In this document: in pieces, positions 1-52,012 of the stretch
Numbering within the stretch: the stretch's first letter is position 1
Layout: each line of letters begins with the position of its first letter
Assembly (NCBI GenBank): GCA_020850835.1
Contig: JADZDX010000050.1
Coordinates: forward strand, 1 to 52,012
Direction: 5' to 3'
Length of the DNA: 52,012 bases
DNA from: Fimbriimonadaceae bacterium
GTDB taxonomy: Bacteria > Armatimonadota > Fimbriimonadia > Fimbriimonadales > Fimbriimonadaceae
Position numbers and translations under genes: made by a program
The notes under the pieces: model-generated
The model's input: the letters and a program-made list of their open reading frames with translations, nothing else
Databases searched by the model: none
Told to the model about the DNA's origin: nothing

Positions 1-404
1 CCCTTGAGATCAAAGTCCTTGTTCCACGCTCGAATACTCTTCTCAAGGAACAGGCGCTTTACTTGGTCTTGCCATACTCCTCGGTCAGCAACAAATGACC
101 ACACCGTCTTGGCATCTTGCCGAAACGATCCGTTGCGCAACTTGGTTGCTCGATAGATATTTCTGTCCCTTGTAATCTCCAACTTGCCCGCGTCGGCGCG
201 CAGTATTAGCTTGCCGTCCTGATACCCTTGGAGGACAGCATCATTCATCGTCACTACAGCTTTGCTTGGATCTTCGGGCTTTGGCTTGAACTCAGCAAAT
301 GGATCGCCCTGCAAGACCCGCCTAATGCCCACAATGCCAAGTACCACAGTTCCCAACACGGCCAATCCCCAGAGCAATTGGCTGAATCTAGTTGAGCGTG
401 ACAT
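1..404 (-). CDS. LptC-like single-TM envelope protein (partial, C-terminus beyond window)
   Basis: Not in ORF track because it lacks a stop; reverse strand from ATG 404 reads MSRSTRFSQLLWGLAVLGTVVLGIVGIRRVLQGDPFAEFKPKPEDPSKAVVTMNDAVLQGYQDGKLILRADAGKLEITRDRNIYRATKL...; N-terminal TM then LptC-like 'G..DGKLILRADAGKLEITRDRNIY'. Overlaps the end of the upstream gene. Confidence 0.6.
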   Translation of the reverse strand, partial: MSRSTRFSQLLWGLAVLGTVVLGIVGIRRVLQGDPFAEFKPKPEDPSKAVVTMNDAVLQGYQDGKLILRADAGKLEITRDRNIYRATKLRNGSFRQDAKTVWSFVADRGVWQDQVKRLFLEKSIRAWNKDFDLK

Positions 405-1242
405 TCTGCTGAATGGTGTCGCCGGGGCCACTTAGTACCACGGAGACAGGACCGCCAATAAGCGTACCCTTGGTTGCCGTAACCGTATAGCTACCAGGCG
501 CTACCCAGAAACCGTATCGCCGATCCGAACCCGTTACCATCTCCCGAACAACGGTACTCCCTAGCTTCAGTTGAACAGTGGCTCCCGCTCCACTTCCCGA
601 TGGGTTAATGAGTCCTTGGACATTGAAGGGGGTGCCAGGAGGAGCGATGCCGCTATCAGGCTGAAGCAAGATGTCGTTTAGAGTTGCTACCCCACTCACG
701 GGAAGATTGTCCGGAGCAAAAATCCTCGGGAAGAAGCCCGTCTTGCCTGCCCGCCCCTCCAAACTTAGGAAGTTCAGGGGTTGTGCGGGATCATAGGCAA
801 CTCCAGCAAGAGTCACATTTCCACCACTATCTGTCAAGGCTCGAACGCCGCCCAAGGTGACCTCCGCGCCAGAAATCGGTGCACTTGTATCTTGGTTCCT
901 TACGACCCCCACGACATTGACTTGCTGTGGCCCAATGAAGAAGATGCCCAAGTCACGATCGTCGGTAGCTGCGGGAAAAGTGTAGTTAAAAGTTTGACCA
1001 TTCCAGGTGATGGATATGCTGGTCTGCCCAGAAGGGACATCCATCCCAAAGAATCCATCCGCAGCGCTTGCAACCGTCGTTCCCCCAATGGTCACTTGCG
1101 CGGCTGGAGTTGGAGCTCCATTGGTCGTGATATTAACGACGAGGCCAGAAAGAAACACGGTCTGGGCACCACCGCCCCCACCGCCACCACCACACCCTAA
1201 CAGCGCAAGGCAAAGCGAGAATATCAGTACAAAGATTCTCAT
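388..1242 (-). CDS. Lipoprotein with carboxypeptidase-regulatory-like domains
   Basis: Lipobox LALLGC followed by poly-Gly; 'VVGVVRNQDTSAPISGAEVTLGGVRALTDSGGNV' type repeats; ATGA overlap with upstream gene. Confidence 0.75.
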   Translation of the reverse strand: MRIFVLIFSLCLALLGCGGGGGGGGAQTVFLSGLVVNITTNGAPTPAAQVTIGGTTVASAADGFFGMDVPSGQTSISITWNGQTFNYTFPAATDDRDLGIFFIGPQQVNVVGVVRNQDTSAPISGAEVTLGGVRALTDSGGNVTLAGVAYDPAQPLNFLSLEGRAGKTGFFPRIFAPDNLPVSGVATLNDILLQPDSGIAPPGTPFNVQGLINPSGSGAGATVQLKLGSTVVREMVTGSDRRYGFWVAPGSYTVTATKGTLIGGPVSVVLSGPGDTIQQNVTLN

Positions 1243-3911
1243 AATACGAAACCCGTGTCAATGTAGAGAGTGCGGGTTGGGGAATTTGCAGTGAAGCTGT
1301 ACACTCCAGAACCCGTGAAATGCCTGATGGACGGGCGAGCTGGATCACGTAGGTAGAAAATATTGGGGCGACTAGATTCACGATCCATCGCAAAGCTATA
1401 GCTATGACCGGGCTTTAGGTTCGAAAGGTTAATCACCCACGTCGCGGGAAAGCCCCATGCTTTGGTATCTCGGTACAAGCTGGCATTCACCTTCATATTC
1501 AGCCCCGTAGAACCAGGGGGGGACTCAATATCAAAAGCACGGTCAAGTTGATTGGTCGCGCCCTGTCGCTGACCGAAGACCGCGGTTGCCCTCTCGCCCG
1601 CCCCGGTCAGGTCCAACCCGATGTTCCAACACTTTGGGGGACTCGAAACAACGGTACTCGCGCTATCGCCACCAAAAACGATTGTTGCCCCCGTCGGCGA
1701 CAAGACCTTAATGAAGAAAGCCTTCCCCGCCAGCACGCTGGTGAGCGAGGAAAAATTTCCGGTCTCCGGCATCCCCGTAACACCATCCGCGGCACCTGGT
1801 ACGAACTCGAAGATATCGCTCCCTATTAGGTCACCGACGGCTTGGTCATAAGCCCGCGGAAAGCCAGTATCGGCAACAAACTGCAAATCACCTCGGATTA
1901 CGGGAACCTCAAGTGGATTGCAAACCATGTTCCACCCTTGGCGCAAGGCAACTGTAACAGGTTGATTCGCTGCTTGCCGGCCCGTCACTGTGACGGACCC
2001 TCCGTTTTCTCTGCGCACAAAGTAACCATGGCCTTGGCGTAGCGCTCCAGACTTCGGGAAGAAGTCAAAGCGCGACATCAACGGGTTCCACCGCGATGCC
2101 ATCGTGCTATTCTCAGGCGTGCCAAGAGCCTGGTCCATACGCGAGACCGCCGGTTGAAGGGCCATCCCGATCATTTGCACACCGGGGTTAAGAAGCAAGT
2201 CAAATGAGGTCCTCGGGCCTACATCCAGAACTAGACCTATACCACCAGGCCCCTTGTTGACGCGGCGGGTCAAAAGCGTTGTGGTTCCCTGATTCGTGGT
2301 CCTCTTGACTCGAACGGTCAAAGGTAACGACCCTTCAAAGGCAGTATCCGCGATCGCAGCTCCGAAGGCAAAGTTAGTGACCGGGATCACATGCATCGTG
2401 CTGCCATATTGAACCTCCACGCTTAATGTCTGTCCCGAAGTCGCTTGAACTCCGGTGATTGTCCCGTAGACGTCCTTCGGCGTCGGTGACGATGCCGTGG
2501 CGATCGCTCCCGCTGGCAGTGAAACTCGTGCCAGCTGGTCTTGGACCGGAACATCTACCGTGACTCGATAGGGCTGCCCTCCGGTCGGTGTGCCGGGAAA
2601 GTTAGGTACGACATTACCGTAGGCCTGCACGATGTCAATTCGATCATCCTGACCAGCAGCAAAGAAGCGGGTGAACTCAGTAGACCAAAAGATCGGATAA
2701 CTCGTACCCGCCAAGAGACTCTCATCTCCATTGGGCAATGTCTCGAAATAATGGGCTTGGATTGCGAAGACGCCGAAATCATTCCCGCCCAGGCCACTGA
2801 GGATGGGGAATGGTTGCACAAGGAGTTTCAACCCCGGGGAAAGAGAAGGGTCTAGGATGTATTGCCTCTTCGCCCAGTTTGTAAACGAGTCACCTTCGAC
2901 CCCACTTGATGTGGCCGCTTGCCCTAGCGCATTGAGCTGCGCTGCTGACTGATAAGCCGAAGTATTCGCGTAGTAAGTCGCCAAAATTGTGCTGGCGAAC
3001 GAAGGGTACTCGGTCAATACCTTCTGAAAGGCGGAACCCGCCATCAGATAGCGAAGTAAGTAGAGACCGCCGACTGATCCACCCAACGGAAGCGGCGTAT
3101 TGACCAAGTTCGGTGCGATGAAAGTGGGGTTGCTCAGAGCCGGCTGATTGTTCCAATCGTAGTAGGCACCGACATCGTACGTGCTTTCCAGAATCTGCTC
3201 GACCGCTACCGTATCCAGAGTAACAGGAAGGGCTCCTGGCGTACGACAAATGCGCATCGTTGCTGCCCGGACCAACCCTTCATCCCAACCATCATAGGGC
3301 AGTTGTTTGCTCCCCATATAGGCGAGCAATAGCGTATGCACGAAGTTAACCGCCGCCACCTCAGGCTTGATGCCAATGCCGTCAGCGTAAACAGGGAAAC
3401 GAATCTCACGCTGCCCACTGCCATTATTGTCCAAATAGACTCCGCCGGCAACAGCATGCCTATCAGGGATATCTGCGTCGTAGTTCCGAACCCAAACCGA
3501 TCCGCTTTCCGCGGGACTACCAAACACAAGATCTAGCCGCGATTCAACACTGGCAAAAACGGCTTGAAGCAACGCCTTGTAATCGCTCGGAAATGCTCGA
3601 TCTCCCGACGCTTCAAACTGCAGCGTAATTCCGGGACCACCGCGGCGGGACGGGGCGATGCGACGCGGTGGCGCACCATCTAACCGAACCCGAACTGGCA
3701 TGGTGAAGATCGGAACTTGCCGTCCGGTGGACTGCGCCATCGATGCACGCTCCCGCTCGGAAAGCACCGCCACATTCGCGGTGAATTGGCGAACGGCCTG
3801 ATCAACGGGATCAGGGCCACGCAATGCCGAAAATGGCACAGTCAGGGTGGTGGCGCCTGCCCCAGGAACCAAGAAGGCCCAAGCGGCAATGAACGCAAAT
3901 CGCTTCTGCAT
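1239..3911 (-). CDS. Secreted protein with degenerate metallopeptidase-like domain
   Basis: Signal peptide; 'AAVNFVHTLLLAYMG...YDGWDEGLVRAAT' resembles a gluzincin HExxH...EG arrangement with catalytic residues lost; C-terminal 'LRQGWNMVCNPL' region. Confidence 0.6.
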   Translation of the reverse strand: MQKRFAFIAAWAFLVPGAGATTLTVPFSALRGPDPVDQAVRQFTANVAVLSERERASMAQSTGRQVPIFTMPVRVRLDGAPPRRIAPSRRGGPGITLQFEASGDRAFPSDYKALLQAVFASVESRLDLVFGSPAESGSVWVRNYDADIPDRHAVAGGVYLDNNGSGQREIRFPVYADGIGIKPEVAAVNFVHTLLLAYMGSKQLPYDGWDEGLVRAATMRICRTPGALPVTLDTVAVEQILESTYDVGAYYDWNNQPALSNPTFIAPNLVNTPLPLGGSVGGLYLLRYLMAGSAFQKVLTEYPSFASTILATYYANTSAYQSAAQLNALGQAATSSGVEGDSFTNWAKRQYILDPSLSPGLKLLVQPFPILSGLGGNDFGVFAIQAHYFETLPNGDESLLAGTSYPIFWSTEFTRFFAAGQDDRIDIVQAYGNVVPNFPGTPTGGQPYRVTVDVPVQDQLARVSLPAGAIATASSPTPKDVYGTITGVQATSGQTLSVEVQYGSTMHVIPVTNFAFGAAIADTAFEGSLPLTVRVKRTTNQGTTTLLTRRVNKGPGGIGLVLDVGPRTSFDLLLNPGVQMIGMALQPAVSRMDQALGTPENSTMASRWNPLMSRFDFFPKSGALRQGHGYFVRRENGGSVTVTGRQAANQPVTVALRQGWNMVCNPLEVPVIRGDLQFVADTGFPRAYDQAVGDLIGSDIFEFVPGAADGVTGMPETGNFSSLTSVLAGKAFFIKVLSPTGATIVFGGDSASTVVSSPPKCWNIGLDLTGAGERATAVFGQRQGATNQLDRAFDIESPPGSTGLNMKVNASLYRDTKAWGFPATWVINLSNLKPGHSYSFAMDRESSRPNIFYLRDPARPSIRHFTGSGVYSFTANSPTRTLYIDTGFVL

Positions 3912-3912
3912 C

Positions 3913-5223
3913 TTAGTATGTGAATGCCTGAACAGGGCTCAAGGTTCGACTGGCATTTCCATTTGCAAGGCCGAGCACTATGTAATAGTACGTATGGCCC
4001 AGGACGAGCCCCCCCGGGTTTGTGTTACGATTATAGCTGAGGCCCGTGCCGCCTATTGGGGCAGTCTCGTTGTTCCAGCGCGAACTCAGATTCACACTGG
4101 GGAAATCGTCAAAGATATAGACCACGAATGAGGTCGCACCCGATAAATTATCCCAGGAGAAGTTGAGGGTCGAGCCAATTGACACCGCATCGGCTGTGAG
4201 ATCATCTAGAGTCCGGGCCTGAGCCACAGCGCTTCTCGGCCCCTCGCTGTCTGGGTCGTCTGGGAAGCTAGTGCCAAGCGCGGACACCTGGTAGCGGTAC
4301 ATGGAGTTAGGAAGCAGGCTCTCATCGGTATCAATGTAGGTTCCGGCAAGGGGTTCACGGTAGAAGTCGTAATCGGTAATTGAGCCGGAGCTAGAGCCAC
4401 GATAAATTCCATAGCCATAGAAATCATCTCCGACCAGTCGATCCCAATTCAACTCGACTTCGATAGGATTACCGAAAGAACTCGTTCGTGAGTTCGCGAT
4501 CGGACGACTTGGATTCCAACGCCGCTTGATGTTCTCATAGGCGTCAAACGGGTTTTGCCCGCCACGAGATGCAGTAAACGCCGGACTGACCCAAGTAGTA
4601 GCTGAAACATTCGTCACCTGGGGAAGGAGGGGTGTTCCTGCATCCACGAGTACGAAATTAAACGTCCTGTCTTCTCCGCTAGCGAGGCTAACGGTGTCCG
4701 TGTCGTTCGAATATCCGGAAGCCCCTGCCTGCACAGTGTATGTCACTCCGCCGCCTAGATAGGTCAAGTTGTACCGACCATCAGAATCGGTTACGGTCGA
4801 GCCGCTCGTGAGATATCCATCCGAGTAAGCAAATACCCGGGCACCGACAATCGGGTCACCAAATGAGTTCCGGACCACCCCGTGCATTTCCGCTAAACGG
4901 TTTATGGGAAACACCACAATGTTGCAACTGTACTGTGGCTCGTCGGGAACCGCTCGGATCATGTTTCGCCCGCGGTAGGTGACGCCATTTTGCACCGTTT
5001 CGGCGAACACGTTGATGTCACCCGCCCGGCTACCGCGCAGCGTGTACGAACCATTGACGCTACTCCGAGTCGAAGCGTCGGATGTCCAAACATCCGCATC
5101 GCGAACCGGTTGCCCGTCCTCGTCGGCAATTCGACCACTTAAGGTCGAGCCTTCATATACGGTACTTCCGCACCCGATCAGGAACAACGATGCAAGGGGC
5201 ATCAACCAAAAGAACGATTTCAT
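3913..5223 (-). CDS. Lipoprotein with carboxypeptidase-regulatory and fibronectin type III-like domains
   Basis: ATG at 5223 (MKSFFWLMPLASLFLIGCGS, lipobox); 'LSGRIADEDGQPVRDADVWTSD', 'VVRNSFGDPIVGARVFAYSDG' repeats. Confidence 0.75.
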   Translation of the reverse strand: MKSFFWLMPLASLFLIGCGSTVYEGSTLSGRIADEDGQPVRDADVWTSDASTRSSVNGSYTLRGSRAGDINVFAETVQNGVTYRGRNMIRAVPDEPQYSCNIVVFPINRLAEMHGVVRNSFGDPIVGARVFAYSDGYLTSGSTVTDSDGRYNLTYLGGGVTYTVQAGASGYSNDTDTVSLASGEDRTFNFVLVDAGTPLLPQVTNVSATTWVSPAFTASRGGQNPFDAYENIKRRWNPSRPIANSRTSSFGNPIEVELNWDRLVGDDFYGYGIYRGSSSGSITDYDFYREPLAGTYIDTDESLLPNSMYRYQVSALGTSFPDDPDSEGPRSAVAQARTLDDLTADAVSIGSTLNFSWDNLSGATSFVVYIFDDFPSVNLSSRWNNETAPIGGTGLSYNRNTNPGGLVLGHTYYYIVLGLANGNASRTLSPVQAFTY

Positions 5224-5260
5224 AAAGTGCAAAGACAATTACGTTTCAGCTCAACCTGAG

Positions 5261-7798
5261 TTACCGAAACGAGAACGAGAGCTCCACATCAAAGCTCCCG
5301 GAGCGATAAGCCCCGCTGGTTGAAAGGCTATCGTCATTGACGACATTGCGATAGCGATAGCCGAGGTTGAGAGCTAAGGCATCAATGAGTTGATACTGAT
5401 ACGCAAGGCGAGCTGAGAAGTCGCTCTGCGGAAGGTATCCCGTCGTTAGGCCACTCGTGACCTCCGCGATCAAGTTCTGCCGCCTCGCTAAGCGATACGT
5501 GGCCACTCCTTCGAAGGTGAGACCGTCTTGCTGGTAGGCGCTGGTCCCACCCGTGAGAAGAGCGCTCCCACGGAGGATATAAGTAAATTGATCCGAAAAA
5601 CGACCATCAATCACCGCAGACAACAAGGTCGCTGATGACGTTTGCGGACTGTTGATGTATTTGGTGCTACTCGTATCAATTCCCACGGACATGCGGTGCA
5701 TGGGGTTGATCTGCCAAAAGGCATTGGCCCCGATGCCTTGGGTCTCGCTATTGCTGCTCACGCTCCCGGTGTAGCGATTCATAAAGGCAGATATCCCGAC
5801 GGAGAAACTATCACTGGGCCGATAGTCAGCCCTCAGGTTAGCTAAGCGCGAACCGGTTGCGCCAAGGAAATTAAGGCCCGGAACCGTGCCGCTGAAGCCA
5901 CTTGATCCGTAGCCTAAGCCACTTCCATCGTTGAATCCGCCGAGCCCACTGACACCTCCGCTATCCGTGTCACTAAACTGCAGACCAAAACTTAGCCTCT
6001 CACTTGGTGTGTAGGCCACGTTTAGGTCGGCCCGCCGGCCGAGTCCGCTTTCGCCCCCGGAGCGAACCGAGTTCAAACTAAGCGCCGTATCCAGGGTTAC
6101 CCGCGGATTCGGTCGCCACGAAACCACTCCGGTCAGCCCGCTCACCGAGAACGAGTGAAGCGGCGAATCAGCCGTAAAGGTTGTTGGACCTGAACCCATC
6201 ATATGGTTCAGCGAGAGTCGATAATCCCAAGAACCAAATGATTTATTAGTGGCTAACGAGAAGGTATCGGCCACCGATGGGTTACCGAGGATCCGAGACT
6301 GGCGGCGATCCCACCCAACGCTCAGTGGCTGCCCGCCCGTTGATGGCGCAAAGTCATAAAGTAACCCACTGGACGAAACTCTCGATTGGCGGTACAGCAA
6401 GTTTCCACCGCCATCAACGGTGCGAGTCGTGACTAAAGCGCTACTGTGGTTACCCGTGATCTTCGCCTTGGAACTGAGCGCGTAACTTACCGCAACATCG
6501 CCAGCTCGCTCGTTTCGGTTGAAACTTGTGCTCTCAATGCTGACATACCCTCTTGGAATATCCCTGGCTCCGGCCCTTAGTGTCCACGGCCCTCGGGCAT
6601 ACTCCAGCGTTAGCCCTTGGGCCAAACCCTCGCTTGGATTGAGTTCGTTCTTCAGTTTGCCCTTGGCAAGGGCATAGCTGATGGAGCCATTCTTGCCTAG
6701 CGGGAGCCGGTAGTCCATGGCGACCACTTCGCGGTCGCCATCCACTGTGGTCCGGGGCTTCGGTGTGTAGACAACGTCTATCTCGTCAGTTGGGGCCATG
6801 AACCGGGTGAAGAAGAACGTGGCTGGGTTGAGGCTATCAAAGTAATAGTCAACGCCTTCCAATTGCAAAACCCCATTCACCCGGATAGTTATTGGGCGCG
6901 AAGCTAGGGGCTCAAACTGCAGGGTGTAAGGTGTGCTCGGGGGCCCGAACCCGAAGAATTTATCAAGGCGAGTACTTCCGAAGGCATTCCCGCGAGCCGT
7001 CTGGCGCATTGCCGTCAAACCAACCTTGCCCCCTTGTCCGAAGTCGTAGCTGATCCCTGCGCCATCAATCGTTCCTCGCTGGGCATTGAAGCCATACGCT
7101 TCAAAAGTGATCGCAATCGTGCTGCTGGGCGGGATGGCCGATGTAGTGAAGCTCAACGATCCCACCTCATAGCTAATGGTGTAATCGCGACCCCGCTGCA
7201 TCGGCTGTCCATCCACTTGGACACGTTCACTTTCGGGCACGATCTGGCTCGTCTGGAGATAGTACGGGCCACTACTGCCATTGCCAGGAATCGTCACCGT
7301 TTCAGCCCGCGCTTTGGCTTGACTCATTAATGCCTTCGCCTGAAAATTCCCTGATTTGTAGCCTACCTGTGCGCCACGAAGGGTACGGTTGAAGCTTGCA
7401 AATCGGTTCGTGTTCAGCAGGCTCCCCCGGATATCGCCTAGGTTGATTTGCCAGCCATCCCGATCATAGTCAAGGCTAAACCGCTGCGCATCTGGCGAGC
7501 TGAACCGACTATCTACAAAGGCGGCTTCGAAGTTGAAAAGGCCCAGTACTTGGCGTCCAGAGACTTGAATGAGCCCCACGTCTGTGAAGGCCCGGTTCCC
7601 GAGACCATGGTCATTGCTGATATTAAATGCCTCGCGGTCCCCCCTGACGGTACGGATGTGATACCCAAGTCGACGAGAACCTTCAATCCTGATCTTGTTG
7701 ATCAAGTTCTTGTTGACCCAACTCCAATTCTGGGAACCCGCCAGGCACAAGGCGGGCAGGAGTGGCAAGACAAAAGTGAGGGATCGCCTAACGAACAC
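5261..7798 (-). CDS. Large outer-membrane beta-barrel protein
   Basis: Signal peptide from likely GTG start at 7798 (VFVRRSLTFVLPLLPALCLAG); alternating beta pattern, C-terminal aromatic 'VELSFSFR'; 'VDGQPMQRGRDYTISYEVGSLSFT' motif. Confidence 0.7.
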   Translation of the reverse strand: MFVRRSLTFVLPLLPALCLAGSQNWSWVNKNLINKIRIEGSRRLGYHIRTVRGDREAFNISNDHGLGNRAFTDVGLIQVSGRQVLGLFNFEAAFVDSRFSSPDAQRFSLDYDRDGWQINLGDIRGSLLNTNRFASFNRTLRGAQVGYKSGNFQAKALMSQAKARAETVTIPGNGSSGPYYLQTSQIVPESERVQVDGQPMQRGRDYTISYEVGSLSFTTSAIPPSSTIAITFEAYGFNAQRGTIDGAGISYDFGQGGKVGLTAMRQTARGNAFGSTRLDKFFGFGPPSTPYTLQFEPLASRPITIRVNGVLQLEGVDYYFDSLNPATFFFTRFMAPTDEIDVVYTPKPRTTVDGDREVVAMDYRLPLGKNGSISYALAKGKLKNELNPSEGLAQGLTLEYARGPWTLRAGARDIPRGYVSIESTSFNRNERAGDVAVSYALSSKAKITGNHSSALVTTRTVDGGGNLLYRQSRVSSSGLLYDFAPSTGGQPLSVGWDRRQSRILGNPSVADTFSLATNKSFGSWDYRLSLNHMMGSGPTTFTADSPLHSFSVSGLTGVVSWRPNPRVTLDTALSLNSVRSGGESGLGRRADLNVAYTPSERLSFGLQFSDTDSGGVSGLGGFNDGSGLGYGSSGFSGTVPGLNFLGATGSRLANLRADYRPSDSFSVGISAFMNRYTGSVSSNSETQGIGANAFWQINPMHRMSVGIDTSSTKYINSPQTSSATLLSAVIDGRFSDQFTYILRGSALLTGGTSAYQQDGLTFEGVATYRLARRQNLIAEVTSGLTTGYLPQSDFSARLAYQYQLIDALALNLGYRYRNVVNDDSLSTSGAYRSGSFDVELSFSFR

Positions 7799-8846
7799 AG
7801 TTTTGAAGAACTTCGATGTTAAGCATTGCTTGCTGTCGGAGGGTCTCGCGGCGGGCAAGGAGCCTTTCTGCCGACTGTTCACGTTGCTTCATCATCGTTT
7901 GGAATACTTCAAAGACGCGCGACGCACTTAAGCTATTCATCGGAAGCGCCGACGGAAGCCCGGCCTCACTGGCAAAAGCCGCCACCTTTGGATCGTAGCT
8001 CAACATGACACTGGGCACTCCGACGGTTGTCGCAATGATGCCGCCATGAAGCCGCATACTGATGACCCCATCCATGCGAAGCAGCCGTTTTTGGAGTTCC
8101 ATCGGCGTGCCGAGTCTCCGGAGGCTCGGAATCTTGCCTCCCTGAGCTTTCTCTATGCTTTGAATTAGGGGGCCATCGAGGCTCCGATCGAGTTCGATCA
8201 ATGTCGGCATGTAACCGTTCTCAAAGAGCAGGCGACTCAGTTCGGCAAAGAGCCTTTCGACTTCCTGCCCCTTGCCATGGGGGCGAGGAATCAGGCCAAC
8301 CGACTTCATCGTGCCGATCTGATACCCCGCTTCCTCTCCTTGGATTGCTGGGAGGAGAAAGGCCATATCGCTTGTTGCCCTGGGAACGGCCTTGAGACCC
8401 AGTGTATGCAGACTACGGATGGATTCTGGATCACGAACGGCGATGGCGTCCGCGCTTTCGAAGGCAAACTTCGCCGCTCGCTTACCGAGAAAAGTGGTCA
8501 GGGGGCCAACCCCTTGGGCCAGCATCACCACCTTTTTGTTAAGCTTCTTTGCCTCACGCACAAGGTTCGCATAAAAGAGGGCACTCTTAACACTGGTCAC
8601 ATCCTGAAAAATCGAGCCGCCGGGAAAGACGAGAGCATCGTGTTTGGCCATCGCTTCCTTGAACCGGGCCATGTCTTTGCGGGGAATGCTCGTCAACCCA
8701 TACTGGCGATAGGTTTCTTCTGGAGCTCCACTTAGTACTGTGACCTCATATCCAGCTCGGCCTGCGCCTTCGACAAACCCCAAGAGGATTGCATCATCGC
8801 CAAGGTTGTCGCAACCAAAGTAACCAGCAAGAAGGAGTTTGCTCAT
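7788..8846 (-). CDS. csaB: Polysaccharide pyruvyl transferase CsaB
   Basis: MSKLLLAGYFGCDNLGDDAILLGFVEG..., '...MRLHGGIIATTVGVPSVMLSYDPKV'; start chosen at ATG 8846 (ATGA overlap with DUF5693 gene). Confidence 0.9.
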   Translation of the reverse strand: MSKLLLAGYFGCDNLGDDAILLGFVEGAGRAGYEVTVLSGAPEETYRQYGLTSIPRKDMARFKEAMAKHDALVFPGGSIFQDVTSVKSALFYANLVREAKKLNKKVVMLAQGVGPLTTFLGKRAAKFAFESADAIAVRDPESIRSLHTLGLKAVPRATSDMAFLLPAIQGEEAGYQIGTMKSVGLIPRPHGKGQEVERLFAELSRLLFENGYMPTLIELDRSLDGPLIQSIEKAQGGKIPSLRRLGTPMELQKRLLRMDGVISMRLHGGIIATTVGVPSVMLSYDPKVAAFASEAGLPSALPMNSLSASRVFEVFQTMMKQREQSAERLLARRETLRQQAMLNIEVLQNCVR

Positions 8847-10645
8847 GCGGGAAGCCACCGCCTAACCAGCGGCCATAAGGCTAAACCTACCGCCAAGCCT
8901 GCAACCAAGCCAATAGCGATCCGCACCAGTCCGACAAAAACGGGTGTGTGAAGGTGACACATTGTATTCACCATACTTGTCTGACCGATCATACCAAGCG
9001 CCGTTAGAAAACCTCCCGTGACTTGAGCCTTGCGGTTGGGGCGCACCAGAGCGGCCAGCCCAATGAACATCGCAGGATGACCAATCGCAAACTCCTTGGT
9101 TCGCGGGCGAACACTGAAGTACCGCTCCAGAACACTACGGAGTTTCAGTTCAACCCCGGACACGGCAGCTGGGTTATCGTTGCCGGTTCGAGCCAGCATG
9201 AACCCAAGCCCGATGAGGGCAACGCCTCCGACGAACAGCGCCCCCCATGTTACGGGTGTCATCGCTACCTTGGGCAACTCAAATTGGTCGCGCACAACCA
9301 TGGCCGTGACCGCGATAATCGGGAGGAAGTGCGCCATCTTTACGGCCCAGAAGCTCTCCGCCCGAACAAAGTAAGCGGGCCCATTGAGTAGGCCGGCTAC
9401 GCAAAGCCCACCGACAATGCTGACCAAGGAGATCAGGCCAAACTGGATCACTGGGTGGCATTTACGCCAAGACTTGAGCCCTTCGTAAGCAAGAACGGGG
9501 AAGACCATGGCCGCGAAGGTCGCCAGATATTGCGGGTCACCTTTCAATGCCAGCCCAGAACTCAGTAACCCCAGAAGAATCACAACGCCCTGGCACCATC
9601 GGCTTGATAATACGGTCATGGCCAAGCCACAACAGGCTCCGAATACTCCGCAGGCAATCAGGATTGGTACCCAGGCGGGCACGGAGGGATTTGCCCACGG
9701 GCGTGGCTGACTCACCTTCAGCTTCTCTTTCACGACTCCTTTAGCAACCAGGTCAAGCGAAGCCGCCAATGACCGCAGGGGAGTGTCCTGGTTGCTATCA
9801 AATGGACGCACAAGCAGGATCCGCTGATTTCGCTCGCCAGCGGCCCGGGCATAGCGCTCAATGACCTCTTGCGGGGTCATGCGCTCAATTTCGGCGGCCT
9901 GAATTGCGTGTAGCCGAACCACGTTCTGAGGATTGCTAGTGAGCATGGTCGTTTCGCCCACCATCTTTGCAAACTCAGGCGAGCAGTAGACCAATCCCTG
10001 GTGCTCCAAGGTCTCAGCCATCTCCTTTAGGTGGGCGCGACTACCAAGCACGCTATCGCCTTGGGGTAAGAATCCATCCGCCCCCTTCTCACCTGCGTCG
10101 CTGATAATTGCCTTGACATACTCACGACTCGGGCTCGGAATGTTGGAACTGCGCGCAACGAGGAAAAGGCCAGCACCCTTGACCTGCCGAGCGGCTGCGG
10201 GATCTAGGCCGAGGGACACGGACCGAAGGACTTGGTACGGGAGATCAGCCCCAAGCTGAATTCCGCGGCCGTCGGAGCTGGGTGTCAAGATACTCCGGCG
10301 CCGAAGGGCCTTCAGGACATCGTCCTGATTAAGGCGGCCAACGAGCCACTTTGCCTGTCCAACACTGTCGACAACGAGGCGCAAATCTCCCCGATCTAGG
10401 GCGTCGCCAATCGTGTCCTCGGGCAGGACGACGGCTCGCATTCCAGCCTGTTGCAATTCAATAATCGCTTGATCTACGGGTAAGCCGGAGGTCGCGGCTG
10501 CCTCGGTAATTACCGGCCATTCTAGGGCCAAGGCAACGGCCCGATTGCCGGCTTCAACCCGGTACCGCTGGGCAATGGACACTAGGGACCCCACCGCAGC
10601 CAGTAACGTGAACACCCACACCCAAATTGGTAATTGCTTAGTCAT
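8843..10645 (-). CDS. DUF5693 family multi-TM membrane protein
   Basis: N-terminal periplasmic region plus polytopic C-terminal half; position directly upstream of csaB matches known association. Confidence 0.8.
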   Translation of the reverse strand: MTKQLPIWVWVFTLLAAVGSLVSIAQRYRVEAGNRAVALALEWPVITEAAATSGLPVDQAIIELQQAGMRAVVLPEDTIGDALDRGDLRLVVDSVGQAKWLVGRLNQDDVLKALRRRSILTPSSDGRGIQLGADLPYQVLRSVSLGLDPAAARQVKGAGLFLVARSSNIPSPSREYVKAIISDAGEKGADGFLPQGDSVLGSRAHLKEMAETLEHQGLVYCSPEFAKMVGETTMLTSNPQNVVRLHAIQAAEIERMTPQEVIERYARAAGERNQRILLVRPFDSNQDTPLRSLAASLDLVAKGVVKEKLKVSQPRPWANPSVPAWVPILIACGVFGACCGLAMTVLSSRWCQGVVILLGLLSSGLALKGDPQYLATFAAMVFPVLAYEGLKSWRKCHPVIQFGLISLVSIVGGLCVAGLLNGPAYFVRAESFWAVKMAHFLPIIAVTAMVVRDQFELPKVAMTPVTWGALFVGGVALIGLGFMLARTGNDNPAAVSGVELKLRSVLERYFSVRPRTKEFAIGHPAMFIGLAALVRPNRKAQVTGGFLTALGMIGQTSMVNTMCHLHTPVFVGLVRIAIGLVAGLAVGLALWPLVRRWLPA

Positions 10646-11330
10646 CAAAGTCGCCGCCTGTTAGCCGCTCAAACTGGAATCCTCGGAGAAGATTAGCCCG
10701 CCCACCCAGAATCAAGACGGTGATCATCCCTGCGGCGAAGCCGCCAGCATGCGCCCAATTGGCAACTCCCTCTTGAGGCAGCAGGATTTGGAACACAAAC
10801 CAAAAGGCGAGCATGATCCACGCCACGATTGTAAACGTGATGAAGAAGAAAGGGAGTATCGTGAATTGAATCCGATTTCCCGGGAATAGCAGAAAATAGG
10901 CGCCCAATACTCCGCCAATCGCTCCAGAAGCTCCCAGCGTCGGAATAGTAGAAGTTGGCAGGAAGGCAATGTGAGCTGCTGACGCAACGATCCCCCAAAA
11001 CACATAGTACAGGGCATAGCGAACAGGGCCAAAAATCTCCTCCACCCTCCCCCCGAACGTAAGGAGAAACAGCATGTTCCCCACAATATGGGTTAGGTTG
11101 GCGTGGAGAAAAAGCATCGTGAAAAGTGTGGTGAGATTGGTAGGTTCCCCCTTGCCTTTCAGCACATCTATAATCTCTGCTGGACGCATGGCGAGGTCGG
11201 AAAAAACGACCCCACTGCCGTTAATGGCTCCCGAGCGATCCCATAGATAGATGATAATGTTAAGGGCAATTAGGGTGTAGGTCACCCACGGCCTTTCATT
11301 CGTTTTCAGATCATCGCGGATTGGGACCAT
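10638..11330 (-). CDS. Rhomboid family intramembrane serine protease
   Basis: HIVGNMLFL, GASGAIGGVLGAYF (catalytic Ser) and WAHAGGFAAG (catalytic His) motifs; 6 TMs. Confidence 0.92.
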   Translation of the reverse strand: MVPIRDDLKTNERPWVTYTLIALNIIIYLWDRSGAINGSGVVFSDLAMRPAEIIDVLKGKGEPTNLTTLFTMLFLHANLTHIVGNMLFLLTFGGRVEEIFGPVRYALYYVFWGIVASAAHIAFLPTSTIPTLGASGAIGGVLGAYFLLFPGNRIQFTILPFFFITFTIVAWIMLAFWFVFQILLPQEGVANWAHAGGFAAGMITVLILGGRANLLRGFQFERLTGGDFDD

Positions 11331-13319
11331 CTATCGGTCCCAAAAGATACCAAATTGGCTCTCCGTGGCGCGATCATTGCGGTCCGTCCAATTCACAATC
11401 CGCGTTGCATTGATAGCCCAATTTGTCGCGGCCGGATAGGTATCAGTTCCCCCGCCATCATAGAAGAGCCCAATCCCTAAACCTCGCTCCCTAAGGCTGT
11501 TCTTGGGTACATCCGCACTTCGACCGAGCGTAATGTTTGAGGCATTGTATTGGTCGTTGCCGTCGAAATCTAGAAAGACTCCCCATCCGTTGGCACTGCT
11601 TGCCCCCAGGCTCAGGTTCGGTGCCTTATAGGTATCCGCGCCAAACCGATCCATGATCATTCCGACGCTGAAATCATGCCCGGCTCCAAGAGCCATGTTT
11701 TGGGTTGCCACATACTCATCAGCTCCACCTTCATCTTCAAGGTAGCCAATGCCAAAGTGCGCTGCCGCCCCTTGCACGTACCAGACTCCTGAATAGAGGT
11801 CATTGCCGCCACGATCCCAAAGTGCGCCAACCCCATCCCAATATCCGACACCTTGCCCAAAAACTCCGCACGAGTAACTATCGTTACCATCAAGGTCATA
11901 CATCACTCCGACGCCCCCGCTTAGCGAGTGGCCATCCAAGTAGTCGGCCCGGCGCCCGACCCCCGCACCTTGGGCCATGCTAACGTTCGCTTGCGCCGTC
12001 TGAGGGCTCGGGAAATCCAGGTCTACGTTGTTGGCAACGTAGGAATCATTGCCCTGCCGGTCAATGATTGCGCCAAAACCGCCCGGTCCTCCGTAGCCCT
12101 GAACCGCGCTAAATCCAGCGTACTTGTCGTCGCCGGCCATGTCTTCAATGATGCCCAGCCCGAAGTAGCCATACCCCTGCGAGTTCACGTAGGCGTCGTA
12201 AATGTCATTTCCTGCAGTGTCACTCAGGAAACCCACCCCGAAGGTTCCACTTGCAAGGCCGGGGGTTTCCGACCGATATAGGTCGTCACCCTGCATGTCA
12301 AAAATCATGCTGACGCCCATGGTTGCGCCACCAGGACCCCAGTCATTGGCGCTCTTGCGGCCCGCATCTTGCCGAATCGGCAGTCCTACCAATCGTTCAT
12401 GGCTAACGTACTTGTCGTTACCTCGACTATCAACGACCAAGCTTGCCCAATTTGAAGCGGTTCGATTGCTGGGATATCCGACATAGGTATCGCTCCCCCC
12501 CGAATCAAGGATGAGTAATGTCGGCCCTCCTTCGTACTTATTGTCACCGCCGCCAGAAATGATGATTTCGCCCCAACTCGAGGCAATCTTAAAGTTGAAT
12601 TTCTCGGAGGTATCGATCCCCAAGAGCTTGTTCCGAGCGATGGTACAGGCCATGGCGATATCTTGGCTCGCACCGAACAGGTAAGGCATATCCACCCTCT
12701 CAATATCCTTTAGCATCCGACTAGTTCGGTCCGCATCATAGCCCGCTGGCTCCGGTGTCCTCGCCCGAACAAACAGCGACTCAACATTCTCGACATTGGA
12801 GAATGCTGCTCGGCGCATCGGAGCTACGTCCATGAGCACGGTCAAGATCAGGGCAGCGGCTTGGCGAGCTGGTTCGGGGATGGATGTTAAGACCGGCACA
12901 TTGCCTGAAATGAGGTTGGACCTTCGCATCCGTTCAAGAACCCCCGCTAGGGATCCTGGGCGACTTGCGAATTGCTCTGCTGCTTGGATGGGGTTGCCCA
13001 AAATCGTGCGCCTAACTCCGGGTCCCACCATCCTTGCCCCAGCCGCTAGGCTATCAGCCGGCCGATCACTTGCCGATGCGATGAGATCACGCTGGACGGA
13101 CATTAAGAATGGCAAGCGCCAAGGGTTCGCATAGGCACTTTGGTAGAACGTGCCCGCGTGGGACTTGTCCTGAAAGAAACTCACAATCTGGGGGTCGAAT
13201 CTCGCCGTTCCCGTGTTTAAGCCAGCCGTGCCAAGCGCAACGTCGAACGTGTTGTCTAAACTTTGTGCAGTGGAGGCAGCCGTGAGGCAGATCGTCAAGC
13301 AGAGGGCAAGGCTATTCAT
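11331..13319 (-). CDS. Secreted repeat protein with many 'G.D..GNDxYx' repeats
   Basis: Start corrected to ATG 13319 (MNSLALCLTICLTAASTAQS signal peptide); tandem repeats such as 'GLGIIEDMAGDDKYAGFSAVQGYGGPGGFGAIIDRQGNDSYVANN'. Confidence 0.75.
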   Translation of the reverse strand: MNSLALCLTICLTAASTAQSLDNTFDVALGTAGLNTGTARFDPQIVSFFQDKSHAGTFYQSAYANPWRLPFLMSVQRDLIASASDRPADSLAAGARMVGPGVRRTILGNPIQAAEQFASRPGSLAGVLERMRRSNLISGNVPVLTSIPEPARQAAALILTVLMDVAPMRRAAFSNVENVESLFVRARTPEPAGYDADRTSRMLKDIERVDMPYLFGASQDIAMACTIARNKLLGIDTSEKFNFKIASSWGEIIISGGGDNKYEGGPTLLILDSGGSDTYVGYPSNRTASNWASLVVDSRGNDKYVSHERLVGLPIRQDAGRKSANDWGPGGATMGVSMIFDMQGDDLYRSETPGLASGTFGVGFLSDTAGNDIYDAYVNSQGYGYFGLGIIEDMAGDDKYAGFSAVQGYGGPGGFGAIIDRQGNDSYVANNVDLDFPSPQTAQANVSMAQGAGVGRRADYLDGHSLSGGVGVMYDLDGNDSYSCGVFGQGVGYWDGVGALWDRGGNDLYSGVWYVQGAAAHFGIGYLEDEGGADEYVATQNMALGAGHDFSVGMIMDRFGADTYKAPNLSLGASSANGWGVFLDFDGNDQYNASNITLGRSADVPKNSLRERGLGIGLFYDGGGTDTYPAATNWAINATRIVNWTDRNDRATESQFGIFWDR

Positions 13320-14484
13320 TTTTGCAGTTTGGGCCGCCGCGGCAGCCTTGGCGTTGGCGCAAGATCCCCAGATCACGCTCGCTCCACCATTGGTTCCATT
13401 TAACCCCGTAGAACTTCCGAACGGCAAAGTTACCCGCTTCAGCTTTCCGAGCGCGTGGGAAACCACATTCGCTGAAAACCAAAACGTCCCGATTCACATT
13501 TTGGTGCCCGAGTCAGCAAAGCCATTACCTGTGGTGGTCATCCTCCACTACTGGGGAGCCCCTGACCTTAAGGCGGAAAACGACCTTGCCCAAAAGCTTG
13601 CCGACGGCGGAATCGCGTCCGTCATCATGGAGCTTCCTTTTCACCTCTCTCGTGCTCCAAAAGGAAGCGGTAGCGGCGAGTTGGCTATCCAACCGGACCC
13701 TGAGAAGCTGAAAGCGATGATGATTCAAGCCGTCTGGGATGTAAGGCGGACCATTGACTGGATTGAAACTCGCCAGGAGTTTGATAAGACCAAGATCGGT
13801 CTAAGTGGGACCAGCCTCGGTGCCATTGTTGGAAGCATGGCGTTCGCAGTAGAGCCACGGATTGATGCCTATTGTTCGCTACTGGGGGGGGCAGATTTGG
13901 CCGACACGATATGGTCAAGCTCGAGACTGGCCACGGAACGGGAAAAGCTCCGACGGAATCACTGGACAAGAGACAAACTTGTTGATGCGCTAAAGGAAAT
14001 CGAGCCCACTGAGTACATTCGGAGCGACGAATCCCGTCCCGCTTACTTGATCGCCGCTCGATATGACACGGTCGTCCCAGCTCGCAGCTATGATGCACTT
14101 CGCTTGGCCCTCCCCCATATGAAGACGATGTGGCTGGAGACTGGGCACTACGGCGGCTTTGTGGTGCAGTCCGGTGTTTTCCGGTCCGTCGCAAAGTTCT
14201 TTTCCCAATCATTGAACGGAGAAGTCTTCACACCACCCAGCCGTCTGTATGCGCCAACCTTCCGGATTGGGGCCCCAGTGAACCTTGAAGATGGATTTCA
14301 GGTGGGGATTGGCCTTGATATATGGAAATTTGATGACGAGGGTCGCGGTTTCGCCACGGTCTTCATCACGCCAAAGGGGCCCCAAGCCTTTATCGGCATG
14401 AAAATAGGATCGGGGCTTGCCGCTGGCGTAACCGTCCTACCTAGAAGGACAACACTGGGGATATTGTGGAGCTTTGTTCTCTAA
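13270..14484 (+). CDS. Secreted alpha/beta hydrolase
   Basis: GxSxG-type nucleophile 'KIGLSGTSLGAIVGSM'; signal-peptide-like 'RLFIFAVWAAAAALALAQ'; GTG 13270 preferred over ORF-track start 13213 (TAAACT -10-like 7 nt upstream). Confidence 0.75.
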   Translation: MEAAVRQIVKQRARLFIFAVWAAAAALALAQDPQITLAPPLVPFNPVELPNGKVTRFSFPSAWETTFAENQNVPIHILVPESAKPLPVVVILHYWGAPDLKAENDLAQKLADGGIASVIMELPFHLSRAPKGSGSGELAIQPDPEKLKAMMIQAVWDVRRTIDWIETRQEFDKTKIGLSGTSLGAIVGSMAFAVEPRIDAYCSLLGGADLADTIWSSSRLATEREKLRRNHWTRDKLVDALKEIEPTEYIRSDESRPAYLIAARYDTVVPARSYDALRLALPHMKTMWLETGHYGGFVVQSGVFRSVAKFFSQSLNGEVFTPPSRLYAPTFRIGAPVNLEDGFQVGIGLDIWKFDDEGRGFATVFITPKGPQAFIGMKIGSGLAAGVTVLPRRTTLGILWSFVL

Positions 14485-15224
14485 CTGACGCCGCTCGGCA
14501 GAATATTGCGCAGACCTATATGGGCCTAGCGCGTGAGCTACCGGACACCCGAGTCATTGATCACCCAAACTTTGTCGGGACGATTTCCCTGCGCCCGTAC
14601 TCATTCTGCAACTTCATCCTAGGCTTTCATGGCGAAGAAGCCGACTTGGAATTGATCATCGCCGAGGTTGATCGTTGGGCGAGGCTACAGCCCGCCATGC
14701 GGATCTTCATCATTTCGGGTGATGAACCGTACGGCCTGACGGAAGCCATGCTCGACGCCGATTTTGCGCCTCTCCATCGAATGGTCCAAATGGTCTGGTA
14801 CCCAGCCCGCACGCTTGGCCGAGAGGAGTGGCACGAATGCGCTGGCCCAGAGTTCCGGCATGATGTGTCTGAATTCATGGTGAAGCAGTTCTTCTCCATG
14901 AACGAAGCGGGATTCCGGCAATTGGTCGTTGATGCAACGGCCAGCGGGACTCACGAGCTTTGGCACATCTCCGAAAACGATTCGATCATTGCCGCCGCGA
15001 TGGTCGCTCCTTCTCCACATGCTCTCGGAATTTACAACGTCTGCGTTGATTCTTCAAAACGTCGCCGAGGTTATGGGAGTTCATTGATGCGTTCAGCGCA
15101 ACTTCACGCATTCAAAAGGGGAACCCCCCTCGTCTTGCAATGCGACGAAAAACTTTCTTCGTGGTACCGCGAACTTGGATTTCAAGTTTTTGGCGAAATG
15201 CAGAGTTTTCAACGTCGGATTTGA
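14466..15224 (+). CDS. GNAT family N-acetyltransferase
   Basis: 'IYNVCVDSSKRRRGYGSSLMRSAQLHAF' acetyl-CoA binding signature; overlaps upstream gene. Confidence 0.85.
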   Translation: MELCSLTDAARQNIAQTYMGLARELPDTRVIDHPNFVGTISLRPYSFCNFILGFHGEEADLELIIAEVDRWARLQPAMRIFIISGDEPYGLTEAMLDADFAPLHRMVQMVWYPARTLGREEWHECAGPEFRHDVSEFMVKQFFSMNEAGFRQLVVDATASGTHELWHISENDSIIAAAMVAPSPHALGIYNVCVDSSKRRRGYGSSLMRSAQLHAFKRGTPLVLQCDEKLSSWYRELGFQVFGEMQSFQRRI

Positions 15225-15256
15225 TAAAACATTGCGTAAACTAGATAACGAGGTTC

Positions 15257-16123
15257 TTGAAACGTAGCGCCTTTACTCTGATTGAATTGCTTGTGGTTAT
15301 TGCGATCCTCGCGGTACTGACGGCAATTTTGCTTCCGGTGTTTACAGCGGCCCGGCGTTCTGCGTTCGCCTCCGTGTGCCTCAGTAACTTCAAGCAAGCT
15401 GGCCTCGCTGCTAATCTGTACTTTAACGATAACAATGAAGGCATGCTCCCGGCCGCCTACAATGGAGGGCCAACGGCAGACGCCTTCAACGATCGAAGGT
15501 GGCCCCAGATTCTTAATGCCTATATTGGGGATCGTCGTTTGTACAAGTGCCCAGCCGATCCCAAGCCTTGGCCCCGACCTCCAGCAACCTTTGACGAGGA
15601 CCTTCTGAGGGTAGACGCCATCGCTTACGACTACGCGGTGGCAAAGCTCAGCAACCTAGGCTACAACTACCTTTACCTAGCCCCGATTGTGCGAATTGGG
15701 AGCGAGCGCCATTCCATGCCCCGCAGTCTCAATGCGATTGAGAGCCCAACCAACACAATTTTTGGCGTTGACTCGGTAGAGGCCGTCACCCCAAGCGGCC
15801 TGCCCAGTGGCGGCGGTAGCCACCTCGTTGTTCCACCGTGCCGCTGGAAGCAGTCCGGAGGATCCCAGATTATTGATTCGTTCTTTTACGGTCAGGGCAT
15901 TGAAGTTGTGCTCGGAGAAACTGAGTGGGAGAAGGATAGCCAAAACAAGTTCACCGAGTACGGAGGGGCTTGGCCTTGGCACACGGGCCGAATGAACGTA
16001 TTGTTCGTGGACGGGCGGGTTAAGCCGATGACTCCAAGCCGCCTCGTCGCAGGATGCACCATTGAATATCAGCCTCAAGGGGTCATCGTAGATAGTGGAC
16101 GATACGACTGGGACATTAACTAA
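15257..16123 (+). CDS. Type IV pilin-like / DUF1559-like protein with prepilin N-terminus
   Basis: [30 protein letters not shown]-terminal H-X9-DG ('[12 protein letters not shown]'); TTG start. Confidence 0.9.
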
Positions 16124-16142
16124 CCTGCCATAATGTAGGCGG

Positions 16143-17078
16143 ATGAAAGTTAGCATTATTGGTGGCGGTGGCCGTGTTGGATCCGACGCCGCATTCGCCC
16201 TTCAATTGGGCGGAATCGTTAAAGAAATTGCTCTAGTTGACATGAATGCCGATATGGCGGCGGGCGAAGCGCTCGATATCCGCCACGGGTCGCACTACAC
16301 CTCAAGCCAAATCATCACCAGTAGCGGTGAATATGGCGTTATGGAAGGATCCAACTGCGTTGTTATTACGGCTGGCCTTCGGCGAAAGCCTGATGAGAGC
16401 CGGCTGGAACTCATTAGCCGCAACGTCGGCTTGTTCAGCACCATCTTGGAAGGGCTGAAGTCAACCCAACTTGCTCCCGACGCAACGATCCTTGTCGTGT
16501 CAAACCCCGTGGATATCCTCACCCATATCGCCGTGGAATCTGGCATTACGAGTCCTTCCCGTACGATCGGCCTCGGAACTGTTCTTGATACCTGCCGATT
16601 CTGTAGCTTGTTGGCCGACCACTTCAGCGTTCCCGCCAAAGATGTTAATGCTCTCATTCTTGGCGAGCATGGCGACAGCATGGTGCCGATCTGGTCTTCG
16701 GCCAATATTGGCGGCGTCTCTCTTAGTTCGATACCTGGGTTCACAAGCGAAGTCGGCCAGAGCATCTTTGAGTTTACAAAGAAGTCAGGCGCCGAAGTCA
16801 TTCGCCTCAAGGGTGGCGCTGGGCGCGCCGTGGGCGTTTCGATAAAAGAAGTTGTGGAAGCGATCGCTTTGGATTCTGGTCGAGTCCTACCGGTCAGCTC
16901 CCTCCAGTCCGGAAAGCTGGGCATCAGCGACATTTCCCTTTCGCTACCGACGCGAGTCGGTCGAAATGGTGCCAACGAAGTTCTCGCCCCGGCGGTCAGT
17001 GACTCCGAACGAGATTCTTTGCATGCTTCTGCGGCGGCCCTGAAGGAAGTTCTGGGCCAAGTTAAGTCCACCGTCTGA
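16143..17078 (+). CDS. Lactate/malate dehydrogenase family protein (malate-type residue predicted)
   Basis: NAD-binding GGGGRVGSDAAF; substrate loop 'AGLRRKPDESRLEL'; 'GEHGDSMVPIWS' catalytic His. Confidence 0.88.
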   Translation: MKVSIIGGGGRVGSDAAFALQLGGIVKEIALVDMNADMAAGEALDIRHGSHYTSSQIITSSGEYGVMEGSNCVVITAGLRRKPDESRLELISRNVGLFSTILEGLKSTQLAPDATILVVSNPVDILTHIAVESGITSPSRTIGLGTVLDTCRFCSLLADHFSVPAKDVNALILGEHGDSMVPIWSSANIGGVSLSSIPGFTSEVGQSIFEFTKKSGAEVIRLKGGAGRAVGVSIKEVVEAIALDSGRVLPVSSLQSGKLGISDISLSLPTRVGRNGANEVLAPAVSDSERDSLHASAAALKEVLGQVKSTV

Positions 17079-18004
17079 TGCGGCTCCTCATCCTCGGCGG
17101 GACGAGCTTTGTTGGGCGTCATCTCGCCGAGGCGGCCATAGACCGCGAATGGAACCTATCGTTGTTTCATCGCGGCAAGACCAATCCTGACCTGTTCCCA
17201 ACGCATGAGCATTTTTTGGGGGACCGACTTGATGACCTCTCAAGCCTGCAGGGTAAGAGATGGGATGCGGTTGTGGATACGAGCGCCTATATCCCAAGAG
17301 CCGTTCGCTTGGCCGGCGAGGCCTTATCGTCGTGCGCCGAGCGGCTTGCGTTCATAAGCACCATCTCGGTCTACGCCGATCCCGATAACTCATCGGTGGA
17401 CTCCGCTTTGGCGAGGCTTGGTGACCGAAACACCGAAGAGGTCAGCTCCGAGACCTACGGTGGGCTCAAGGTCCTTTGTGAGCAAGAAGTGAGAAAACAC
17501 TGGGGGGAAAGAGCTTGGATTTTACGCCCGGGCATCATCGCAGGCCCCTACGATCCAACAGATCGTTTCACCTATTGGATTGACCGAGTCGCCAATTATG
17601 AAGCGTTCACCAAACCAGCCCGCCTCAACCAACCCGTTCAGTGCTTGGATGCCCGAGCCTTGGCAGAGTTCGTGCTAGACGGACTTGTTGCCGGGCACTC
17701 CCAAACCGTCAACGTTGTCGGCCCTCAGGCGCCGATGGACTTCGACCACCTCTTAAAGAGAATCCGCCGAGAACTCCGTGCCCCCAATTTTGAGCTCCTT
17801 GAGAGTCTAGGCACTCCCCTGCCCCTTGAGGTCCCTCGCGAAAATGAGAATCTTTTCCGCGTGGATGCCCAACCCGCCATGGACCTTGGGTTGAAGCTCC
17901 CTAGCATTCGAGAAACTATCCGTTCTACCTACGAGTGGTGGCAAGAACAAACACGTGAACTCAAGGCCTTCAAGCCAAACTTAGCGGATCGGCAACGACC
18001 CTAG
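17078..18004 (+). CDS. NAD-dependent epimerase/dehydratase (extended SDR)
   Basis: MRLLILGGTSFVGRHLAEAA; TGATG overlap with upstream gene. Confidence 0.88.
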   Translation: MRLLILGGTSFVGRHLAEAAIDREWNLSLFHRGKTNPDLFPTHEHFLGDRLDDLSSLQGKRWDAVVDTSAYIPRAVRLAGEALSSCAERLAFISTISVYADPDNSSVDSALARLGDRNTEEVSSETYGGLKVLCEQEVRKHWGERAWILRPGIIAGPYDPTDRFTYWIDRVANYEAFTKPARLNQPVQCLDARALAEFVLDGLVAGHSQTVNVVGPQAPMDFDHLLKRIRRELRAPNFELLESLGTPLPLEVPRENENLFRVDAQPAMDLGLKLPSIRETIRSTYEWWQEQTRELKAFKPNLADRQRP

Positions 18005-18021
18005 GCTAAAATGGAAGCATC

Positions 18022-18987
18022 ATGAACTGCGCCCAAGCCGAAGCCCCGACGCGCAATCCTGGAATGCCACTTGACTTGGACTGGGTGGAGGCAACTCTGA
18101 TCAATCGTTCGGCAGCTGAACGCAGAGCCGCGACGCTGCCAGGGCGAAGGACCGTCAAGAAACAATGGCAGGCGGCTTGGCTCCTCAAGGCAGTTACCCT
18201 CATTGATCTCACCACCTTGAGCGGAGATGATACGCCCGGTACAGTGCAACGCCTTTGCGCAAAGGCTCGTCAACCCGTTAGACAGTCTCTGCTGGATGCG
18301 ATGGAGATGCCACCCATCTCTACGGGAGCGGTTTGTGTTTATCACCAAATGGTGCCGACTGCGGTCCGATTTCTTGAGGGCACCGGCATTCCGGTGGCCG
18401 CCGTTGCAGCAGGATTCCCGCACGGCTTATCGCCTTTGCGAGAACGAATACATGAAATCAGGGCCAGTGTCGCGGCGGGAGCCAGCGAGATTGATATTGT
18501 TGTTAGCCGACAACACGTACTGAATGGCAATTGGACCGCCCTTTATGATGAGATTGCGATGTTTCGCGAAGCATGCGGGGATGCCCATCTCAAAAGCATT
18601 TTGGCCACCGGCGAGCTCGCCACATTAACCAATGTCGCTCGAGCCAGCCTCGTAGCAATGATGGCCGGTAGCGATTTCATTAAGACGTCAACTGGCAAGG
18701 AAACCCATAATGCCACTTTGCCTGTTGGCCTGACCATGGTGCGCCAGATCCGCGGTTTTCGGGAGAAAACTGGCTACAAGATAGGTTTCAAGCCGGCCGG
18801 TGGTATTCGCACCGCCAAGCAAAGCACCGATTGGATGATCCTCATGAAGGAAGAACTTGGGCTTGAATGGCTTAGCCCACATCTCTTCCGTCTGGGCGCC
18901 TCAACGCTCCTTAGCGACATTGAGCGACAGCTTGAGCACTTTGTTACCGGTCGGTATTCTGCGTTCAATCGGCACCCGATGGCCTAG
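18022..18987 (+). CDS. deoC: Deoxyribose-phosphate aldolase
   Basis: 'VAAGFPHG', 'EIDIVVSRQHVLNG', 'FIKTSTGKE', 'GFKPAGGIRTAKQS' motifs. Confidence 0.93.
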   Translation: MNCAQAEAPTRNPGMPLDLDWVEATLINRSAAERRAATLPGRRTVKKQWQAAWLLKAVTLIDLTTLSGDDTPGTVQRLCAKARQPVRQSLLDAMEMPPISTGAVCVYHQMVPTAVRFLEGTGIPVAAVAAGFPHGLSPLRERIHEIRASVAAGASEIDIVVSRQHVLNGNWTALYDEIAMFREACGDAHLKSILATGELATLTNVARASLVAMMAGSDFIKTSTGKETHNATLPVGLTMVRQIRGFREKTGYKIGFKPAGGIRTAKQSTDWMILMKEELGLEWLSPHLFRLGASTLLSDIERQLEHFVTGRYSAFNRHPMA

Positions 18988-19821
18988 ATGTGCGCCATGA
19001 CGCGGCCCAACGTTGTTGTACTTCTCATGATCCCATCGTTTCTTGCGATTGCCCTGCTTAGCAAGCATCCGACGACGCCACTGCTTGTGAAACTGGCCCC
19101 GGGAATCAATAATGCGTCACCCCGCCGAAGCAACCCCACTTGGATCAGGGCTCGACGGGAAGTTACTGCCGATACTGTCGCACTGAACGCACGGCTAGCC
19201 GCCCTCACACGGCAGGACCTTGAGAGAAGGGTGATCGCAAAGGGGCCCAGCCGCTTACCCACCATAACCCTGACCTTTGACGACGGGCCGCATCCAGCAT
19301 GCACGCGACAGCTCTTGCAAGTCCTTAAGAAGCTGCAGGTGCCGGCGACCTTCTTCGTTGTTGGGTACATGGCCGAAAGGAATCCTGACCTCGTTCGGGC
19401 GATCCATTCCGGCGGATTTGAGATCGGGAGCCATACGTTCAGCCACGCAAACCTCACCCTTCTTTCTCAGGAAGATGTGCTCACAGAGTTCAGGGCAGCA
19501 AACGATGTGATCAAGCGGATCACGGGCACGACGCCACTCTATTGCCGCCCTCCTGGCGGAGACCTCTCGCTACCCGTTCTAAGGAGTACCGCTAATTTAC
19601 GGCTCTTCACCGTGATGTGGACCGATGACCCAGGCGACTACGATAGCCCCAGCAATTCCATAGTCATTAGGAAAGCGCTCCAGCGGCTTTCGCCGGGAGG
19701 GATCATCCTCATGCACGACTGCCCCCGTGCGGTGGAGACAGTGCCGATGATCGTCACTAAGGCGCGAGCTATGGGCTATCGGTTTGTGCCCCTGAGCCAG
19801 TACCGGCCTCGTGCCTTATAG
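18988..19821 (+). CDS. Polysaccharide deacetylase family protein
   Basis: NodB-type motifs 'TLTFDDGPHPACT', 'EIGSHTFSHANL', 'CRPPGGDLS', 'IILMHDC'. Confidence 0.93.
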   Translation: MCAMTRPNVVVLLMIPSFLAIALLSKHPTTPLLVKLAPGINNASPRRSNPTWIRARREVTADTVALNARLAALTRQDLERRVIAKGPSRLPTITLTFDDGPHPACTRQLLQVLKKLQVPATFFVVGYMAERNPDLVRAIHSGGFEIGSHTFSHANLTLLSQEDVLTEFRAANDVIKRITGTTPLYCRPPGGDLSLPVLRSTANLRLFTVMWTDDPGDYDSPSNSIVIRKALQRLSPGGIILMHDCPRAVETVPMIVTKARAMGYRFVPLSQYRPRAL

Positions 19822-20841
19822 GGTACCGCTGAGAATTTCCCGAGCTTCGGGAGTACATCGGGCTTTAAGCTTCGTCAGGATTTCATCCTTCTGCGGCAGG
19901 GCCTGGAACGCGGCCGAGTACACCATTGGGCTACAGGAATACTTCAGGAGTCGTGTCCTAAGGTCTAGGTCCCCTAACGACCTGCCCTTTTGGTCCTTGG
20001 GATATCGCTGCTGATAGTAATCTCTAAAACCAGAAGTGCCTGTTACTGTGGAGGTCAGCTTGACTTCCCCCACTCCCAACAGGACATCCACAAGATGATC
20101 AACAGAGGCATTGGAGCCCTTTGTCGCAACCGCTGAGATTGCATTCTGGATTTCCATCTGGTGCTCGAAAACCATCAACGCGACGATATCGGAGTGCGGA
20201 GTTAGATACTTTGAGGTGTCAATGAACGGGCTGAGCTCCGTCCGGTTTGCTCCAGCTTCCTTATCTAGCTTGACTGGCTCATCCGCTGGTGTGCTGAGCA
20301 CATTTCCCATATGCCGCATGGTCCCATGGGTCCCCGTCACATACCAGCCGCCCCATCGTTCTTCGATTGGGGTTTCCGGTCCCACGAGGCGGGAACGCTG
20401 ATCAACCCGGGGATATCCGCTCGGAGCAACAATCGATGAGCGAGCAATCAGTTGAACGGGTGATCGTCCATGGCAACGAAAACACTGACTATCCTCAGTT
20501 CGGATGGTCCCGCCTGCCCTGTTCATGATCGTATAGAATTGCGGTCCTTTTGCTGGGTCAACGGTCATGATTTCCAGCAATGGGGCTGCAGGAATCCACG
20601 CTACGTACGAGTATTCGTTGAAGTAGATCGCCCGTGGGTTCTTGGGGCTAACTTGCCCCTGAAGGCTGGACTTGCTAAAAACTAGCATCTGACTTGAAGG
20701 ATCAATCCGTAGCTCCTTGAGAACACTAGCGAGAAAACCGCGCTCGGGCTCACAATGCAGTTCCTTTGCCTGCAATAACGCGATGGGGTCGCCCGAAAGC
20801 GCCACGATTGGAAGCAGAGCACTAAGGTGAACAAGCCGCAT
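19816..20841 (-). CDS. Secreted protein with single c-type heme motif
   Basis: 'EDSQCFRCHGRSPVQL' CXXCH; signal peptide if starting at ATG 20841 (MRLVHLSALLPIVALSG) or GTG 20862. Confidence 0.7.
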   Translation of the reverse strand: MRLVHLSALLPIVALSGDPIALLQAKELHCEPERGFLASVLKELRIDPSSQMLVFSKSSLQGQVSPKNPRAIYFNEYSYVAWIPAAPLLEIMTVDPAKGPQFYTIMNRAGGTIRTEDSQCFRCHGRSPVQLIARSSIVAPSGYPRVDQRSRLVGPETPIEERWGGWYVTGTHGTMRHMGNVLSTPADEPVKLDKEAGANRTELSPFIDTSKYLTPHSDIVALMVFEHQMEIQNAISAVATKGSNASVDHLVDVLLGVGEVKLTSTVTGTSGFRDYYQQRYPKDQKGRSLGDLDLRTRLLKYSCSPMVYSAAFQALPQKDEILTKLKARCTPEAREILSGTL

Positions 20842-20873
20842 TCTCTCCCCATTTTGACTCACAATAGACGGCG

Positions 20874-22067
20874 TTGCGTCACTGGTTAACCTCGCTCTAT
20901 ATCGCGATCTTCTTGGACCTATTTGGATTCGGGATGATCATCCCCGATATTCAGCTTCATGCCGAACGGCATGGGGCACCAGGCTGGCTCATCGGCGCAA
21001 TCCTGGCCAGCACGTTCGCGGTCCAACTCCTCATTTCGCCATTCTGGGGGCGAGTTAGTGACCGAGTCGGTCGCAAGCCAATTCTCTTGATCTGTTCAGG
21101 ATTCTCCGCTCTGGGCATGCTCGTTTATGGGCTCTCTCACGGCATTCTCCTGCTTATCCTGAGCCGACTCTTATCGGGACTCGGAGGCGCAAATGTAGCG
21201 ATTGCCCAAGCAATCGTAGCTGACGGCACAACGCCGGAAGAAAGGACTACCTCGATGGGTAAGATCGGCGCTGCGATCACGACTGGGCTCATCGGAGGTC
21301 CCGTTATAGGCGGATTTATTGGTGCTGGACTAGGTAGCCAGTGGGTAGGTTTCATAGCCGCAGCAAGCTCCGGCCTTGGGTTAGTCTTGATCTGGTTGAC
21401 TTTGCCCAAAATTGAACCGAAGGCCGGCGAAAGGCAGACCAAAAACATGCTGTTTGACCTTCGCCTGTTGCGATCATTCCCTCAGGTCCGGGCTCTGGTC
21501 ATTGTCTCTTGCGTGGCATGGTTTGCCCTCGCCACTTTAGAGGGCACCTTTGGTCGCCTCATTAAGGCGACGTTGAATTTCTCGCAATGGCACTTTGGTG
21601 TTGTCTTTGGTTATGAATCTTTGATTGGATTCTTAGTGCAGGCATATTTTATTGCCTGGCTCTCGAAGCGGGTCAAGGATGGACCAATGATCCGGGGCGC
21701 ATACCTACTACAAGGTATTGGTCTAGGTTTGACGCCATTTACCTATCTGTTTCCGATCCCATCGCTCTGGTTCGCGGTACTCCTTGGATGTAGCCTCTTT
21801 TATGCGGTGGGACAGGGGCTCGCCAGCCCTACCATCAATTCCCTCTGTAGTAAGTTGACTCCCGAAGATCGCCAAGGTGAACTGTTTGGCCTGCTCCAAG
21901 GGGCCCGGTCCATCGGATTCATCGTTGGGCCGCTGATTGGGGGGGCTATGTTTGACTGGTGGGCGGCCAGCCCATATCTCCTCGCAGGATGCGTGTGCGC
22001 CCTTGCCGCATTTCTTGTGAAATCGCCAGGCGAGTTGGGATCCACTGCTCAAACTGACCTCGCATAG
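20874..22067 (+). CDS. MFS transporter (TetA/DHA1-like)
   Basis: 'IAIFLDLFGFGMIIPDIQLHAE', 'WGRVSDRVGRKPILL'; about 12 TMs; TTG start. Confidence 0.92.
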   Translation: MRHWLTSLYIAIFLDLFGFGMIIPDIQLHAERHGAPGWLIGAILASTFAVQLLISPFWGRVSDRVGRKPILLICSGFSALGMLVYGLSHGILLLILSRLLSGLGGANVAIAQAIVADGTTPEERTTSMGKIGAAITTGLIGGPVIGGFIGAGLGSQWVGFIAAASSGLGLVLIWLTLPKIEPKAGERQTKNMLFDLRLLRSFPQVRALVIVSCVAWFALATLEGTFGRLIKATLNFSQWHFGVVFGYESLIGFLVQAYFIAWLSKRVKDGPMIRGAYLLQGIGLGLTPFTYLFPIPSLWFAVLLGCSLFYAVGQGLASPTINSLCSKLTPEDRQGELFGLLQGARSIGFIVGPLIGGAMFDWWAASPYLLAGCVCALAAFLVKSPGELGSTAQTDLA

Positions 22068-22100
22068 TACTCAAGGCGAACCCGTCTCGTCCCTATACTC

Positions 22101-23063
22101 ATGGTCCCCGCCGCCCTTGCCCTGATAGCGCCTAAGCCATGGACTCTGGTCGCCGGAGGCGATATCATGTTCTACGGCATTGGCGCCAAGACCTTCCCCT
22201 TGAAAGAAGTTGCCGGGACTTTCCAAAAGGCAGATCTCTCCTACGGCAACCTAGAAATCCCTCTCACCAGTTCCAAAACACCGACGCGTCGAAAGAGCGC
22301 CGAGGAGATCAAGGCCAAGCACCAGTTCATCCTTAAAGCGGAACCCAGTCATATCGGTAATTTGAAGGGGACCTTTGACCTCGTTAGCCTCGCGAATAAC
22401 CATGCGATGGACTACGGCACCCAGGGCATGACCGAAACCATCAATCTCCTGAACAAGGCTGGCATTCAGCACGCGGGAGCTGGAATGAACATCAACGAGG
22501 CGACAGCACCCACCGTCAAAACGCTCCCCAATGGAATTCGGGTGGGCATGATCAGTTACCTAGCATTCGTGAGCACAGGCGGGCTGTGGAAATGCACCCC
22601 AGCTACCGCCAAAACATCCGGGCTTGCGGGGCTTGACCTCGGCGGTAACCCACAAAGTGACCGGGTGCAAGACATTGTACGCACGGCCAAGAAGCAGTGT
22701 GATGTTCTCCTAGTGGCCTTGCACTGGGGCATTGAACGCCAAACAAAGCCAACGAAGTACCAGATCAATTTGGGCCGAAACTTCATCAGGGCTGGGGCGG
22801 ACGTCGTACTCGGTGCCCACCCTCACCGCCTCCAAGGACGCGAGATTTATAGGGGCAAGCCCATCTTGTACTCGATGGGCAATCTGATTTCACCTCTTCC
22901 GGCAGCCACCGCGGTGTACACATTGAACTTCGATGGCACAAAGTTTAAGTCTTGGGATCTGCGCCCCATGCGAAACTCCGCGGGAAAGGCAAAGTGGTAT
23001 TCGACCAAGGAAGAACCTGCCGTCAAACGGCAGATTCTTGCCCTAGACAAGCTCATTCGCTAA
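22101..23063 (+). CDS. CapA family protein (PGA_cap metallophosphatase-like)
   Basis: 'GGDIMFYGIG', 'GNLEIPLT', 'LANNHAMDYGTQGM', 'GADVVLGAHPHRLQG'. Confidence 0.92.
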   Translation: MVPAALALIAPKPWTLVAGGDIMFYGIGAKTFPLKEVAGTFQKADLSYGNLEIPLTSSKTPTRRKSAEEIKAKHQFILKAEPSHIGNLKGTFDLVSLANNHAMDYGTQGMTETINLLNKAGIQHAGAGMNINEATAPTVKTLPNGIRVGMISYLAFVSTGGLWKCTPATAKTSGLAGLDLGGNPQSDRVQDIVRTAKKQCDVLLVALHWGIERQTKPTKYQINLGRNFIRAGADVVLGAHPHRLQGREIYRGKPILYSMGNLISPLPAATAVYTLNFDGTKFKSWDLRPMRNSAGKAKWYSTKEEPAVKRQILALDKLIR

Positions 23064-23539
23064 CCCAAAAGTGCTTCCAGCCGCTGATAGCTCACTTCCA
23101 TTCCTCTTTCCATCCCGGTGCCCAACATCGTTGATCGAACCTCGGCGGAAGGCAGGGTCATGACCATGGTCATCAGGGTCCCTTCGCCATCGGGATCAAA
23201 TGTGGTCACGATATGGTTGTCGGGGGTTGGATCAGGTAGGTGCATCCGCTCTATATGCTCCAGCCGGGAGAAGGGCTCGCAGGCAATACATTCGCCGGTT
23301 ATTGAAAAGCTCTCGCCTTCCTCATTGGCCCAGACGTAACGAAAGCTCCCACCCGGACGAAAATCAGCCACGCACTCCGGCATAGTCCAGCCATCTGGCC
23401 CGAGCATCCATTGCCGAATCAGATCAGGCTCAACATGAGCACGAAAGACCGCCTCCGGCGAAGCGGCAAATTCACGGGTGACGATCACCTGAGTATCGCC
23501 ATTAAGTTTAAGTTCTAGAGGTTTCATTGTTGTCATCAT
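23060..23539 (-). CDS. SRPBCC / AHSA1 domain protein
   Basis: 'VTREFAASPEAVFRAHVEPDLIRQWMLGPDGWTMPECVADFRPGGSFRYVW'. Confidence 0.92.
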   Translation of the reverse strand: MMTTMKPLELKLNGDTQVIVTREFAASPEAVFRAHVEPDLIRQWMLGPDGWTMPECVADFRPGGSFRYVWANEEGESFSITGECIACEPFSRLEHIERMHLPDPTPDNHIVTTFDPDGEGTLMTMVMTLPSAEVRSTMLGTGMERGMEVSYQRLEALLG

Positions 23540-23858
23540 TAGTCGGTTGGGCCAAGAGCTGGTCCAAGCGTGCGTAGTTTGCCTCCATCGCGACTCTTAA
23601 GCGGGAAAGCCAACTCGTCAGTTCATCAACGGCTTCGGGCACAACCTTGCAAGGTCGCCGGGTTCGATCCACTCTTCGCGTTATTAGCCCCGCATTCTCC
23701 AACACCTTCAGATGCCTGGAGATTGCGGGTTGGCTCAAGTTGAATGGAGCGGCAAGCTCCATCACCCCAGCCTCGCCTTGACACAGACGAGCAAGAATCG
23801 CCCGTCTAGTCGGATCCGCGAGAGCCGCAAACGGCGCATTGAGGTCTAACGTCTGCAC
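23508..23858 (-). CDS. ArsR-family HTH transcriptional regulator
   Basis: 'FAALADPTRRAILARLCQGEAGVMELAAPFNLSQPAISRHLKVLENAGLI'; likely true start GTG 23858 (ORF track start 23882 lies within an AT-rich -10-like repeat). Confidence 0.9.
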   Translation of the reverse strand: MQTLDLNAPFAALADPTRRAILARLCQGEAGVMELAAPFNLSQPAISRHLKVLENAGLITRRVDRTRRPCKVVPEAVDELTSWLSRLRVAMEANYARLDQLLAQPTNDDNNETSRT

Positions 23859-23891
23859 AAGATCATTATATAACACAATCATTATATAATG
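23859..23891 (-). promoter_or_regulatory. Tandem ATCATTATATAA repeats: putative -10/operator of ArsR-SRPBCC pair
   Basis: ATCATTATATAA at 23862-23873 and 23878-23889 (16-nt phase), containing ATTATATAAT palindrome; TATAAT-GATCTT-GTG arrangement on minus strand. Confidence 0.55.
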
Positions 23892-25052
23892 TCAACCGGA
23901 AGTAGCATTCTTCTCGACCATTGGGCTTTTGGAGTGAAGGAGCACAACCGCCAGAAGTAAGCTTGCTACGACGAAATGAGCCTGCTCAACCAGGAACGGA
24001 AGAGGTGCGACAAGAGCCGCAACGGCGAGTGGGACAACACACCTTTTCTCGCCAAAATCAAAGCGATCCCTAACCCACCAAATGGCGATAATGAACATTG
24101 CAACCGGAACTGAGACGGACAACTCAGCGGTTTGCAGGCTCAAGTGCGATTCACCACTCAGCGTCTCCCGAAGGACTGCAAACCCAGCGCCGACTGCTGC
24201 GGCCGCCGCGAACACGAGAAAGTGACCGTACCCCCACTTGATGGCCCTCTTTAGGTTGGTGACCTTCAAGTGCGTGCCCCAATGGAAGTAGTAGCCATAC
24301 ATGCAGAAGGTAATAACCGCGCAACTAAGGGCATTCACCATCGCGAAGTTGGTCGGGATCATCTGGGACCCCGTTGTTCTCATGAACCCGACTACAGAAA
24401 GGAAACATTCGCCTAAGACAATGATCGTCACCAGACCATACCGCTCCACAATGTGCTCGCGGTGCCAGCTCGTGGCCTCTCCACGAACCTCGGCGATAAC
24501 CGGAACAAGGAGCTCCCCAATCACCCCCCCAACGAAGATCCATAGATAATAGCTCGCCGTCACCGGCGTCAGCAGGACCGCCGCAATCCAATAGAATTGC
24601 ATTAGTAATATCCCGCAAGCGTAGCTTCGTGAAGTGAAGCGCTGGACCTCATTCTCGTATGGCGCCCACAACCACAGCGCAGCGAGGGCACACCGCATAA
24701 TCACAAAACCGAGCAAGCAGGTGGTTATCGGCTTGGCAGCATAAACCGCCGGGATTCCCGCGGCAAGGGTTAGAGCTCCAAAGATCACAATGAAGGTCAT
24801 CGCCCGGAAGAACGGTGATCGATCATCATATGCCGAAGCAAACCAGGTGTAGTTCATCCACGACCACCAGATCATGAAAAAAGCCATGATGAAGCTGAGT
24901 AGACCTTTAACAATCTGGCCCTCGATAAGCCCGTGATGCAAACCGGCCGCGGCCGTGGCAATCGCAATTACCGTGGCTAGATCAAACAGCAGTTCAAGCA
25001 CCGTGGACGGACGATGCTCCCCATGATCAAATCTTTTACGAGGTGGCACCAC
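23892..25052 (-). CDS. Low temperature requirement protein A (LtrA) family membrane protein
   Basis: 'HRPSTVLELLFDLATVIAIATAAAGLHH' and polytopic architecture; GTG start with TACAAT 6 nt upstream. Confidence 0.88.
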   Translation of the reverse strand: MVPPRKRFDHGEHRPSTVLELLFDLATVIAIATAAAGLHHGLIEGQIVKGLLSFIMAFFMIWWSWMNYTWFASAYDDRSPFFRAMTFIVIFGALTLAAGIPAVYAAKPITTCLLGFVIMRCALAALWLWAPYENEVQRFTSRSYACGILLMQFYWIAAVLLTPVTASYYLWIFVGGVIGELLVPVIAEVRGEATSWHREHIVERYGLVTIIVLGECFLSVVGFMRTTGSQMIPTNFAMVNALSCAVITFCMYGYYFHWGTHLKVTNLKRAIKWGYGHFLVFAAAAAVGAGFAVLRETLSGESHLSLQTAELSVSVPVAMFIIAIWWVRDRFDFGEKRCVVPLAVAALVAPLPFLVEQAHFVVASLLLAVVLLHSKSPMVEKNATSG

Positions 25053-25200
25053 GTGGGCATTGTACTTGAGTCATGTTCTGTGAGCGCTCAAGGCAAGTGT
25101 CGTATACAACAACCCCGCGCCTCCGTGTGCACAATCCACGAGATAAGGTCGGCGCATCAAATTGCCGTAAACAAAGTGCCGAGAGACGAGCCCCCGTCGC

Positions 25201-28200
25201 CTATTCAATCGGCTCCAAGGTGGCCGGGTCTTGCTTCAAGAACTTCACCCTTAACCATCGCACCAAGTCGTCAACCAGCGTGTGCATGATCGGGATGTCC
25301 ACAAGGGACAGAATGGTTCCCGCAACCAAGCCGCCGACAATCACTGTTCCCATCGGCTGATAAGCGTCCAGCCCAGACTTCGGGTGGAATGCGATCAACG
25401 CCATAACCACGACCGTGATAATCGTCGTCATCAAGATCGGCCTGAGCCGTTGTGGGCTGGCCTCAATCACCGCCTTGTTCCTCGGCATTCCCGACTTGCG
25501 GTATTCCATGATAAGGTCGATCATCAAGATCGCGGTCACGATGTCCATTCCGCTCAAGATGATCACCCCCATGATCGAAACCGTGCTGAAGGCCTGGTGC
25601 ATCAGCCACAACATCAAAAACACTCCCGACAGCTCCAGCGGCAAACTAAACATCATCTGCAACGGTTGCAAGAACCCGTGAAACTGTGCGACCAAAATGA
25701 AATACATCAGCACCAATGCAATTACGAGCCCGTTGAGCAGAATCCGAAACGAATCCATCATCTGCGTCATGTCGCCCCGCGCATCAATGCCATATCCGAG
25801 CGGCCAATTCAGCTTCGCCTGAGCCTGCATTTGTAAGTCCATCGTCACATCCATGCTCGGGCGACCATCCTTCCGGTAATAGCCGCCAAAGTTCACCGCT
25901 CGCCGCAACTGGTCGTGTTCTATGAGCGAAGGGGCCATCCGTTTCTCGAACCGCACGAGTTCCTTGAGCGGCACTTGCTCGTCCATCATCCCCGTCACGA
26001 ACATCGAATCCAGTTTCGACAAATCATTACGGGCGTCCTCCTCGTAACGCACCTGAATCGAAATCGGCCTTCGGTTCGGCAACCGGTAGAACGTTTCCGT
26101 CAATCCGCCTCTTAGAGCGTAATACGCCTGCTGGCTAATCGCCACCGGCGACAAACCATGGGCCGCCGCTTTCGCTTCGTCCACCACCAGATCGTAGGTT
26201 GGCTTTGCCATCTCCCAGGTCGTAAATGGTTGGGCGATGTCCGGTTTGTTTGTGCGGGGGTCGACCACATCCGTCTTCGCCATTGCCAACACCTCCTTAC
26301 CCAACTTATCCAGAACCTGAAGGTCTTCCCCATAGATAACGAGCGCAACCGGCGCAAGGGCCGTCGCCATCACGTCGCTCCCCATCTCTTTGATTTGAAT
26401 CCGGCGAATCCCCGGTATCTCCGCCATTGCCCGGCCATGAATCCGGTCGATAATCTTCCAAACATCCGGCCGTCCGCTGTCTTTATCCGAAAAGGTCAAC
26501 ATCGCCGAAGCCCCGTTGACCATCCGCATCCCATAACCCGTGTAGGCCACATCCTGCGGCATTCCCGGGCCCGCCTCGTTCCCGATCTCAATACTTGCCT
26601 TGCGGATCCAGCCCTTTTCGCCGCCTTCTTCTGCCATGATCCGCTCGAGCTGGCGCACTCCCGCCTTTGTCGCCGAGTAACTCGCCCCCGGTTGCATCTC
26701 AAGTTGAATCGATGCCTGACCCACATCGGCGAGCGGCATCATCTCGCTCCCGATGAAGTAATAGAAGCCAAAGCCGACCATCACTGTCACGAGCACCCGA
26801 ACCATATTCGCAAACCGATGCTGAAGCAACCACCGAATCAGCCGTTCGTACCCCTTTTCCATGCGGTGCAATCCGTTGTCGAACGGAGTCAGCACCAACC
26901 GACTGAACCACGTCACCCGGCGTTCATCGGGGTGTTGCAAGAACCGCGAACACAGAACGGAAGTCAAGGTCATCGAAACCACATAACTAAACGCAACCCC
27001 GAAAATGATGGGCCAGCAAAGTCCCTCGAACATCAACTGCGTGATTCCGCCCGAAAGTAACAATGGAATCAAAGCTACGATCAAGACCACCGTCCCCGCG
27101 AGAACCGATTTACGAACTTCCGTGATCCCGTCGATAGTCGCCCTGCGAACATCCTTGCCCATCCGCATGTGCCGCTCCACTGCGTGGATGTCGATGATTG
27201 CATCGTCTACCAACCGGCCAATCGAAATCAAAAGCCCGATCAAAGTCGAAGAATTCAAACTAAATCCAAGTGCCGACATAAACAGCAACGTCATCGCCAT
27301 CGAAGTCGGAATCGCCGTCAAAGCGATCAACGTGCCCCGCCACTCGCCCAAGAACAGTAGAACCGCTAACCCCGTCAAGATAACCGCCACGATCAGCTCG
27401 TGGGTCATGTTCTCAAACAAAATATCGACAAAACTTGCATTGTTGTAGGCGACCTCAAGCTTGATTCCCGGATAGTCCTTTTCAAGTTGCCGAGCCACCT
27501 TCTCTGCCGCCTCAATCGTCACCGGCGATGAAGCATCTGGGTTCTGCAAAATCTGAATCGCAATGGCGTCTTTAGCCGCGCCCTGCTCCATAAAGCGGTA
27601 GCCCGACCGTTCATCAACTTCGGTATCCAGTACCTCTGCAACATCGCCGATCTTCACAACGCGAGTACCGTCCGCCTTAACCGGATATTCCGCCACCATC
27701 GCTGCGGTCTTCGCTAGCGTATCGACCCGCAACACTGGCTCCGATCCACTTTGCGTCACCAGGCCAGCAGGTTTTGCGACGTTGTACTGGTCGATCGCAT
27801 CGCGCACATCAAGAATCGATAATCCAAGGCTCTTCAGCTTGACCGGGTCGGCCCGCACTTGCAATTGCCGCCGATGCCCCCCAAATGTCGTGACCGTATA
27901 AACGTTCTTGTTCGCTGACTTAAACCGATTGAGAATCTGGTTGTCCGCCAAATCGCGCAACCTTGTACTTGTCCACCCTTGATTCTCATCGCCCGTCATC
28001 GCGAGCGTTAAAACCGGCAGGTTAAGCGGATCGACTTTGACAATAAAGCTCGGCGTCCGGTTCGCATCGTCGCCCGGAAGCTCGCCCTTCGCTGCTTCCA
28101 TCAAAGCCTGAACCTCCGTGTACGCCTTCTGCATGTTGTGGCCATACGGAAACTCCAAAACCACCATGCTGAACCCGTCCTGGCTCACCGACCGGATGTA

Positions 28201-28467
28201 ACGTACGTTCTGGATCGAGACCATCTTTTGCTCGATTGGCGAGCTGTAATACGTCTCCATATCCTCAGCCGAGAGGCCAGGCATCTCTGTCACAATCCCG
28301 ATCAGCGGCGACTCGACATACGGCATAAACCGTTTCGGCATCAACTGCGTGACTGCGATCCAACCGAGCACCAAAACTGCAAGGAACAGCGCGACAACGC
28401 CGTACGGGTTATCGACCGACCACTGAACCACCCCGCCGCGTGGCTTCTCTGATTGCTCGACACTCAT
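25201..28467 (-). CDS. RND efflux transporter permease, atypical TM4 motif
   Basis: Full-length RND fold; TM4 'IGRLVDDAIIDIHAVERHMRMGKD'. Confidence 0.93.
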   Translation of the reverse strand: MSVEQSEKPRGGVVQWSVDNPYGVVALFLAVLVLGWIAVTQLMPKRFMPYVESPLIGIVTEMPGLSAEDMETYYSSPIEQKMVSIQNVRYIRSVSQDGFSMVVLEFPYGHNMQKAYTEVQALMEAAKGELPGDDANRTPSFIVKVDPLNLPVLTLAMTGDENQGWTSTRLRDLADNQILNRFKSANKNVYTVTTFGGHRRQLQVRADPVKLKSLGLSILDVRDAIDQYNVAKPAGLVTQSGSEPVLRVDTLAKTAAMVAEYPVKADGTRVVKIGDVAEVLDTEVDERSGYRFMEQGAAKDAIAIQILQNPDASSPVTIEAAEKVARQLEKDYPGIKLEVAYNNASFVDILFENMTHELIVAVILTGLAVLLFLGEWRGTLIALTAIPTSMAMTLLFMSALGFSLNSSTLIGLLISIGRLVDDAIIDIHAVERHMRMGKDVRRATIDGITEVRKSVLAGTVVLIVALIPLLLSGGITQLMFEGLCWPIIFGVAFSYVVSMTLTSVLCSRFLQHPDERRVTWFSRLVLTPFDNGLHRMEKGYERLIRWLLQHRFANMVRVLVTVMVGFGFYYFIGSEMMPLADVGQASIQLEMQPGASYSATKAGVRQLERIMAEEGGEKGWIRKASIEIGNEAGPGMPQDVAYTGYGMRMVNGASAMLTFSDKDSGRPDVWKIIDRIHGRAMAEIPGIRRIQIKEMGSDVMATALAPVALVIYGEDLQVLDKLGKEVLAMAKTDVVDPRTNKPDIAQPFTTWEMAKPTYDLVVDEAKAAAHGLSPVAISQQAYYALRGGLTETFYRLPNRRPISIQVRYEEDARNDLSKLDSMFVTGMMDEQVPLKELVRFEKRMAPSLIEHDQLRRAVNFGGYYRKDGRPSMDVTMDLQMQAQAKLNWPLGYGIDARGDMTQMMDSFRILLNGLVIALVLMYFILVAQFHGFLQPLQMMFSLPLELSGVFLMLWLMHQAFSTVSIMGVIILSGMDIVTAILMIDLIMEYRKSGMPRNKAVIEASPQRLRPILMTTIITVVVMALIAFHPKSGLDAYQPMGTVIVGGLVAGTILSLVDIPIMHTLVDDLVRWLRVKFLKQDPATLEPIE

Positions 28468-30341
28468 TCGCCCGAATCCTTATCCATCCGCACCAAGTCC
28501 ATCTTGCAAATCGGGCAGATTCCTGGTCCGTCCTCAATAACCTCCGGGTGCATCGAGCAGGTGTATTTCAACCCCGCCTGCTGTCCCTCAGGCTTCTTTG
28601 ATGCATCGGGGTCACCGCTTGGTGGAGGCGCAGCCGACCCATGGTTATGCGACGATTCGCCCCTTCCCGATGGCATCTCTTCCGGCCCACTGTTGCCCCA
28701 TTTCACTGGCTTGATCGCCGCTCCCGGGAACAGCTCGTCATCGCCCCCTACGGTCACTTGATCGCCTGTTTCGAGCCCGGAAACGATCTCTGTATAGCTG
28801 GCATCGCTGATTCCGACCGTCACCATCCGCCTTTCGACCGAGGTATTTCCCCGCGCATCGCGAGGAACCAAGTCCATCTTGCAAATCGGACATAAACCCG
28901 GCCCTTTATTGGACACCTGAGGGTGCATCGTGCAGGTGTATTCCGCGTTCGGGTCATCCTGGGCTTTACCTTCGTGCACCAACCATACATACCGAGTCCC
29001 ATCGCTGGCGGTCTTAACCGCCTCGTTCCTTACCGACAATCTCCGGGTCTGGCTTTGCGTGAACACCTCGAGTAACGAGTAGCTCCCGACATCCCAGCCG
29101 CTTCCAGGATTATCAATCACCGCCTCAATCCGAAACGTCCTGGAGCCCCCCTCGACGAATGGAAATACACTCGAAATCTTGGTGTCAACAACTTGCCCGT
29201 TCACTTTCACACGAGCTGAAGAGCCTGCAACCACTTTGCCCGCCAAACTCTGCGGCAAATCGGCCTGAACCCTGAGTTTTGCATCCGACTTGATCTTCAA
29301 AACCACTTGGCCCGCCATCACCGGCGTACCTGGGCTGACCACCCGCTCAGTCACAACGCCGCCCGATACAGCGCGAAGTTGGGTGTACGAAGCCATCGTT
29401 CCCGATGCCGCCGCTTCCGCAGACATGGCATTCGCGGAAGCACCCTCCGCCACCGCCTGGTCGCGGGCGGTCTTAACCCTGGCTTCCGCCTCGCGCACCG
29501 ACGAACGCATCGCCTCTAACTCGCTGTTGGCCGCTTCAACCCCAGCTTGAGCGCTCAACACCTCGGCTTGGGCAGTAGAGAGAGCGGCTTCGGCTTGTTG
29601 CTTTGCAGCCTCGGCCCCCCGCAGTTTAGAACGAACCGTATCGCGTGTCCGCACAGCTTCGTCCCGCTGTTGCTTCGATACATAGCCGTTGTCATAGAGG
29701 CCCTTGTAGCGGGTCACATTCTCTTCCGCGAGGGTCAACTCAGCCTCTTGTTCGTCGATCATGGCCTGCATCCGGGGGATGTCCTTCTGAGCCACGCTGA
29801 CCTTCGACTTCGCAGTCTTGAGCATCGCCGTCGCCTGTTGGGCCTTCGCCTCCGCCGTTTTCACGTCCGCTTTCGCCCGTGCAAAAGCGGCCTGCTCTTG
29901 CGCCACCATCGACTGCATTGCCGACGCCTTTAGTCGCGCGGCCGAAGCCCCTAACTGCCCCGCCGCGCTCTTCTCGTCTAACTCCCTCGCGTCAATAGTG
30001 CCGAGCAACTGCCCCGGTTTCACTTTGTCGCCCGGATAAACGGCAAGATTGGAAACAAGCCCATCCACTCGCGCCACTACATCCTCGTCGTTTAACGCCT
30101 GAACGGTTGCTGGAAACACCGAACTACCGCCGACCATCCGCTCCAGCGCATAATCGATTCCAACTGGGAAAGCCCCCGTCGGAGCCTTCATGGCCGACAT
30201 ATCCATCGACTGGGCTTCGATAACGCTCATCGACCCCCTCGGCCGCAGGGTTCGAACCGCCCATGTAACGCCAATCGCAACACCGATCAGCAACAAAATA
30301 CTGAACCACTGCTTCTTAAAAAATTGACCAACCGAACTCAT
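28464..30341 (-). CDS. RND periplasmic adaptor with two heavy-metal-binding (YxCxMHPxV...CPxCxMxL) domains
   Basis: HlyD/MFP architecture with coiled coil; 'YTCTMHPQVSNKGPGLCPICKMDLV' and 'YTCSMHPEVIEDGPGICPICKMDLV'. Confidence 0.93.
   Translation of the reverse strand: MSSVGQFFKKQWFSILLLIGVAIGVTWAVRTLRPRGSMSVIEAQSMDMSAMKAPTGAFPVGIDYALERMVGGSSVFPATVQALNDEDVVARVDGLVSNLAVYPGDKVKPGQLLGTIDARELDEKSAAGQLGASAARLKASAMQSMVAQEQAAFARAKADVKTAEAKAQQATAMLKTAKSKVSVAQKDIPRMQAMIDEQEAELTLAEENVTRYKGLYDNGYVSKQQRDEAVRTRDTVRSKLRGAEAAKQQAEAALSTAQAEVLSAQAGVEAANSELEAMRSSVREAEARVKTARDQAVAEGASANAMSAEAAASGTMASYTQLRAVSGGVVTERVVSPGTPVMAGQVVLKIKSDAKLRVQADLPQSLAGKVVAGSSARVKVNGQVVDTKISSVFPFVEGGSRTFRIEAVIDNPGSGWDVGSYSLLEVFTQSQTRRLSVRNEAVKTASDGTRYVWLVHEGKAQDDPNAEYTCTMHPQVSNKGPGLCPICKMDLVPRDARGNTSVERRMVTVGISDASYTEIVSGLETGDQVTVGGDDELFPGAAIKPVKWGNSGPEEMPSGRGESSHNHGSAAPPPSGDPDASKKPEGQQAGLKYTCSMHPEVIEDGPGICPICKMDLVRMDKDSGE
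28492..28569 (-). repeat. Heavy-metal-binding domain DNA repeat copy B
   Basis: Aligns without gaps to 28867-28944 at offset 375. Confidence 0.8.
28867..28944 (-). repeat. Heavy-metal-binding domain DNA repeat copy A
   Basis: Aligns without gaps to 28492-28569. Confidence 0.8.
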
Positions 30342-30409
30342 AATGAACCGACGATTTTTGTTCTAGAGGTATGCCGGTGGCCAGGATTAACCCCACCCAC
30401 CGTTGGGGA

Positions 30410-30754
30410 TTAGTTGATCGCTTTCCCGTCTTCGAACTTCGAAGGATTGTCCTTGAACTGGTCCGGGCATCCGCCGCAGCAGAAGTAATAGCGTTTGCCG
30501 TTATGGTCTTGATGCCCCACGGCTTTATCTTTATCCTCTATGACAGTTCCCATCACAGGGCACACAATTTCGCCTTTCTTGTTGGTAAACGCGGCGGGAG
30601 TCGCTTCAACCGGTGCTTCGGTGGTCGTGGTCCGGGCTGAGCCTGCCTCCCGCGACGCGGGCTCCGCAGGTTGGCCACATCCGGCGACGACAATGGCGAA
30701 CAGGGCGATAACGCCCAAAGTGACGAACGAGTTGGTTTTGTTGCTGATTTTCAT
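30410..30754 (-). CDS. YHS-domain lipoprotein
   Basis: ATG 30754: MKISNKTNSFVTLGVIALFAIVVAGCGQ (lipobox); 'CPVMGTVIEDKDKAVGHQDHNGKRYYFCCGGCPDQFKDNP'. Confidence 0.88.
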   Translation of the reverse strand: MKISNKTNSFVTLGVIALFAIVVAGCGQPAEPASREAGSARTTTTEAPVEATPAAFTNKKGEIVCPVMGTVIEDKDKAVGHQDHNGKRYYFCCGGCPDQFKDNPSKFEDGKAIN

Positions 30755-30815
30755 GTTTGGTTTCCGGTCAGGGCTTGCAAACGCAAGCAAGTCAATGATC
30801 TCAATTCGAGAGCAT

Positions 30816-31211
30816 TCAAACGACCGGAGGTGCACGGCCCGGCTTCAGCAGAGGCGGGGGATCGGGCGGGGGGCCATGGTTGAAAAGAGCGATCTCCGTC
30901 GATTTTTCGCAAACCGGAGCATGCAGATAGTCAAAAACTGGGCTTAGAACAATTTCAAGACTCGGAACCGAGGGCGTCGTAATCTTGGTTACCACCGCGA
31001 CCGGTGCTTCCGGTGTCGCAACCTTCGCGCAACCGCACTTCTTTCCCGGCTTCGCACAACCGCTTTCACAGCAGGACTTCGCGGCTTGAGCCATGTGACC
31101 GTGGGATAGCGTAACGCCACACAACCCGCCGCACAGGTCAACCAGACCGATTTGGGTTGCAAACACCAAAACCGCCAAGATGACGCGCGTAAGATTGGTC
31201 ACTTTGACCAC
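30816..31211 (-). CDS. Small secreted Cys-rich protein, Pro-rich 'GRAPP' C-terminus
   Basis: Signal peptide; 'CGGLCGV...KSCCESGCAKPGKKCGCAK...GPPPDPPPLLKPGRAPPVV'; first gene of RND operon 1. Confidence 0.65.
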   Translation of the reverse strand: MVKVTNLTRVILAVLVFATQIGLVDLCGGLCGVTLSHGHMAQAAKSCCESGCAKPGKKCGCAKVATPEAPVAVVTKITTPSVPSLEIVLSPVFDYLHAPVCEKSTEIALFNHGPPPDPPPLLKPGRAPPVV

Positions 31212-31305
31212 GATTACCTAGACGATACCTCCAATCACTTGGTTCCTGAGGCAAAATCAGCTACGCCGCGAAAGACGCTAAAGTTATCTGCTCAGCAGTC
31301 GAAAA

Positions 31306-31381
31306 TGGCGGCCCCGGAGGGAATCGAACCCCCGACGCCCTCCTTAGGACGGAGGCGCTCTATCCACTGAGCTACGAGGCC
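31306..31381 (-). tRNA. tRNA-Arg(CCT)
   Basis: Reverse strand GGCCTCGTAGCTCAGTGGATAGAGCGCCTCCGTCCTAAGGAGGGCGTCGGGGGTTCGATTCCCTCCGGGGCCGCCA; cloverleaf folds, anticodon loop GTCCTAA, CCA encoded. Confidence 0.97.
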
Positions 31382-31469
31382 GGAACCTCTAGGATACCAA
31401 GCCACCTTCGTCAAAGTTGTCACTCAATCGTAACCTTGGGCACGAACCCATCAAGTAGCCTACTGAGAA

Positions 31470-32480
31470 ATGCTTCCGTTCCTGCTTGCTCCTCCCGACA
31501 GCCTTGATCGCCCCACACCAGCGAACGAACCCAACCTTGTCCATATCCGCCAACTTACCTTTGGGGGGCAGAATGCCGAGGCCTATTGGAACCAAGAGGG
31601 GACGCAACTTACTTACCAAAGCCGACAGCCCGGCTACCCCGATGAACAAGTATTCGTAATGAATGCTGACGGGTCGGGCAAGCGGCTCATCAGTACAGGT
31701 TTAGGGCGATGTACTTGCAGTTATTTCTCGCCAGACGGCAAATTTGTTTACTTCAGTAGCACCCATGAGTACCATCGTGAAGGGCAACCACCCGCCGACA
31801 TGAGTAAGGGCTATGTCTGGATGATCAATCCATGGTTCGCCCTGTACCGAGTACCCATCGAAGGCGGGCAAGCCCAAAAGGTCCTCCGCAAATTTGGCTA
31901 CATCGCCGAAACAACGATCGCACCAAATGGCAAATTCATGACCTTCACAGGGTCATTTGATGGCGACCTTGAGATTTACCGAAGCGACCTCAATGGTGGC
32001 AATCTCGTTCGGCTAACCAGCGAAGCAGGCTACGACGGGGGACCCTTCGTGAGTTGGGACAGCAAGACGATCGTTTACCGTCGTGATCTGATTGAGAGCG
32101 ACACCGAGCTAGCCGATTATCGGGCATTACTCAAGGAAAATATGGTCCGACCTGGGAAGCTGGAGATTTGGGCGATGAATGCGGACGGCACCCACAAGCG
32201 GCAAATCACGAACTTGGGTGCGGCGTCGTTTGCACCGTTCCTCCACCCCGATAACAAGACCATCATTTTTAGCTCCAACTACGGCGATCCTAAGGGGCGA
32301 GAGTTTGATCTCTTTACGATTGGAACGAATGGTAAGGGATTGAAGCGTATCACCCACACTCCTGAGTTCGACGGCTTCCCCATGTTTACGAAGGACGGCA
32401 AGCGGCTGGTTTGGGCCAGCAACCGCCACGGAGAGGTCCGCGGTGAAACGAACCTGTTCGTGGCGGACTGGCAACCTTAG
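31470..32480 (+). CDS. TolB-like / PD40 beta-propeller protein
   Basis: Repeats 'FSPDGKFVYFSSTHE', 'IAPNGKFMTFTGSFDGDLEIYRSDLNGGNLVRLT', 'KLEIWAMNADGTHKRQIT'. Confidence 0.88.
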   Translation: MLPFLLAPPDSLDRPTPANEPNLVHIRQLTFGGQNAEAYWNQEGTQLTYQSRQPGYPDEQVFVMNADGSGKRLISTGLGRCTCSYFSPDGKFVYFSSTHEYHREGQPPADMSKGYVWMINPWFALYRVPIEGGQAQKVLRKFGYIAETTIAPNGKFMTFTGSFDGDLEIYRSDLNGGNLVRLTSEAGYDGGPFVSWDSKTIVYRRDLIESDTELADYRALLKENMVRPGKLEIWAMNADGTHKRQITNLGAASFAPFLHPDNKTIIFSSNYGDPKGREFDLFTIGTNGKGLKRITHTPEFDGFPMFTKDGKRLVWASNRHGEVRGETNLFVADWQP

Positions 32481-32488
32481 ATCATAGG

Positions 32489-35400
32489 CTAGACCGACTG
32501 ACCGGGACCATCGTCGAATTGGGCGCATAATACCGGTAGCACAACAAGGGTCAGGAGCGTCGCGGAAAGAATGCCTCCGATCACAACGGTGGCCAGTGGT
32601 CGTTGGACTTCAGCACCGATACCCGTATTGAGTGCCATCGGAACAAATCCCAGCGCGGCAACGAGCGCGGTCATCAATACAGGACGTAACCGTTCAATCG
32701 CCCCGCGTCTAACTGCATCCAGTTGATTTAGGCCAAGACCTCGTAGCCGGTTCATGGCCGAGATCATCACCACGCCGTTCATCACCGCAACCCCAGAAAG
32801 GGCAATGAAACCAACGGCCGCGGAGATGCTGAAGGGCATTCCTCGGAGCGCCAAGGCAAACACTCCTCCTGTAACAGCAAGCGGGACACCGGTGAAGATA
32901 ATGATGGCTTGCTTGATGGAACCAAAGGTCCAGAATAGGAGGATGAAGATCAGCCCCAACACTGCAGGAACTACCAAGCTCAGCCGACGAGAGGCTTGTT
33001 GCAGGTTTTCAAACTGCCCTCCCCATGCGATACTGTAGCCCTCTTTCAGGGGGACCTCCTTGGCAATCGCCGCCTTTGCCTTGGCAACAAATGAGCCGAG
33101 ATCGGTACCCCGAACATTGAGTTGCACGACCACCCGACGGCTCCCCATTTCCCGAGAAATCTGGGCCGGAGCGGGAACGTTTCTTATCTCGGCCACGGAG
33201 TTGAGCGGCACACTACCACCTTCGGGGGTCTTGACCGGCAACGACTTGATCGCTTCGACATCGTTTCGAACATCATCGGGCAAGCGCAAAGTCATCGCGA
33301 AGCGACGATCTCCCTCAACGATCTGACCAATGGGTTCGCCTCCCAAGGCTACCGAGACCAATTCTTGGATCTCGGCAATGTGGATTCCTAATCGAGCAAT
33401 GGCCTCTCGATCGATATCAATCTGCAGGACCGGGATCTCGTCGACTTGCTCAACTTCGACATCCTGAGCCCCCGGAATCTGCCGGACAACATCGGCGATC
33501 TCATCGGCTTTGAGCTTTAGTTCACCAAGGTTTTCGCCGAAAACTTTGATTCCGATGTCCGCCTTAACCCCCGAGACCAATTCGGCGAATCGCATCTGAA
33601 TCGGCTGAGAGAAGTTGTAGCCTTGCCCAGGTACTTCCGCTACTTTGTGTTCCAGTTCCGCAATCAACTTCTCCTTTGTCATGCCTGGCCGCCATTCATG
33701 ATGGGGCTTGAGCATGATGAAGCTGTCAGTCAAGCTGAGAGGCATGGGATCGGTGGCAACCTCGGGCGTACCGCTTCGAGAGAAGACCGTCACGACTTCA
33801 GGCACCTCAAGGACTTTCTTCTCGAAAGCGGTCACCAACTTTACGGTCTGTTCCGCATCAACTGTCCTTGCTCGGACCGGTTGAATGACGAGTGATCCTT
33901 CATCAAGCTGCGGCACGAACTCCGAGCCAAGGCGCGAGAAAATACCTGCGCAAAGGAGGAGAAGCCCTACACTAGATCCAACGATCAGCGTCTTTCGCCT
34001 TAGGGCGAAGTCAAGGAGGGATGTATAGGCCCGGCTCACGAATGACATGACCGGGTTGTTCGCCTCTCGCGTGTCCCCGGATAGGAATAAGCTGGCGAGC
34101 ACGGGGACCAAGGTCATGGTTAACAACAAGGCTCCGATCAGCGCGAATACAACGGTGAATGCCATCGGCTTGAAGAGCTTGCCTTCGGTTCCTTCTAGCG
34201 TTAGGATTGGCAGATAGACAACCGAAATAATCGTGACCGCAAACACTGTTGGTTTGGCAACTTCTCGCGTTGCTTGCCAGACACTTTGACGGACCTCTTC
34301 GCGCGTCAAGGTAATCCCCTTTTCGGCTCTGGCCTCCGATAACCTTCGTACCGCGTTTTCAATGACAACAACAGCACCATCAACGATGAGTCCGAAGTCA
34401 ATGGCTCCAAGACTCATCAGGTTGCCCGAAATGCCGTACTGCCGCATTCCAATTACAGCAACGAGCATAGCAAGCGGAATCGCGAGAGCGACGATTGCCG
34501 CGCCCCGAACATTTCCGAGTAGCAGGATCAAGATGACGGTGACTAGGGTCGCCCCTTCAAGAAGGCTCTTCGCGACCGTCTTCAAAACATCGTTGACCAA
34601 ATGTGAGCGATCGTAGGTCGTCGTAAGCTTTACGTCTTTGGGCAGCTGGGCTTTGATCTCCCGAACGCGCTTGTCAACCGCGTTCGCCACGTCACGGCCA
34701 TTGGCTCCCTTTAGCATCATCACGATGCCTATGAGAGACTCCTTACCGTCTTTCGTCGAGATGCCGGTGAGGATGGGTATCCCAAGTTGCACTTCGGCGA
34801 CATCACGGACCAGCACCGGGATGCTGCCCTCTGTCTTAACAACGATGCGCTCAATGTCGCCAATGGTCGTCGCCATGCCCACTGAACGGATAAGCATACG
34901 CTCGCCATTCTCCTCCAAAACACCACCGCCAGCGTTTAGGTTGTTCTCGTTGAGGGCGCTAACCACTTCATCAACACCAATGCCTCTCGATTGGAGGGCC
35001 GCCGGATTGATAACAATTTGGTACTGCTTGACGCTTCCGTCTGCCGCATTGACTTCGGCCACGCCCGGAACCGTCCTTAACTGAGGGGCGATGATCCAAT
35101 CCTGCACGGTACGGAGTTCCATCGGCGAGCGTGTCTCAGACTCCACCGCGTACATGTAGATATCACCCAGACCCGTGGAAACAGGCCCCATTTGCGGTGA
35201 TTCTATGCCCGATGGTAATTGCTCCTTGACGTTGTTCAAGCGCTCATTTACGAGTTGCCGAGCAAAATAGGTGTCTACATCATCGTGGAAGGTCACCGTT
35301 ACCTGAGAAAGCCCAAACTGGCTGAGACTTCGCACCTGCTCAACACCCGGGATACCACCCATGGCAATTTCAATTGGGAATGTCACCAGCTTCTCAACTT

Positions 35401-35578
35401 CTTCTGGCCCCATCCCTCCCGTTTCGGTGTTTATGGCGACCTGATTGGTCGTAATATCCGGAACGGCATCTAGGTTGAGTTGCTGCCACGAAACCGCCCC
35501 ATAGCCGACAAGGATGATTGCGCCAACGATGATGAGAAGCCTTTGAGCAAGGCTGAATCTAACAATTCGTTCAAGCAC
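32489..35578 (-). CDS. czcA: CzcA/CusA-family heavy-metal RND permease
   Basis: 'FSLAQRLLIIV...', 'DAVPDITTNQV', TM4 motif 'GAIDFGLIVDGAVVVIENAVRRL'. Confidence 0.94.
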   Translation of the reverse strand: MLERIVRFSLAQRLLIIVGAIILVGYGAVSWQQLNLDAVPDITTNQVAINTETGGMGPEEVEKLVTFPIEIAMGGIPGVEQVRSLSQFGLSQVTVTFHDDVDTYFARQLVNERLNNVKEQLPSGIESPQMGPVSTGLGDIYMYAVESETRSPMELRTVQDWIIAPQLRTVPGVAEVNAADGSVKQYQIVINPAALQSRGIGVDEVVSALNENNLNAGGGVLEENGERMLIRSVGMATTIGDIERIVVKTEGSIPVLVRDVAEVQLGIPILTGISTKDGKESLIGIVMMLKGANGRDVANAVDKRVREIKAQLPKDVKLTTTYDRSHLVNDVLKTVAKSLLEGATLVTVILILLLGNVRGAAIVALAIPLAMLVAVIGMRQYGISGNLMSLGAIDFGLIVDGAVVVIENAVRRLSEARAEKGITLTREEVRQSVWQATREVAKPTVFAVTIISVVYLPILTLEGTEGKLFKPMAFTVVFALIGALLLTMTLVPVLASLFLSGDTREANNPVMSFVSRAYTSLLDFALRRKTLIVGSSVGLLLLCAGIFSRLGSEFVPQLDEGSLVIQPVRARTVDAEQTVKLVTAFEKKVLEVPEVVTVFSRSGTPEVATDPMPLSLTDSFIMLKPHHEWRPGMTKEKLIAELEHKVAEVPGQGYNFSQPIQMRFAELVSGVKADIGIKVFGENLGELKLKADEIADVVRQIPGAQDVEVEQVDEIPVLQIDIDREAIARLGIHIAEIQELVSVALGGEPIGQIVEGDRRFAMTLRLPDDVRNDVEAIKSLPVKTPEGGSVPLNSVAEIRNVPAPAQISREMGSRRVVVQLNVRGTDLGSFVAKAKAAIAKEVPLKEGYSIAWGGQFENLQQASRRLSLVVPAVLGLIFILLFWTFGSIKQAIIIFTGVPLAVTGGVFALALRGMPFSISAAVGFIALSGVAVMNGVVMISAMNRLRGLGLNQLDAVRRGAIERLRPVLMTALVAALGFVPMALNTGIGAEVQRPLATVVIGGILSATLLTLVVLPVLCAQFDDGPGQSV

Positions 35579-37110
35579 TAGTGTTCGTGCCCCTTCAGTT
35601 CGCCCTTCTTCAGTTCACTGGCGAGAACAAATGTGCCTTTCACGACGACGATATCACCTTCCTTGATGCCGGACTTGACCTCGACGAGACCCTCGCTACG
35701 CTTTCCTAAGGTGACCTCTACTCTCTCGAATCCATGGTCGTCCTGGATGAAAACGAAGTTCGTCTCGCCTTCCGTGACCACAGCCTCGGATGGAACAGCC
35801 AAAGCTTCATCCCCTGAGCCCACCGCAAGGTGGACATTGGCAAACATTTCCGGCTTAAGCAGGCCGAATGTCTCGGTCACAAGACACTGAACAGCGATGG
35901 ATCGTGTCTTGGGATCAACCCGATCCGTAACAATTTGAACGATGCCGGAGAATTCACGATCACCCAATGACGGTACGGTTACCCGCACCTGGCTGCCCTT
36001 CCGGGCTTTGATTGAATCCCGCTCCGGAACATTTGCCGTAACCCAAACTGAAGCGAGGTTTTCGACTTCCATCAGGGCCGTTGTACGATCAACGGCTTGC
36101 CCTTTGGTGATGTCGAGGTGAGTAATGTTGCCCGATATCGGTGCGACCAAAGAAACTTGTCCCACCGATGCGCTCCCGCCCGCCGTATTGGAACGATATA
36201 CGGACCGGGCATTGGCAATCAGCCGTTCTGCACTCGCAACACTGGCCTTTGCTGAGCCCACCCGTACCTTTGCACTCTCGACCTCTAGGGCCGATGAACG
36301 GACTTCGGCTTCTGCAGCTTGGACCTCCTTTGCATTCAGCAAGTCCCGCGCAGCAATGTTCTTTTCCCGCTCCAAGGCGGCCTTTGCGGTGTCTACCCGA
36401 GCTCGAGCCCGATCGAGTTTAATCTCATCCTGTTGGAGTTCGAGTTTTGCCGCATCAAACTCAGCCTTCGAGACAATTCCGTCCCGGTATAGCGACTCCA
36501 AGCTTCGGACCACACCGAGGTGACTTGCTTGCTCCTTCTGAATACTCAGTAGTTCGCTTTGGGCGTCGCTCAGATTGCTCTGAGCCTGCTGCAACGGGGC
36601 CTGGCTAAAGGCACCCGCGTGGGCAAGCTGACGTTGACGAGCCAGGTTGGCCCTTGCCGCTGATTCCTTGGACTTCGCAAGTTGCACCTCCGCTTCTGCC
36701 TCGTTTAGGGATGCCCGCGCTGAATCTCGCTGCCGTTCAGCGTCCGCGATCCCGGCCCATGATTGAGCTAGTTCTGGCGACTCAATGACGGCTAAGCACT
36801 CGCCCTGCTTTACGGTATCGCCCAGCGAAACTGCAATAGAAACCACGCGACCCGGGACAGGGGGCGTCACCACGGCTCTGCCGCGAGCGGTTGAAGTCAC
36901 CACACCGGGAACCTTGATGGAAGCGCGCATCAGTTGAACGGATGCAGGTCGCGTTTCTATGCCGGCGAGCTGAACTTGTTCCTCATCAAGCTCAACTACG
37001 TTCCCGTGCTCTTCGTCACTATGGCCAGCTTCTGCCTCTGGTATTTCAGCCGGCCTTGAGCAGCCCACGGCGACTAGGATGGTTATGAGTAGAGGGAGGT
37101 ACCGCATCAA
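35578..37110 (-). CDS. czcB: RND periplasmic adaptor (CzcB-like)
   Basis: Lipobox 'ITILVAVGCSRPA'; lipoyl/coiled-coil/MPD architecture; between czcA and tolC-like genes. Confidence 0.92.
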   Translation of the reverse strand: MMRYLPLLITILVAVGCSRPAEIPEAEAGHSDEEHGNVVELDEEQVQLAGIETRPASVQLMRASIKVPGVVTSTARGRAVVTPPVPGRVVSIAVSLGDTVKQGECLAVIESPELAQSWAGIADAERQRDSARASLNEAEAEVQLAKSKESAARANLARQRQLAHAGAFSQAPLQQAQSNLSDAQSELLSIQKEQASHLGVVRSLESLYRDGIVSKAEFDAAKLELQQDEIKLDRARARVDTAKAALEREKNIAARDLLNAKEVQAAEAEVRSSALEVESAKVRVGSAKASVASAERLIANARSVYRSNTAGGSASVGQVSLVAPISGNITHLDITKGQAVDRTTALMEVENLASVWVTANVPERDSIKARKGSQVRVTVPSLGDREFSGIVQIVTDRVDPKTRSIAVQCLVTETFGLLKPEMFANVHLAVGSGDEALAVPSEAVVTEGETNFVFIQDDHGFERVEVTLGKRSEGLVEVKSGIKEGDIVVVKGTFVLASELKKGELKGHEH

Positions 37111-38294
37111 TCTTGCACCTCAATCACAGCGCCGGACGCTTTGTACTTGGCTGTGAGCGCAAGGTTCATCGCGAGTTCCGCCTCAATCAACTCTTGTTCA
37201 ATCTCGCGGAGGGCCCGTGTTGCTTCCAGAACATCAAGCAAGGTCCCATAGCCCTGCGCGAAACCGCTTTGAGATTTCTGCACGAGTTCGCTCGCGGACT
37301 GCTGGATCGCCTGATAGGATTGCACCGAACCGCGCCAAGCCGCAAGCTCATCATCGAGCCTTCGTATCTCGGCTTCGGCAAGTTTCTGCGCGTCATCCCT
37401 TCGCTTCTGAAATGCTTCAGCCCGCTTTCTCGATGCCCTTGCCTCACTGCGGCTCTTGCCGAAATCGTAAACTCGCCAAGTTAGCTGGAGTCTCGCTCCA
37501 AACTGGGATTTCCCTTCGCGCCAAGGGGTGCGAAGAGCAGTAATATCCAACTCAGGAGCATTCTCTTTGGAGGCCAAGCGGGTCTCAGCTAGGGCTACCC
37601 CTGCCTGTGCGTCCAGAGCTTGGAGTTCCGGGTGTTGCGATAGGTCCACCTTGGGTTCAGAGAGACTAGCCGATTCGGGTAACTCAGTGACTTCTGCAAT
37701 TCCCATCGCTCCGGCAAGCCGCTTTTGCGTTCCCGCGAACTGAGCCTGTCGAAGAAGCATGGCTTGGCGAGCGCGATCCCGCTCGATCCGAGCTCGTGTA
37801 ACTTGTATCTCCGGGACGTTACCAATCTCGAACCTCTTCGTTGTAGCCACCAATAGCGATTCGGCGACTTGAAGAAGTTCGGCGGACACCTTGAAATGCT
37901 GCTTGGTGGCGATGGCTTCGAAGTAAGCGATCAGCACTTCCTGCTGCACGTCCAACAACGTGGTTCTAGCCTCAGCAAGGGCGACAGTCAAGCCGGCTTC
38001 GCCGATACTTCTTAATGCCGAGGTCCTTCCAAAGATATCAATGGAATGGCTTAAGTACAAATCCTGATCGGTTGCGCCAAGGCCCTGGCGCGATGATTGT
38101 CCTAACCCAAAGTTCAGCCCGGGATAGGCGCTGAGCGCTTGGCGGTTGGCCTTTGCGCTTTCAACCATTTTTAATGCGGATTGGACTGCGGGCCGGTTTT
38201 TTCGGGCCACTGCAAGTGCTTGTTCTACGGTTAGAGTTTGGCTCCACGCACTCACGCTGAGCGCGACAAGGGGTATGAAGATTGTTGCTTTCAA
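37107..38294 (-). CDS. czcC: TolC-family outer membrane efflux protein (CzcC-like)
   Basis: 'LTVEQALAVARKNRPAVQSALKMVESAKANRQ' and long helical region; ATGA overlap with czcB. Confidence 0.9.
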   Translation of the reverse strand: MKATIFIPLVALSVSAWSQTLTVEQALAVARKNRPAVQSALKMVESAKANRQALSAYPGLNFGLGQSSRQGLGATDQDLYLSHSIDIFGRTSALRSIGEAGLTVALAEARTTLLDVQQEVLIAYFEAIATKQHFKVSAELLQVAESLLVATTKRFEIGNVPEIQVTRARIERDRARQAMLLRQAQFAGTQKRLAGAMGIAEVTELPESASLSEPKVDLSQHPELQALDAQAGVALAETRLASKENAPELDITALRTPWREGKSQFGARLQLTWRVYDFGKSRSEARASRKRAEAFQKRRDDAQKLAEAEIRRLDDELAAWRGSVQSYQAIQQSASELVQKSQSGFAQGYGTLLDVLEATRALREIEQELIEAELAMNLALTAKYKASGAVIEVQD

Positions 38295-38343
38295 AAATTT
38301 GTTCCTAAGGGTTTAGGTCAGGCCGCATCAGCCTGACAAACGA

Positions 38344-38754
38344 CTAAGCCATTAGGAACAAGGGAGGCGCCCGGGACTGAGCATGATCGGGCGGACCCAC
38401 CGGCGGGGATCCGGCAAGCCAGATGATCGGCGGGTTACCTAGAATCTGGCTGGTCTCAAGGAACAACGGATGCAATACTGGAAGATCCAGATCGTAATGG
38501 ATCGGTGTCGCCGTAAATTGACTTGCTAACTCCGATTCATCGTGGCAGGCTACAAGTTCGCAACACGACCGGCAGTCGTCTGTTGCCATGCTCGGGCTCT
38601 CACATTCCTTAGAAAGTTCTGGGCATGCCGCACAAGCCGAACCACTTGGCAAGACATAAGTTGCCGTGCAGGGGTGAATCCCAAGGCTCGCGAATAGCGA
38701 AACCAAAAGGCAGACCAAAGCCTTTCGAGTTATCGCTGTAAGCTCTGTCTTCAC
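38344..38754 (-). CDS. Small secreted Cys-rich protein, Pro-rich 'SRAPP' C-terminus
   Basis: 'SACAACPELSKECESPSMATDDCRSCCELVACHDE...GSPPVGPPDHAQSRAPPLFLMA'; GTG 38754 with TATAAT 7 nt upstream; first gene of czcCBA operon. Confidence 0.65.
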   Translation of the reverse strand: MKTELTAITRKALVCLLVSLFASLGIHPCTATYVLPSGSACAACPELSKECESPSMATDDCRSCCELVACHDESELASQFTATPIHYDLDLPVLHPLFLETSQILGNPPIIWLAGSPPVGPPDHAQSRAPPLFLMA

Positions 38755-38811
38755 CAATGGAATTATAGCCGCGCGGACGATCGTTCTTCAGCCCATAGGT
38801 ATGATGCGAGC

Positions 38812-39312
38812 GTGGATGTATCCCAAGCTCTCCTCGAATCGTGGCGCCGGCAATGCAAATGCTTAAATGCTCTCGCAAGCCTTGTTACCGAAGACAACAA
38901 ACAGTTGAAACCCTCCGACGACGGCATGCCTTTGTTTGAGCAACTGAGCCACGTTGCCGAGGTAAGGGCCTACTGGTTTGACCAGGCCAATGGTGGGCCA
39001 TTTGAAGGTTACCAACCCCTGTTCGAGCAACTGTCTGCAACCGAATGGAAAATGTCTGATGACCTCTTCGCCATCCGCAAACAACTTTCATTGAGCGAGG
39101 AGGCCATCCTGAGGTGGACGGAACTTAAGATGAAGGAAGGGGCACAGCCAACTGGCCCCTATGATCACCCGGTGCTCTTCCTCCAGCACATGGTCTGGCA
39201 CGAAGGCTACCATGCAGCCCTCATCATGCTTGCCCTTCGGCTTGCCGGGCTGGAGCCGCCGGAGGAGTGGGAAGAGCCCAACATCTGGGGCAACTGGCGA
39301 AATTATGGCTAG
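38812..39312 (+). CDS. DinB superfamily protein
   Basis: 'PLFEQLSHVAEVRAYWFDQ', 'VLFLQHMVWHEGYHAALIMLALRLAG'. Confidence 0.85.
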   Translation: MDVSQALLESWRRQCKCLNALASLVTEDNKQLKPSDDGMPLFEQLSHVAEVRAYWFDQANGGPFEGYQPLFEQLSATEWKMSDDLFAIRKQLSLSEEAILRWTELKMKEGAQPTGPYDHPVLFLQHMVWHEGYHAALIMLALRLAGLEPPEEWEEPNIWGNWRNYG

Positions 39313-39331
39313 GAGTTCGCACCTTTACGGA

Positions 39332-39371
39332 TACGAGAAGACCCCAAGCTATTGCTTGGGGTCTTCTCGTA
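39332..39371. terminator. Bidirectional hairpin between convergent genes
   Basis: TACGAGAAGACCCCAAGC-TATT-GCTTGGGGTCTTCTCGTA: 18-bp perfect stem, 4-nt loop; no T-tract on either side. Confidence 0.75.
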
Positions 39372-39383
39372 CTTGCCAGCCGT

Positions 39384-42300
39384 TCAGCGACCTGTGGTCG
39401 GCGACAGCGGTTGCATCGCCTCTTCAACAGTGATCCAGCCGTCGTGATTTCGATCTAGGTATGAAGCACGATTGCTGCCCGCCTCCTTCACTGCGTCGGC
39501 AACTGAAATGAGACGCCGGATGGGGTCACGATCACGCGAGTAATTGCCCGGCAGCGTTCCATCCAAGAGCCCGAAGTTCGATGAGATGAACGTGAAGTCA
39601 GCACCATCCACGACCCCATTTCCAGAAATATCCGCATGGCGGAATAAAGGATTGAACAACAAGGAGAGAGGTGAATCAGCGCCCGGCGCACTGCCATAGT
39701 TGACCGCGTAGACCACGTAGTCGCCAATGTCAATTCGTCCATCACGGTTGATATTGCCTCCAAGAAGTGTCATATCTACTTCGTAGTTATCACCGTCCCA
39801 TTGGAGCATTCCGAATGAACGCAGCGAGTGCAACTCGTCCTTGACGCTGATCGCGTAGGTGCTCAGGTTATCATCGGGCAAGAACCCATCCTGCGGACCA
39901 AACACGACCGTCGCATGACCTGTGGAATCAAAGACCACGTCACGTGAGACGTCCACTGGTGGATTAGAGCCGCCAGCTGTCCCTCCGAGCCACATCGTCA
40001 TTCCCCTTGTGGTAGGCCCGACTGCCGCAAAGCTCTGCAACGTCAAGTTAAGCGTGATCGTTGTCCCGGCGACATTAATGTTCACCGTTGCCAGAGCCGA
40101 ATCCACGGTGCCGTCATTCACCTTAAAGGTGAAGGAGTCCGGTCCTGAGTAGTTGGGCGTTGGTGTGTAGGTCACATCGGCGCCAGATTGCGCCAACGTG
40201 CCATGGCTGGGCGGCGTGACGATGACAAAGGTCAACGTATTGGCCGGTAGATCTGCATCCGTTCCCGTCAGCGTAATGGCCAAGTCCGTGTTCACCTGCG
40301 CGGTGACCGATTGCCCATTGGCAACGGGCGCCACGTTGACCTCGTCAACTTGGATCACCACCACCTCGTCCGCGGTCAGGGCTCCATCGCTCACGCGTAC
40401 CGTGAATGTAACCGTTGTTGGCCCTTGCGCCTCGGTCGGCGTCCAACTGAACACACCGGTGTTGGCGTCAATGGTGGCGCCGCTTGGCGCACCGATCAGG
40501 CTATAGGTGAGTACATTTGCCGGCAGATCCGCATCATGTCCTTCGGCATCGAAGGTGATCGGACTCATTTCGGGAGCCGTAATGTCGGCTATCGCATCAA
40601 TAGTTGGTGCGACATTAGCTTCACCCACGTGGATTGTTACCGATTCATCTGCATCCAAAGTGCCATCGCTAACCCGGACCGTGAACGTATAGTCGTTCGG
40701 CCCTTGGGCTTCCGTTGGCGTCCAGCTGAAGACACCCGTATTCGCGTCAATTACCGCTCCACTCGGAGCACCCACCAAGCTGTAGGTGAGCGTCTGAGCC
40801 GGCAGATCCGCGTCATGACCATCAGCATCGAAGGTGATCAAGGTCATCTCATCAGCCGTGATGTCGCTAATCGAATCAATAGTTGGGGCTTCGTTGACTT
40901 CGTTGACATGGATCGTGATCGTCTCACTGTCGGATCCTCCATTGCCATCGCTGACCTCAAAGGTTACGGTGTAATCACCGGGGCCTTGTACTTCGGAGGG
41001 TGTCCAATTGAAGGTATCGCCTACAAGGGTAGCCCCCAGAGGAAGGCCCGTTGCGGAGTAGGCGGGAACTCCACCATCAATATCTGATGAGCTCAAGGTG
41101 AAGGAAAGGAGCGAATGCTCGTTGACTGACTTATCGCCAATTGTCGTTAGCGAGGGAGGATCGTTGACGGGAACCACCGTTATCGACACGGTTGCCGGCG
41201 CGGAGTCCAACGTTACGTCAGTCGCCGTGAACGTAAAGCTATCCGAACCCGCGTAGTTTGGATCCGGAGCATAAGTCAAGTTTGGAGCTACGCCGCTTAG
41301 CGTGCCATGAGCCGGAGGCGTCACCACAGTGTAGGTTAAAGGAACTTCAAATGAGTCCGTGTCCGAACCTGCCAATGTGATCCCTACCGAACCATCCTCT
41401 GTTACCGAAACCGATTGGCTATTGGCCGTCGGTGCTGTATTCGAAGTCACCATCTGAACGGTGCCTGTGCCCGTTGCCGCAACAGGACCCGAGATCCCAC
41501 CAGTGTGCAAGGTGTACGTTGTACTGATGTCAATTGGCGCCGCAAACAAGAGGGTTTCCAAATAGGCCCGCGCATTCATCAGCTTTTCGGCAGGTGTACT
41601 TCCCAGTTCTGGAGGCGTCGCGTCCCAAGCATTACCAACCCCGACGTATACCAATTCATCAACTGGCGTTGACCCCGGCGTTACATTGGAGTTATAAGTG
41701 AGGTCATCGCCGGTGCCCTTGATCCGGTCCGGGCCGTAATCAATACCAACACGATGCGCCGCGTAAGTGAGTCCGACAAAGTCACCCTCGTACGAGAGGT
41801 CGTTATCGTCATTGCTGGAACTCATATCAAACTCCAGGTCCTCTAGGTTAAACCGCGTGCCGTTGCCCAAGATATGCAGACCGTAGTGCATTCGATGCCC
41901 GAGTTCTGCATCAAACGGTGCACTTGGATTCAGCACTCCAAGCCAGAACGGGTAATTCGTCACTACGGCATCAGACCATACAATCTGCGTAGGTAACTCG
42001 TAGGCGGTCGGGTCAGTTGACCTCAAGCCATCCGGAACTCCCGGAGTATGCTCAAGGCTGTTGAGCGCACGAACTCGATAGCCATCGTAACTTGGAGAGC
42101 CATACGCGTTTGGAGCCGGTGAGCCAAACACCTGGACGGAGATGTTCGAGACATCGCTGACGGTGATCGTCACCGTTGCAACATTCGAATCGACTGTCCC
42201 ATCGTTCGCCTTGAACGTAAAGGTATCCACGCCAGTGAAGATGCCGGTCGGGGCGTAGACCCAGTTCGGCCCGGTGCCGCTCAGTGTTCCGTGAGCTGGA

Positions 42301-45300
42301 GGCGTCACCACGGTGTAGGTCAAGGGATCGCTGTCGGGATCGTTGGCCGTTACCGGAGTATTGACCGAAGTATTTTCGTTAGTCGAAAAACTAGCGTCAT
42401 TCGCTACCGGCGGCTGATTCACATTGTTCACAGTGATGCTCACCGTCGTGGCCGATGAAGTTGCATATACGTCCGTCGCCGTAAACGTGAAGCTGTCCGG
42501 ACCCGTGTAATTCGCATTCGGAGTGTAAGTCACATTCGGAGCCGTACCCGTGACCGTCCCATGAGCCGGTTGACCATATGCATAGGTCAAAGGAACTTCA
42601 AACGCATTCGAGTCCGTCGCCGAAAGGACAACCGGGAGCGACGTGTTCTCATCCATCACCAAGGTCTGCGGACTGCCCAACGGTGCAACATTCGACGTCA
42701 CCATCTGAACCGTAGCCGATGCAGACCCTAGGACAGGGCTCGCATGGTTGCTCTCGTGCAGGGTGTAGGTCGTACTGATGTCAATTGGGTCAACCGAGAG
42801 AATCGTCTCCAGATAGGAGCGCATGCTCACCATCTTGTCGTAATCGGTTGCTCCAGGCTCGAAGGTAGCGTCCCAAGCATTACCGATGCCCACATAGACC
42901 AACTCATCAACCATCATCTCCGCCGGGATATCATCTGTCTGGTAGACAATGTCATCACCCGTACCCTTGATGCGGTCGGGACCGTAGTCAATTCCCTTGC
43001 GGCTTGGACCGTAGAAATCGGGGTACGGATAGTTCGGATCAGTTCCATCAAACCAACCGTCAAAGTCCATATCATTCCCCGAGTCGCTTGAATTCATATC
43101 GAAATCAAGGGCCGATAGGCTGAAGCGGGTGCCATTGCCCAAGATATGAACACCAAAGTGCATTCGGTGTCCATATTCGCCCGCGAATGGAGCCGATGGA
43201 TGAAGGACATTCATCCAGAAGCCAAATGGCGTCGCGACGTTCTCGTACCAAGCAACCGTCGCAGGAGTCTCGTAGGCCGTCGGATCAACCAGTCGCGATA
43301 GAATATCCGGGTGGCTGGGATCTTCCAAGCTATCCAAAGCATTGTCTCGGTAACCAGGCCAGCTCGGTGAACCATACGCATTCGGAGCCGGTGAGCCTAA
43401 GACCTCCATCGTTACCGGAGGCGCAGCCATAACCGTAAGGCTGACAGTTGCGGTGTTCGAATCCTCATGACCATCATTCGCCTTAAAGGTAAAGCTGTCG
43501 CTGCCGACATAATTCTCAGCTGGCGTGTAAACCCAGCTCGGAGCGGTGCCGCTTAAAGTGCCATGAGCTGGAGGCGTCACCACAGTGTAAGTCAAAGGAT
43601 CGCTGTCCGGATCAGTGGCCACACCCGTGGCCGACACAGGGGCATTCTTGCCGGTGCTGTAGCTTGCATCTGAAGCCACCGGGGCATCATTCGTGTTGTT
43701 CACAGTGATGCTCACCGTCGTGGCCGATGAAGTTGCATATACGTCTGTCGCCGTAAACGTGAAGCTGTCCGGACCCGTGTAATTCGCATTCGGAGTGTAA
43801 GTCACATTCGGAGCTGTACCCGTGACCGTCCCGTGAGCCGGTTGACTATATGCATAGGTCAAGGGAACTTCAAACGCATTCGAGTCCGTCGCCGAAAGGA
43901 CGACCGGGAGCGAAGTGTTCTCATCCATCACCAAGGTCTGGGGACTGCCCACCGGAGCGACATTCGACGTCACCATGGTCACGGTGTCACTACCCGTGGC
44001 AATGATGGCTCCCAAATGACCACCGTTATGAAGGGTCACCGTGCCTGAGATATCAATATCCTGATTCCCGAGAATCTCTTCCAGGTACGCACGGCCGGCA
44101 ACCAAGGCTTCGGTCGGCGTCGGGTACGTCATGTCGGTCACCGCGGCCCAAGCATTGCCCGGACCCCGGAACATCAACTCATCCACTAACTGGTTATCAG
44201 GGCCCGAATTGATGATTGTGTCGTCGCCACCACCCTTCATTCGGTCAGCGCCGTAGTTGATACCAACCAAATCAGCACCGTAGTTGTAACGCACATCCAT
44301 CCAGCCATCGTTATCCATGTCGTTCGAGCCTTCGGTCGAATTCATGTCGAACTCAATGTCCTCCAAGCTGAACAGGTGCCCATTACCAAGCACATGGAAG
44401 GTGTACTGCAATCGGTGCCCAAGATCAGTATCAAACGGCGCGGCAGGGTTGAGTACACCCATCCAGAAATAGAAGTTCGTTACCGTATTATCGGACCAGA
44501 CAATCTGGGTCGGCAATTCGTAAGCATAGGGCGTTACAGTGCGCAAGCCAATTGGCGTGCCAGGCGTATTTTCGAGGCTACTCAAGGCATTGGCAAGCCA
44601 ACCATTGTAGCTATTGGTCGCGCCATAAACATTCGGCGCCGGCGATGCATAAACACCGACTGTTGGTGTTGCGCCATTGACGGTCAGGTCAATCGTGGCC
44701 TCGCCTGAATCTACCGTTCCGTCGTTCACCTTAAACTTGAAGGAATCTGGGCCCGAATAATTTAGATCGGGCGTGTAGGTCAAGTTAGGAGCGGTACCGC
44801 TAAGGGCACCGTGGGTCGGCAACTGCGTAACCGCATAGGTCAATGGATCGCTATCAGGGTCTGTACCTGCGAGCGTGATTGATTTTGGCGTATTGATGTT
44901 GGTCGAGTAACTGCCGCCCGTCGCAACGGGAGGCGCATTGCTGCTACTGACGGTCACGGTCAGCGTTGCCGAGTTTGAATCTTGGTCGGAGTCGTCAAAT
45001 TTGTAAGTGAGAACGGCCGTTCCCGTCGTCCCATTGGGTGTGTAGGTGTAGCTACCGTCATTGCCAAGGCTAAAGGAGCCCGGCCCCGACTGGCTCACTA
45101 CGGTGGCATTCTGCTTGACCTCGCCCGAATCATTGGTGAGGACATTGCCATTGATTGGTGTGGCATCGTCGGTAGAGCTGGCGTCATTGTTCGCCACCGG
45201 TGCGAGCCAGGGCTCGGGCGACCAGTCAATGCCCCGGTATGAGGCCGTTGACCCAGCAGCCCCAGCCACCGTCGCTTCTACGGTGAACGTAGAACCCGTG

Positions 45301-47009
45301 TCAACTACTTTCAAAACGTTGTTGTTTGCACTGTTCCCTGTCCCGCCGGTAGTGATGTAAAGACGTGGCTCCGGCAAAGCATTGCGAACTAGATGCAAAG
45401 ACCTAGCATAAACGCTTCCGATCGCAGCTGAATTCAGCGAATAAGCGAAAGACCATGAACTACCGTCACTCGTGTATTTCCGGACGACGGAAGTTCCGGA
45501 CGCAGTTGAAGAGCTGTCAAGCAACACATAAAGCGTCCGTGGATTATCAAACGCAAAATCTTGACAGTTGCTGAGGCCCGTCAGAGCGCCTATTGACGCG
45601 GAGGTAGCCGTGCCGGAAGGCAACGTTGGATAGGCGTTGATCGCCGAACTGGCGCTCCAGTACAGGCGATTATTGAAAATATTGAGAACTCGGGCATTGG
45701 AACCAGACACCGTAGATACGGTTGCCGGAGTAGACATGTTTACTTGGCTAGCCGCGTTGGAAAAGTACGCCGTTATGGAGTTGAACGCAGTGGCGGATCG
45801 ATTTTGTGTCGTCGCACTGAAATTTCTAAATGAGGCCGAATGATCCCCGCTAACCCAAGCCAAGGTGCGCTGGGTCGTTGACGCGTTGGCGGTATCTACT
45901 CCAGGTTGCGCATTGTATCCAAAGTACAAGACTTCGGACCCCTCAAGAGTTCGTTTCAGGTAATCACTGTAAGCATAATTTCCCAATGCCGCCGCTCTGC
46001 TGCCTGCTGGTCCAGCGGACAACTGGATGAGATCACTTGGCAACTGATTAATGCCGTCTGGATCGAGCGCTACGATTGCCGAATTGGCGGCGAGGCCTGA
46101 GCCCAAGGCAAGGGTACCAACACTACTGATACGAGTCGCCCACAGTGAGCGGCGAGCCCTTGGCTGAACATAGAAAAACTGGGTACCGGGGTGGTTTGCG
46201 GAGGAGAAATCCTGGCCTCGCGGTTCGTCTAGATTTGCTGTGCTGGAACTGGCCCCAATATCCGGCAGGAACTGATTTGACAGAAAGTCGCCGCCCGGAC
46301 TACTAATGAAGGCAATCACCTTAACACTCTGATTGATGGTCCCCAATAGCCCCAAAGGAATCTTGAGCTCCAAGCCTGTATTACTCAGAGCCGGGACTTG
46401 ACCATTCGCCGAGCCCCCACTGACCCCTAGCGCATTGGTGTTGTTGATCGCGGCTTCCACGCCAAGCATGCCGGAACCGATGGTCCAAGTGCCCGATCCT
46501 CCGTCAACCGTACTGCTCCCCACGTATTGCTTGAGTCCACCGGTACCGGTCGGAAGATTCTCATAGTCCAAATAAAGGTTTGAACCCGAGATGTTGAAGA
46601 CAAACGCATGGTCTGCGGCGAAGCCACTTTCAAAAGTCAGCCCATTAGGCCCGCCAGAGTCCCCGAGCCTCAACAAAGAGGCAAGGTTTACGTCATTATC
46701 GCCCCGAAGACGATTCTGTCCGGACCCAGAATCCGTGTCCAGAAAGACAAAGAGCTTGTTGCCGCCGGCTTGCAAATTACCATTGAGGAACAGATTAAGA
46801 TTGCCGCCGCCGATGTAGCTATAGGCTGCATCCAATTCGCTCTGGTTATCGCCGTAACCAGTCTGAACGGTCTGCCAGACCCGAGGGAAGCCGTATAAAT
46901 AGTCTCTCGTACCATCTACGGTGACCGCTTGACCGTATCCGGTCGTCGCGCCTCCCACCACAGCCATGCTCAGCATTGAGCGAACGAACAAACTCGAAGT
47001 CCTCTTCAT
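39384..47009 (-). CDS. Giant secreted multidomain repeat protein (cadherin/Ig-like repeats, dockerin-like C-terminus)
   Basis: 2541 aa; signal peptide; 'TYTPNANYTGPDSFTFTATDV' type repeats; putative Ig/cadherin repeats 'GVFSWTPTEAQGPNDYTFTVRVSDG'; Ca-binding 'GGNINRDGRIDIGDYVVYAVNYG...ADISGNGVVDGADFTFISSNFG'. Confidence 0.88.
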   Translation of the reverse strand: MKRTSSLFVRSMLSMAVVGGATTGYGQAVTVDGTRDYLYGFPRVWQTVQTGYGDNQSELDAAYSYIGGGNLNLFLNGNLQAGGNKLFVFLDTDSGSGQNRLRGDNDVNLASLLRLGDSGGPNGLTFESGFAADHAFVFNISGSNLYLDYENLPTGTGGLKQYVGSSTVDGGSGTWTIGSGMLGVEAAINNTNALGVSGGSANGQVPALSNTGLELKIPLGLLGTINQSVKVIAFISSPGGDFLSNQFLPDIGASSSTANLDEPRGQDFSSANHPGTQFFYVQPRARRSLWATRISSVGTLALGSGLAANSAIVALDPDGINQLPSDLIQLSAGPAGSRAAALGNYAYSDYLKRTLEGSEVLYFGYNAQPGVDTANASTTQRTLAWVSGDHSASFRNFSATTQNRSATAFNSITAYFSNAASQVNMSTPATVSTVSGSNARVLNIFNNRLYWSASSAINAYPTLPSGTATSASIGALTGLSNCQDFAFDNPRTLYVLLDSSSTASGTSVVRKYTSDGSSWSFAYSLNSAAIGSVYARSLHLVRNALPEPRLYITTGGTGNSANNNVLKVVDTGSTFTVEATVAGAAGSTASYRGIDWSPEPWLAPVANNDASSTDDATPINGNVLTNDSGEVKQNATVVSQSGPGSFSLGNDGSYTYTPNGTTGTAVLTYKFDDSDQDSNSATLTVTVSSSNAPPVATGGSYSTNINTPKSITLAGTDPDSDPLTYAVTQLPTHGALSGTAPNLTYTPDLNYSGPDSFKFKVNDGTVDSGEATIDLTVNGATPTVGVYASPAPNVYGATNSYNGWLANALSSLENTPGTPIGLRTVTPYAYELPTQIVWSDNTVTNFYFWMGVLNPAAPFDTDLGHRLQYTFHVLGNGHLFSLEDIEFDMNSTEGSNDMDNDGWMDVRYNYGADLVGINYGADRMKGGGDDTIINSGPDNQLVDELMFRGPGNAWAAVTDMTYPTPTEALVAGRAYLEEILGNQDIDISGTVTLHNGGHLGAIIATGSDTVTMVTSNVAPVGSPQTLVMDENTSLPVVLSATDSNAFEVPLTYAYSQPAHGTVTGTAPNVTYTPNANYTGPDSFTFTATDVYATSSATTVSITVNNTNDAPVASDASYSTGKNAPVSATGVATDPDSDPLTYTVVTPPAHGTLSGTAPSWVYTPAENYVGSDSFTFKANDGHEDSNTATVSLTVMAAPPVTMEVLGSPAPNAYGSPSWPGYRDNALDSLEDPSHPDILSRLVDPTAYETPATVAWYENVATPFGFWMNVLHPSAPFAGEYGHRMHFGVHILGNGTRFSLSALDFDMNSSDSGNDMDFDGWFDGTDPNYPYPDFYGPSRKGIDYGPDRIKGTGDDIVYQTDDIPAEMMVDELVYVGIGNAWDATFEPGATDYDKMVSMRSYLETILSVDPIDISTTYTLHESNHASPVLGSASATVQMVTSNVAPLGSPQTLVMDENTSLPVVLSATDSNAFEVPLTYAYGQPAHGTVTGTAPNVTYTPNANYTGPDSFTFTATDVYATSSATTVSITVNNVNQPPVANDASFSTNENTSVNTPVTANDPDSDPLTYTVVTPPAHGTLSGTGPNWVYAPTGIFTGVDTFTFKANDGTVDSNVATVTITVSDVSNISVQVFGSPAPNAYGSPSYDGYRVRALNSLEHTPGVPDGLRSTDPTAYELPTQIVWSDAVVTNYPFWLGVLNPSAPFDAELGHRMHYGLHILGNGTRFNLEDLEFDMSSSNDDNDLSYEGDFVGLTYAAHRVGIDYGPDRIKGTGDDLTYNSNVTPGSTPVDELVYVGVGNAWDATPPELGSTPAEKLMNARAYLETLLFAAPIDISTTYTLHTGGISGPVAATGTGTVQMVTSNTAPTANSQSVSVTEDGSVGITLAGSDTDSFEVPLTYTVVTPPAHGTLSGVAPNLTYAPDPNYAGSDSFTFTATDVTLDSAPATVSITVVPVNDPPSLTTIGDKSVNEHSLLSFTLSSSDIDGGVPAYSATGLPLGATLVGDTFNWTPSEVQGPGDYTVTFEVSDGNGGSDSETITIHVNEVNEAPTIDSISDITADEMTLITFDADGHDADLPAQTLTYSLVGAPSGAVIDANTGVFSWTPTEAQGPNDYTFTVRVSDGTLDADESVTIHVGEANVAPTIDAIADITAPEMSPITFDAEGHDADLPANVLTYSLIGAPSGATIDANTGVFSWTPTEAQGPTTVTFTVRVSDGALTADEVVVIQVDEVNVAPVANGQSVTAQVNTDLAITLTGTDADLPANTLTFVIVTPPSHGTLAQSGADVTYTPTPNYSGPDSFTFKVNDGTVDSALATVNINVAGTTITLNLTLQSFAAVGPTTRGMTMWLGGTAGGSNPPVDVSRDVVFDSTGHATVVFGPQDGFLPDDNLSTYAISVKDELHSLRSFGMLQWDGDNYEVDMTLLGGNINRDGRIDIGDYVVYAVNYGSAPGADSPLSLLFNPLFRHADISGNGVVDGADFTFISSNFGLLDGTLPGNYSRDRDPIRRLISVADAVKEAGSNRASYLDRNHDGWITVEEAMQPLSPTTGR
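42424..42704 (-). repeat. Long near-identical internal repeat, copy B
   Basis: Gapless match at offset 1272 to 43696-43976; about 11 mismatches by manual comparison. Confidence 0.85.
43696..43976 (-). repeat. Long near-identical internal repeat, copy A
   Basis: See 42424-42704. Confidence 0.85.
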
Positions 47010-47021
47010 CGATCCCCAACA

Positions 47022-47058
47022 GCGCTCAACAATGAGCGCACCCTAACAATTCATATTA
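47022..47058 (-). promoter_or_regulatory. Putative promoter -10 and leader hairpin of the giant exoprotein gene
   Basis: Minus strand TAATAT (47053-47058) and GCGCTCA-TTGT-TGAGCGC hairpin (47022-47039) just upstream of ATG 47009. Confidence 0.4.
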
Positions 47059-47234
47059 GCCTATATTTATGCGATTGCCACCACGACGAGTTTGAGGAAA
47101 CTGCACTGAGGCATATAACTAGTAGTTTTGCTCGTTAAGAAAGCCGGCATGGCATGGAAAATCACGAACCTGAAGCAGAGTGTTAGGTTTCCGCCCTAAC
47201 CCCCGCAAAACCACCTGCCGACAACAGACTTGGG

Positions 47235-47957
47235 ATGAATCGCGGTCTTTACACAGCGGCGAGCGGAATGAGTTCCAGCCAAGTTTGGCTGGATACCGTC
47301 GCCAACAACCTCGCGAACGCCAGTGCGACTGGCTACAAGCGAGATGAAGTGGAGTTCGAAGAGAGCCTGCTACGCGAGTTACGAAGCAATGGCGGTCGCG
47401 GAAAGGTCGTCGGCGACCTGCAGAGCGGCCCCTTAGTCAGCAAGATCACGACAAGCTTCGAGCGCGGTAGTACGATTGCCACCGGCAATGGCCTAGATGT
47501 CGCCATTGAAACGCCCACTGGGATGTTCGCCATTGAAACCAAAGGGGGACCTAAGTACAGCCGTGCCGGCTCATTCACGCTGAATCAGAACCGCGAACTC
47601 ACCGACCAAGAAGGCCACCGAGTCTTGGATCAAGATCTTCGCCCCATTCGGATTGACGGAGACGGGTCAGTAAAGATTGGTCCTGATGGGACGGTGGAGC
47701 CCGGTCGACAGAAAGTCGGCGTGTTCAATGGCACCTTTGAAAAGGTCGGTTTGAATCTATTTTCCGCCCGTGGTCGGGTCTCGTTGCAAGAAAACGCGAT
47801 CCTGTCGCCCGGTGCCCTTGAATCCTCCAATGTGAATGTGGTCGCCACGATGATCGAAATGATCCAAGTTCAACGCCTCTTCGAGATGGCCCAGAAGTCG
47901 GTTCAGAACCACGACGAAACGACCGCCCAACTCATTAAGACCCTCAACCCTAACTAA
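47235..47957 (+). CDS. flgF: Flagellar basal-body rod protein FlgF
   Basis: 'MNRGLYTAASGMSSSQVWLDTVANNLANASATGYKRDEVEFEE'; precedes flgG. Confidence 0.88.
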   Translation: MNRGLYTAASGMSSSQVWLDTVANNLANASATGYKRDEVEFEESLLRELRSNGGRGKVVGDLQSGPLVSKITTSFERGSTIATGNGLDVAIETPTGMFAIETKGGPKYSRAGSFTLNQNRELTDQEGHRVLDQDLRPIRIDGDGSVKIGPDGTVEPGRQKVGVFNGTFEKVGLNLFSARGRVSLQENAILSPGALESSNVNVVATMIEMIQVQRLFEMAQKSVQNHDETTAQLIKTLNPN

Positions 47958-47962
47958 AGCCT

Positions 47963-48751
47963 ATGATGCGCGCACTCATAACCGCCGGCACCGGAATGGT
48001 GGCCCAACAAACTAACCTTGACGTCATCGCCAACAACCTGGCAAACGTCAACACGACTGCGTTCAAAGCTCAACGTGCCGAGTTTCATGACTTGATGTAC
48101 CAATCACTTTCAAGTAGCGGAGCCGAGCAGAGCGGCACCGTTAAGGCTCCGATGGCCAAGCAAGTCGGGCTTGGTACCATGTTCTCCGCTAACGCAAGCA
48201 ACTTCACGCAAGGAGCGATGCTCTCAACTGGAAATCCATTTGACGTGGCGATCACGGGCGATGGATTCTTTGCCGTGACCATTGGAGACGGAAGCACGGC
48301 ATACACGCGAGACGGGGCGCTGAAGCGCACGAACGACGGCACCCTGGTGACTAGTGACGGGTACGAGATCCAGCCCCAGATTACGGTGCCCGCCAATGCG
48401 ACGGCCTTCAACGTTTCGCCCAATGGAAATGTAACCGTCACGGTTCCGGGCGAGGACCAACCGCGCCTCCTCGGCACAATTCAGCTTGCTCTGTTCCCTA
48501 ATTCCAGCGGCCTTACCCGTATTGGACAGAACCTCTATAAAGCTGGCGGCGCCAGCGGAGAGGCTGTCGTGGTTAACCCAACTGAAGACGGAGCCGGCAC
48601 TTTGCAGAGCGGCTACCTCGAGGGCGGCAATGTCTCGATCGTGGAAGAAATGGTCCGCATGATCACCGCCCAGCGAGCCTACGAAATCAACTCCAAGGCG
48701 ATCCAAACCGCCGACGACATGCTGAACGTGCTGAACCAACTGAAGCGATGA
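47963..48751 (+). CDS. flgG: Flagellar basal-body rod protein FlgG
   Basis: 'MMRALITAGTGMVAQQTNLDVIANNLANVNTTAFKAQRAEFHDLMYQ'; C-terminal 'GNVSIVEEMVRMITAQRAYEINSKAIQTADDML'. Confidence 0.95.
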   Translation: MMRALITAGTGMVAQQTNLDVIANNLANVNTTAFKAQRAEFHDLMYQSLSSSGAEQSGTVKAPMAKQVGLGTMFSANASNFTQGAMLSTGNPFDVAITGDGFFAVTIGDGSTAYTRDGALKRTNDGTLVTSDGYEIQPQITVPANATAFNVSPNGNVTVTVPGEDQPRLLGTIQLALFPNSSGLTRIGQNLYKAGGASGEAVVVNPTEDGAGTLQSGYLEGGNVSIVEEMVRMITAQRAYEINSKAIQTADDMLNVLNQLKR

Positions 48752-49830
48752 ATAGCCTCCTTCTCTCACTCTTGATCGCGGACGCAGCCGTTCCCGTTAG
48801 CGTGGATGGAGAGGGCCTCCTCCGTTTTACGAGGGATGGCCGCACGGTCTACGCACGGTCAGCAGCGCTGACGGTCGTCCGAGGCCGCCTGGCGTTTCGG
48901 GATGCCTTTGTGCTCCCTACCATCGCCGTCTCGGATAACTTCTTGGTCTCCCGAGATGGGACCGTCATGGTCAATGGGAAATCCGCCGGACGCCTCGTAC
49001 TGGCGAAGTTTGCCGTCGGAGTTGCTCTCACTGAATCAGGCGGCTTCCTGATTTCTGCGTCGCGACCAGCCCTCGGTTCTGCCGGTCAAGAAGGCTTTGG
49101 ATGGATTGCTGGTTCGAAGGCGACAGTCGTCGCTTCGGCGGCCGTCTCGTCGGCCCAGGTCGTGGTCCGTGCCGAGTCCGTCGTAGACAACAAGACTTAC
49201 ACTCTCGCCGATATCGCTGATATTCGGCTACCCGAGGCCGTAAAGAACCAGATTGGCACCGTCATTATTGGCGATACTCCTCCGATCGGTATTGATCGAC
49301 GCGTTGATCGCGAACGAATCATGGTTCGGCTCCGCGTCAGTGGCTTCGACCCAACAACGTTCACCATTGAGGTACCAGATAGTGCTGTCGTTCGCCGTCC
49401 CAGCCAGCGCGTTGAGCACGAAAGGTTGATTGCTGCGGCAACAGCATCGCTGCGAAACCTCGTTGGCATCCAAGCTCAATTTAGTGACCTTAACCCCATG
49501 CCGGCCCTAATTGTTGGTCTGGGCGATATCTCCCTCAACGCCGTTAACCAGACGGTTAATTCAGGGAAAGCAAGCGTCCGAATCGAAGTGCTCGTGAATG
49601 GGCAGATCGCTACGAGCCGGACCGTCCAACTCGCCATCAGCGGCGCCGCGACCCTACCCAAGATCGGCGATATGATCACCGTTCGGGCCCGCTCCGGTGG
49701 CGTCCGAGTGGCTTTCACCGCGAAAGTCACTGGAGTTAAAGGTCCGGGACAGATCGAAGTCACGACTCAAGAGGGCGAGAAGCTCATGGGTGTGATCGTT
49801 GAGCCTGGCGTTGTGGAGATTAACCTATGA
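48748..49830 (+). CDS. flgA: Flagella basal body P-ring formation protein FlgA with N-terminal extension
   Basis: C-terminal SAF/ChapFlgA pattern 'LPKIGDMITVRARSGGVRVAFTAKVTGVKGPGQIEV'; locus between flgG and flgH; ATGA overlaps. Confidence 0.85.
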   Translation: MNSLLLSLLIADAAVPVSVDGEGLLRFTRDGRTVYARSAALTVVRGRLAFRDAFVLPTIAVSDNFLVSRDGTVMVNGKSAGRLVLAKFAVGVALTESGGFLISASRPALGSAGQEGFGWIAGSKATVVASAAVSSAQVVVRAESVVDNKTYTLADIADIRLPEAVKNQIGTVIIGDTPPIGIDRRVDRERIMVRLRVSGFDPTTFTIEVPDSAVVRRPSQRVEHERLIAAATASLRNLVGIQAQFSDLNPMPALIVGLGDISLNAVNQTVNSGKASVRIEVLVNGQIATSRTVQLAISGAATLPKIGDMITVRARSGGVRVAFTAKVTGVKGPGQIEVTTQEGEKLMGVIVEPGVVEINL

Positions 49831-50435
49831 AGAAACTACTCCCCCTCATCATCGCTATTGCGCCTTTGGCCTACGGTCAGGACGTGATTGACAAGAATGC
49901 TCAAGGCGTCTCAGGGTCCACCTGGGAAGATGGAAAGAACCCTCTGCTTGATCGGACCGCTCGTCGTGCAGGTGATCTCCTGACTATTTTGATCAGCGAA
50001 AGTAGCGTGGCCAGTTTCTCAGCTACGACAACCGCCAGCAAGACAAGCGACATGAGCGCCGTTCAGCAAGTCGTCAAAGGGCTCTTTGGTTTCTTGGACC
50101 TCAATGGCACCAAGACCGCCAGCGGATCCAAGACCGATAACGGCACCGGCCAAACTAACCAGAATGGTTCTCTGAGAGCCAGACTTACCGCCGAGGTACT
50201 CGCCGTGACACCCAATGGCCACCTCATTATCGAGGGAACTCGCAAGATTGTTATCAATCGAGAGACCCAGTTGTTTAAGCTCACGGGCATTGTGCGGCGT
50301 GACGACATCACACCCGATAACTCGGTGCTTAGCGAGTCCATTGCCCAAGCTGAAATCCGGTTTGAGGGCAAGGGGCAGATCGCCAACAAGCAACGCCAAG
50401 GACTTCTCTCACAACTTATGGACTGGCTATTCTAA
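49827..50435 (+). CDS. flgH: Flagellar L-ring protein FlgH
   Basis: 'RRAGDLLTILISESSVASFSATTTASK', 'LTAEVLAVTPNGHLIIEGTRKIVINRETQLFKLTGIVRRDDI'. Confidence 0.95.
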   Translation: MKKLLPLIIAIAPLAYGQDVIDKNAQGVSGSTWEDGKNPLLDRTARRAGDLLTILISESSVASFSATTTASKTSDMSAVQQVVKGLFGFLDLNGTKTASGSKTDNGTGQTNQNGSLRARLTAEVLAVTPNGHLIIEGTRKIVINRETQLFKLTGIVRRDDITPDNSVLSESIAQAEIRFEGKGQIANKQRQGLLSQLMDWLF

Positions 50436-51613
50436 TGCTGAAAGAAACACTCTCACTATTAGCCTTTGGTCTTGCCATTGTCGGCATCGCCCAAATCGAC
50501 CCCGCCAGCGGGGGCACTTCCACTCCAGTCAAGTTCAGCAACGAGCAACAAGCACTTGACGCGGAGCGAAACGGGATCCAAGTCCGGATCAAGGATGTGG
50601 GGCGCTTCCGAGGAGTCCGGCGCAATCAATTGCTGGGGTATGGCTTGATCGTTGGTCTCGAGGGCACAGGCGACTCGCGAAAGACGCCGTTTACCCAAAC
50701 GCTCCTTGCCAACGCAATGAAGAGCTTTGGAACGATGATTGAACCAGGTTCAATGGAGGCCAAAAACATCGCTACGGTTGCGATCACGGCTGAGTTGCCC
50801 CCGTTTGCCAGCCCGGGAAACTCTATTGATATCACAGTTCAAAGCATCGGCGATGCCAAGAGCCTGCAAGGAGGGTACCTACTTCAGGCCCCGCTCTTCG
50901 GGGCGAATGACAAGGAGAACGCAATCGCCGTTGCTCAAGGAGCGATCATCATTGGCGGCTTCAACGTTTCGGCGGGCGGAAACAAGGTCCAAAAAAACCA
51001 TGTGAACGTAGGTCGAATCCCCGGTGGGGCTATCGTCGAGCGAGTCATCCCCTACCAACTCGTGTACAGCGGCAAGATGTTCGTTGAACTTGATGAAGGT
51101 GATCTAACTACGGCCAATCGCATTGCAACCCGCATCCGCGAAGTCAAGCCCGAATTCAATCCAGTCGCCGTTGATGGCGGCACGATTCAGATCGACCTAC
51201 CCAATTCGCTTAGCCCCGTCCAAGCGATGAGTCTGATTGAGATGGTCGAGGTGAAAGTCGATATCCCAGCCATGGTCATCGTCAACGAGCGAACGGGCAC
51301 GATCGCGATGGGAGCGAATGTCCGGCTCGGCCCTGCGGTCATCTCACAGGGCTCCCTCCAAATCATCATCGAAGAATTCAATGAGGTAAGCCAGCCCGGC
51401 CCCTTCTCCAATGGTCGAACTCGTGATGTCACGAACCAGAAGGTGGACGCGGTTGAGGACACTGCCCAAGTCGGACTCCTCAACCCGGTGACGACGATCG
51501 CGGATCTCGCGAGAGTCTTTCAGGCCCTCAAAGTAACCCCACGGGACGCCATTGCCATCTTGCAGGCCCTTAAAGAACAAGGTTCCCTAAAAGCGAGGTT
51601 AAAGATCCAATGA
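50435..51613 (+). CDS. flgI: Flagellar P-ring protein FlgI
   Basis: 'VRIKDVGRFRGVRRNQLLGYGLIVGLEGTGDS', 'NPVAVDGGTIQIDLP'. Confidence 0.97.
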   Translation: MLKETLSLLAFGLAIVGIAQIDPASGGTSTPVKFSNEQQALDAERNGIQVRIKDVGRFRGVRRNQLLGYGLIVGLEGTGDSRKTPFTQTLLANAMKSFGTMIEPGSMEAKNIATVAITAELPPFASPGNSIDITVQSIGDAKSLQGGYLLQAPLFGANDKENAIAVAQGAIIIGGFNVSAGGNKVQKNHVNVGRIPGGAIVERVIPYQLVYSGKMFVELDEGDLTTANRIATRIREVKPEFNPVAVDGGTIQIDLPNSLSPVQAMSLIEMVEVKVDIPAMVIVNERTGTIAMGANVRLGPAVISQGSLQIIIEEFNEVSQPGPFSNGRTRDVTNQKVDAVEDTAQVGLLNPVTTIADLARVFQALKVTPRDAIAILQALKEQGSLKARLKIQ

Positions 51614-51993
51614 TTTCGCAGGTCTCGCTTTCGGCCGGTGAAGCCATGGGGCGGAAGCTCCTCAGCATTCCCGGAAACCACCCATTTGACCTCTTTGAAG
51701 GAATGCTGGGGGATGCCGCAAAGAAAGAACTTAAGGGTTTGAAGGATGCAACGCAGAAGATTGAGAGCATCTTCGTGAAAGACATCCTCAAGGTGATGCT
51801 CCCCAAGGGGTTTGGCGGTAGCGGCCCAATGGGTGATTTCGCCCGCGAAAACTTTATGAACACGATGTCCGATGTCGCGGCCAAGGGCGGCGGCATGGGG
51901 CTCGCCAAGATACTTGAGAGTAACTTGGCTGACTCACTCTATCGGCGAGAGGCTGCCCGCCTCATGGCCGATCCAACCCAAGAAAAACCATGA
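51610..51993 (+). CDS. flgJ: Rod-binding protein (FlgJ N-terminal domain only)
   Basis: 'KKELKGLKDATQKIESIFVKDILKVMLPKGFGGSGPMGDFARENFMNTMSDVAAKGGGMGLAKILESNL'. Confidence 0.88.
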   Translation: MISQVSLSAGEAMGRKLLSIPGNHPFDLFEGMLGDAAKKELKGLKDATQKIESIFVKDILKVMLPKGFGGSGPMGDFARENFMNTMSDVAAKGGGMGLAKILESNLADSLYRREAARLMADPTQEKP

Positions 51994-52012
51994 AAACCCG
52001 AGAACTACAACG
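51990..52012 (+). CDS. Start of next flagellar-operon gene (partial, unidentified)
   Basis: ATGA overlap with flgJ stop; reads MKTRELQ... Confidence 0.5.

Follow-up and report, generated by a model that had tools for sequence, protein, structure and literature searches.

Two Cys-rich proteins with RAPP tails at the head of metal-efflux operons in a Fimbriimonadaceae bacterium are probably metal-sensing regulatory leaders

The window analyzed here, a 52,012-nucleotide stretch of a Fimbriimonadaceae genome (contig JADZDX010000050.1), carries two metal-efflux operons on its minus strand, each headed by a Cys-rich protein of about 130 amino acids with a RAPP tail, just as an earlier note on this DNA had described. 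Leader 1 (30816..31211; all features given here are on the minus strand) is a predicted exported protein of 131 amino acids with a GTG start, 8 Cys, and the C-terminus GRAPPVV. Its Cys cluster (CCESGCAKPGKKCGC, 31029..31073) has Cys at −79, −78, −74, −67, and −65 from the Arg of RAPP, positions that recur in relatives L029 and L063. The RAPP codons (30825..30836) are the predicted arrest site, with the first Pro in the P-site by analogy with other RAPP peptides (PMC10987492). An arm complementary to a Shine-Dalgarno (SD) sequence (CCGGTCGTTTG, 30817..30827) overlaps the final Pro codon as well as the tail and the stop, and the SD arm of operon 1 (GACCGG...CAAAC, 30755..30769) lies directly 5′ of the ATG of the first gene, 61 nt behind the leader. 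This gene encodes a small YHS-domain protein (30410..30754; PF04945), its start set by the SD and by homologs, and is followed by a CusB-like membrane fusion protein with heavy-metal-binding domains (28464..30341; PF16576, PF19335) and a CusA-like RND pump (25201..28467; PF00873).

Leader 2 (38344..38754) is a predicted exported protein of 136 amino acids with a GTG start, 9 Cys, and the C-terminus SRAPPLFLMA; an alternative TTG start at 38757 would give 137 amino acids. The Cys cluster CRSCCELVAC (38545..38574) has Cys at −67, −64, −63, and −58 from the Arg of RAPP, whose codons (38362..38373) are again the predicted arrest site, with RAPP or RGPP kept in relatives. The codons immediately 3′ of RAPP form the anti-SD arm (TTGTTCCTAA, 38352..38361), which an inner hairpin (GTCAGGCTGATGCGGCCTGAC, 38317..38337) separates from the SD arm (TTAGGAACAA, 38299..38308) located 5′ of the TTG start of a czcC-like gene. 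After a gap of 49 nt this operon encodes a CzcC-like outer-membrane efflux protein (37107..38294; PF02321), a CzcB-like membrane fusion protein (35578..37110; PF16576), and a CzcA-like RND pump (32489..35578; PF00873).

Relatives of both leaders were found in Fimbriimonadales (Armatimonadota), where the two families head metal-efflux or YHS genes. A czcC-like gene lies behind the leader in 35/35 non-redundant family-2 loci taken for analysis, which speaks for the association with RND pumps that the earlier note had proposed checking. R(A/G)PP is almost invariant in these relatives, with RAPP and RGPP interchanging, and in all 35 non-redundant members of family 2 a CxxCC cluster lies 66 to 69 residues ahead of RxPP, even though the sequence in between is just 12% to 15% identical. 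Both leaders of the window have Cys 58 to 68 residues ahead of the RAPP Arg. The observation that the Cys regions do not align is correct for the two sequences but does not extend to their families, which are linked by profile-profile comparison (probability 95.9%, E = 6e-9). Neither the two leaders nor their relatives gave a usable match in Pfam and NCBIfam scans, and judged by sequence these leaders constitute new families in Armatimonadota; a literature search covering few subscription journals turned up no report of RAPP leaders at RND pumps from this phylum.

The motif is also unusually confined. Given the amino-acid frequencies, a protein would carry R(A/G)PP among its final 30 residues with a probability of about 0.0005, and six-frame open reading frames of at least 50 codons in the window contain it three times: in both leaders and in one frame antisense inside the CusA gene. 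In the complete genome of a relative, used for the genome-wide count instead of the window's own genome, RAPP/RGPP is found in none of 2,679 predicted genes, as compared to about 17 expected, and sits on four Cys-rich leaders adjoining metal genes, one of them metallothionein-like. In the window's own genome, a degenerate DNA pattern encoding this motif proved too unspecific, with a result equal to that of its control.

In one reading in the earlier note, RAPP is an interaction tag and the protein, a metal buffer or chaperone persisting in the periplasm, passes its metal on to the pump. A predicted signal peptide, Cys clusters, the gene neighborhood, and purifying selection on the protein (Ka/Ks = 0.18 for leader 1 and 0.36 for leader 2, each against near relatives) would all suit such a protein. 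RAPP is, however, an established ribosome-arrest motif, for example in ApdA/ApdP and CruR (PMC10951233, PMC12992588, PMC9426467), and a tag would not explain why codon choice just behind the motif is constrained such that the SD of the following gene stays hidden. A buffer also leaves unexplained the fixed spacing across unconserved sequence and the lack of RAPP/RGPP in the rest of the relative's proteome. Export is predicted from N-termini that are hydrophobic by eye and from the N-terminal helix of leader 2, the only part that AlphaFold2 models confidently; from residue 81 on, pLDDT is 47 to 60, which speaks against a stable buffer, as does the quick degradation of CutF once exported (PMC9973294). 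We find no support for metal delivery to the pump or for RAPP as a tag, and consider the buffer function highly improbable; the suggestion in the same note that these proteins might instead be sensors turned out to be a good lead.

Evidence for a regulatory role comes from the RNA. Immediately 3′ of RAPP, the leader codons pair with the SD of the gene behind, and the two arms co-vary, cognate arms pairing at −15.2 kcal/mol versus −8.5 kcal/mol for swapped ones. The computed cost of opening the SD drops from about 11 to 3.5 kcal/mol where the edge of a RAPP-stalled ribosome would sit, coinciding with passage of this edge over +6 to +15. In 37/37 loci the stalled footprint eases SD opening by more than synonymous recodings do on average, with p < 0.05 in 22 of them. 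The masking gain is 5.0 kcal/mol in operon 1 (null 1.6 ± 1.0) and 10.1 kcal/mol in operon 2 (null 2.0 ± 2.2), the latter exceeding all 255 ordinary gene pairs used as a control, which showed no masking effect (−0.07 ± 1.46). Effects are weak at some leader loci (L029, L046, and L214). These are folding energies, which leave kinetics out. Gaps between leader and next gene are 41 to 66 nt and carry the SD-masking stems; the metallothionein-like leaders showed no SD masking in the folding computations.

Many operons have stems of this kind that a ribosome finishing the upstream gene opens, and ordinary translational coupling of leader and pump could account for them with RAPP arrest uninvolved. 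Coupling leaves the conservation of RAPP and the Cys spacing unexplained, however, and in long-tailed relatives the computed SD is open only with the ribosome edge close to RAPP and shuts once the ribosome moves on toward the stop codon, contrary to what coupling requires, making this explanation very unlikely. The behavior of these relatives resembles an ermC-type attenuator, in which leader segments pair alternatively and the SD is freed only while the ribosome is stalled. The likeness is limited to long-tailed members, the window's own leaders having short tails (2 and 5 residues after RAPP) without the alternative switch, and the ermC signal is a drug in the ribosome, whereas the signal proposed here is metal on the emerging chain.

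The conserved R(A/G)PP, the fixed spacing, the co-varying SD-masking stem under the predicted footprint, and the gene neighborhood are all computed here, and both proteins are very probably regulatory leaders that sense metal during export and control translation of the operon behind them. Arrest, metal binding, the sign of the response, and the identity of the metal are what we infer. The leader chain would thread through the Sec channel until the first RAPP Pro occupies the P-site and the ribosome stalls, at which point the Cys cluster, 58 to 68 residues away, would have just reached the periplasmic side. With no stall, the post-RAPP codons would fold onto the SD of the czcC or YHS gene and keep it shut; a RAPP-stalled ribosome would cover the anti-SD arm and leave the SD free, and so would turn on the pump operon. 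Metal held by the Cys cluster as it emerges most likely prolongs the stall, as proposed for CutF, and thus excess periplasmic metal would induce efflux. Counting against arrest here, most RAPP-like sequences from E. coli and B. subtilis arrested poorly when tested (PMC10987492), and fusing the CutF tail by itself to LepB produced no stalling (PMC9973294).

CutF of Rhodobacter capsulatus and the CutF-like class (PMC9973294, PMC8456105), already known upstream of RND efflux genes, share with these leaders a length below 150 amino acids (131 and 136/137 here), a central Cys motif, a C-terminal Pro-Pro (here within the last 15 residues), and a short gap before the metal gene, whose SD is covered by a stem (computed here). 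They may also share the Sec signal, for which the hydrophobic N-termini of these leaders are candidates. The differences are the spacing from Cys to stall, 45 residues in CutF versus 58 to 68, the motif, PPPRL versus RAPP/RGPP, and the location of the anti-SD arm, which unlike in CutF lies in leader codons just after the arrest motif. CzcI of Cupriavidus is likewise a small exported protein upstream of czcCBA but is reported without a C-terminal Pro motif (named in PMC9973294).

CruR of Bordetella pertussis, a DUF2946 protein, is an exported Cys protein whose C-terminal RAPP is required for control of the downstream metal gene and which is proposed to act by a metal-relieved stall (PMC9426467). 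The resemblance to DUF2946 proteins raised in the earlier note was a good lead, even though the leaders match neither DUF2946 nor any other Pfam family at E up to 1. A CruR-like sign, in which the stall is the default and metal relieves it to turn the operon off, is unlikely: an efflux pump turned off by its own metal makes little physiological sense, the short gaps with SD-masking stems differ from the 162-bp intergenic region of CruR with its Rho site and Rho termination, and Cys spacing is about 65 rather than the 45 residues between the CXXC and RAPP of CruR. The sign here is likely the opposite.

ApdA, ApdP, and the RQH family (PMC10951233, PMC10987492) are also order-restricted leaders with a localization signal and a C-terminal RAPP-like motif, located upstream of secA, secDF, or yidC rather than metal genes and, unlike the leaders here, lacking Cys clusters at a fixed distance. 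Since known RAPP leaders monitor Sec/YidC (PMC10987492) and are also found upstream of Dsb/thioredoxin genes (PMC12992588), the leaders could instead read export or disulfide status, with Cys oxidation or slow Sec export prolonging the stall. In favor of this, a thioredoxin-like gene comes after the YHS gene that one relative heads, yet metal genes stand behind the leaders throughout (RND efflux, YHS, or metallothionein-like), and we regard export or disulfide sensing as decidedly unlikely.

If metal sensing is correct, the mechanism would extend, in a phylum that has received little study, to RND pumps and YHS genes and perhaps to a metallothionein-like gene, and it argues against labeling such small Cys-rich periplasmic proteins metal chaperones. 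Few metal-responsive arrest leaders have been characterized, and these, CruR and CutF, are opposite in sign. The leader family is a natural series in which the distance from Cys to arrest site is constant, the sequence varies, and the RNA takes two designs. It therefore offers a direct test of how metal on the growing polypeptide determines what becomes of a ribosome that has stalled. More tentatively, and as a possibility that we rate a little short of even, the families may form a regulon of metal-sensing arrest leaders that spans the order. A fixed spacer of about 65 residues would place their metal site immediately beyond the Sec channel when arrest occurs, so that the cell would read periplasmic metal on the emerging chain, with two different RNA switches fitted to one arrest event and RAPP/RGPP kept out of the remaining proteome.

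In a search for a leaderless promoter beside the leader start, TATAAT was observed 7 nt 5′ of the leader 2 GTG. As a raw count, a TAnnWT box occupies that position at only 16 of 47 loci.

The two small Cys-rich proteins, which the earlier note read as periplasmic metal buffers or sensors with RAPP as an interaction tag, are real open reading frames at the coordinates it gave, and their reading as metal-responsive arrest leaders, a real finding of a known kind of system, is well supported. Leader 1 (30816-31211, minus strand) is followed by YHS, CusB-like and CusA-like RND pump genes, and leader 2 (38344-38754, minus strand) by czcC-, czcB- and czcA-like genes. Operon 1 (25201-30754, minus strand) carries its YHS, membrane-fusion and RND genes without an outer-membrane efflux gene between them, and is followed by an LtrA-family gene. 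A DinB-family gene (38812-39312, plus strand) is divergent from leader 2, and beyond operon 2 (39384-47009, minus strand) lies the gene for a repetitive secreted protein of 2541 aa that carries cadherin-like repeats. A perfect TATAAT (38762-38767, minus strand), 7 nt upstream of the leader 2 GTG and present in a minority of relatives, suggests a leaderless transcript.

RAPP is a known ribosome-arrest motif whose structure on the ribosome has been solved (PMC10951233); bacterial proteomes strongly avoid it, and small exported proteins carry it close to their C-terminal end (PMC12992588). CruR, the copper-responsive leader of Bordetella, requires RAPP (PMC9426467), and CutF of Rhodobacter, with a Pro-rich tail, works similarly (PMC9973294). 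Because these precedents are published, as are CutF-like genes adjoining RND efflux genes (PMC9973294), the kind of system is already known; new here are the spacing of ~65 residues, the sequence families, the Shine-Dalgarno (SD)-masking codons within the arrest tail and, among relatives, a switch of another design. In the proposed model, a stall at RAPP would free the SD of the next gene and turn the operon on, and metal bound to the emerging Cys cluster would prolong the stall. That the ribosome arrests, that a metal binds and which sign its effect has are predictions of this model.

Named genomes with related loci mostly carry the labels Fimbriimonadaceae, Fimbriimonadales, Armatimonadetes or Chthonomonas, and from these relatives the genome of the window is assigned to the order Fimbriimonadales, phylum Armatimonadota. 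Leader 2 homologues (family 2) occur in 25 of 61 related genomes, at 31 loci in a public genome collection and in 50 of 291 genomes of the phylum, all but one within the same order. Leader 1 homologues were rarer by single-sequence search, but a profile of leader 1 and its distant relatives matches 46/291 genomes (45 in the order), part of the weaker matches coinciding with family 2 or being only putative. Profile comparison connects the two families at a probability of 95.9%, a value that may be too high because both have signal peptides and are rich in Cys and Pro. Relatives nearly always retain R(A/G)PP, with RAPP and RGPP interchanging and one exception each of RSPP (locus L040) and REPP (L023). 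Each of the 35 non-redundant family-2 loci analysed, a set without L005/L036 and L023, where the start of the next gene is ambiguous, has a CzcC homologue that begins 41-66 nt past the leader stop; TTG is the start codon of 29/44 downstream genes used across all families. At L005 (the same locus as L036), the outer-membrane efflux ORF after the RAPP leader is short or seemingly broken, perhaps through a frameshift or an error in the assembly, and czcB comes next.

In the same 35 family-2 proteins, CxxCC lies 66-69 residues from RxPP (35/35), across a stretch with only 12-15% identity; the first Cys pair is 19-33 residues upstream of CxxCC, and 2-17 residues of tail follow RxPP. In leader 1 and its relatives, CC sits at about -79/-78, with CxC near -68 to -63. 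The spacing is ~65 residues in the window leaders and relatives, whereas it is 45 in CutF (PMC9973294) and CruR (PMC9426467). Taking the CutF authors' estimate of ~30 residues within the tunnel and ~17 spanning the membrane (PMC9973294), a distance of 58-68 residues would place the Cys cluster in the periplasm, just beyond the channel.

The ON logic, in which the stall frees the SD, is supported by computation. In short-tailed members the SD of the next gene is computed to pair with codons immediately 3' of RAPP, CCGGTC with GACCGG in operon 1 and TTGTTCCTAA with TTAGGAACAA in operon 2. When bases under the RAPP-stalled ribosome were hidden, SD opening cost fell beyond the mean of synonymous recodings in 37/37 loci (individual p <0.05 in 22), the gain for leader 2 being 10.1 kcal/mol (recodings, 2.0 +/- 2.2) and that for leader 1 5.0 kcal/mol (recodings, 1.6 +/- 1.0). 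Swapping arms between loci gave -15.2 kcal/mol for cognate and -8.5 kcal/mol for non-cognate pairs (p = 3.5e-11). In masking gain, the short-tail RAPP loci averaged 6.7, compared with -0.07 +/- 1.46 (maximum 6.9) for 255 ordinary same-strand gene pairs with similar gaps from a complete relative genome (p = 1e-16), and leader 2 exceeded all 255. All p-values given here are optimistic, related loci being counted as independent. As the ribosome edge slides away from the P-site, opening cost stays at ~11 up to +6 and by +15 has dropped to 3.5.

A second design is seen in members whose tail after RxPP is 13-17 residues long: a local hairpin covers the SD, and the anti-SD strand of this hairpin can pair with a segment further upstream. 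SD opening cost is on average lowest (4.3 kcal/mol) with the edge at ~+18 to +30 and the SD re-closes (~12) once the edge advances, the same logic as ermC attenuation. Because opening is only partial at +15, a stall exactly at RAPP would act partially, unless a few additional bases are melted by the ribosome.

A simple home-made gene caller was run on one complete relative genome (2,758,789 bp); it skipped the leaders themselves, whose composition is atypical. The 2,679 genes predicted in this genome contain 0 RAPP and 0 RGPP, with ~17 expected from amino-acid frequencies. Three ORFs located largely outside predicted genes end in R(A/G)PP. One is leader 1, another is a relative followed by a YHS gene and then a thioredoxin-like gene, and the third precedes a Cys-rich metallothionein-like ORF of 47 residues. 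A fourth leader, leader 2 (L044), is half covered by an antisense call that is probably spurious. Given these four leaders and none in predicted genes, R(A/G)PP in this one genome is a motif of Cys-rich leaders of metal-related genes.

The Cys-rich leaders L211 and L212 (G105:C1:2487072-2487410, minus strand; homologue in genome G106) end in RGPP directly 5' of the 47-aa metallothionein-like ORF (MSNNCSNPNCKCENC...), a locus with no Pfam or NCBIfam match. The same arm and ribosome-edge computations found no SD masking in these leaders; with the SD unmasked, any control they exert must work in a different way. A third RAPP family (L214, L215, L216) lies upstream of a larger YHS-domain protein, followed in G105 by a thioredoxin-like gene, and the arms of L215 and L216 pair strongly. 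L217 and L221, from other families of the order, are further Cys-rich ORFs ending in RAPP; of their downstream genes, one has an HMA-like GLHCEGC motif and the other is pilin-like.

Follow-up and report, generated by a model that had tools for sequence, protein, structure and literature searches.

A FlgG-type rod domain fused to the flagellar P-ring chaperone FlgA in Fimbriimonadaceae

Introduction

Why would a flagellar P-ring chaperone carry a domain of the rod? In Salmonella, FlgA is needed for the P ring and its C-terminal domain binds the P-ring protein, FlgI; how FlgI is sorted to the rod is unknown (PMC4895218). Lys63 and Lys95 of FlgI face the acidic residues Asp109 and Asp154 of the distal rod protein, FlgG, and mutation of these lysines impairs P-ring assembly (PMC8298488). 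The question arises from contig JADZDX010000050.1 of a Fimbriimonadaceae bacterium, analyzed here over a stretch of 52,012 nucleotides (hereafter, the window). An earlier note, made from this DNA alone, had claimed that the N-terminal part of the encoded FlgA resembles the FlgG/FlgE core, that a P-ring chaperone is fused here to a rod-protein-like domain, and that such a fusion would couple P-ring assembly to the distal rod. Herein, we examine the nature, the distribution and the possible role of this domain.

Results

The flgA locus

The end of the window contains plus-strand flagellar genes, overlapping or closely spaced, in the order flgF-G-A-H-I followed by a rod-binding gene. FlgF, the proximal rod protein, is encoded at 47235–47957 (TIGR02490, E 1.6e-43) and FlgG at 47963–48751 (TIGR02488, E 1.6e-95), with a 4-nt overlap between flgG and flgA. 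Downstream of flgA are flgH (49827–50435, plus strand; PF02107, E 7e-47), encoding the L-ring protein, and flgI (50435–51613, plus strand; PF02119, E 1e-109), encoding the P-ring protein that is the client of FlgA. The last gene, at 51610–51993, encodes a rod-binding protein resembling the N-terminal part of FlgJ (PF10135, E 4e-4, under the curated cut-off). Directly upstream of the flagellar genes and divergent from them, the minus strand encodes a predicted surface or secreted protein of 2541 aa (39384–47009) with ∼11 Big_9/cadherin-like repeats and, by eye, a dockerin-like C-terminal region.

The flgA open reading frame occupies 48748–49830 on the plus strand and encodes 360 aa, the length given in the earlier note. 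Inspection by eye assigned a putative signal peptide, MNSLLLSLLIADA, to residues 1–13 (48748–48786), the N-terminus being hydrophobic in the window copy and its relatives. A FlgG-type D1 domain (residues ∼14–122; 48787–49113) was delimited using BLASTP, profile and Pfam searches, fold comparison and shuffled sequences. This is followed by a linker (residues 123–135; 49114–49152), identified from low model confidence and from the alignment of relatives, in which it comprises 10–58 aa and is rich in Ala, Pro, Thr and Ser. The remainder, residues 136–360 (49153–49827), is the classical FlgA core, the P-ring chaperone, recognized through ChapFlgA matches in relatives, the FlgA structure 3tee and the fold; it aligned end to end with ordinary FlgAs of ∼250 aa from other genomes. 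D1 is thus slightly shorter than the span originally proposed for the resemblance, 48748–49170, which starts with the putative signal peptide and runs on through the linker into the beginning of the core.

Homology of the N-terminal domain to FlgG

BLASTP aligned residues 17–128 of FlgA with the adjacent FlgG at 32% identity (E 8e-6). The local alignment of residues 14–124 with FlgG scored 78, which was reached by 0 of 1000 shuffled sequences (mean 32 ± 5.6; z ∼8). The FlgA core scored at chance against FlgG (320 of 1000 shuffles) and the N-terminal domain was weakly similar to its own FlgF in pairwise comparison (55 of 1000 shuffles). Among relatives, the score of the genome's own FlgA–FlgG pair was reached by none of 200 shuffles in 44 of 48 cases.

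A circular argument was avoided by using hhalign to compare a profile of the N-terminal domain only with FlgG and FlgF profiles built solely from loci without the fusion. The domain matched FlgG with an E value of 3e-18 and FlgF with 5e-10; in the control, the FlgA core yielded nothing of note against these profiles. Searches iterated on mixed FlgG and FlgA rows were not taken as proof because the two sets contaminate each other. An hmmsearch of PDB sequences with alignment A1 retrieved FlgG (6jf2/5wrh, E 4e-14, positions 14–136), FlgE (3a69, E 3e-8) and, over the C-terminal part, FlgA (3tee, E 6e-7); a profile search had been named in the earlier note as a possible refuter, and FlgG and FlgE were what it found. 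Searched against the genome at E ≤ 0.01, the A1 profile matched only flgG besides flgA itself, and the flgG product is the nearest homologue of the N-terminal domain in this genome.

Pfam models gave a concordant picture in relatives: PF22692 (FlgE/F/G D1) matched 35 of 45 at E ≤ 0.01, passing its curated cut-off in four (L005, L014, L022 and L034), and PF13144 (ChapFlgA) matched 33 of 45. One protein, L014, was above both curated cut-offs, at residues 21–80 and 321–380, respectively. A match to PA-IIL/CV-IIL lectins in single-sequence Pfam and PDB searches (E 0.08–0.13) was rejected as weak and unsupported by the profile and fold searches. For the window FlgA, single-sequence searches of Pfam and NCBIfam at their cut-offs recognized neither domain, and automatic annotation could well label the product hypothetical. 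This result, together with the four of 48 genome pairs whose score was matched by at least one shuffle, might be taken to indicate chance or the convergence of two small β-domains. Such an origin is exceedingly improbable, as the profile, curated-model and fold evidence agree and are co-linear over ∼110 residues. Overall, these data confirm that the N-terminal domain of FlgA is homologous to FlgG D1.

Predicted structure

An AlphaFold2 model of FlgA, computed with 45 sequences, had a mean pLDDT of 92 and comprised two well-formed β-rich parts, residues 15–121 and 137–359, with pLDDT <50 at residues 126–133. The pTM of 0.60 is consistent with two domains that have no fixed mutual orientation. 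Structure prediction was the other refuter that had been named. In a Foldseek search of the PDB, the rod fold came first: Salmonella rod and distal-rod chains were the best matches (7bin_l, E 4e-5; 7cbm_Q), together with FlgE D-I, and the FlgA crystal structures 3vjp and 3tee ranked next. Together, the profile, Pfam and fold data confirm that the window FlgA consists, after a putative signal peptide, of a FlgG-type D1, a flexible linker and a complete FlgA core, bearing out the notion of a chaperone fused to a rod-protein-like domain.

Distribution and origin of the fusion

A survey of FlgA architecture in Armatimonadota had been suggested in the earlier note. In the order that holds Fimbriimonadaceae, 95 of 113 genomes had a FlgA match, of which 76 carried D1: 70 of 72 in Fimbriimonadaceae, 5 of 6 in family f2, the single match in f4, neither the single match in f5 nor any of the 15 in f3. 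The FlgAs read from the other families of Armatimonadota all lacked D1. A FlgA with 93% identity to that of the window is filed under the name Fimbriimonadaceae bacterium.

In a tree of D1 sequences, those from FlgA (FlgA-N) formed one clade with support of 100/99. They were placed among the FlgG sequences and apart from FlgF, in a tree of 125 columns in which the FlgA-N stem is long. Mapped onto a tree built from FlgH, FlgI and FlgG, the presence of D1 requires three changes. Two g2 genomes, G075 and G076, as well as G072, have an ordinary FlgA without D1; G074, a close relative of G075 and G076, retains the domain. With other Armatimonadota as the outgroup, we read this pattern as one gain of the fusion after the split of f3, followed by losses in G072 and in G075/G076. 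The ordinary FlgAs of these three genomes indicate that D1 is dispensable for FlgA function.

In three close pairs, dN/dS was 0.07–0.10 for D1 and 0.09–0.12 for the core. D1 is under purifying selection, and the fusion is old and has been kept. These data bear on the idea that D1 is a general spacer, stabilizing or peptidoglycan-proximal, that has neither the rod nor FlgI as a specific partner. The repeated losses and the long branches, which reflect faster evolution of D1 than of FlgG, would suit a spacer. However, selection on D1 as strong as that on the core, its retention in nearly all Fimbriimonadaceae and the invariant or near-invariant residues G21, G23, R26, P57, G71, G81 and G118 make this reading rather improbable.

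An assembly, frameshift or start-call artefact that joins flgG to flgA was also considered. Two observations show how one could arise. A match from 13 to 380 in genome G173 was rejected as a fusion, as the underlying sequence is flgG, a TAA stop and flgA, which a search can bridge; similarly, the long FlgAs of f3 (L054–L056 and L062), considered as a second kind of N-terminal extension, were rejected as over-called starts. Nevertheless, the window contains a complete flgG before flgA, and the D1 of FlgA, preceded by a putative signal peptide of its own, is an additional copy that has diverged. As the same holds across the 76 genomes, an artefact is hardly credible.

Three further observations were made on these loci. 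In G173 (L064:2019–3665), flgG and flgA share a frame and are separated by one TAA and a few codons, an arrangement that may represent a precursor of a FlgG–FlgA fusion and that is a trap for automated fusion searches. In most of the f3 genomes read (L055, L058–L063), the ∼3 kb preceding flgA yielded no full-length flgG; instead, a partial FlgEFG-type match was located downstream of flgI, such that the operon looks rearranged. In FlgAs of other Armatimonadota (L067–L069, L071–L076, L078–L080 and L082), the core profile matches in two pieces with ∼30–65 residues between them, corresponding to an insert that precedes the C-terminal ∼60 residues.

Features of FlgG retained and lost in D1

FlgA D1 is co-linear with residues ∼93–217 of Salmonella FlgG (PF22692; PDB 5WRH, 6JF2, 7CBM and 7BIN) and has the same pattern of glycines and hydrophobic residues. 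By contrast, FlgG possesses D0 helices, an L-stretch and a type III export end, all of which FlgA D1 lacks. FlgA D1 ends before the segment equivalent to FlgG 218–225 and thus lacks the conserved E220/N223 region. Models of the terminal D0 helices, PF00460 and PF06429, did not match the window FlgA. Lacking D0 helices, FlgA is not a rod protein, can hardly polymerize and should not enter the rod. From the sequence, the hydrophobic N-terminus of FlgA probably replaces the N-terminal D0 helix of FlgG and directs Sec export, such that the protein would leave the cytoplasm by Sec and not by the flagellar exporter. D1 is likely to be an axial flagellar domain whose export route changed from the type III system to Sec.

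The surface charge of the domain also differs. The median net charge of D1 is −6 in FlgG and 0 in FlgA-N, and that of the window D1 is +4; this shift is attributable to the conserved arginines R26, R32, R82 and R106, which are mostly absent in FlgG. In counts that cover related, and hence not independent, sequences, an acidic residue occupies the Asp109 site of Salmonella FlgG in 32 of 48 FlgA-N (D30 in the window) and the Asp154 site in 38 of 48 (D70 in the window), versus 26 of 67 for the latter site in FlgG itself, and Leu takes the place of Glu203, the third acidic residue of FlgG, in 33 of 48. According to the alignment, Lys110 and Lys142 of the window FlgI are equivalent to Lys63 and Lys95 of the Salmonella protein.

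Discussion

The data are consistent with the hypothesis, to which we assign a probability of ∼0.7, that FlgG D1 was fused once to the P-ring chaperone FlgA in an ancestor within the order, and that it has a role at the interface between FlgI and the rod, by docking or by capping. According to this model, FlgA would reach the periplasm by Sec and its core would bind FlgI, as in Salmonella. The tether would place part of the FlgI–FlgG interface on the chaperone, and D1 would act at the FlgI–rod interface, such that the distal rod would be where P-ring subunits are delivered or released. The flgF-G-A-H-I order with overlapping genes was counted in favor of FlgA acting at the rod. The idea of the earlier note that the fusion would couple P-ring assembly to the distal rod is plausible and agrees with the ancestry of D1 and with the operon.

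With respect to the partner of D1, the charge shift and the retained acidic residues point in different directions, to the rod or to FlgI. In docking, D1 would seat the chaperone–FlgI complex on the strongly negative surface of the FlgG rod. We tentatively favor docking over capping, although we judge it slightly short of an even chance, because the change in net charge from −6 to ∼0, and to +4 in the window, suits a negative rod better than the positive belt of FlgI. In capping, a narrower form of the interface role, D1 would imitate the rod: it would cover the rod-facing side of FlgI on FlgA, block premature ring closure and be displaced by the real FlgG rod. The acidic residues at the Asp109 and Asp154 sites and the presence of both facing lysines in the window FlgI are what such a mimic should have; its neutral to positive overall charge and the loss of Glu203 are not. 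A weaker electrostatic match than that of the real rod is predicted, though a displaceable stand-in might need precisely this. On balance, we consider capping unlikely. Returning to the role at the interface as a whole, the chances appear even that the chaperone uses a Sec-exported, non-polymerizing copy of the rod surface domain to read or mimic the rod, such that a P-ring cannot start away from FlgG.

A natural fusion of a chaperone to a domain of the assembly site constitutes independent evidence for the action of FlgA at the FlgG rod. It bears on the mechanism by which FlgI is taken to the rod by FlgA, which is stated to be unknown (PMC4895218). That FlgA carries a domain of the FlgG shaft suggests a use for this piece: locating the site at which the chaperone works, or shielding its client. 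Moreover, a two-piece FlgA with a flexible linker, together with the natural losses of D1, provides a direct handle on the FlgA–FlgI–FlgG hand-over.

Compared with known systems, FlgG is the closest counterpart of FlgA-N: the D1 domains of FlgF and FlgE belong to the same superfamily, but all comparisons of sequence gave them a weaker match than FlgG. The core, residues 136–360, matches FlgA of Salmonella and E. coli (PF13144; PDB 3TEE, 3VJP and 3VKI) by profile and fold and, by analogy, probably works as these proteins do, chaperoning P-ring subunits in the periplasm and binding FlgI through its C-terminal domain. The enterobacterial FlgAs lack D1. The ordinary FlgAs of other Armatimonadota (L066–L082; ∼200–370 aa) share the homologous core and, in many cases, the flgF-G-A-H-I order, but their signal peptide continues into the core and a D1 match is absent. 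In E. coli, flgA lies apart from flgG and is divergent from flgB, whereas in the window it directly follows flgG. A literature search, mostly outside subscription journals, found no description of a FlgA–FlgG D1 fusion. The system, flagellar P-ring assembly, is a known one; the fused protein is a new form of FlgA.
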